IMG/VR virus record: IMGVR_UViG_3300032220_000368
Coordinates: 1 to 29,277 of that record
DNA: 29,277 nucleotides
Source of the DNA: a virus
Reading direction: 5' to 3' (one strand)
In this document: positions 1 to 29,277 of the stretch, one piece after another
How positions within the stretch are numbered: the stretch's first letter is position 1
How the letters are laid out: each line of letters opens with the position of its first letter
Notes under the pieces: generated by a model
What the model saw: only the letters and a program-made list of their open reading frames with translations
What the model was told of the DNA's origin: nothing
The model's database searches: none
Made by a program: the position numbers and the translations under genes

Positions 1-521
1 TTGCGTTAGTTGACCGACCTGCAATACAAAAGAATTGGAACGCATTTAATAAAACACAAAAATTTGAAATTGTTAATGAAGACCGTCGCATTATTTCGGG
101 CGCTATTATGTTGGCTGACACGCCAATTTTTAGGTCTGACGCTACTTATGGCGACTACTATGTGGCTTTTAGTCGTGATACTATTCTTAAAATTGTACAA
201 AAGTTTTTCAAAAAAGGATTCCAAAGCAATGTAAACTTAATGCACGATTCAAAAGCACAATTTGAAGGTGTTACATTATTTGAAAGCTTTATTTCTGACC
301 CTTCACGTGGCATTATGCCAATGAAAGGATTTGAAGATGCGCCTGAAGGTTCTTGGTTTGGTTCAATGATTGTTGACAACGAAGAAGCTTGGCAAAAAGT
401 AAAGAATGGGGAAATAATGGGGTTCAGCGTTGAAGGTTTATTTAATTACAAACCAAAGGAAGTAAGCAAGGTTTCTTCAATGGTTGACGAAATTAAAAAA
501 ATATTGTCACAGGTTAAGTGA
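1..521 (+). CDS. Prohead protease, XkdF-like (Peptidase_S78_2 type), 5' end missing
   Basis: The reading frame is already open at base 3 and ends with TGA at 519-521, so the start lies outside the window. The opening residues (ALVDRPAIQKNWNAF), the stretch RRIISGAIMLADTPIFR and the later MHDSK and GFSVEGLF segments resemble the XkdF-like phage serine protease family. These enzymes cleave scaffold and capsid precursors inside the prohead. The position directly before a scaffold-like gene and the major capsid gene supports this role. An ATG at 108 would give a shorter protein, but strong family-like sequence continues upstream of it, so it is an internal methionine. The catalytic serine and histidine were not assigned. 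Confidence 0.8.
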   Translation, partial: ALVDRPAIQKNWNAFNKTQKFEIVNEDRRIISGAIMLADTPIFRSDATYGDYYVAFSRDTILKIVQKFFKKGFQSNVNLMHDSKAQFEGVTLFESFISDPSRGIMPMKGFEDAPEGSWFGSMIVDNEEAWQKVKNGEIMGFSVEGLFNYKPKEVSKVSSMVDEIKKILSQVK

Positions 522-558
522 TAAACATTTTATTTTTTAACTATATAATAAAAAAAGT

Positions 559-1182
559 ATGAACGCACAGGAAGCGATTTTAAAAATCAAAGCTTTGTTT
601 GAAGAAAACACGGCTGCACCTGTTGAAGAAGTAAAGGCTGAACCAATTGTTGAAGAAACAAAGGTTGAAATGTCTGAATATTCTTTAATGGACGGCACAA
701 AAGTTGAAATTTCAGCTTTGGAAATTGGCGGTTCAGTAACAATGCCCGACGGTACACCTGCACCCGCAGGCGAACACCAATTGGCAGACGGAACTGTAAT
801 GCAATTAGATGAAAACGGTATTATCATTGAAATTTCTTCAAAAGAAGAAGACGTGACAACCGAAGAAGAAGCTGCACCTGCACCCGAAGATATGGGGAAG
901 GAAGCAGACAAAAAAATGCAAGAAATGACTGAAGCATTTGAAGCGCAAATTGCTGAAATAAAAGCAGCAAAAGAAGTTTCTGACGCTAAGGTTTTGGATT
1001 TGGAAAATAAGGTTAAGCAAGGATTTGCACAGGTAGCTGAATTAATTGAAGCACTTTCAAGTACACCAAGCGCAGACCCAATTTCAAAGCCAAATTCTTT
1101 TAATTCATTTATAAAAACAAATGATTTGAAAGAACAAAGATTGGAAAAATATAGAAACGCAATTTTAAACACTAAAAATTAA
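559..1182 (+). CDS. Putative capsid scaffold protein
   Basis: This 207-residue protein is very acidic and lies between the protease and the major capsid gene, the usual scaffold position. Residues 1-40 are rich in Glu and Val. Residues about 40-95 hold beta-type segments with two DGT motifs (MDGTKVEI, LADGTVMQL), a pattern I associate with head-assembly proteins of Bacteroidetes phages. Residues about 110-165 form a long charged helix with coiled-coil character, and the C-terminus is basic. Acidic, helical and low-complexity sequence is typical of scaffolds that are later degraded. The ATG at 559 follows an A/T-rich leader. Scaffold function is inferred from composition and position only. Confidence 0.6.
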   Translation: MNAQEAILKIKALFEENTAAPVEEVKAEPIVEETKVEMSEYSLMDGTKVEISALEIGGSVTMPDGTPAPAGEHQLADGTVMQLDENGIIIEISSKEEDVTTEEEAAPAPEDMGKEADKKMQEMTEAFEAQIAEIKAAKEVSDAKVLDLENKVKQGFAQVAELIEALSSTPSADPISKPNSFNSFIKTNDLKEQRLEKYRNAILNTKN

Positions 1183-1187
1183 TAACA

Positions 1188-2141
1188 ATGGCATTTGATG
1201 TATCAGCATTAGCCGCATATACTGAACAAAACGCAGCACAATTAGTGACGTCTTCAGTATTAGGCGCAAAGACTGCAAACTTGATTAAGAGTGCAGGAAA
1301 TGTTATGGTTGGCGTAAAAAGCGCTGAAACTATTAACATTATGGACACAGACGCAATATTTCAAGCAGGCGGAAGCTGCGGATTTACTGCTTCAGGTTCA
1401 ACAACTTTCACACAAAGAACTGTGACTGTTGGAAAAATTAAAGTAAACGAAGCACTTTGTCCAAAAGACTTAGAAGCTAAGTATTTACAAAAAGCATTGC
1501 CTACGGGTTCAATGTACGATTCAGTTCCTTTTGAGCAAGAATTTGCTGATAAAAAAGCAAAAACAATTGCTGCACAATTAGAAACTGCAATTTGGCAAGG
1601 TGACACTTCAAGTGTTAACGTAAACTTAAACAAGTTTGACGGTTTAGTAAAATTAATCGGTGCTGCTTCGGGTGTTGTAGCTGCAAATGCTTCTACTTAT
1701 ATTAGTGGTGCGCCTTTGAGTTCAATTACTGCTGCAAACGTTATAAGCATTTTTGACGGTGTTTACGCTGCTATTCCTGCGAAAGTTGTAGCTGCTGACG
1801 ATATGACCATTTTCTGTGGTCAAGATTTGTTCAGAACTTACACTATTGCTTTAAAGAACGCAAACAGTTTCCATTATTCAGTTGACGCGAAGGCAGACGG
1901 TGAGTTTGTTTTACCGGGTACAATGATTAAGGTTGTTTCTGTTGGCGGATTGAATGGCACAAACAAAATTTACGCTGCACGTTTAAGTAACTTGTTTATC
2001 GGTACAGACTTATTGAACGAAGAAGAAAAGTTTGAAATTTTCTACGCAAAAGAAGCTGACCAAGTACGTTTTGTATCTGAATTCAAAATGGGCGTGAATA
2101 TTGCATTCCCTGATGAAACAGTGAAATTCATATTGGCTTAA
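1188..2141 (+). CDS. Major capsid protein (HK97-fold type)
   Basis: This 317-residue protein builds the icosahedral head shell. It starts MAFDVSALAAYTEQN, follows the protease and scaffold genes after five bases, and has the composition of a capsid protein: Ala- and Gly-rich, few cysteines, many beta-type segments. The segment near residues 100-145 (KDLEAKYLQ, PFEQEFADKKAKTIA, LETAIWQGD) looks like the spine helix and following region of Bacteroidetes phage capsid proteins. It is followed by a G-stem terminator at 2148-2173, which may raise the relative amount of this transcript. The family call rests on pattern memory and gene order; a structure prediction would settle the fold. Confidence 0.8.
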   Translation: MAFDVSALAAYTEQNAAQLVTSSVLGAKTANLIKSAGNVMVGVKSAETINIMDTDAIFQAGGSCGFTASGSTTFTQRTVTVGKIKVNEALCPKDLEAKYLQKALPTGSMYDSVPFEQEFADKKAKTIAAQLETAIWQGDTSSVNVNLNKFDGLVKLIGAASGVVAANASTYISGAPLSSITAANVISIFDGVYAAIPAKVVAADDMTIFCGQDLFRTYTIALKNANSFHYSVDAKADGEFVLPGTMIKVVSVGGLNGTNKIYAARLSNLFIGTDLLNEEEKFEIFYAKEADQVRFVSEFKMGVNIAFPDETVKFILA

Positions 2142-2147
2142 TTAATA

Positions 2148-2173
2148 GGGGGGTGAAATATCCCCCCATTTTT
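2148..2173 (+). terminator. Rho-independent terminator after the capsid gene
   Basis: Six G (2148-2153) pair with six C (2162-2167) across an eight-base loop, followed by ATTTTTAT. It begins six bases after the capsid stop codon. The next gene follows closely without a clear promoter, so termination may be partial and serve to boost capsid mRNA. Confidence 0.8.
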
Positions 2174-2195
2174 ATAAAATTTAAAATTTAATATT

Positions 2196-2717
2196 ATGCC
2201 GTGCGCATTAACACAGGGATATTCTTTAGATTGTCGCGATAGTTTAGGCGGAATCGTTGAAGTATATTTTACTGAAGCTGCAAACGTAACAACAACAACC
2301 GAAGCAAGTGGTGTAATTACCGCTTTAACTAAGGCTGCGGGAAAACGTTTTTGGAAATATGCTTTGGTAAAAGATACTTCTATGTTCAACCAAACAATGA
2401 ATGCGTCCGTTGCAAACGGTACTGTATTCTATGCACAAGAACTTCAGATTATCCTTAACAAATTACAGACCAATACAAGAAATGAATTATTGTTATTGGC
2501 ACAAAATAGCTTAGTTGCAGTCGCAAAAGATAGCAACGGCATTTATTGGTATTTAGGAAAAACACGTGGTATTGATATGACTGCAAATGCAGCTTCAACA
2601 GGTACTGCGCAAGGTGACAGAAGCGGATTCACTTTAACTTTCACAGGTTCTGAACCTGCGTTAGCGCCAAGTGTAACTTCAACTGTTTATAATGCGTTGG
2701 AAACACCGGGTGCTTAA
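2196..2717 (+). CDS. Putative major tail (tube) protein
   Basis: This 173-residue structural-type protein begins MPCALTQGYSLDCRDSLGGI. The second half (LVAVAKDSNGIYWYLGKTRG, then TGTAQGDRSGFTLTFTGSEP) has the alternating beta pattern and GD-G-T-L-F signature seen in tail-tube-like proteins of Bacteroidetes phages. No clear tail-tube gene is visible elsewhere in the window, which adds weight. The gene lies between two terminators (2148-2173 and 2747-2780), so it may be made in large amounts with the capsid protein. A head decoration protein is the main alternative. Function is inferred from sequence pattern and context. Confidence 0.5.
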   Translation: MPCALTQGYSLDCRDSLGGIVEVYFTEAANVTTTTEASGVITALTKAAGKRFWKYALVKDTSMFNQTMNASVANGTVFYAQELQIILNKLQTNTRNELLLLAQNSLVAVAKDSNGIYWYLGKTRGIDMTANAASTGTAQGDRSGFTLTFTGSEPALAPSVTSTVYNALETPGA

Positions 2718-2746
2718 AACTTTGTTTTTCATAGGTTTATAGGTTT

Positions 2747-2780
2747 GCCGCCGTTCGTTAATTCGTTCGGCGGTTTTTTT
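2747..2780 (+). terminator. Strong rho-independent terminator
   Basis: GCCGCCG (2747-2753) faces CGGCGG (2768-2773), with six GC pairs, a 14-base loop and seven T (2774-2780). It lies 30 bases after the stop of the tail-tube-like gene and ends the first structural transcript. Confidence 0.9.
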
Positions 2781-3216
2781 ATGTAGTAATGTTATAACTT
2801 GACTTTTGTTATAACATAGTAAAGTTATAACTTGACAAAATCCGTGATTGTGTCACTAATTTTACAAAATATGTGACATAGTAAGGGGTAATTCTATTAA
2901 TTGTTGTACTATAATTAAGGTATATATGTTACTGATTTATATAGACTTGTAACAAAATTTGTTAATTGTTGGTAGTAATACTACGCAAATTATCAAAAAA
3001 TGTAAACTGTTCAAGTTTTGATAGTGTTCACGAATACGTGAACATCACAAATTGTGATACCCAAATTATAAAATCTTGTTGTACCTAAATTATAATATTA
3101 TACACTTATTCGTACGATAATGTGTCATAAAACGCACTTTTTGATACGTATTTGTACCATATAAGTCATATTTATACTTAATGTGCAACAAATTACATTT
3201 TTGGCTATTTACCTAT
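2781..3216. promoter_or_regulatory. Palindrome-rich intergenic region, possible control region or origin
   Basis: No convincing gene occurs here. The region holds many inverted repeats: three GTTATAAC palindromes (2791, 2808, 2824); TGTCAC/GTGACA arms around a central ATTTT/AAAAT (2851-2878); TAACAAA-A-TTTGTTA (2950-2964); GTAGTA-A-TACTAC (2972-2984); TATCAAAA/TTTTGATA (2991-2998 and 3016-3023); TGTTCACG-AATA-CGTGAACA (3025-3044); ATCACAA-A-TTGTGAT (3044-3058); TATAATATTATA (3091-3102); and CGTACG within TTATT/ATAA flanks (3106-3120). I could not find a convincing TAnnTTTG promoter, yet the following genes need one after the terminator. A cluster of regulator-binding sites, a promoter read by the phage sigma-like protein, or a replication origin are all possible. 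Confidence 0.55.
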
Positions 3217-3591
3217 ATGATTAGGTTCACAAAAGGACAGACACAAAATATTATACTTACTTTAACTGAAAAGCAGTTATTGACAAACCCAAATTACCTT
3301 TTTGTCTTCACAAATAGAAGCGCAAATACAGAAGTAAAGTTTGTTAAATTAAATGCAACGGATTTAAGTTTGTACAAAGATAGGTACAATGAATTTTCCA
3401 TTGTAACCAACACAAATTTTGGTTCTTCTTTAAATGGACAATATGTTTATCAGGTTTACGAACAAGCAAGTACGTCAAATACTAACCCAACCGGTTTGAA
3501 TTTATTGGAAACGGGGATAATGGAATTAGTCGGAACGCCGTTTGAATTTACTGAATATTCAACAACAGACACATACACAATTAGACAATAA
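3217..3591 (+). CDS. Small virion-associated protein of unknown function
   Basis: This 124-residue protein begins MIRFTKGQTQNIILTLTEKQ and continues with a NPNYLFVFTNRS segment. I recognise this opening from small proteins found next to structural genes in Bacteroidetes phages and prophages, but no function is established to me. It appears all-beta (alternating hydrophobic residues) and lacks membrane segments. An in-frame ATG at 3181 would add 12 hydrophobic residues; I prefer 3217 because MIRFTKGQ matches the familiar opening. Its stop overlaps the portal start (TAATG), so the two are translationally coupled. A neck or tail attachment role is a guess from position. Confidence 0.65.
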   Translation: MIRFTKGQTQNIILTLTEKQLLTNPNYLFVFTNRSANTEVKFVKLNATDLSLYKDRYNEFSIVTNTNFGSSLNGQYVYQVYEQASTSNTNPTGLNLLETGIMELVGTPFEFTEYSTTDTYTIRQ

Positions 3592-5378
3592 TGGATTTAC
3601 GCGTATTATCATTTGCAGAAGCACGTCAGCCTGAATTTAAGGAAAAAAAGGGTGAAGGATATGTTCAGTATGGCGACCGCAACGATTACCCAATTTATTT
3701 GGTTGAATTATTTAATAAGTCAGCTAAACACAATGCCATTGTAAAAAGCAAGGTGCATTATATTACCGGTAACGGTTGGAAGGGAAACGACCAAGCTGAT
3801 ACTTTTATTAAGAAAGTTAACAGAATGGAATCTTTGGACGATTTAACCCGCAAAGTTTCATTGGACACAGAATTGTTTGGCGGTTATTATTTAGAAATTA
3901 TTTGGTCGGTTACCGGTCAATTGGCTGAAATATGGCATTTAGATTATACAAAAGTTCGTACAAATAAAGACAATACACAATTTTGGTATAAAGAAGATTG
4001 GACGGCACGTGATGAAAAGCCTTTAATTTACACGGCATTCAATCCAAACAATCCAACAGGTAAGCAAATTCTTTATGTTAAGGAATACCGCCCAAATATG
4101 GGTATTTACAGTTTACCGGGTTACTTCGGCGCTTTAAATTACATTGAATCAGACATTGAAATTTCTAAACACGTTTTAGGAAATGCACAAACAGGATTTA
4201 GCGCAAGTAAATTAATTACTTTGCCAAATGGCGAACCTTCAGACGAAGAAAAGCGCAATATTGAAAAGCGTTTTACAAATAGGTTTAGCGGTTCAGACGG
4301 TAAGAAGTTTATTTTGGCTTTCGTTAATGATAGCGCAAGAAAACCAATTGTTGACGATTTAGGCGCGTCAGATATTACCAAAGAAGACTTTGGACGTGTT
4401 GACACATTAATACAAACAAATATATTTAGCGGTCACCAAATTACAACGCCTTCAATATTCGGTATTGCTGAAGCGGGTAAATTGGGCGCACGTTCTGAAA
4501 TGCGCGACGGTTACGAAATATTTAAAAATACTTACGTTAATAGTAAGCAAATGCACCTTGAAGGGGTGTTTAATATGCTTGCGAAATATCGTGGCGTTGT
4601 TGACCCTGAATTAAGTATTATTCCAACCGAACCAATTGGCTTTGAATTTACTGAAAACTTATTAAAGGAAATTGCACCGAAGGAATGGCTATTGGAAAAA
4701 GCGGGCATTGATATTACCAAATATCAGACCGTTGCACCTGTGGCACAACAAGCTGCATTTGCAGACGATTTCAGCGCCTTTTATGACTTTGGCGAAACAA
4801 AGGACGGATTCAATGTTTGGAAGCAAAAAACACGCTTTAATGACGATTCTGAATATCAAATGTTTGCAGACGTAAGCCAATTACAGGCAAACGTACTTGA
4901 TTTGATTGCAAAAGACAAAAGGGTAACGCCGGACGTATTGGCAACAACGCTTGACCAAAACGTTGACACTATTGAATTGGTTATTAAGGATTTAATTGAC
5001 AAAGGGTATATTAATTCAAATTCATATACGATTGGCGAAGGAATTGACGGAAATACAATTATTGAACATACTTTAACAGAACCAATTGGCGATATTTTAA
5101 CAAAGATTCAGCCACAAACAAAGGAATTGTTAATTCGTTATTCTTACGAATGGAAAACAGGTTTTTCAAATAAGGATAAAAAAACAAGCCGTCCGTTTTG
5201 TGTTGCTTTATTAGATGCAAATAAAATGTATTCACGTTCAGAAATTGAATCAATAAGCGCGCGTTTAGGATATTCCGTTTGGGATAGGAAGGGCGGTTGG
5301 TACACAGTACCGGGAACTGATACACACGAAGCAAGTTGTCGCCACCAATGGGTTTCAAACATAGTAACAAGAAAATAG
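3591..5378 (+). CDS. Portal protein with extra C-terminal region
   Basis: This 595-residue protein forms the portal ring at the head vertex through which DNA passes. The first ~370 residues are portal-like: YGDRNDYPIYLVELF, an LFGGYYLEI segment in the early core, and a GRVDTLIQTNIFSGHQIT stretch ahead of the clip/stem part. Residues about 410-595 are additional. Around 433-475 there is a helix-turn-helix-like segment (VLDLIAKDKRVTPDVLATTL, then a DKGYI wing). At 533-587 there is a compact domain with SRPFC, YSRSEIE, GGWYTVPGT and CRHQW, in which C537, C583 and H585 may matter. This tail part resembles segments of phage minor head proteins. The gene starts on the previous stop (TAATG) and sits 18 kb from the terminase, an unusual order. 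Confidence 0.85.
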   Translation: MDLRVLSFAEARQPEFKEKKGEGYVQYGDRNDYPIYLVELFNKSAKHNAIVKSKVHYITGNGWKGNDQADTFIKKVNRMESLDDLTRKVSLDTELFGGYYLEIIWSVTGQLAEIWHLDYTKVRTNKDNTQFWYKEDWTARDEKPLIYTAFNPNNPTGKQILYVKEYRPNMGIYSLPGYFGALNYIESDIEISKHVLGNAQTGFSASKLITLPNGEPSDEEKRNIEKRFTNRFSGSDGKKFILAFVNDSARKPIVDDLGASDITKEDFGRVDTLIQTNIFSGHQITTPSIFGIAEAGKLGARSEMRDGYEIFKNTYVNSKQMHLEGVFNMLAKYRGVVDPELSIIPTEPIGFEFTENLLKEIAPKEWLLEKAGIDITKYQTVAPVAQQAAFADDFSAFYDFGETKDGFNVWKQKTRFNDDSEYQMFADVSQLQANVLDLIAKDKRVTPDVLATTLDQNVDTIELVIKDLIDKGYINSNSYTIGEGIDGNTIIEHTLTEPIGDILTKIQPQTKELLIRYSYEWKTGFSNKDKKTSRPFCVALLDANKMYSRSEIESISARLGYSVWDRKGGWYTVPGTDTHEASCRHQWVSNIVTRK

Positions 5379-5379
5379 A

Positions 5380-5967
5380 ATGAGTAAAAACACATTATTT
5401 ATATCAGTACAGACAATTAAGGACAGAACCGGGTTACACGCTAACGTGGACGAAAAATTGGTTTTGCCTGAAATTAAGACCGCGCAGGATATGTATATTT
5501 TACCCGCTTTGGGTTCAGCATTGTACAATGAATTGCAAGCTGCGGTTGTGGCAAATACCTTTACACAATTACAAACAACTTTATTAGACGATTACCTTGT
5601 TGACTGTTTGATTTATTTTGTTATGTCAGAACTTCCGCAAGGTTTATCATATCAATTTTACAATAAGGGTTTAATAAGAAAAACAGGTGAAAATCAAGAA
5701 TCACCGTCAATGCAGGATATGATTGACGTTGCAAATAGATACCGCGCACGCGCTGAATTCTATAAACAAAGACTTATAAAATACCTAAAACAAAACAATG
5801 CTTTGTACCCGAATTATTTAAACTTTGGTTCAGGCATTGATTCAATTAAACCTGACAATGAAGGATATTCTGTTTCAATGTGGTTGGGTGACAATGGTTG
5901 TTGCGGGGACGGGGATAGCAGAAAAAGCTTTGAAGAACGTTATCAGGGAAACATTGGTTGTTGTTAA
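5380..5967 (+). CDS. Head-tail connector / adaptor protein (DUF6712-like)
   Basis: This 195-residue protein follows the portal after one base. It has the layout of the gp6-like head completion adaptors of Bacteroidetes phages: an N-terminal helical part (VQTIKDRTGLHANVD, LPEIKTAQDMYILPALGSALYNEL), a middle helix pair (LLDDYLVDCLIYFVMSEL) and a helix with RYRARAEFYKQRLIKYL. Such proteins bind below the portal and close the head. The C-terminus is odd: it carries two CC pairs (NGCCGDGD and IGCC at the very end), which could bind metal or form disulfides. The family call is from memory of the pattern, not a search. Confidence 0.7.
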   Translation: MSKNTLFISVQTIKDRTGLHANVDEKLVLPEIKTAQDMYILPALGSALYNELQAAVVANTFTQLQTTLLDDYLVDCLIYFVMSELPQGLSYQFYNKGLIRKTGENQESPSMQDMIDVANRYRARAEFYKQRLIKYLKQNNALYPNYLNFGSGIDSIKPDNEGYSVSMWLGDNGCCGDGDSRKSFEERYQGNIGCC

Positions 5968-5970
5968 AAT

Positions 5971-6099
5971 ATGAGTAAACAAGTAACTATTAAAAACCAA
6001 AATAAGCTTAAAGTTTATTTGGAAAAAGCAAAAAAGAATGACATTAAACCAAATAGTCAAAGAACTGACAACGATAGGAAACCAACACGAACAAATTGA
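5971..6099 (+). CDS. Small basic protein of unknown function
   Basis: A 42-residue frame begins MSKQVTIKNQNKLKVYLEKA, three bases after the connector stop. It overlaps the next gene by 62 bases in another frame. The protein is strongly basic with one likely helix. The start spacing and A/T-rich upstream sequence fit a real gene, and small basic proteins are common at this place in related phages. The long overlap and short length make it uncertain. Confidence 0.4.
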   Translation: MSKQVTIKNQNKLKVYLEKAKKNDIKPNSQRTDNDRKPTRTN

Positions 6100-6487
6100 T
6101 TTTGTTTATTTTGGGGACGTTTGGGAACGTTTGAGCAATGGCGAAGTGACCTATCCTGCAATGTTTTTTACGTTGACAGGTGCAAGTTATGGCGCAAAAG
6201 AAATTGGTTTTTCATTTAGTCTTTATTTTATGGACAGAATGTTAAACGAAGAAACAAACGAAACTGAAGTTTTATCAGATATGACACAGGTTGCCGGTGA
6301 CATAGTTGCACAATTACGTTACCCTGAAGATTATCAAATTGTGACGTGGACATTGAATCAGAATTTACCAATTACTTTTTACACAGAAAGCGACCCTGAT
6401 TATTTAGCAGGTGTAAAATTAGACGTGACTTTAACAGTACCATTTATTAACAATAGGTGTCAAGTACCTTCAAATTATACTTTTTAA
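6038..6487 (+). CDS. Putative tail terminator / head-tail joining protein
   Basis: This 149-residue protein opens MTLNQIVKELTTIGNQHEQI, followed by VYFGDVWE and YPAMFF. This start is familiar from a small protein that follows the connector in Bacteroidetes phages. The pattern (N-terminal helix, then beta segments SFSLYFMDRML, a helix with LSDMTQVAGDIVAQL, then LPITFYTESDPDYLAGVKLDVTLTV split over strands) fits the alpha/beta fold of tail terminator proteins, which cap the tail tube and join it to the head. Its stop overlaps the fibre start by one base (TAATG). The role is inferred from order and predicted fold. Confidence 0.55.
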   Translation: MTLNQIVKELTTIGNQHEQIDFVYFGDVWERLSNGEVTYPAMFFTLTGASYGAKEIGFSFSLYFMDRMLNEETNETEVLSDMTQVAGDIVAQLRYPEDYQIVTWTLNQNLPITFYTESDPDYLAGVKLDVTLTVPFINNRCQVPSNYTF

Positions 6488-8718
6488 TGGAATCAAAAAA
6501 AATTAATCAATTAGCGACAGAACTTGCGCCTGATTTATCAGATTTAACAATTATAGGCGACCCAACAACAGGTATAAGTAAAAAAATTACGCTTTCACAA
6601 ATGGCGTCTTTATTTACGGGTACAGTTGAAGAATACGCAAACCTTGCGGCATTCCCTTTGGTTGGTGTGGCTGATACTATTTACATTGCGTTAAATACAA
6701 ATATTATTTATCGTTGGAATACAGGTACAAGTGCATACGTTGAATTGTCACCAAATATTGTGACTTCATTGATATTTAATGACGCAAATGGATTTGACGG
6801 AACTATTAATTTAGTTGGTTCAACTGCGACATTAACAATTACGACTGCATTAACAACCGGTTCAGTTGGTTTTATAGGTGCTTCAGGTGCTTTATTACAA
6901 GACAACGCAAACTTTTTTTGGGACGATACTAATAACAGATTAGGTTTAGGTACAAATGCGCCGACAACTGCGTTGGACGTTTTCGGTTCAGGAATTATTG
7001 GGCGCATAAACGGAACTTCAACAAATAACGCATTTTTAGGTTTTTCAAGTGCAGGTGTAAATAAATGGTCAGTTGGTAACGTTCAATCAAATCATAGATA
7101 CAGAATTTATAGTGAAGCAAATAGTGCTGAATTAATTTCTGTTTTACAAACAGGTGAATTTGGAATTGGTATTGCAAACCCGACAACAAAGTTTCACATT
7201 GACGGCGGTGCTTCAGCTTTAATTGCAAATTTAGACGCTGACGTTTCAATTGCAAAAAGTATTAGCTTTCGTTCAGACAATAGCAATAGAATTAACTTAG
7301 AAGTTTCAGGAACAGAATCAGGTTCAAATGCAGGTGCTAATTTCTTTTTAAGAACTTATACAGACGCAGGTGCTTTATTAAATACACCTTTAACAATTTC
7401 ACGTTCAACAGGCGCAGCTACATTTAGTATAGCATCAGGAATATATACGGCAATTAATATAACATCACCAAATACATCTGTATATTATAAATTAACCCCA
7501 ACAGGTGGTGATTCTTATATATTAGGTGCAGGTGTAGCACAAACTGATGATTTTTGTATTACCAATAGTACAAGGTCAACAAATTATTTAAAAATTATAG
7601 GTGGTGCAAGTGGTGGTGCAGCTACATTTAGCAGTAATATCACACTTACAAATGGATATTTAGAAATGCCTTGGAGTAATGATAATAAAACAATTTGGGA
7701 AAGATATAATAGTACAACATATTTTCAAAGAATTTCATCAAATGGTGCTGCAAGACAATTAAGATTAGAAAGCAATGGTGCTTTTGGTAATGCAAGTATT
7801 GTACTTGATGGTCAAAGCAATTCAACTGTTACAACAAGTATAACATCAGACATTACTTATGTTTCAGGAAAATTAGGTATTGGAAATCCTGCACCTGATG
7901 GGAAACTTCACGTTTTTGGTAAAACTTATGCAAGATATGGTCAAGATGATATGTTTGCATTTTATTATGATGACAATTATAGATTTGGTTTAACTAATCC
8001 TTCAACAGATTTAAGACAATTAAGAGTATTTGGTAAAGCTGCTGATGGAAATAGTTTTATAGTATTTGCAACAGGTAATGATTCAGAAAGAGGTCGTTTT
8101 ACAAATGGTGGATATTTTAAAGCAAGTGTTGACGGAACTTATTTATCAACAGGTGCTTTTCACGAAATAAGAAGCAACGCAGTAGGTAACCTTATGGTAT
8201 TACAACAAACTGCTTCAAGTGGAACTTTATATGGTATTGATGTTAGTTATAATAATCAAGCACCAAATAATACTACTTCAACATTTATAACATTTTATGA
8301 TAATGTTAATACAAAAGCTATTATTTATTCTAATGGTACTTTTGGTTCAAGAACAAATACTTATGGTTCTATTTCAGATATTAAATTAAAAGAAAATATT
8401 ACACCTGCAACATCAAAACTTAATGACTTATTAAAAGTTAATGTGGTTAACTATAATTTTATAGATGATGAAAAAAAAGAAAAACAAATTGGTGTAATTT
8501 CACAAGAATTAGAAAAAATATTCCCAAATATGGTTTTTGAAAGTGAAGATTATGAAGAAGTTGAAATTATAAATGAAGAAGGTAATATTAGTAAACAAAA
8601 ACAATATTTAGGCACAAAAACAAAGTCAGTTAAATATTCAATATTTGTACCAATGCTTATAAAGGCAATGCAAGAACAACAAGCACAAATTGAAGAATTA
8701 AAAACAAAAATAAAATAA
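6487..8718 (+). CDS. Tail fibre / spike with C-terminal S74 chaperone
   Basis: This 743-residue receptor-binding protein starts MESKKINQLATEL on the preceding stop codon; upstream in-frame codons lie inside the previous gene. The shaft holds repeats of the LGxG-x-xP-T-x-LDV-G type (near GLGTNAPTTALDVFG, GIGIANPTTKFHIDG, GIGNPAPDGKLHVFG), common in trimeric fibres. The C-terminus from S630 (SDIKLKENI) is a Peptidase_S74 intramolecular chaperone with GVISQELEKIFP, ending in a helix that would trimerise and be cut off at the Ser. Codon use changes sharply near base 7430: before it Asp is mostly GAC (11 GAC, 4 GAT by my count), after it mostly GAT (about 18 to 4), and Arg becomes mostly AGA. This suggests the distal part was acquired by recombination. 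Confidence 0.88.
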   Translation: MESKKINQLATELAPDLSDLTIIGDPTTGISKKITLSQMASLFTGTVEEYANLAAFPLVGVADTIYIALNTNIIYRWNTGTSAYVELSPNIVTSLIFNDANGFDGTINLVGSTATLTITTALTTGSVGFIGASGALLQDNANFFWDDTNNRLGLGTNAPTTALDVFGSGIIGRINGTSTNNAFLGFSSAGVNKWSVGNVQSNHRYRIYSEANSAELISVLQTGEFGIGIANPTTKFHIDGGASALIANLDADVSIAKSISFRSDNSNRINLEVSGTESGSNAGANFFLRTYTDAGALLNTPLTISRSTGAATFSIASGIYTAINITSPNTSVYYKLTPTGGDSYILGAGVAQTDDFCITNSTRSTNYLKIIGGASGGAATFSSNITLTNGYLEMPWSNDNKTIWERYNSTTYFQRISSNGAARQLRLESNGAFGNASIVLDGQSNSTVTTSITSDITYVSGKLGIGNPAPDGKLHVFGKTYARYGQDDMFAFYYDDNYRFGLTNPSTDLRQLRVFGKAADGNSFIVFATGNDSERGRFTNGGYFKASVDGTYLSTGAFHEIRSNAVGNLMVLQQTASSGTLYGIDVSYNNQAPNNTTSTFITFYDNVNTKAIIYSNGTFGSRTNTYGSISDIKLKENITPATSKLNDLLKVNVVNYNFIDDEKKEKQIGVISQELEKIFPNMVFESEDYEEVEIINEEGNISKQKQYLGTKTKSVKYSIFVPMLIKAMQEQQAQIEELKTKIK

Positions 8719-9125
8719 TGACAATATTTTTATCAATAATATTTTTAGTTCACTTAATTAGTTGGGTTTTATACCAAAAGCACCAATTTAAAGAACGCGA
8801 CCTTTACGAAATAAAACCACAGGAAGCATACGAGCAAAACAAGAAGTGGCATTTTTGGAAGGGTATAAACCATATTTCAGTTTATGTTTTAGTTTGGTCA
8901 CTTTATGGCTTTTGGTCAATGTTTTTATTTGCAACTGCTTTTTGGTTTGGCTTTGACATTCTTTGCAATGTTATTGTTTTAAAAAGACCTGCATTTTACG
9001 TGGGAATAACTGCACAAACAGATAAATTTATTAGAAAAGTAGCAGAATATATAAAAATTAAACCTGAATATACTTCGGCATTGATAAAAGTATTAATTTT
9101 ACTAATATTAATCATTATAAAATAA
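8718..9125 (+). CDS. Multi-pass membrane protein
   Basis: This 135-residue protein starts on the fibre stop codon (TAATG). Hydrophobic stretches lie at about 3-19, 52-72, 73-88 and 121-134, so three to four membrane passes are likely, with a charged soluble loop at about 20-50 (KERDLYEIKPQEAYEQNKKW). I do not recognise the family. Its place at the front of the lysis module allows a holin or antiholin role, but it is longer than most holins. A membrane protein acting on superinfection is another option. Confidence 0.6.
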   Translation: MTIFLSIIFLVHLISWVLYQKHQFKERDLYEIKPQEAYEQNKKWHFWKGINHISVYVLVWSLYGFWSMFLFATAFWFGFDILCNVIVLKRPAFYVGITAQTDKFIRKVAEYIKIKPEYTSALIKVLILLILIIIK

Positions 9126-9129
9126 AACT

Positions 9130-9528
9130 ATGAAAAATTACAAAGACCTATTGGAATTAGTAAACAATCTAAATCAAGCAATCGTAAATCAGCAGGTAAA
9201 AGGCGAAGACACAAAAGTTTCACAAAAACTTGGTAAACTTGCTAAAAAACTTGAAAAACATTTAAACGATTATAACGAACAAGTTGAAGAAATTAGAATT
9301 GACAATGCTTCAACAGATGACAAAGGCGTTATTTTAAAAGATGAAAAAGGCAGTTATAAGTTTAGTAAGGACGGATTGAAAAAACTATTAAACCAAATTA
9401 AAGTATTAGGCGAAAAACAATTTAATTACGAAGCAATACACGTTGTAAACCCCGCAGGTTTAGAAGAATTTTCTTTTCTTAGCGAATGGCTTACAAATGT
9501 TGAATTTATAAAAGAAGAAGAACTATAA
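9130..9528 (+). CDS. Hypothetical coiled-coil protein
   Basis: This 132-residue soluble protein is Lys- and Glu-rich. Residues 1-60 form a long heptad-like helix (LLELVNNLNQAIVNQQ, KLGKLAKKLEKHLNDY). The middle contains short beta segments with GVILKDEKGSYKFSKDG. I do not recognise the family. It sits between two membrane protein genes in the lysis region with a four-base gap upstream and a one-base gap downstream, so it is expressed with them. Confidence 0.65.
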   Translation: MKNYKDLLELVNNLNQAIVNQQVKGEDTKVSQKLGKLAKKLEKHLNDYNEQVEEIRIDNASTDDKGVILKDEKGSYKFSKDGLKKLLNQIKVLGEKQFNYEAIHVVNPAGLEEFSFLSEWLTNVEFIKEEEL

Positions 9529-9529
9529 A

Positions 9530-9709
9530 ATGACACCGCATAGCAATCAAGCCGACATAGGCACAGGAATAAGCGTTTTAAGCGCTATTGTAAGTATTTC
9601 AACAATTCAACCGGTTGTCACATTATTTGCCGGTTTGATTGCTATAATTTCGGGTATAATGGCAATTCGCTATTACTACAACGCAACCAAAAAAGTAAAA
9701 GATGAATAA
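9530..9709 (+). CDS. Small membrane protein, holin candidate
   Basis: This 59-residue protein reads MTPHSNQADIGTGISVLSAI, continues through a hydrophobic stretch to about residue 48, and ends with RYYYNATKKVKDE. The hydrophobic part (13-47) contains a Gln-Pro at 27-28 that could split it into two membrane passes. Small size, two short passes, a charged C-terminus and position four genes before the endolysin fit a holin. It starts one base after the previous stop and overlaps the next gene by eight bases. Holin function is inferred. Confidence 0.6.
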   Translation: MTPHSNQADIGTGISVLSAIVSISTIQPVVTLFAGLIAIISGIMAIRYYYNATKKVKDE

Positions 9710-10244
9710 AAATATTGTGATTGCAATTTTATTGGTTGTGGTTGCTTTATTTTTATTTACAAACCCTTCGTATAAAGGCAGTTCTGTGAGCATTGTACAC
9801 GATACAGTTTACCAACAGAAAACTTTTACCCAATTTAAAAAGGGAAAAGATATACATTCATATATCATTAAGACGGATTCTGTACAGATTCCTGTACACG
9901 ATACAATCCGCATTTTATCCGATTATAGCCGCAAATATGCGTATTCAGATACGATTCGTTTTGATACGAATAGTGTCGTATATATTCAGGACACAATAAG
10001 TCAAAATAAGATTACCGGACGTTCAGTTGGGTTAAATATTGCTGAAAAAACTATATATGTTACAAAGACAATACAACCAAAAGACAGAACTGCCATTTAT
10101 TTCGGCTTTTTAGGCGAATTAAGGCACGATAACAAACAATATGGTGTTGGTGTTGGCATAGCAATTAAAACGGCTAAAAAAGGCATTATAAATGCAAATG
10201 CAACAACTAACGGTTATTCTTTGGGATATTATTTAAAATTCTAA
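9702..10244 (+). CDS. Membrane-anchored periplasmic protein, spanin-like
   Basis: This 180-residue protein has one N-terminal membrane anchor (about residues 5-20, IVIAILLVVVALFLF) and a long exported domain. The exported part has repeated HDT or SDT motifs (VHDTVY, VHDTIR, YSDTIR, IQDTI), which resemble the DUF6808-type proteins of Bacteroidetes phages. The C-terminal 50 residues are beta-rich and end YSLGYYLKF, a terminus like an outer-membrane strand. Anchored at the inner membrane and reaching outward, next to holin candidates and the endolysin, it could do the spanin job of disrupting the outer membrane. That role is a hypothesis. Confidence 0.6.
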   Translation: MNKNIVIAILLVVVALFLFTNPSYKGSSVSIVHDTVYQQKTFTQFKKGKDIHSYIIKTDSVQIPVHDTIRILSDYSRKYAYSDTIRFDTNSVVYIQDTISQNKITGRSVGLNIAEKTIYVTKTIQPKDRTAIYFGFLGELRHDNKQYGVGVGIAIKTAKKGIINANATTNGYSLGYYLKF

Positions 10245-10245
10245 T

Positions 10246-10434
10246 ATGCGTCAATTCTTTACAGAAGATAACAACCGTTTAAGTATGAAAAGACTTTGCG
10301 GGTTTTTATGTACTATTTCCCTTTGTGCTAAATTAATTCATACACCGACAGAAGCATTGGTTTACACCGTTGGTGCTTTGGCAGGTGCAGCTTTTGGTTA
10401 TACAATGGCTGAAAAAATATTTAAAAAGGACTAA
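10246..10434 (+). CDS. Small two-pass membrane protein, holin candidate
   Basis: This 62-residue protein begins MRQFFTEDNNRLSMKRLCGF. Two hydrophobic segments (about 17-31 and 38-53, the second rich in Gly and Ala) are joined by a short loop HTPTE, and it ends EKIFKKD. The opening with FTED-N-RLS-KR-L is familiar from small proteins directly upstream of endolysins in Bacteroidetes phages. It lies two bases before the endolysin gene, which makes it the better holin candidate of the two in this module. Confidence 0.65.
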   Translation: MRQFFTEDNNRLSMKRLCGFLCTISLCAKLIHTPTEALVYTVGALAGAAFGYTMAEKIFKKD

Positions 10435-10436
10435 GA

Positions 10437-10943
10437 ATGAAGGACGAAAAAACGCTTGAACGAATTAAATTACTTCACCCCAAATTAAGGGACGAAGCAA
10501 TTGAAATGTACGACGAAATTATTGCTGCGCTTACAGGATTTGCAGCGTGTCGTTTTGCTTACACATTAAGAACATTCGCAGAACAGGACGGATTGTATGC
10601 GCAAGGTCGTTCTAAGCCGGGCGCAATTGTAACAAATGCAAAGGGCGGTCAATCATATCATAACTACGGTTTGGCAATTGATATTGTTTTATTGTTGGAT
10701 AAAGATAAAAACGGTACTTTTGAAACTGCAAGTTGGGATACCAAAACAGATTTTGACACAGACGGAAAATCAGATTGGATTGAAATTGTCAATATTTTTA
10801 AAAGGTACGGTTATGAATGGGGTGGCGATTGGAAGTTTTTAGATTTGCCACACTTTCAAAAAACATTCGGAAAATCAATAAAAGAACTGCAATTATTGCA
10901 TTCACAGAATAAAGTTGACAAAAACGGATTCGTACTAATTTAA
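10437..10943 (+). CDS. Endolysin, M15-family L-Ala-D-Glu type peptidase
   Basis: This 168-residue zinc peptidase cuts peptide stems in peptidoglycan at the end of infection. Zinc ligands are visible: H75 and D82 in SYHNYGLAID, and H139 in LDLPHFQ, with D136 as the likely catalytic acid/base. QGRSKPG at 57-62 is the conserved substrate-side arginine motif of the family, and EWGGDW at 127-132 is also typical. There is no signal peptide, so it needs a holin. The length fits a catalytic domain without a cell-wall binding domain, usual for phages of Gram-negative hosts. Confidence 0.9.
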   Translation: MKDEKTLERIKLLHPKLRDEAIEMYDEIIAALTGFAACRFAYTLRTFAEQDGLYAQGRSKPGAIVTNAKGGQSYHNYGLAIDIVLLLDKDKNGTFETASWDTKTDFDTDGKSDWIEIVNIFKRYGYEWGGDWKFLDLPHFQKTFGKSIKELQLLHSQNKVDKNGFVLI

Positions 10944-10950
10944 ACCAAAT

Positions 10951-11697
10951 ATGACAAACACAAACCTAAAAACAAAACGCCGCAGACTATTTTTTGACAT
11001 TGAAACTTCCCCGAACATTGGTTTGTTTTGGGAAGCCGGCTACAAAAAAAACATTGATTATTCAAATATAATACAAGAACGTGCGATTATCTGTATCTGT
11101 TATAAGTGGGAAGACGAAAAAGAAGTTTATGCGCTTAATTGGGACGCAAAGCAGAATGACAAACGTATGCTTGAACAGTTTATTGAAGTTGCAAATATGT
11201 CTAACGAAATGGTCGGTCACAATGGGGACAAATTTGACTTGGCTTGGATACGAACAAGGTGTTTGTTTCACGGTATATCAATGTTTCCAAAATATACAAC
11301 CATTGATACGTTAAAAGTTGCCCGTCAAAAGTTTAGATTTAATTCTAACAGGTTGAATTACATAGCTGATTTTTTAGGTTTGGGTCAGAAAATTAAAACA
11401 GAATACAGTCTTTGGAAGGATATACTATTGCGCAAAGACAAAGTTGCAATGGAAGCAATGATAAAATATTGCAAAAAAGACGTTGTTTTGCTTGAAAAAG
11501 TTTTTAAATTGTTAAACAATCATATTGAACCAAAAACGCATTATGGCGTTATATTTGGCGAAGACAGGGGAACGTGTCCGGAATGTGGGTCGGACGATTT
11601 GATTAAAAACAATAAAGTCGTGACCGCAACAGGATTGACCCGAATTCAATACAAGTGCAAAACTTGTAATAAATTTCATTCTAAAACAGACAAATAA
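10951..11697 (+). CDS. DEDDy 3'-5' exonuclease with C-terminal zinc ribbon
   Basis: This 248-residue protein has a DnaQ/RNase H-like exonuclease domain. Motif I is FDIET (D16, E18), motif II is GHNGDKFDLAWI (D96), and motif III is YCKKD (Y173, D177), which makes it a DEDDy enzyme. The predicted activity is removal of nucleotides from 3' ends using two metal ions. The C-terminus holds a Cys4 zinc ribbon, CPEC at 209-212 and CKTC at 236-239, probably for nucleic acid binding. No polymerase domain is attached. It opens the nucleic acid genes directly after the lysis module and runs straight into the next gene. Confidence 0.85.
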   Translation: MTNTNLKTKRRRLFFDIETSPNIGLFWEAGYKKNIDYSNIIQERAIICICYKWEDEKEVYALNWDAKQNDKRMLEQFIEVANMSNEMVGHNGDKFDLAWIRTRCLFHGISMFPKYTTIDTLKVARQKFRFNSNRLNYIADFLGLGQKIKTEYSLWKDILLRKDKVAMEAMIKYCKKDVVLLEKVFKLLNNHIEPKTHYGVIFGEDRGTCPECGSDDLIKNNKVVTATGLTRIQYKCKTCNKFHSKTDK

Positions 11698-11901
11698 ATG
11701 AGCAAAATCCTATATACTATTATTGACGATTTGTTGGCGCGTGAAGACAAGGGAATAAAAGAATACGGAAAAACAATGGACAGAACGGATTTGACAGAAT
11801 TGGATTGGTTGCAAAACGCCTACGAAGAAGCTTTGGATTTAAGCATATACTTAAAAAAACTTATAAATATTAAAAACAATGAAAATGCCAAAAGGTTTTA
11901 A
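11698..11901 (+). CDS. Small MazG-like / NTP pyrophosphohydrolase-related protein
   Basis: This 67-residue protein reads MSKILYTIIDDLLAREDKG, then EYGKTMDRTDLTELDWLQ and NAYEEALDLSIYLKKLI. The last part has the E-E-x-x-D helix motif of MazG-like all-alpha nucleotide pyrophosphohydrolases, and short phage proteins with this EYG-T-DR-DLT-EWLQHAYEEALD pattern are common. If active it would hydrolyse nucleoside triphosphates, perhaps keeping the dNTP pool clean. It is shorter than full MazG and may work as a multimer. Function rests on the motif. Confidence 0.6.
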   Translation: MSKILYTIIDDLLAREDKGIKEYGKTMDRTDLTELDWLQNAYEEALDLSIYLKKLINIKNNENAKRF

Positions 11902-12067
11902 TAAATGGACGCTTCAACAACAAGAAGAATTTTTTATTAAAAAGCTTCAGGAATTGTACGATATTGAAAGCGACTTGAAAAGGAATTTGGCAAAGATTCG
12001 CGGGGGAAATAGACTTAATTTTAGCGAAATTGAACGTCCGGATGAAATTCTTTTAAAAGGCTTATAA
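11879..12067 (+). CDS. Hypothetical small protein
   Basis: This 62-residue protein begins MKMPKGFNKWTLQQQEEFF; the second Met at 11885 is an alternative start. It overlaps the previous gene by 23 bases and the next by one. It is mostly helical and charged, with a Trp near the N-terminus and a Gly-Gly-Asn turn near residue 43. I do not recognise a family. Its place between tightly coupled genes supports real expression. Confidence 0.6.
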   Translation: MKMPKGFNKWTLQQQEEFFIKKLQELYDIESDLKRNLAKIRGGNRLNFSEIERPDEILLKGL

Positions 12068-12327
12068 TGGAAGAACAAAAACCACATACCGAACCCGAAG
12101 TTTCTGAAGAAGCGATTGAATGGGAAGAAGCGGAAACAACTACGCGTGGCGATTTAATTAGCTGCGCGTATTATGCTTATAGCACAGTTGAAGATATTGA
12201 TTTGACATTGCTTTCAAAAATAGAAGCAAACAAAATACGTCGTATTAGAAGACAATCATTAGACATTATTGCCGAAGTTATTGGCGAAATGCACGCCGAA
12301 ATATTTGACTTAGGCGAAGAAGAATAA
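12067..12327 (+). CDS. Hypothetical acidic protein
   Basis: This 86-residue protein starts on the previous stop (TAATG). The first 27 residues are acidic and probably disordered. Residues 28-82 are helical with a basic RRIRRQS patch and a C-terminal Glu-rich end (GEEE). I do not recognise it. It is the last gene of the lysis-to-exonuclease operon; a promoter with tandem repeats follows directly. Confidence 0.6.
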   Translation: MEEQKPHTEPEVSEEAIEWEEAETTTRGDLISCAYYAYSTVEDIDLTLLSKIEANKIRRIRRQSLDIIAEVIGEMHAEIFDLGEEE

Positions 12328-12356
12328 CCGTTTATCAGTTTATTTTGCCGTTTATC
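12328..12356 (+). repeat. Tandem CCGTTTATC repeats upstream of a promoter
   Basis: CCGTTTATC occurs at 12328-12336 and again at 12348-12356, with starts exactly 20 bases apart (about two helical turns). They begin 38 and 18 bases before the TTTG box of the next promoter. A related pair with the same 20-base spacing lies upstream of the promoter at 22829. Binding sites for a dimeric or cooperative regulator are the natural reading. Confidence 0.6.
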
Positions 12357-12365
12357 CATATATTT

Positions 12366-12398
12366 TTTGGATTGTATTGTGTATATTATGTATATTTG
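12366..12398 (+). promoter_or_regulatory. Bacteroidetes-type promoter for the replication operon
   Basis: TTTG at 12366-12369 is separated by 21 bases from TATATTTG at 12391-12398, matching the Bacteroidetes -33/-7 consensus (TTTG and TAnnTTTG). The first downstream start codon is at 12420. This promoter would drive the recombination and replication genes. Confidence 0.75.
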
Positions 12399-12419
12399 TG
12401 TTAACAAAACCAAATAACA

Positions 12420-12632
12420 ATGACAATTACAAACGAAACAATTGGCGAATTGTATTTAAGAAACACAAACCGCGCCGCAGATTATGCAGGTGCTTTGGGG
12501 TTCAGTCGTGGAACTTTAAATTTAATTTTAAAGTATGTCAAAGAAAATGACATTGAACGTATTGAAAGCCTTGCGCACGAAGCATTAGAAGAAATTGAAA
12601 ACGTATTTATTAAACATCAAATAAATTTATAA
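12420..12632 (+). CDS. Small protein of unknown function, possibly HTH-like
   Basis: This 70-residue protein is the first gene after the promoter at 12366-12398. Residues 18-40 (AADYAGALGFSRGTLNLILKYV) have the spacing of a helix-turn-helix, with SRGTL as the start of a recognition helix, but the match is loose. The C-terminal half is an acidic helix. As first gene of the operon it could be an early regulator. I do not recognise a named family. Confidence 0.6.
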   Translation: MTITNETIGELYLRNTNRAADYAGALGFSRGTLNLILKYVKENDIERIESLAHEALEEIENVFIKHQINL

Positions 12633-12886
12633 TGAATCATTTACACGAATTAGACAAACTTCGTAACAATGTTAGTTACTGCGAATGGCTTTTTGATATT
12701 AGCACCGCATCAAATGCACGTAAAAGGTTGGAAATGGTAAAAAATGCACGCCAAGATTTAAAAGAATTTAAAGCAAAGTATTTCCCGCATTTATTAGTTC
12801 AGCCAAAAAGCAATTTTCCAAAAGAACCTTTTGTGCCAATGTCAACTTGGTCAGAAAAATTTGAAGAATACGGGGATATGTATTAA
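12632..12886 (+). CDS. Hypothetical protein
   Basis: This 84-residue protein starts on the previous stop codon (TAATG). The first 55 residues are helical and basic (SNARKRLEMVKNARQDLKEF); the rest is Pro- and Phe-rich (YFPHLLVQP, FPKEPFVPM) and probably extended. No family is recognised. Position directly before the ERF gene suggests a role in DNA handling or in early takeover. Confidence 0.6.
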   Translation: MNHLHELDKLRNNVSYCEWLFDISTASNARKRLEMVKNARQDLKEFKAKYFPHLLVQPKSNFPKEPFVPMSTWSEKFEEYGDMY

Positions 12887-12909
12887 ATTTATAAACCAAA
12901 AACAAACCT

Positions 12910-13530
12910 ATGAAATTAGTAAAAATTCAGGCGGAATTAAAAGCGCCCAAAGGACAATTAAACAAATTCGGAAATTACCGTTACCGCAGCGCCGAAGATA
13001 TTATTGAAGCGGTAAAACCAATACTTCACAAAAACGGTTGCGCGTTAATTATAACCGACGAAATTGTGCAGGTCGCTGACCGCGTATATGTAAAAGCGAC
13101 GGCGGCAATATTTGACCAAGACAATATTGACTTTCAATTTACTGCGCACGGTTGGGCGCGTGAAGAAGAAGTAAAAAAAGGAATGGACGCCGCACAAATA
13201 ACCGGGTCAGCTTCTTCGTATGCCCGCAAATATGCGCTTAACGGACTGTTTGCAATTGACGATACCAAAGACGCAGACGCAACAAACGAACACAAAGACG
13301 AAGTCGGGAATGACAAACGTTTATATTTGTTAACTTTGTTGGAATCCACGACATACGACGAACAGGCAAAAGAAAAATTGGCTATTCGTATTGAAGCATT
13401 AACAACAAACGAATCATACGACAAAGCTTTATTAAACCTGCAATCAAACCAAATACACGACAAAGACCGTATTGCAATGGGTATGAATTACAATCAAACA
13501 GACATTAAGAAAACAACAAAAACAAAATAA
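12910..13530 (+). CDS. erf: ERF-family single-strand annealing protein
   Basis: This 206-residue protein matches the ERF recombinase family. The start (LVKIQAELKAPKGQLNKFGN, then YRYRSAEDIIEAVKPIL) and the signature GSASSYARKYAL at 99-110, followed by GLFAIDDTKDAD, are characteristic. ERF proteins bind single-stranded DNA and anneal complementary strands, helping genome circularisation, repair and phage mosaicism. The C-terminus is helical, then a Lys/Thr-rich tail that may bind DNA. It lies near a small SSB-like protein and nucleases, as is usual for recombination modules. Confidence 0.85.
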   Translation: MKLVKIQAELKAPKGQLNKFGNYRYRSAEDIIEAVKPILHKNGCALIITDEIVQVADRVYVKATAAIFDQDNIDFQFTAHGWAREEEVKKGMDAAQITGSASSYARKYALNGLFAIDDTKDADATNEHKDEVGNDKRLYLLTLLESTTYDEQAKEKLAIRIEALTTNESYDKALLNLQSNQIHDKDRIAMGMNYNQTDIKKTTKTK

Positions 13531-13925
13531 TGCGCGAATATACCATTGAAGAATTAACGAGCAAAGCGGAACGAATGTTGGATTTTTTACAGAAGCCATT
13601 GCCTAAAAACGACACGCCTGATTATCACGATTCATTGATAAAACGTTTAGATACTTTAAATATTGCAATGACACAATCAGGGGAATACAGAACAGCCGCA
13701 GAATATAAAATTGAATGCGTAATTAACGGCGAAATTGGCGACAAAATCGGTGAAATAATGGACGGCAAACTTGCAACGTCAACTGTCAATATGTGGATAA
13801 AAAGCAAGGCGCGTGAATGGTCAAGATTGAAGAACGCATTTGATAGAATAAACGCTTCTTCAGTTCACCAAATAGACGCAATTCGTTCAATTCTTAGTTG
13901 GGAAAAAGCCAAAATAAACCTATAA
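13530..13925 (+). CDS. Recombination-module protein of unknown function
   Basis: This 131-residue soluble protein starts on the ERF stop codon (TAATG). It is mostly helical, with EYRTAAEYKIECVINGEIGD at 52-71 and a basic helix AREWSRLKNAFDRI. I do not recognise a catalytic motif. Proteins of this size follow annealing proteins in several Bacteroidetes phages, so a partner role with ERF is a reasonable guess. Confidence 0.65.
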   Translation: MREYTIEELTSKAERMLDFLQKPLPKNDTPDYHDSLIKRLDTLNIAMTQSGEYRTAAEYKIECVINGEIGDKIGEIMDGKLATSTVNMWIKSKAREWSRLKNAFDRINASSVHQIDAIRSILSWEKAKINL

Positions 13926-13928
13926 AAA

Positions 13929-14144
13929 ATGAATCAAGAAACCTATCAAGATTACGAAAATGGAATGCAAAATTTGCTTCCAATGGAACGTCAAATGTTA
14001 TTAGCAAAAGTTTACCACTATTGTTGGTATTCACCTGAAGCTTATAAACAATTAAGCGCATACCTTGCAAAATGGGAAAAGGAATGTGAATTTAAAGCAG
14101 TATTTTTTAATCAGGATTCAGAAGAATCCACAAACCAAATATAA
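13929..14144 (+). CDS. Hypothetical small protein
   Basis: This 71-residue helical protein begins MNQETYQDYENGMQNLLPME and contains YHYCWYSPEAYKQLSAYLAKW, rich in aromatic residues. It has no visible metal site or membrane segment. It sits one base before the SSB-like gene. No family is recognised. Confidence 0.6.
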   Translation: MNQETYQDYENGMQNLLPMERQMLLAKVYHYCWYSPEAYKQLSAYLAKWEKECEFKAVFFNQDSEESTNQI

Positions 14145-14145
14145 A

Positions 14146-14379
14146 ATGTCAGAAGTAAAAAAAGAATCAATCGGTGCTTGGAAACGTACAACACCAAAGG
14201 GCGAAGTAATTAATTTCACAATAAACGGTCAACGTTATAATATGTGGGTAAATGGTTATAAAGACAAACCTGCGCAACCTGACTTCAAAATATATGAAGA
14301 CAATTACGTTGCACCAACAGATACAAAACCACAGTCTAAACCGGATTTTAAACCATTGTCAGAAGACGATTTATTTTAA
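14146..14379 (+). CDS. Small beta-rich protein with an SSB-like acidic tip
   Basis: This 77-residue protein starts MSEVKKESIGAWKRTTPKGE; longer in-frame sequence upstream lies inside the previous gene and has no comparable start. Residues 9-40 form beta strands (GAWKRTTPKG, VINFTINGQRYNMWVNGYK), like the small DUF736-type/OB-like phage proteins. A flexible Pro- and Lys-rich linker follows, and the protein ends SEDDLF. SSB proteins end in a similar acidic tip with a terminal Phe that recruits partner enzymes. In this recombination module, a minimal single-strand binding protein is plausible but unproven. Confidence 0.6.
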   Translation: MSEVKKESIGAWKRTTPKGEVINFTINGQRYNMWVNGYKDKPAQPDFKIYEDNYVAPTDTKPQSKPDFKPLSEDDLF

Positions 14380-14381
14380 TT

Positions 14382-14813
14382 ATGAATGAAGAACTTAAAA
14401 ACGAATTGGTGCAATGTTATAAAAACAGTTTATCAAGCTTAAAAATGATTCATAAAACGTTAGTAAGTGCGAAAGTTATAACAGAAGATTTTGCAGTTAG
14501 TAAAGGCGCAACAGACATTAAACCGCACAGATTGATTGAATTAGTACAGGATGTATTTGAAGCAGACGTTTTGGCTAAGAACAGGAAACAGGGTACAATC
14601 TTTGCGCGTAAAGCAAGTGCATATATTTTAAGGAAATATACACAATTGTCTTTGAACGAAATTGCACCTTTAATTGGGGTCGGTGACCATACAACAGTTA
14701 TTTACAATATTCAAACTGCTTCAGATTTAATTGACACAGAAGATTGGTACAAAGAAAAAATTGACCAAATTGAAGAAGATATTGAAAGTTTTAATAACTT
14801 TGTAAGGAAATAA
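14382..14813 (+). CDS. DnaA domain-IV-like DNA-binding protein
   Basis: This 143-residue protein carries the DNA-binding signature of bacterial DnaA without the ATPase. Residues 64-110 show AKNRKQGTIFARKASAYILR, then LSLNEIAPLIGV and DHTTVIYNI. In DnaA the DHTTV loop and the arginine-containing helix contact DnaA boxes. The N-terminal 60 residues are helical and unlike DnaA domains I-III. It lies immediately upstream of a Rep-like initiator, so it probably binds the phage origin, or host DnaA boxes, to recruit or divert replication. It could also act as a transcription regulator. Confidence 0.75.
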   Translation: MNEELKNELVQCYKNSLSSLKMIHKTLVSAKVITEDFAVSKGATDIKPHRLIELVQDVFEADVLAKNRKQGTIFARKASAYILRKYTQLSLNEIAPLIGVGDHTTVIYNIQTASDLIDTEDWYKEKIDQIEEDIESFNNFVRK

Positions 14814-14818
14814 GTAAA

Positions 14819-14837
14819 TGCGTTATGCAACAACGCA
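14819..14837 (+). other. Small hairpin upstream of the Rep gene
   Basis: TGCGTT (14819-14824) pairs with AACGCA (14832-14837) around a seven-base loop. It lies between the DnaA-like gene and the terminator-like hairpin at 14852-14906. The two could be parts of one regulated leader. Confidence 0.45.
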
Positions 14838-14851
14838 GTATCAAATATATT

Positions 14852-14906
14852 GGGTCAAGGGTTTTACAGGTAGTTGCATTGCCTGTTTGCCTGCGACCCT
14901 TTTTTT
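14852..14906 (+). terminator. Terminator-like hairpin ending at the Rep start codon
   Basis: GGGTC (14852-14856) pairs with GACCC (14895-14899), with an inner ACAGG/CCTGT stem and then seven T (14900-14906). The Rep ATG is at 14910, three bases after the T run. The outer and inner stems are only five pairs each and are separated by unpaired bases, so strength is uncertain. It may work as an attenuator that limits Rep synthesis. Confidence 0.6.
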
Positions 14907-14909
14907 ATT

Positions 14910-15599
14910 ATGGCAATATTTAGAAAAATACACGTGAGCTTTTGGAAGGACGAATTCATTGAAAGTCTGACACCTGAACAGAAGTTTTTTTATTTGTATT
15001 TAATGACAAATGACCGGACAACGCAATGCGGCATTTATGAAATTACAATAAAACAAATGTGTTATGATACCGGTTACAATGAAGACACAATAAAAAAGCT
15101 AATTGAATTCTTTACAAAATGCGGCAAAATTCAGTATTCTTTGGCAACAAAAGAAATTGCAATGAAGAATTGGCTGAAATATAATGATTCAACTTCACCA
15201 AAGGTAAAATCCTGCATAAACAAAGAACTTATGAAGGTAAAAGATAGAGTATTGATACAGTATGCATACAGTATGGATACACATACGCAAGAAGAAGAAG
15301 AACAAGAAGAAGAAGAAGAACAAGAAAAAGAACAAATTGATAATAAAACTTTGTTTTTAGATAAAATTGAACCTTTTAAGGGTTTATTGGGGGAATCATA
15401 CCAAGAATTTATTGATTATTGGTGCGAATCTTCAAAAAGTGGTAAATTGCGTTACCAAGCAGAAAAATTTTTTGACATAAAACGCCGGGTTAATACTTGG
15501 CTTCAAAACAAATTAAAGTATGGAAATACAAAAAATACTGACCCAACCGCTTCAAGTCGCAAAAGAATGCAAGACTTACAAAATTGGGTTAATAGCTAA
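14910..15599 (+). CDS. Replication initiator, Rep/DnaD-like
   Basis: This 229-residue protein starts MAIFRKIHVSFWKDEFIESL; an upstream start at 14874 (GCATTGCC region) would lie within the terminator hairpin and is rejected. Residues 1-95 form a winged-helix domain (PEQKFFYLYLMTNDRT, YEITIKQMCYDTGYNEDTI, CGKIQYS), as in phage and plasmid initiators. Residues 120-145 are an extreme Glu/Gln-rich linker, and residues 150-229 are helical (YQEFIDYWCESSKSGKLRYQ) like the C-terminal part of DnaD-type proteins. The predicted role is origin binding and helicase loading. The next gene overlaps its end by 80 bases. Confidence 0.7.
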   Translation: MAIFRKIHVSFWKDEFIESLTPEQKFFYLYLMTNDRTTQCGIYEITIKQMCYDTGYNEDTIKKLIEFFTKCGKIQYSLATKEIAMKNWLKYNDSTSPKVKSCINKELMKVKDRVLIQYAYSMDTHTQEEEEQEEEEEQEKEQIDNKTLFLDKIEPFKGLLGESYQEFIDYWCESSKSGKLRYQAEKFFDIKRRVNTWLQNKLKYGNTKNTDPTASSRKRMQDLQNWVNS

Positions 15600-16263
15600 C
15601 GAAGACCTGCCAATTGTTGAAGCTTTTAAAGGCGACAAATTAAACTTGGCTTCACCTGTAATTATAAGGGAAAATTTAGCCTATATTTTTACATTAATAG
15701 GTTTAACCCGTTTACCGGACAAAATGGAATTGGAAGTTATTGAAGACTATATTCGTACAACATATCCGTATTTTACGGTGCAGGAAATGCGAATAGCTTT
15801 TAAAATGGCAGTTCAAGGTCGTTTTGAGTGCAATACAGACCACTACGAAAAGTTTTCACCAAAGTATATATCCCAAATAATGAACGCCTACAAAGCCAAA
15901 GCAAACGAAATACGCAAGAATTTACCGCCGCCACCTGAAACACCTGTGAAACAATTAACAGACGAAGAAATTGTTGAATTTACAAAAAACGATTGGCTGA
16001 CAGGTAAGCGTCAAGACTTTAACCGGGTTTTTAATGCTGACAAAGTATTTTCAATCCTTTTAAGACAGGGAAAATTAAAATTTACACCCGAACAGATATT
16101 GGAAACAATTAAAGTTGTACGTGAAGACAATTTATACAGACTTAACCGGTTGAATCCATTGGAAGCCAAAGAGTTTACCAAAAGGGTTAAAAACGAAGAC
16201 TTTATTGAATCACAATGTAAAAAATTAGCATTAGTTAAATATTTTGAAAATTTATCAAATTAA
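15520..16263 (+). CDS. Replication-module protein of unknown function
   Basis: This 247-residue protein begins inside the Rep gene; the next in-frame Met is some 75 codons later, so the 80-base overlap is likely real. Residues 60-120 contain LEVIEDYIRTTYPYFTVQEM, FKMAVQGRFECNTDHYEKFS and PKYISQIMNAYKAKANE, a pattern I have seen in Bacteroidetes phages next to initiators. A Pro-rich hinge PPPPETPVK follows, and then a second helical domain. No Walker motif is present, so it is not a helicase. A helicase loader or primosome adaptor is a possible role. Confidence 0.65.
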   Translation: MEIQKILTQPLQVAKECKTYKIGLIANEDLPIVEAFKGDKLNLASPVIIRENLAYIFTLIGLTRLPDKMELEVIEDYIRTTYPYFTVQEMRIAFKMAVQGRFECNTDHYEKFSPKYISQIMNAYKAKANEIRKNLPPPPETPVKQLTDEEIVEFTKNDWLTGKRQDFNRVFNADKVFSILLRQGKLKFTPEQILETIKVVREDNLYRLNRLNPLEAKEFTKRVKNEDFIESQCKKLALVKYFENLSN

Positions 16264-16444
16264 ATATACGCACTACGGAACTTTGAAATATTGTTATACA
16301 GACAATTTTATTGACTTTTATGCCAATTATCCTGAAGTCAAAACAAAAGAAAATAGGTTATTATTTACAAAACAATTTTATGAAAAAGTGCAACAGGTGC
16401 AAAAAGAACTTGGATTGGGACAAATTCAGGAAGGACAGACGTAA
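16244..16444 (+). CDS. Possible small protein with TTG start
   Basis: A 66-codon frame opens at TTG 16244, 12 bases after an in-frame stop (16232-16234), with no ATG before the conserved-looking part. The protein (IYQIKYTHYGTLKYCYTDNF, DFYANYPEVKTKENRLLFT) has natural composition and codon use, and it fills the space between two genes. It overlaps the end of the previous gene by 20 bases and the next by 65. The TTG start is unusual, and it may be a degraded gene. Confidence 0.4.
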   Translation: MKIYQIKYTHYGTLKYCYTDNFIDFYANYPEVKTKENRLLFTKQFYEKVQQVQKELGLGQIQEGQT

Positions 16445-16541
16445 CCTTGACGGGTATTATGGTTATTGCAGAATATGCAGTAAAGAAAAAACCGAAATAT
16501 ATAAAAACAAAATTAAAGAAGGTACAATAAAAGCATTTTAA
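16380..16541 (+). CDS. Small Cys4 zinc-finger protein
   Basis: This 53-residue protein begins MKKCNRCKKNLDWDKFRKDR and has two CxxC knuckles, C4/C7 and C30/C33, separated by a DKFRKDRRNLDGYYGYC segment. This matches the short zinc-binding proteins, or N-terminal fragments of endonuclease VII-like proteins, common in phages. The rest is basic. It probably binds nucleic acid. It ends directly at the start of the VRR-type nuclease gene. The ATG at 16380 is preferred over a TTG at 16311, which would add 23 residues unlike the family. Confidence 0.7.
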   Translation: MKKCNRCKKNLDWDKFRKDRRNLDGYYGYCRICSKEKTEIYKNKIKEGTIKAF

Positions 16542-16856
16542 ATGGATATATCCGCAAACGACCTTACAAAATGGGCTAAGACAAACCTTGAATTAATTGG
16601 TTGGCGTTTAAATAGGGTTAACAATATACCATTTGCAAAACGAAAAGGTACAGTTCAAAAAGGTTGGGCGGACTTACAAGGTTATACTGAAAAAGGTGTT
16701 TATGTAGCGGTTGAAGTTAAAAAGATAGGTGACAAATTAAGCAAAGAACAAAGGGAACGATTAAAAGATATTTTTGAATGTGGGGGGATTGTCTATATTT
16801 GTACTGAAGTAGAAAACAAACCTGCTTTAATTGAATGGTCAAAAATAAAATTTTAG
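16542..16856 (+). CDS. VRR-NUC-like nuclease (PD-(D/E)XK fold)
   Basis: This 104-residue protein has a compact restriction-endonuclease-like core: GWADLQGY with D44, then YVAVEVKK with E58 and K60, and a helix with LSKEQRERLKDI. This D-ExK layout and the small size match VRR-NUC and Holliday-junction-resolvase-type nucleases of phages. The likely job is resolving branched DNA before packaging. It begins on the base after the zinc-finger gene and overlaps the sigma-like gene by 22 bases. Confidence 0.8.
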   Translation: MDISANDLTKWAKTNLELIGWRLNRVNNIPFAKRKGTVQKGWADLQGYTEKGVYVAVEVKKIGDKLSKEQRERLKDIFECGGIVYICTEVENKPALIEWSKIKF

Positions 16857-17335
16857 CTGAATTTTGGGACTTAAAAGAAGTCAACGAAGCATTTGGTAAA
16901 ATGCAACCTGAAGAATTGCGGTATGACCTGAAGGCAGAAGTTTTTTTAGTTCTTTGTGAAATGGACGAACAGAAGTTAATTGGACTGTATGAACGAAACG
17001 AATTAAGATTTTATATTGTGCGAACAATGTTGAATATGATTAAAAGTGACAGAAGTACATTTTATAAAAATTACCGCAACCATATTGAATTTGTTGCGTC
17101 TGATTTGAACAGGGAAATTAAACGTATTAATGACGAACCAACTGATTTGATTGATAAATTGGAAAAGAATTTGGAAGGTTTACATTGGTACAATAAGGAA
17201 ATATTAAAACTATATGCAATTGATTTTAAAAAGAATGCAAAAGAACTAAGCAGAAAAACAGGCATTCCATATATGTCAATTGTCAGAACTATAAATAAAA
17301 CCAAAAAACAAATGAAACAAAACATACGCAAATGA
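16835..17335 (+). CDS. Sigma-factor-like regulator
   Basis: This 166-residue protein has two parts like a small sigma-70/ECF factor. Residues 27-70 (LRYDLKAEVFLVLCEMDEQK, RNELRFYIVRTMLNMI) resemble sigma region 2, and KSDRSTFYKNYR follows. Residues 118-160 (WYNKEILKLYAIDF, AKELSRKTGIPYMSIVRTIN) look like the region 4 helix-turn-helix. This family is common in Bacteroidetes phages. It may direct host RNA polymerase to later phage promoters. Position at the end of the replication genes suits a middle-to-late switch. Regulation of terminase or tail genes is inferred. Confidence 0.65.
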   Translation: MVKNKILAEFWDLKEVNEAFGKMQPEELRYDLKAEVFLVLCEMDEQKLIGLYERNELRFYIVRTMLNMIKSDRSTFYKNYRNHIEFVASDLNREIKRINDEPTDLIDKLEKNLEGLHWYNKEILKLYAIDFKKNAKELSRKTGIPYMSIVRTINKTKKQMKQNIRK

Positions 17336-17571
17336 TTTTATCAATTTTAACCGCAGTCTGTGCATCACTATTTATTAACGATATACATAACCTTCCCTTT
17401 AAATGGAAAGCGAATTTCAAGCCATTTAATTGCGGAAGTTGCTTGGCTGCGTGGCTTGCACCAATACACTATTTCGCACCTGAATTGATACAAAATATTA
17501 CTTCGTGCATATTTATTGCCGGATTTTTAGCACCTGTTGTTTCAAAATTAATATGGAATTTATGGAAATAA
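17332..17571 (+). CDS. Small membrane protein with CGSC motif
   Basis: This 79-residue protein overlaps the preceding stop (ATGA). Hydrophobic segments lie at about 2-14, 38-49 and 55-77. Between the first two is FNCGSCLAAW with C34 and C37, a CxxC motif placed at a membrane edge. Small proteins with PFNCGxCLA are familiar from Bacteroidetes phages, function unknown. The CxxC could be redox-active or bind metal. Confidence 0.65.
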   Translation: MILSILTAVCASLFINDIHNLPFKWKANFKPFNCGSCLAAWLAPIHYFAPELIQNITSCIFIAGFLAPVVSKLIWNLWK

Positions 17572-17888
17572 AACAAGAACACCGCGACTTTTTAGACGCT
17601 AATATTAACAATTACGAAAGCGCGCAAAATGGATATATCCGAAATTTGGATTTACCCGAACTACAAATGTACGAACACATTTACCGTTTATATTTAGACC
17701 CTAATTTTTTATTGTCTGTTTGGTGCGGCGCTTGTAAGTTTGATATGATTATGCGTTTATACAATTGGTATGTGACGCAACCTAAACAAGTTGAACCTAA
17801 ACCAATACGTGAACAATTTGAAACAGTTGTAAATGCAATTGAAAAAGAAATAAAGAAACGCGGACGTAAACCCAAAGCAAATGGCTAA
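17562..17888 (+). CDS. Conserved-looking protein of unknown function
   Basis: I place the start at ATG 17562 (MEIKQEHRDFLDANI); ATG 17553 would add MEF, and both overlap the previous gene (10 or 19 bases). The 108-residue protein has LQMYEHIYRLYLDPNF and VWCGACKFDMIMRLYNWY with a CxxC-like CGAC, then a basic tail ending KKRGRKPKANG. Proteins with WCgaC-x-D-M-LY patterns are widespread in Bacteroidetes phages, but their job is unknown to me. The basic RGRKPK tail suggests nucleic acid contact. Confidence 0.65.
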   Translation: MEIKQEHRDFLDANINNYESAQNGYIRNLDLPELQMYEHIYRLYLDPNFLLSVWCGACKFDMIMRLYNWYVTQPKQVEPKPIREQFETVVNAIEKEIKKRGRKPKANG

Positions 17889-18363
17889 TTTTATACACCC
17901 AACCGCCATAATTGGCGACAACGTTATTTTAGGCGACAACAACTACATTGGCGCTTTTTGTATTATTGGCGACCCCGCAGAACACAAAAAATATTGGGGT
18001 CAAGAAAAAGGCAAAGTAATTATTGGCAACAATAACATTGTTACCGGATTGGTTACAATTGACGCCGGAACTGAAGTGCCAACCATTATTGAAGACGGTT
18101 GTTTTATTATGAAACACGCGCATATCGGTCACGATTGCCGAATAATGAATAATGTAACAATAAGCTGCGGCGCAAAGATTGGGGGTCATTCAATTATTGG
18201 TGAAGGTTCAAACATTGGACTGAACGCAGTATTACATCAATTCAGTATAATAAAAAAAGGTTGTATGATTGGCGCAAGTGCTTTTTTTAAAGGTGAATCA
18301 GAACCCGAAATGAAATATGCCGGTGTGCCTTCGCGCAAACTTGGTTCAAATATAAGAAAATGA
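17881..18363 (+). CDS. LpxA-like acyltransferase (left-handed beta-helix)
   Basis: This 160-residue protein consists of hexapeptide repeats (IGDNVILGDNNYIGAFCIIG and others). It lines up with LpxA, the UDP-GlcNAc O-acyltransferase of lipid A synthesis: HIGHDC gives H81 and H84, GGH gives H103, and VLHQF gives H119. The spacings (3, 19 and 16) are the same as H122, H125, H144 and H160 in E. coli LpxA as I recall them, so the catalytic His is present. LpxA is about 262 residues; this one is missing about two N-terminal coils and the C-terminal helical domain, ending YAGVPSRKLGSNIRK. Substrate is unknown: a UDP-sugar acyl transfer altering host surface glycans is most likely. It overlaps neighbours on both sides. 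Confidence 0.85.
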   Translation: MANFIHPTAIIGDNVILGDNNYIGAFCIIGDPAEHKKYWGQEKGKVIIGNNNIVTGLVTIDAGTEVPTIIEDGCFIMKHAHIGHDCRIMNNVTISCGAKIGGHSIIGEGSNIGLNAVLHQFSIIKKGCMIGASAFFKGESEPEMKYAGVPSRKLGSNIRK

Positions 18364-19049
18364 ATATAGCCGTAATTTTACTAAACCTAAACAGAAACCA
18401 TTTGGCAAAACGCGTTGTTGACCAAAATTTTAAAAATGCGGGACACAATGCGGATTGTTTTTTGGTTGACAATGGCAGCGACGAAGTGCCGTATGACATT
18501 TACAATTGGACAAATTGCAATGTTTCAACAAAGAAACGGGGTATTGCCGCAGGTGTTAATGCCGGCTTAAATATGACACGCGCATACGACGGGGTATGTA
18601 TATTAGCAAATGACATTCTTTTACCTGATAATTGGTTGTCAAATTGGGTTATGTTTGCTAAACGTGTGTCAAAAACAGGCATTATTGGAATACATTGTGT
18701 TGAAGATTTGCCGCCATTGGTTGACGGAATACATAAAGTACATACACCATTTGGTGACAATTACCTTACAAGGGAACTAATTGATACAATTGGCGGTTAC
18801 AATACAGAATACGACCCTTATGGAATGCAAGACCGCGATTATGCGGAACGCGCAACGATTGCCGGATTTACAAATTATTACATACCTGATTTACGTTCTG
18901 AACATATTGGACACGACGTCGGAAACAATACAGAATATCGTCAAATGAAGGACGAAAGTTTACAACGCGCACAGGCAGTTTGGGAAAAATACCAACCAAT
19001 TTATCACGAACAAAAAAACCTATATGCGCATTTTAGCAATAACAAGTAA
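18360..19049 (+). CDS. Family-2-type glycosyltransferase
   Basis: This 229-residue GT-A enzyme starts MNIAVILLNLNRNHLAKRVV. Conserved parts are FLVDNGS (34-40, nucleotide-sugar binding), GIAAGVNAGL (61-70), an NDI motif at 84-86 in place of DxD, and YGMQDRDYAERA (154-165), which supplies the acidic catalytic residue of inverting family-2 enzymes. It has no membrane segments. It overlaps the acyltransferase (ATGA) and the next transferase (26 bases). The cassette probably modifies host lipopolysaccharide or another surface polymer during infection; glycosylation of virion proteins or DNA is possible. Confidence 0.8.
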   Translation: MNIAVILLNLNRNHLAKRVVDQNFKNAGHNADCFLVDNGSDEVPYDIYNWTNCNVSTKKRGIAAGVNAGLNMTRAYDGVCILANDILLPDNWLSNWVMFAKRVSKTGIIGIHCVEDLPPLVDGIHKVHTPFGDNYLTRELIDTIGGYNTEYDPYGMQDRDYAERATIAGFTNYYIPDLRSEHIGHDVGNNTEYRQMKDESLQRAQAVWEKYQPIYHEQKNLYAHFSNNK

Positions 19050-20031
19050 CAAAAGCGGTGTTGGTTATCATAGAATCATAATGCCAATAGTCAATATGCA
19101 AAAAGATTATTGTTTAATGACTGATACAATAAGCGAAGAAACATTTGAAGGAAATTACGATATTGTCGTTATGAATAGAATGTTGGCTAATATAACACCT
19201 GAACAAATGGACGCTTGGCGTACAAAGTACGGTTTTAAATTAGTTGTTGACAATGACGATTATTGGTATTTAGACCCTTCGCACATTTTACACGAACGAT
19301 ATGTTTTAAATAATATTAGTCAGCAAATTATTGGTTGGCTACGAATTGCCGACCTTTGCACAGTTACGCACGAACGATTGGCTGAAGAAGTAAAGCCATA
19401 TAATTCAAATATTGAAATTGTGCCAAACGCCTTACCATTCGGTGAAGAACAGTTTAAGGATTTTAAAAAGGATTCAGACCTTGTTCGTTTATTTTGGTCA
19501 GGTTCGGGAACGCACGGCAAAGACTTGGAAATATTACGTAACCCAATGAAGCGTATTAATTTTCCTGTACGTACAGTTATTGCAGGATTCAATGAAGGCG
19601 AAAAGCCAATTTGGGACGGAATGATTTGCGCATTTACAAACGGATTGAAACTAAACCCAACTATTTACAATTATAATGCAGTTACCGAATATATGGCGGC
19701 TTATTGCGATTCAGATATTTCATTAATACCTTTAATTGATTCAAAGTTTAATTCAATGAAGTCTAATTTGAAGGTACTTGAAACCGCATCAAAGAAAAAC
19801 CCCGCCATTGTCAGTAACGTACACCCGTACAAAGGATTTTATCCCGCCTGTCACGTCAATAGCCAAAAGGATTGGTACTATTGGATAAAACTATTAACCA
19901 AAGACCCTGACGCCCGTAAAAGCTACGGAAACGCTTTATACGAGTATTGCAATAAGAACTTCAATTTACACGAAGTAAATAAACACCGATTCGCTATTTA
20001 TAAAAAACTAATAGGCAATGCCGGTAATTAA
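19024..20031 (+). CDS. GT-B-type glycosyltransferase (GT4-like)
   Basis: This 335-residue protein starts MRILAITSNKSGVGYHRIIM, a nucleotide-binding first strand with a G-GYHR loop. The second Rossmann half has VPNALPF, LFWSGSGTHGKDLEIL and SMKSNLKVLETASKKNPAIV, where the E of LKVLE is the conserved donor-binding acid of retaining GT4-type enzymes. The VVDNDDYWYLDP segment is typical of glycosyltransferases carried by phages and polysaccharide loci. It shares 26 bases with the GT2 gene and 14 with the HAD gene. The acceptor is unknown. Confidence 0.8.
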   Translation: MRILAITSNKSGVGYHRIIMPIVNMQKDYCLMTDTISEETFEGNYDIVVMNRMLANITPEQMDAWRTKYGFKLVVDNDDYWYLDPSHILHERYVLNNISQQIIGWLRIADLCTVTHERLAEEVKPYNSNIEIVPNALPFGEEQFKDFKKDSDLVRLFWSGSGTHGKDLEILRNPMKRINFPVRTVIAGFNEGEKPIWDGMICAFTNGLKLNPTIYNYNAVTEYMAAYCDSDISLIPLIDSKFNSMKSNLKVLETASKKNPAIVSNVHPYKGFYPACHVNSQKDWYYWIKLLTKDPDARKSYGNALYEYCNKNFNLHEVNKHRFAIYKKLIGNAGN

Positions 20032-20764
20032 ATGTTCAAACGGGAAATACAGAATTGGGTCAGGCGCTTGCATATATGACACCGAAGAAAAGGCAACAAA
20101 AGTTTGGCAGGCAATATTAGCTTCAGGCGCTTACGCTGCGGATTTAAACAAAGTTAGTTTTGATTTTGACGATACTTTAACGACTGAAAAAGGTTTTAAC
20201 AAAGCAAAAGAACTAATTGCAGAAGGTAAAACAGTTTACATAGTTACACGAAGACAACAAAGCGCAAGTGAAGAAGTTTACAAAGTTGCTGACGAATTAG
20301 GCATTCCAAAAAGCAGGGTTAAATTCACAAATGGTTCTTATAAATGGGAAACCATTAAACACTACGGAATTGGTACACACTACGACAACAATTCACGTGA
20401 AATAGAATTAATTAATTCTAAAACGACTGCAAAGGGTGTAAAATTCGCGTTTCAGGATTCATATACAGATTATCCCGAAGCAGCGACAAACAACGCTAAA
20501 AAGGCTTTAAATTACGCAGAAACGAATGGTTGGGGTGATTGTGGCACACCTGTTGGAAAAGCAAGGGCAAACCAATTAGCAAACAAAGAACCAATTTCAC
20601 GCGATACAATTGCAAGAATGGCGTCTTTTAAAAGACACCAACAATATAAAAACGTACCTTACGAACAAGGTTGCGGCGGTTTAATGTGGGACGCTTGGGG
20701 TGGCGACGAAGGTGTTGAATGGGCGATTCGTAAGCTTAAACAAATAGATGAAGAAACACACTAA
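20018..20764 (+). CDS. HAD phosphatase domain inside a phage head-type fusion protein
   Basis: This 248-residue protein has three parts. Residues 1-35 (KCSNGKYRIGSGACIY, then EEKATKVWQAIL) form a small Cys-containing module often seen at the ends of phage head proteins. Residues 45-145 are a HAD hydrolase: DFDDT (D49, D51), VTRR with T77, K102 or K109, and HYDNN (D123). Residues 152-245 (YPEAATNNAKKALNYAE, CGTPVGKARANQLANKEPIS, MWDAWGGDEGVEWA) match a domain I know from prohead or minor head proteins. The gene precedes HNH, TerS and TerL genes. Phosphatase activity acting on nucleic acid ends or nucleotides during packaging is possible. Domain identity is from pattern memory. Confidence 0.7.
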   Translation: MPVIKCSNGKYRIGSGACIYDTEEKATKVWQAILASGAYAADLNKVSFDFDDTLTTEKGFNKAKELIAEGKTVYIVTRRQQSASEEVYKVADELGIPKSRVKFTNGSYKWETIKHYGIGTHYDNNSREIELINSKTTAKGVKFAFQDSYTDYPEAATNNAKKALNYAETNGWGDCGTPVGKARANQLANKEPISRDTIARMASFKRHQQYKNVPYEQGCGGLMWDAWGGDEGVEWAIRKLKQIDEETH

Positions 20765-21005
20765 AATTTATCTTGAATACTTTGGCTACGGTTTAGAAGA
20801 CTTTATTCCCTGCGAAGTATGCGGACAAAGAGCAGTTGACATTCACCACATAGACGCACGGGGAATGGGGGGAACGAAAAAAGAAGATACGATTGACAAT
20901 TTACAAGCTTTATGCCGGTACTGTCACGTTGTTATGGGCGACACAAAGACACATTATCAATATTTAAAGGACATTCACAATAAAGTATTAAATGGCAAAA
21001 GTTAA
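20748..21005 (+). CDS. HNH endonuclease
   Basis: This 85-residue protein overlaps the HAD gene by 17 bases. CEVC (C22, C25) and CRYC (C56, C59) form the structural zinc site, and DIHHID (H33, H34) with N51 in TIDNLQAL is the HNH catalytic motif. HNH nucleases next to terminases are known to help cut DNA for packaging in many phages, for example HK97-like phages. Position one gene before TerS supports that role. Homing activity is less likely because it overlaps neighbours at both ends. Confidence 0.88.
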   Translation: MKKHTKIYLEYFGYGLEDFIPCEVCGQRAVDIHHIDARGMGGTKKEDTIDNLQALCRYCHVVMGDTKTHYQYLKDIHNKVLNGKS

Positions 21006-21114
21006 ACAAGACAGTCGCAAAGTATCATTCGGCAAAAGAAAGCGTGGACACGCTAAAAAGAGTTTCAACAAACATTCGCCTAAACCAAAGGCATACAAAG
21101 GACAGGGCAGGTAA
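20992..21114 (+). CDS. Very basic 40-residue protein
   Basis: The protein begins MAKVKQDSRKVSFGKRKRGH and ends with KAYKGQGR, with about 14 Lys or Arg in 40 residues. Short proteins of this form (S-RKV-FGKR-GKAKK ... Y-GQGR) recur beside packaging genes of Bacteroidetes phages, to my recollection. It overlaps the HNH gene by 14 bases and ends 22 bases before TerS. The extreme charge suggests binding to DNA or RNA. Confidence 0.7.
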   Translation: MAKVKQDSRKVSFGKRKRGHAKKSFNKHSPKPKAYKGQGR

Positions 21115-21136
21115 ACTGCGACAAAACTGCGAAATT

Positions 21137-21514
21137 ATGGCAAATTCAAAAGCATTAGAAAATTTAAAACCATTCGCAAAAGGCGAAGATTCAAGACGTA
21201 ACTTAGAAGGGCGACCGCGTAAGTATATCAGCTTATTAAAAGAACAAGGGTATAAATTAGCTGAAATAAACGATTCAATTCAGGCGCTTATGTCAATGAC
21301 CCCAAAAGAATTGGAAGCGGTTACAAATAACCCGCACGCAACTGTGCTTGAAATGACTGTTGCAAAGGCAATGACTAAGTCAATGAATAATGGCAGTCTG
21401 TATTCAATGGACACTTTATTGTCCCGTGTTTACGGTAAACCAAAAGAACAGGTTGACGTTCAACAGGATTCACGAATTGAAGTCGTATTTGTTGACGGCA
21501 AAACCATTTTGTAA
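21137..21514 (+). CDS. Small terminase subunit (TerS)
   Basis: This 125-residue protein starts MANSKALENLKPFAKGEDSR, followed by NLEGRPRKY, the DUF5681-like opening of small terminases in these phages. The middle is helical (KLAEINDSIQALMSM), which fits the oligomerisation core, and the end (VEVVFVDG-type beta strand, IEVVFVDGKTIL) fits the part that contacts TerL. TerS recognises the packaging site and controls the large subunit. Upstream in-frame codons to 21044 start with GTG and lie within the tiny basic gene's region; I prefer the ATG at 21137. Confidence 0.75.
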   Translation: MANSKALENLKPFAKGEDSRRNLEGRPRKYISLLKEQGYKLAEINDSIQALMSMTPKELEAVTNNPHATVLEMTVAKAMTKSMNNGSLYSMDTLLSRVYGKPKEQVDVQQDSRIEVVFVDGKTIL

Positions 21515-21539
21515 ATAGATTACAAAGTGCATATCTTTA
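21508..21539 (+). promoter_or_regulatory. Possible promoter for the large terminase gene
   Basis: TTTG (21508-21511) is followed after 20 bases by TATCTTTA (21532-21539), one base off TAnnTTTG. The TerL ATG is only four bases further on, so an mRNA from here would be nearly leaderless. The first box is the last codon region of TerS. This is a fair match but could be chance. Confidence 0.45.
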
Positions 21540-21543
21540 CATT

Positions 21544-22695
21544 ATGCGCATAGAACTTCCAACACCACATATTAACCAAAGGCAAATATTGGATTCCAAT
21601 AAACGTTTTATTGTCGTTATGTGCGGACGTCGTTTTGGTAAGTCTGAATTGTCGCAAATACTTGGAATCACAGAAGCATTAAAAGGCGGGTCAGTTGCAT
21701 ACGTCACACCGACATACGGATTGGCACAGGTATTCTTTGAACGCCTGACAAAGACATTGCCATTTAAAAACAATATATCAAAGCTTAAAATCTATTGTCC
21801 CAACGAAGGTTCAATTGAATTCTTTACAGGTGAAAGGTTGGATAACTTGCGCGGTCGCAAATTCCATTTGGTTATTATTGACGAAGCTGCTTTTATTTCA
21901 GACCTTGAAGACGGTTGGTCAAATAGCATACGCCCAACGCTGACCGATTACGAAGGGCGTGCGGTTTTCCTTTCAACACCACGTGGCAAAAACTTCTTTT
22001 ATTCCCTGTTTATGAAGCAGGGTGAAAATGATTGGCAAAGTTTTAAATTTAGTACGTACGACAACCCGCATATAAACCCCCGCGAAATTGACGACGCCCG
22101 AATTCAATTACCCGAAGTCGTATTTAATCAGGAATATTTAGCAGACCCCGCAGAAAATAGCGCCAACCCGTTTGGGAACGCATTTATCAAACGCTGCATT
22201 AAACCTGTTTCAGCGCAGACAATTGTCTGTTATGGTATTGACCTTGCAAAGTCTGTTGACTTTACTGTTATTATTGGCTTAGATAATGCCGGAAACGTGG
22301 CTTATTTTGACCGCTTCCAATTGGATTGGCATAACACTAAGGAAACCATAAAAAGATTGCCGCCTGCGCCTATAATCGTGGATTCAACGGGAGTTGGTGA
22401 CCCGATACTTGAAGACTTAATGCGCGACGGGATAAATATTGAAGGTTTGAAATTTACAAGTCAGTCAAAGCAGCAATTAATGGAAGGTTTAGCTTCAGCC
22501 ATTCAACAGGGACGCATTGGATTTCCTGAAGGGGTTATTGTGGACGAATTAGACGTGTTTGAATATCAGTTCACCGCAAATGGTGTAAGGTATTCAGCGC
22601 CGTCCGGATTCCACGACGACTGCGTTATGGCATTGGCTTTGGCTTGGCAGAATCATAACATTAAGCGTGGTTCAGGGCGTTACGCCTTTGCTTAA
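21544..22695 (+). CDS. terL: Large terminase subunit (TerL)
   Basis: This 383-residue motor packages DNA into the prohead. The ATPase half has Walker A GRRFGKS at 28-34, Walker B LVIIDEAA (D113, E114) and the coupling motif STP at 144-146. The RNase H-like nuclease half has D233 (YGIDLAKS), D280 (IVDSTGVGD) and D358/D359 (FHDDC). The size is slightly short for TerL but both domains are complete. It is far from the portal gene, unlike the usual TerL-portal pair, unless the genome is permuted differently. The gene ends just before a structured non-coding stretch. Confidence 0.95.
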   Translation: MRIELPTPHINQRQILDSNKRFIVVMCGRRFGKSELSQILGITEALKGGSVAYVTPTYGLAQVFFERLTKTLPFKNNISKLKIYCPNEGSIEFFTGERLDNLRGRKFHLVIIDEAAFISDLEDGWSNSIRPTLTDYEGRAVFLSTPRGKNFFYSLFMKQGENDWQSFKFSTYDNPHINPREIDDARIQLPEVVFNQEYLADPAENSANPFGNAFIKRCIKPVSAQTIVCYGIDLAKSVDFTVIIGLDNAGNVAYFDRFQLDWHNTKETIKRLPPAPIIVDSTGVGDPILEDLMRDGINIEGLKFTSQSKQQLMEGLASAIQQGRIGFPEGVIVDELDVFEYQFTANGVRYSAPSGFHDDCVMALALAWQNHNIKRGSGRYAFA

Positions 22696-22767
22696 TCAAT
22701 CACAAAAGTTGCTTTATTAGGCAACTTTGAGGCGAAAACGATTCATAATCGGCTCATATATGATTGA
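22696..22767 (+). other. Predicted three-way-junction RNA or DNA structure
   Basis: TCAATCA (22696-22702) can pair with TGATTGA (22761-22767). Inside lie AAAGTTGC/GCAACTTT (22705-22712 with 22721-22728) and CGATT/AATCG (22739-22743 with 22747-22751). Together they make a possible three-way junction beginning right after the TerL stop. No T run follows, so it is not a standard terminator. It may protect the 3' end of the mRNA. Confidence 0.45.
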
Positions 22768-22771
22768 TAAA

Positions 22772-22800
22772 CCGCTTATCCTTATTATTTACCGTTCATC
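22772..22800 (+). repeat. Tandem CCGYTYATC repeats upstream of a promoter
   Basis: CCGCTTATC at 22772-22780 and CCGTTCATC at 22792-22800 have starts 20 bases apart, as in the pair at 12328-12356. They lie 57 and 37 bases before the TTTG box of the promoter at 22829. The pair therefore occupies the same two-turn grid but one step farther out than the first pair. Confidence 0.55.
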
Positions 22801-22828
22801 ACAAAGTTGAAAAATAGTTGGCAATATG

Positions 22829-22861
22829 TTTGGAATGTGTATATAAGTTAATATATCTTTG
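22829..22861 (+). promoter_or_regulatory. Bacteroidetes-type promoter for the small-gene operon
   Basis: TTTG (22829-22832), 21 bases and TATCTTTG (22854-22861) match the consensus exactly and have the same spacing as the promoter at 12366-12398. Both continue TTTGGA-A/T-TGT after the upstream box. The first downstream ATG is 22890. Confidence 0.75.
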
Positions 22862-22889
22862 ATTTATCAAACAAACAAAAACCAACATT

Positions 22890-23096
22890 ATGAAAAACGA
22901 AACAAAACTTAATTACGCAACTTTACATTTTGCAATTGACGATTTAGAGTTAATTAATCAAGCACTTTGCAGATTATTAATTTATACTAAAAATGAAGAT
23001 AAAAAATCAGAATTGAGCAGAATTATTTGGCAATTATCACAGGCAATTAACCCTGAATTATACGAAAGTTCAGATAATGCATTATATAATTCATAA
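22890..23096 (+). CDS. Hypothetical small protein, first gene of early operon
   Basis: This 68-residue protein begins MKNETKLNYATLHFAIDDLE and is helical, with LCRLLIYTKNEDKKSELSRI. It lies directly behind the promoter at 22829-22861. I do not recognise a family. Small proteins first in a phage early operon often interfere with host proteins or regulate phage genes. Confidence 0.65.
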   Translation: MKNETKLNYATLHFAIDDLELINQALCRLLIYTKNEDKKSELSRIIWQLSQAINPELYESSDNALYNS

Positions 23097-23109
23097 ACTA
23101 ATTACTATC

Positions 23110-23138
23110 CCCCGCAGGGGTGCGACTGTCCAACGCAC
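23110..23138 (+). other. Two adjacent GC-rich hairpins
   Basis: CCCC-GCA-GGGG (23110-23120) is followed directly by GTGCG/CGCAC (23120-23124 with 23134-23138), then a weak TTTT. In an AT-rich genome such a pair stands out. It could be a weak terminator or a leader element for the next gene at 23156. Confidence 0.45.
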
Positions 23139-23155
23139 ATTTTAAACTTACAACT

Positions 23156-23308
23156 ATGCCAAACAAATTAAAAACACCACAGGAAAAACATTTGGAATTA
23201 TTAGCTGCCCGTCAAAAGAAATACGCCCAAGAATCATTGGGTATGGGTTGGTTCTTTGCTATTGTTGCCGGCGCTTTATTGTTAACCGCTTTAATTGAAA
23301 ACATATAA
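23156..23308 (+). CDS. Small single-pass membrane protein
   Basis: This 50-residue protein begins MPNKLKTPQEKHLELLAARQ. A charged helix (1-29) is followed by one membrane segment (about 30-48, WFFAIVAGALLLTALI). The GTG-started extension upstream runs through the hairpins and is not favoured. Function is unknown. Single-pass proteins of this form can act on the host membrane early in infection. Confidence 0.6.
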   Translation: MPNKLKTPQEKHLELLAARQKKYAQESLGMGWFFAIVAGALLLTALIENI

Positions 23309-23309
23309 T

Positions 23310-23480
23310 ATGCCATATTCAACTTGCTGCGGCGCACATACAAACTTTACGGAAATGGACATTTGTCCGGATTGCTTAGAGCATTGCGACTTTGAAGACG
23401 ACGACGACGAAGAAGAAGTTGCACAGGACGAACAGACAGAAAACCAAATTGACCAAATTAAAATTGACCAAAATGCCTAA
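23310..23480 (+). CDS. Small zinc-binding protein with acidic tail
   Basis: This 56-residue protein begins MPYSTCCGAHTNFTEMDICP. C6/C7, C19/C22 and H25/C26 (STCCGA, ICPDCLEHC) make a likely zinc ribbon. CCGA-ICPDC-EHC proteins are common in Bacteroidetes phages. The second half is very acidic (a run of D and E at 28-36), which may mimic DNA or bind basic partners. It starts one base after the previous stop. Confidence 0.7.
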   Translation: MPYSTCCGAHTNFTEMDICPDCLEHCDFEDDDDEEEVAQDEQTENQIDQIKIDQNA

Positions 23481-23634
23481 TTACTACGAACTAAAACAGA
23501 CGACTTTAATGGAATTGGAAATTGAAGGTTTAATTGAAAAGATTAAACAACTTGAAATAAGTTTAGGAATTAAAGAATTGGAAGTTAAACAATTAAAAAT
23601 GCGTATATTAGCATTGGCAGATATTAACCAATAA
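23473..23634 (+). CDS. Small coiled-coil protein
   Basis: This 53-residue protein begins MPNYYELKQTTLMELEIEGL and is almost wholly a heptad helix (LIEKIKQLEISLGIKEL, VKQLKMRILAL). A leucine-zipper-type dimer is likely. It overlaps the previous gene by eight bases. A longer upstream extension begins at a non-ATG codon and is not used. Function is unknown. Confidence 0.6.
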   Translation: MPNYYELKQTTLMELEIEGLIEKIKQLEISLGIKELEVKQLKMRILALADINQ

Positions 23635-23640
23635 TACTTT

Positions 23641-24000
23641 ATGATAACAAACTTTGAATACCTTACAAGGGAAATGACCGACGAAGAAAAGAAGTTAGTG
23701 CCAATTCTGATAAAAGGATTTAGCACCAAGACAAAAGACAACCCAATTAAAGCGCCTGAAATTGTACAGTCAATCAATGGCAAACGTGAAACATTGGGTT
23801 TAAAGTCAAACTTTTCTGAAGTTAGGTTGCGAAAAATAGTTAACTTTATAAGGGCAGAAGGCATATTGCCTTTAATAGCGACGTCAAACGGTTACTATTG
23901 CAGCAATGACAAAGAAGAAATAAAGAACCAAATTGAAAGCTTAACGCAGCGCGCTGAAGCGATTATGTCAAGCGCTAACGGGTTAAATAAATTTTTATGA
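23641..24000 (+). CDS. Winged-helix-like protein, conserved in Bacteroidetes phages
   Basis: This 119-residue protein has a familiar pattern: SEVRLRKIVNFIRAEGILPL, IATSNGYYCSNDKEEIKNQI and ESLTQRAEAIMSSANGLNKF. The first part looks like a recognition helix and the GYYCSNDKEE part like a wing. I have seen this arrangement in many Bacteroidetes phages and prophages, where its function is not settled; a DNA-binding regulator is most likely. It is the last gene before another promoter-like element at 24017. Confidence 0.65.
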   Translation: MITNFEYLTREMTDEEKKLVPILIKGFSTKTKDNPIKAPEIVQSINGKRETLGLKSNFSEVRLRKIVNFIRAEGILPLIATSNGYYCSNDKEEIKNQIESLTQRAEAIMSSANGLNKFL

Positions 24001-24016
24001 TAATAGTTTTATCAAT

Positions 24017-24034
24017 AATATGTTGGGAATGTGT
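24017..24034 (+). repeat. 18-base element repeated from the promoter at 22823
   Basis: AATATGTTGGGAATGTGT here matches 17 of 18 bases of AATATGTTTGGAATGTGT at 22823-22840, which contains the upstream promoter box. The downstream -7 box is poor here (TATATTCT at 24041 or later). It is probably a weak or regulated promoter for the gene at 24072. Confidence 0.5.
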
Positions 24035-24071
24035 TAAACTTATATTCTATAAACTTATAAATAAATAATCT

Positions 24072-24230
24072 ATGAAGGAATTAATTGAACTTCGCGAATG
24101 GGTTGAACAACAATGCAAAACAGGTCAGCCGTTTACCTGCGCAGACGTTTTAAATAAGATTGACGAAATGTGCGAAACTGACGATGATATTGATAATCTT
24201 TTATTAACTTCGTGCTATGAAATGGAATAA
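24072..24230 (+). CDS. Small acidic protein before the tail chaperone
   Basis: This 52-residue protein begins MKELIELREWVEQQCKTGQP and has four Cys residues spread out (C15, C23, C34, C48), with an acidic ETDDDIDN near residue 38. It is helical overall. It overlaps the tail chaperone gene by 14 bases in another frame. No family is recognised. It starts a short distance after the promoter-like element at 24017. Confidence 0.6.
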   Translation: MKELIELREWVEQQCKTGQPFTCADVLNKIDEMCETDDDIDNLLLTSCYEME

Positions 24231-24891
24231 TTTAACCCTTTGGCAGTACCAACAATTGATGCCTATTTTAACCAACCCTGAAAAGGATTGGACAGAATTG
24301 GACAAAGAAGTTAAGCAGTTGGCGGTAATTAGCGGACTGACTGAATATCAGATTGACAGTTTAAGTATTGAAACATTAAAGGAAATGCGCCAAGACTTGG
24401 CATTTTTAGACGAACCAATTGAAGGCAAACCGGTTGACTTTATTGTTGTCAATGGCAGACGTTACCGAATGAATTACGATATTAAAAATATGCCGGCTGC
24501 ACGATATATTGAAAGCAAGGTATTCAGCAAAGATACATTGGGAAACCTGCACAAAATAGCTGCGTCAATGGTTATACCGCAAAAGAAGACTTGGTTCGGC
24601 AAATGGATTGACGACAAATACGACGCAAGCAAACACGAAGATTATGCTGCGGATATGCAGGAAGCTAACTTTATACACGTTTACCATTCGTTGGTTTTTT
24701 TTTATCAAGTTTACAGAAATTGGATAGAAGTTTCTCGGGACTATATGAAGGCGGAAATGATGAAAGCGGGAATGACGGCGACGCAAGCGGATTCGGTGGT
24801 GTTGCTTTTATGCGAATCTACGGGTGGCATTATACCGCCAAACTTGTTGCCGAACACGAAAATATCAGAAATTCAGAAGCTTTTGAAATGA
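24217..24891 (+). CDS. Putative tail assembly chaperone (G-type product)
   Basis: This 224-residue protein begins MKWNNLTLWQYQQLMPILTN, a common opening (x-L-T-L-x-Q-Y-x-L) of tail assembly chaperones in Bacteroidetes phages. NGRRYRMNYDIKNMPAARYI at 88-107 is the conserved beta-helix part. Such proteins coat the tape-measure protein while the tail tube grows. Within the gene, nine T at 24695-24703 form a T TTT TTT slippery site, and the -1 frame is open from 24669 to 24974, as expected for a G/GT frameshift pair. The last 60 codons have unusual third-base G use, fitting dual coding. Confidence 0.65.
   Translation: MKWNNLTLWQYQQLMPILTNPEKDWTELDKEVKQLAVISGLTEYQIDSLSIETLKEMRQDLAFLDEPIEGKPVDFIVVNGRRYRMNYDIKNMPAARYIESKVFSKDTLGNLHKIAASMVIPQKKTWFGKWIDDKYDASKHEDYAADMQEANFIHVYHSLVFFYQVYRNWIEVSRDYMKAEMMKAGMTATQADSVVLLLCESTGGIIPPNLLPNTKISEIQKLLK
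24696..24702 (+). other. Probable -1 ribosomal frameshift site
   Basis: Heptamer T TTT TTT sits in the zero frame of the chaperone gene (codons GTT TTT TTT TAT). Slipping back one base keeps perfect pairing and enters a frame open to 24974. The fused product would have 162 residues from the first frame plus 90 from the second. No strong downstream stimulatory structure was found by eye. Confidence 0.5.
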
Positions 24892-24974
24892 AGACTTTGG
24901 AGTTTTTGAATACAATGGCGTATTTAAAGTCAAAAAATGCATACGACCGCGAAGAATTAAAGCGGCAAAGATAG
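24702..24974 (+). CDS. Frameshifted extension of the tail chaperone (T-type), or separate small gene
   Basis: This frame is reached by a -1 slip at 24696-24702. The first part is a Gly-, Asp- and Ser-rich linker (GGNDESGNDGDASGFGG). From residue 37 onward it reads like a folded helical domain (MRIYGWHYTAKLVAEHENIR, ending YDREELKRQR) with codon use typical of this phage. If not made by frameshifting, ATG 24810 could start a separate 54-residue protein. The overlap with the first frame is about 190 bases, longer than in lambda. I favour the frameshift because the linker frame stays open and the slippery site is ideal. Confidence 0.5.
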   Translation, partial: LSSLQKLDRSFSGLYEGGNDESGNDGDASGFGGVAFMRIYGWHYTAKLVAEHENIRNSEAFEMKTLEFLNTMAYLKSKNAYDREELKRQR

Positions 24975-25006
24975 TTGGTTTTATGTTATGAGTAAATATG
25001 AAGAAG

Positions 25007-25030
25007 ACCCCGTTATTTAGCGGGGTTTTT
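25007..25030 (+). terminator. Rho-independent terminator
   Basis: ACCCCG (25007-25012) pairs with CGGGGT (25021-25026) around an eight-base loop, and five T follow (25026-25030). It separates the chaperone genes from the tail completion genes. A ten-codon frame (24988-25020) ends with TAG inside the loop. Confidence 0.85.
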
Positions 25031-25033
25031 CTA

Positions 25034-25069
25034 TTGGCGGTATTTAGAGTTGAAATAGCTATTTATTTG
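25034..25069 (+). promoter_or_regulatory. Weak promoter candidate after the terminator
   Basis: TTG (25034-25036) and TTTATTTG (25062-25069, one base off TAnnTTTG) are spaced 25 bases apart, longer than the 21 of the other promoters. The ATG at 25071 follows after one base. A promoter is expected here because of the terminator upstream, but this match is weak. Confidence 0.3.
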
Positions 25070-25070
25070 T

Positions 25071-25799
25071 ATGAGTGAAGCCAAAGCACAGGCAAAAGCA
25101 ATTAGGGACGGATTTCTTAAAAGAATCGGTGAACAATACAACCTTATTGACCCGACTGAATTTCCTATTGCTGAACAAATGCTTATATTCTACGGTAAGG
25201 AGTTCAACGACGAAGTACAAAAGAATCTAAGCAAAAGCGGTTCAATTGCTTCCGGTAAGATTGGGGATTTGGTTGTACCAAAGGTCAATAAATTTGGGAA
25301 TGATTATGAAATGTATTTGGGATATGACAAAGACAACCCGGCTTCAGTTTATTATAAGTTTATAAACAAGGGGGTTCGTGGTGTTGGCGGTGTAAATGCA
25401 AAACCTAAAAAGGTTGCTTCAGATACGCCTTACCAATATAAAACACCATACCCAAACAAGAAAATGGCAACGTCAATTTTGCAATGGTACAGATTAGGCA
25501 AAGCAAAAACGACTTCGGAAACACAAACAAAAAAGCTAAGTAAAACACAAAGAAAAAACAAAAAGCTTAAACAAGTTGTAAATAAAGCTAATTCTTTGAA
25601 AAACCTGGCATACGCTACGGCTGCGGCAATTAAAAGGGACGGTTTACGTACAACTTCGTATTTTGATAATGCAGTTAAGGCGGTATTTAATAAAGAATTC
25701 TTTGCGACAATGGCAATCGCTTTTGGCGGTGACGTTCAGCTTCAAATTAGACAAATAGGAAATAAAATAGAATCAAACAATGGCAATAACAATAAATAG
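25071..25799 (+). CDS. Putative tail completion / head-tail joining protein
   Basis: This 242-residue protein contains VYYKFINKGVRGVGG near 93-107, PYQYKTPYPNKKMATSILQW, and AYATAAAIKRDGLRTTSYF, with FDNAVKAVF following. That series (Y-FI-KG-RG, basic loop, AIxRDGL-T-F) resembles the HK97-gp10-like tail-joining proteins of Bacteroidetes phages. The middle (135-175) is Lys-rich and probably flexible. It overlaps the next gene by 20 bases. Because it lies upstream of distal tail genes, a tail completion role is favoured, inferred from pattern and order. Confidence 0.55.
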   Translation: MSEAKAQAKAIRDGFLKRIGEQYNLIDPTEFPIAEQMLIFYGKEFNDEVQKNLSKSGSIASGKIGDLVVPKVNKFGNDYEMYLGYDKDNPASVYYKFINKGVRGVGGVNAKPKKVASDTPYQYKTPYPNKKMATSILQWYRLGKAKTTSETQTKKLSKTQRKNKKLKQVVNKANSLKNLAYATAAAIKRDGLRTTSYFDNAVKAVFNKEFFATMAIAFGGDVQLQIRQIGNKIESNNGNNNK

Positions 25800-26994
25800 T
25801 CAACCGGCTACATATCCAAGTATGCACGAAGACCTTTGGTTTGTAGCTTCTTCAACAAATGTTGGGGTGACAAACTTTAAATTTGTGTACGACGTATATA
25901 TTGACGGCGCACAGGTAAGCAGAAACAAAGTATTCCCTGCACCAAGTGGTGAAGGTAGTTACGGCGTATTTAACGCGTCACCAATGGTGCGCGCATACGT
26001 AACCAATTACTTTGAACCTTCAGGAAGCACGGTTTTAATGGCTTCAAATAATAAAATAAAAGTTGACTATCAAGTGCGCATAGGCGAAGAAGTAAGCGGT
26101 GCAGTTGTTGCAAACCTGGCTTCAGGTTCTTATTCAGCATACAACTATTATGCGCCTTTGTTCGGGGATATATTCACGGAAAACGGCGACGTACCTTTGG
26201 TATTGTCAAGCTATTATGATAATTTACTTATTGAGAATTACACGGACGATTGGTTGTCAGATCGCGACAATGGGGATATACCTATTGAATACGGCGACCA
26301 ATTCTTTATTACATTCTTAAAGATTACAGGCGGGACATATAAACTTTGGGTTCAGCCAACAAATGCAAACGGAACTTTGGGAACTGCGGTAAGCGGCGGA
26401 ATTACAATGACCGGACAATTTAATTTGTTCAATTTTCAAGCTGCGGCAATAAATGCTTGGGCGGGTTCAACAATAATAACAGAAAATACATACGGTTATA
26501 ATGTTTATATTTCACTTGGTGCAGGCACAACAAGGGTATTACGATTCAGGCAGGTATGTAACCCAAAGTACAGACAATATAACCTTCACTTTCTCAATAG
26601 ACTTGGCGGATATGATACAATGGCATTCAGATTGGTTAACAAAAGAAGAAGCCAATTTGAACGGTCTTCATACAGACGTAACCCTTATCAGTTATCAGGT
26701 AGTCAAATGAAGAATATTGATACGTACAACAAATACAATGAAACTACGTACAATTTCGCAATTCAGCATACTGACTATTATATGTTGACTTCAGATTGGG
26801 TTAATGACCAAGATTATGCTTGGCTTGCGCAATTAATAGCGTCACCAATTGTTTATATGGAAGTACAGGGCGCATTTTTTCCTGTAACAATTAATAGTAC
26901 AAATTATCAATACAAATACAAGGTTGCTGACAAATTATTTAATTTTGATTTGGAAGTTGAAGTTGGTAAATATTTAAACAGTCAATTCAGATAA
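25780..26994 (+). CDS. Distal tail / minor tail structural protein
   Basis: This 404-residue protein is largely beta-structured. It has an N-terminal domain (MAITINSQPATYPSMHEDLW, WFVASSTNVGVTNFKF) and a later part with NLHFLNRLGGYDTMAFRLVN near residues 268-287, a signature I know from tail proteins of Bacteroidetes phages. The C-terminus has strands with FDLEVEVGKYLNSQFR. It shares TAATG with the next gene. A distal tail or baseplate component is the best guess, between the tail completion protein and the larger tail protein. Confidence 0.6.
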   Translation: MAITINSQPATYPSMHEDLWFVASSTNVGVTNFKFVYDVYIDGAQVSRNKVFPAPSGEGSYGVFNASPMVRAYVTNYFEPSGSTVLMASNNKIKVDYQVRIGEEVSGAVVANLASGSYSAYNYYAPLFGDIFTENGDVPLVLSSYYDNLLIENYTDDWLSDRDNGDIPIEYGDQFFITFLKITGGTYKLWVQPTNANGTLGTAVSGGITMTGQFNLFNFQAAAINAWAGSTIITENTYGYNVYISLGAGTTRVLRFRQVCNPKYRQYNLHFLNRLGGYDTMAFRLVNKRRSQFERSSYRRNPYQLSGSQMKNIDTYNKYNETTYNFAIQHTDYYMLTSDWVNDQDYAWLAQLIASPIVYMEVQGAFFPVTINSTNYQYKYKVADKLFNFDLEVEVGKYLNSQFR

Positions 26995-29072
26995 TGATAA
27001 GAACAGAAATTTATATTGAAAATCAATTAGTGGATTTGTTGCAAGATATTGGGACAAACTTTACATATACGATTGACGACGTTAATGACTTCGGAAGTCG
27101 CAATACTTCGTTTAGCCGTACAATTTCAATTCCTGCAACTTCAAGAAACAATATAATATTAGGTTTTGCTTTTCAATTAGGTATGGCTTCAGAACACAAT
27201 ATGGAATTGCCTAACATAAATACAAACTTTACGCCTTCACAGGCTGCTAAATGTGAAGTATTTATTGACAAAATACAAATATTTAAAGGGGTTATTCGCA
27301 TACTTGAAATAGTTTCAAATAATAGTGCAACAGAATATCAATGCGCCGTGTTTGGTGAATTAGGCGGATTTATTACAGAATTAGGAAATAAGCGTTTAGA
27401 AGACTTGGATTTTAGCGAATATAATCATACCTATAATGTTACTTCAATACAAAATAGTTGGAATTCAATAACAGGTTCAGGTTATTATTATCCATTGATT
27501 GATTACGGCGACGTGTCAACCAATAAAGACGACTTTCACGTTTCAACTTTTCGTCCGGCATTATTTGCAAAGGAATATATTACAAAGATATTTGCAGGCA
27601 CTTCTTATACTTTGAATTGTGACTTTTTTAATACAGATTTTTTTAAAAAGTTAATTATTCCAAATAATAGTCAGGGTATTCAGGGTACAAATGACCGCTT
27701 TATTCTTGGAACTATTGCAGCAACTAAAACAATATTAAACAGTAACACCCCAACCGCACGAAATATAAATGTACCATTTGATACTACAACTTTACTTTAT
27801 TTTACGGAAAATGGAACAAAAAGTATATTTACTTATACTGACGGTACAAAGACAATTAGGGCGTTGGCTTCCATAACAGGCGTATATCAAACAGACGCCG
27901 CTTCATCAATTACTGCGACTTTATACGTTGCAGGTGTTGCGGTGCAAACATTAACGCAAGCAACTGTTTCAGCAAATAACCCTTATTCATTTAATTTTGA
28001 TTATACAGGGAATATATTAAATACAAATACAGTTTACATAAATATAAGCGTACCGGGTACTGCAAATACTTATATTGTAACAATAACAAATGCAAATTTT
28101 ACTTTCACTCAATTATCAGCACAATTAGCAAATGTTGCTTATAATGGTACTGTTTCAATAAATAACAATTTACCAAAAGGAATATTTCAAAAAGATTTCT
28201 TTTTAAGTATTGTTAAAATGTTTAATATGTACGTTTATCAAGATAACATAAACGACAAACAAATAAATATTGCACCGTATATTGATTTTTATTCTGACGC
28301 CGTGACTAATTCTTTAGATTGGTCGCAGAAAATTGATATGGGTTCAACAATGTCAATTAAACCAATGTCACAATTGAATGCTCGTTATTATGCGTACAGA
28401 TATTCTGACGATTCTGATTATTATAATGAAAACTACAAAAAGAAATATGGTCAATCATACGGTGATTTTTTATATGATTCACAATTTGATTTTGTAAAAG
28501 ACACCGCGTATTCTCAAATTATATTTGCGCCAACTATATTAACGCAACCAACTTCACACGGACACGCTGACAAATATTTTTCAGCTATTTATAAATTATC
28601 TAATTATAATACACAGGAAGACCCAATGGATTCTGTTTTACGTATTTTAATGGCTAAAAAATTAAATATTGCGCATCAATGGCATATTAAAAGCGGAATC
28701 AATGGTGCAGGTTCTAATTTAGCTTCATTAACAACTTACGGTTATGCGGGACATTTAGACGACCCAACCAACCCAACTGTTGACTTAAATTTTGGCGCAC
28801 CAAAAGAATTGCAATTTCCTGCGTCAACCTATCCAACGAATAATTTATTTAATACATATCATTTGCCGTACATTTTAGAAATTACGGATATGGAATCAAA
28901 ACTATTAACGTGCCGCGCTTACTTAAATGCGATTGACATATATAATTTAGATTTTAGCAAATATATTTGGATAAATGGCGTATTATTTAGACTTAACAAA
29001 ATTGAATCATACGACCCTTTGGCATATAGAACAACACAGATTAATTTACTTAAAGTAATAAATACAAATTAA
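26994..29072 (+). CDS. Large minor tail / tail-tip protein
   Basis: This 692-residue protein begins MIRTEIYIENQLVDLLQDIG, then NFTYTIDDVNDFGSRNTSFS and RTISIPATSRNN. This opening (DLL-D--F-YTI-D--D-G-RN-SFS-TI--P-T--N) is a recognisable marker of a tail protein in Bacteroidetes phages. RLEDLDFSEYNHTYN at 137-151 and a long beta-rich body follow. Most of the molecule looks like a baseplate hub. It starts on the previous stop (TAATG) and ends on the tape-measure start (TAATG), so the three are coupled. Exact role (hub, tip or spike) is uncertain. Confidence 0.65.
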   Translation: MIRTEIYIENQLVDLLQDIGTNFTYTIDDVNDFGSRNTSFSRTISIPATSRNNIILGFAFQLGMASEHNMELPNINTNFTPSQAAKCEVFIDKIQIFKGVIRILEIVSNNSATEYQCAVFGELGGFITELGNKRLEDLDFSEYNHTYNVTSIQNSWNSITGSGYYYPLIDYGDVSTNKDDFHVSTFRPALFAKEYITKIFAGTSYTLNCDFFNTDFFKKLIIPNNSQGIQGTNDRFILGTIAATKTILNSNTPTARNINVPFDTTTLLYFTENGTKSIFTYTDGTKTIRALASITGVYQTDAASSITATLYVAGVAVQTLTQATVSANNPYSFNFDYTGNILNTNTVYINISVPGTANTYIVTITNANFTFTQLSAQLANVAYNGTVSINNNLPKGIFQKDFFLSIVKMFNMYVYQDNINDKQINIAPYIDFYSDAVTNSLDWSQKIDMGSTMSIKPMSQLNARYYAYRYSDDSDYYNENYKKKYGQSYGDFLYDSQFDFVKDTAYSQIIFAPTILTQPTSHGHADKYFSAIYKLSNYNTQEDPMDSVLRILMAKKLNIAHQWHIKSGINGAGSNLASLTTYGYAGHLDDPTNPTVDLNFGAPKELQFPASTYPTNNLFNTYHLPYILEITDMESKLLTCRAYLNAIDIYNLDFSKYIWINGVLFRLNKIESYDPLAYRTTQINLLKVINTN

Positions 29073-29277
29073 TGGCAGAAGAAGTAATTGGTATAAAAGT
29101 CACCGCAGATACCGCGCAAGCGACCGCAGACGTACAGAAATTAGACAAAGCTTTTACCGAAACGGATAGTTCGGTTAAAAGTTTAAGAACACAACTTAAA
29201 GAAGCACAGGCGCAGGTTGGTTTAATGGCTGATAAATTTGGTGCAACTTCAAAAGAAGCAGTAAATGCAGCTAAAAA
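29072..29277 (+). CDS. Tape-measure protein, N-terminal part (runs off the window)
   Basis: The first 68 residues begin MAEEVIGIKVTADTAQATAD and include SSVKSLRTQLKEAQAQVG and KFGATSKEAVNAAK, the start of a long coiled-coil protein. The pattern SLR-QLKEAQ-DKFGATS-EA-NAA is typical of tape-measure proteins in these phages, which set tail length and pass into the host envelope. The gene continues beyond base 29277, so length and tail size cannot be judged. Confidence 0.85.
   Translation, partial: MAEEVIGIKVTADTAQATADVQKLDKAFTETDSSVKSLRTQLKEAQAQVGLMADKFGATSKEAVNAAK

Follow-up and report, generated by a model that had tools for sequence, protein, structure and literature searches.

A conserved paired operator, probably of LytTR type, at two promoters of a Bacteroidota-type phage

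Organisation of the locus

The window—that is, the whole stretch of DNA analysed—is an entire IMG/VR virus record of 29,277 bp (35% GC) and represents a phage of Bacteroidota type; comparison with the closest phage records gave no DNA match, no capsid match and distant terminases only, and Rfam returned no match. Reading along the + strand, which carries all of the features described below, a block of genes at 12420..22695 would form a single early/replication operon. It opens with a 70-aa ORF (12420-12632), followed by an ERF recombinase (12910-13530), a DnaA domain-IV-like protein (14382-14813), a resolvase-like protein (16542-16856), a sigma-like protein (16835-17335) and the terminase (21544-22695), with glycosyltransferases also encoded within the block (12420-22695). 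The DnaA-like protein is a stand-alone domain IV that bears the DHTTVIY signature and is without an ATPase domain. The sigma-like protein has regions 2 and 4 and goes unrecognised by Pfam / PHROGs; its AF2 model has a pLDDT of 72, and its top Foldseek matches are sigma factors, at weak E-values.

Directly 3' of the terminase we see, by eye, a hairpin (AAAGTTGC-TTTATTAG-GCAACTTT; 22705..22728), with a comparable hairpin in close relatives; being terminator-like, it would mark the operon boundary ahead of the second operator described below. Beyond this lies a run of small genes (22890..24230; first ORF, 22890-23096), which probably constitutes a further operon; the genes behind this post-terminase promoter, the first gene included, vary among relatives.

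Both gene blocks are preceded by a pattern match to a promoter: TTTG-N21-TATATTTG, of the Bacteroidota sigma-A type, at 12366..12398 (promoter 1), and TTTG-N21-TATCTTTG at 22829..22861 (promoter 2), such that the 21-base spacing reported for both in the preliminary description of this DNA holds. In Flavobacterium, TAnnTTTG serves as the -7 box for sigma-A (PMC9723704). By itself the TTTG-N21-TAnnTTTG pattern is weak evidence for a promoter, with 8 matches in the window against 4.1 expected; promoters 1 and 2 are, in addition, conserved in relatives jointly with the paired boxes that lie upstream of them.

The paired boxes

Operator 1 consists of two copies of CCGTTTATC, the distal at 12328..12336 and the proximal, 20 bp after it, at 12348..12356; read in the frame used for LytTR sites, the corresponding 9-mers (ACCGTTTAT for the distal box) occupy 12327-12335 and 12347-12355. 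Operator 2 pairs CCGCTTATC (distal; 22772..22780) with CCGTTCATC (proximal; 22792..22800), the latter followed by a conserved ACA. All four boxes are kept in relatives. When both strands are scanned, CCGYTYATC is found just four times in the window, always on the + strand, against a shuffle expectation of 0.53 (four copies being reached in 0/100 shuffles), and the copies fall into two same-strand pairs with starts exactly 20 bp apart; the motif scan thus confirms the pairs first noted at 12328/12348 and 22772/22792. The distal box of operator 2 also sits within a perfect 15-bp palindrome, GATAAACCGTTTATC (22766-22780), in many relatives; in others the left arm is missing.

Consensus DnaA boxes are 9-mers of the TTATCCACA type, and we take the TTATCC motif to be similar to half of such a box. 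We rejected a cluster of DnaA boxes as the identity of these elements: the conserved core is CCGYTYATC, and conservation does not extend to the 3' half, CCACA.

Conservation among relatives

Relatives were collected as 80 loci by scanning with the ERF protein, 80 by scanning with the terminase protein and at least 120 by the pair pattern itself. The preliminary description had suggested seeking CCGYTYATC pairs with 20-base spacing near promoters of related phages; such pairs are present in considerably more than a hundred contigs of related phages, with a spacing that is almost invariant. Among the matches listed, 254 pairs have boxes up to 60 bp apart and no more than one mismatch over both boxes; of these, 225 are spaced at exactly 20 bp, minor classes being seen at 12, 40 and 50 bp. 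A reversed control pattern yielded zero pairs. Scanning IMG/VR as a whole for the strict pair TACCGTTCATC...TACCGTTCATC gave 64 loci with 20-bp spacing, 4 with 21 bp and 0 with 19 bp. From 151 distinct operators among the matches listed, the consensus reads TTTACCGYTYATC-(A/C)TT..TATTTACCGTTCATCACAAT.

Relatives have two conserved pair positions, ERF-upstream and post-terminase, which are those of the two window sites, and the orientation of the pair relative to the promoter is constant. Presence or absence of the pair is all-or-none, in that it is either near-perfect or missing: 92 of 104 distinct post-terminase regions carry it with 0-2 mismatches, the other 12 being at background, as do 50/72 ERF-upstream regions, where the other 22 are at background. 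Shuffled controls rarely came to five mismatches or fewer, and never to two or fewer. Relatives with the promoters and without the pairs do therefore exist, though only in minority subclades (the 12/104 and 22/72 above). This sharp presence or absence points to the pair being a discrete functional element.

The same data bear on the possibility that the repeats arise by chance, or coincidentally within coding sequence. Some matches to the pattern in IMG/VR do look coding, and nine with the spacer CTCTCATCAAT, or near variants of it, were excluded on that ground, as were those of record G164, which belong to a 23-bp tandem array. The intergenic position of the pairs, their invariant spacing and above all their all-or-none conservation refute such an origin, to which we attach a negligible likelihood.

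Two further arrangements were seen. One 76-kb virus record (51% GC in the part read) has three consecutive boxes at 20-bp spacing (L350; G010:C1:21417-21465), and four viral contigs (L391-L394) carry a pair at 21-bp spacing; these four are unrelated-looking in sequence, have no clear tie to the main group and contain no LytTR gene in the part of the contigs covered.

Box-to-promoter geometry

Measured from the TTTG element, the boxes begin at 38 and 18 bases (promoter 1) and at 57 and 37 bases (promoter 2), exactly as originally described. In the LytTR frame, the end of the proximal 9-mer lies 10 bp from the -33 box at promoter 1 and 29 bp from it at promoter 2, i.e. about two turns farther out. 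For operators with a recognisable -7 box, to which this analysis was restricted (TATGTTTG being counted as a -33 box, not a -7), the proximal box stands only 41-43, 49-51, 59-63 or 71 bp from the -7 box (133 promoters among the matches listed). Once relatives are included, the 19-20 base grid proposed in the preliminary description gives way to a step of ~10 bp, or approximately one helical turn. A test for helical phase gave p ~0.01 over 8 sequence clusters, a small number of independent clusters, such that the phasing of the proximal box against the -7 box is suggestive rather than decisive. Steps of about one turn favour activation from the same face of the DNA, and fit a protein that needs to face RNA polymerase.

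As direct repeats two turns apart, adjoining replication genes and separated by an AT-rich spacer, the pairs could alternatively be read as replication iterons, or as some other structural DNA element, rather than as operators for transcription. We consider this highly improbable: there are only two copies per site, the pairs face a promoter at distances that follow helical steps, and each genome has them at two separate promoters, one of which precedes small genes without replication functions.

Resemblance to LytTR sites

The LytTR regulator AlgR has the consensus CCGTTCGTC, and its rhlI-ABS site is CCGTTCATC (PMC4064291); both sequences are present in phage operators. The repeat of the BrsR operon includes ACCGCTTAT (PMC6193735), and the 9-mer of the phage boxes matches these known sites. 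Taken alone this match would be weak evidence for a LytTR site, because sites of the family, whose spacers are 11-13 bp, share no single consensus (PMC4847170). Architecture can be compared as well: LytTR repeats are spaced mostly by 12 bp, but also by 11 or 13, with a strong bias to end 10 bp before the -35 element (PMC6193735). Both window sites have an 11-bp spacer between 9-mers, within the LytTR range, although their 20-bp start-to-start distance is a minority spacing for the family, where most are 21; and, as for LytTR operators, the boxes are upstream of a -35-type element, at the 10 and 29 bp given above.

Pairs on bacterial chromosomes

We assembled 22 chromosomal loci, 13 of them genome-contig loci with ACCGTTYATC-N10-ACCGTTCATC and nine from two genome scans. 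A LytTR gene lies within 2.6 kb of the pair in 10/22, against ~3% under a generous null (binomial tail ~1e-10 under the 3% null, computed for 10/21); in the remaining 12/22 there is none nearby, some of the contigs being short. At three loci from quite different bacteria (L285, L290 and L291) the pair heads an operon of hydrolase, histidine kinase and LytTR genes, where the LytTR gene was identified by profile and the other names were read by eye from sequence. At three others (L280, L329 and L333) the pair falls 8-21 bp after a LytTR gene. In the first of these, a Saprospiraceae MAG, stand-alone LytTR proteins without a receiver domain (3971-4342 and 4613-4966) flank the pair.

On the chromosomes of Bacteroidota, exact pairs are uncommon: they were found in 3/395 genomes, and in 9/299 of one order against 3 control matches, such that no host whose regulon matches could be named. 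No relatives of the terminase were found in the 395 Bacteroidota genomes, in a search run without a positive control.

Source of the regulator

The preliminary description left the choice between a phage and a host regulator open; with a LytTR-type site and no phage LytTR gene found, the choice narrows in favour of the host. Pfam LytTR has no match in the window, in 16 motif-bearing or related virus records or in 50 further virus records, and a local LytTR profile has none in 319 viral loci. These are profile searches, which could overlook a domain that has diverged strongly, and many of the virus records are fragments; a host LytTR regulator is nonetheless the simplest source.

Many small phage proteins lack annotation; given this, and the LytTR character of the operator, the pairs might instead be bound by an unrecognised LytTR-fold protein of the phage's own. 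With filters off, the best LytTR hit in the window has an E-value of 0.09, which is background level, and we regard such a hidden fold, likewise unseen in the 319 viral loci, as improbable.

A better alternative, if still an unlikely one, is that the pairs are operators for some other phage-encoded activator or repressor, e.g. the sigma-like protein (16835-17335), the DnaA-like protein (14382-14813) or the product of the 70-aa ORF (12420-12632). The first has sigma factors as its best fold-search matches, and relatives of it are present in distant motif-bearing records (G001, G002 and G008), proteins of such records being mostly 21-44% identical to those of the window; for the second, there is the similarity of TTATCC to half of a DnaA box in a phage that carries a DnaA domain-IV protein. 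The E-value of 1e-42 obtained with the sigma-like HMM for G001 and G008 is, however, probably inflated, as those sequences were probably in the training set; a single-sequence match to G008 gives 28% identity and 1e-9. Records G003-G007 carry the motif (G004 extending to 35 kb) and have no significant match to either protein, and the sigma-like protein was rejected as the common factor, being undetected in these five divergent records. The DnaA-like family was detected in none of the distant motif-bearing records, and relatives of 12420/13530 were not found outside the group; indeed, no DNA-binding protein common to all of the distant motif-bearing records was detected. Phage-encoded candidates would also leave the chromosomal pairs beside LytTR genes unexplained.

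We therefore favour, and consider probable, a reading in which the pair is a LytTR-type operator that activates a sigma-A promoter, with the regulator most likely that of the host. Each operator would comprise two 9-bp boxes, (A)CCGYTYAT, as a direct repeat of 20 bp start to start with an 11-bp spacer; two LytTR DNA-binding domains would occupy one pair, and the bound regulator, most likely a host LytTR protein, would activate the Bacteroidota-type sigma-A promoter from one face of the DNA, thereby tying the early/replication and post-terminase small-gene operons to the signalling state of the host. From sequence we infer LytTR binding, activation over repression, the host origin of the protein and the signal. 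The earlier proposal of a regulator acting on one DNA face to coordinate the replication and small-gene operons gains support in this way from the 20-bp spacing, orientation, helical steps and conservation. More tentatively, a large group of Bacteroidota phages may have captured a host LytTR operator and fixed it as a control element at both the early and the small-gene promoters, with a host LytTR signal gating development and subclades gaining or losing the unit.

Relation to known systems

The best-known case of phages using two-component regulators of the host is that of the cyanophage Pho boxes. These are read by host PhoB, with binding demonstrated by EMSA (PMC10976474, which cites Zeng and Chisholm 2012), and provide the closest analogue, in that phage promoters carry sites for a host response regulator and host signalling sets phage expression. 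The regulator family and the hosts differ here, LytTR binding is predicted rather than seen by EMSA, and the conserved pairs occupy two fixed promoters, including that of the early/replication operon.

LytTR operators (AlgR, AgrA, BrsR/HdrR, YpdB) are likewise 9-bp direct repeats with an 11-13 bp spacer upstream of promoters; with those of AlgR and BrsR the phage sites share the same 9-mer, and at promoter 1 they end 10 bp before the -33 box. Unlike them, they are found on phage genomes, before Bacteroidota-type sigma-A promoters and in genomes where no LytTR gene was found, and they keep the 11-bp spacing almost without exception. Autoregulated LytTR systems, with repeats upstream of a LytTR-containing operon (PMC6193735), are matched by the chromosomal loci L285, L290 and L291, but not by the phage operons, in which no LytTR gene was detected and hence no autoregulation is expected. 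The literature searched gave no account of LytTR sites in phages, which does not prove their absence.

The conserved paired operator of LytTR type is real; LytTR binding and control by the host would extend the cyanophage precedent to a different and very common regulator family, whose operator is conserved over diverse uncultured phages at an early/replication promoter, and host signalling could then decide when infection proceeds. Close relatives that cleanly have or lack the pair provide a natural experiment. The operator sequence is a handle for finding both host and regulator.

A small ORF at 23997-24068

A degenerate copy of the box, AGTTTTATC, had been proposed at 24005-24013, along with a related element at 24017. 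Both fall inside a small ORF at 23997-24068 (MIIVLSIICWECVKLIFYKLINK), and we reject the copy: the site is coding, since relatives either keep the peptide despite altered DNA (e.g. MKIILIIIFWELAKATFYKLVNK in L136, translated by eye) or lose the region as a block (L083 and L088). The ORF itself is conserved, encodes a membrane-like peptide of 23 aa and overlaps the stop of the preceding gene.
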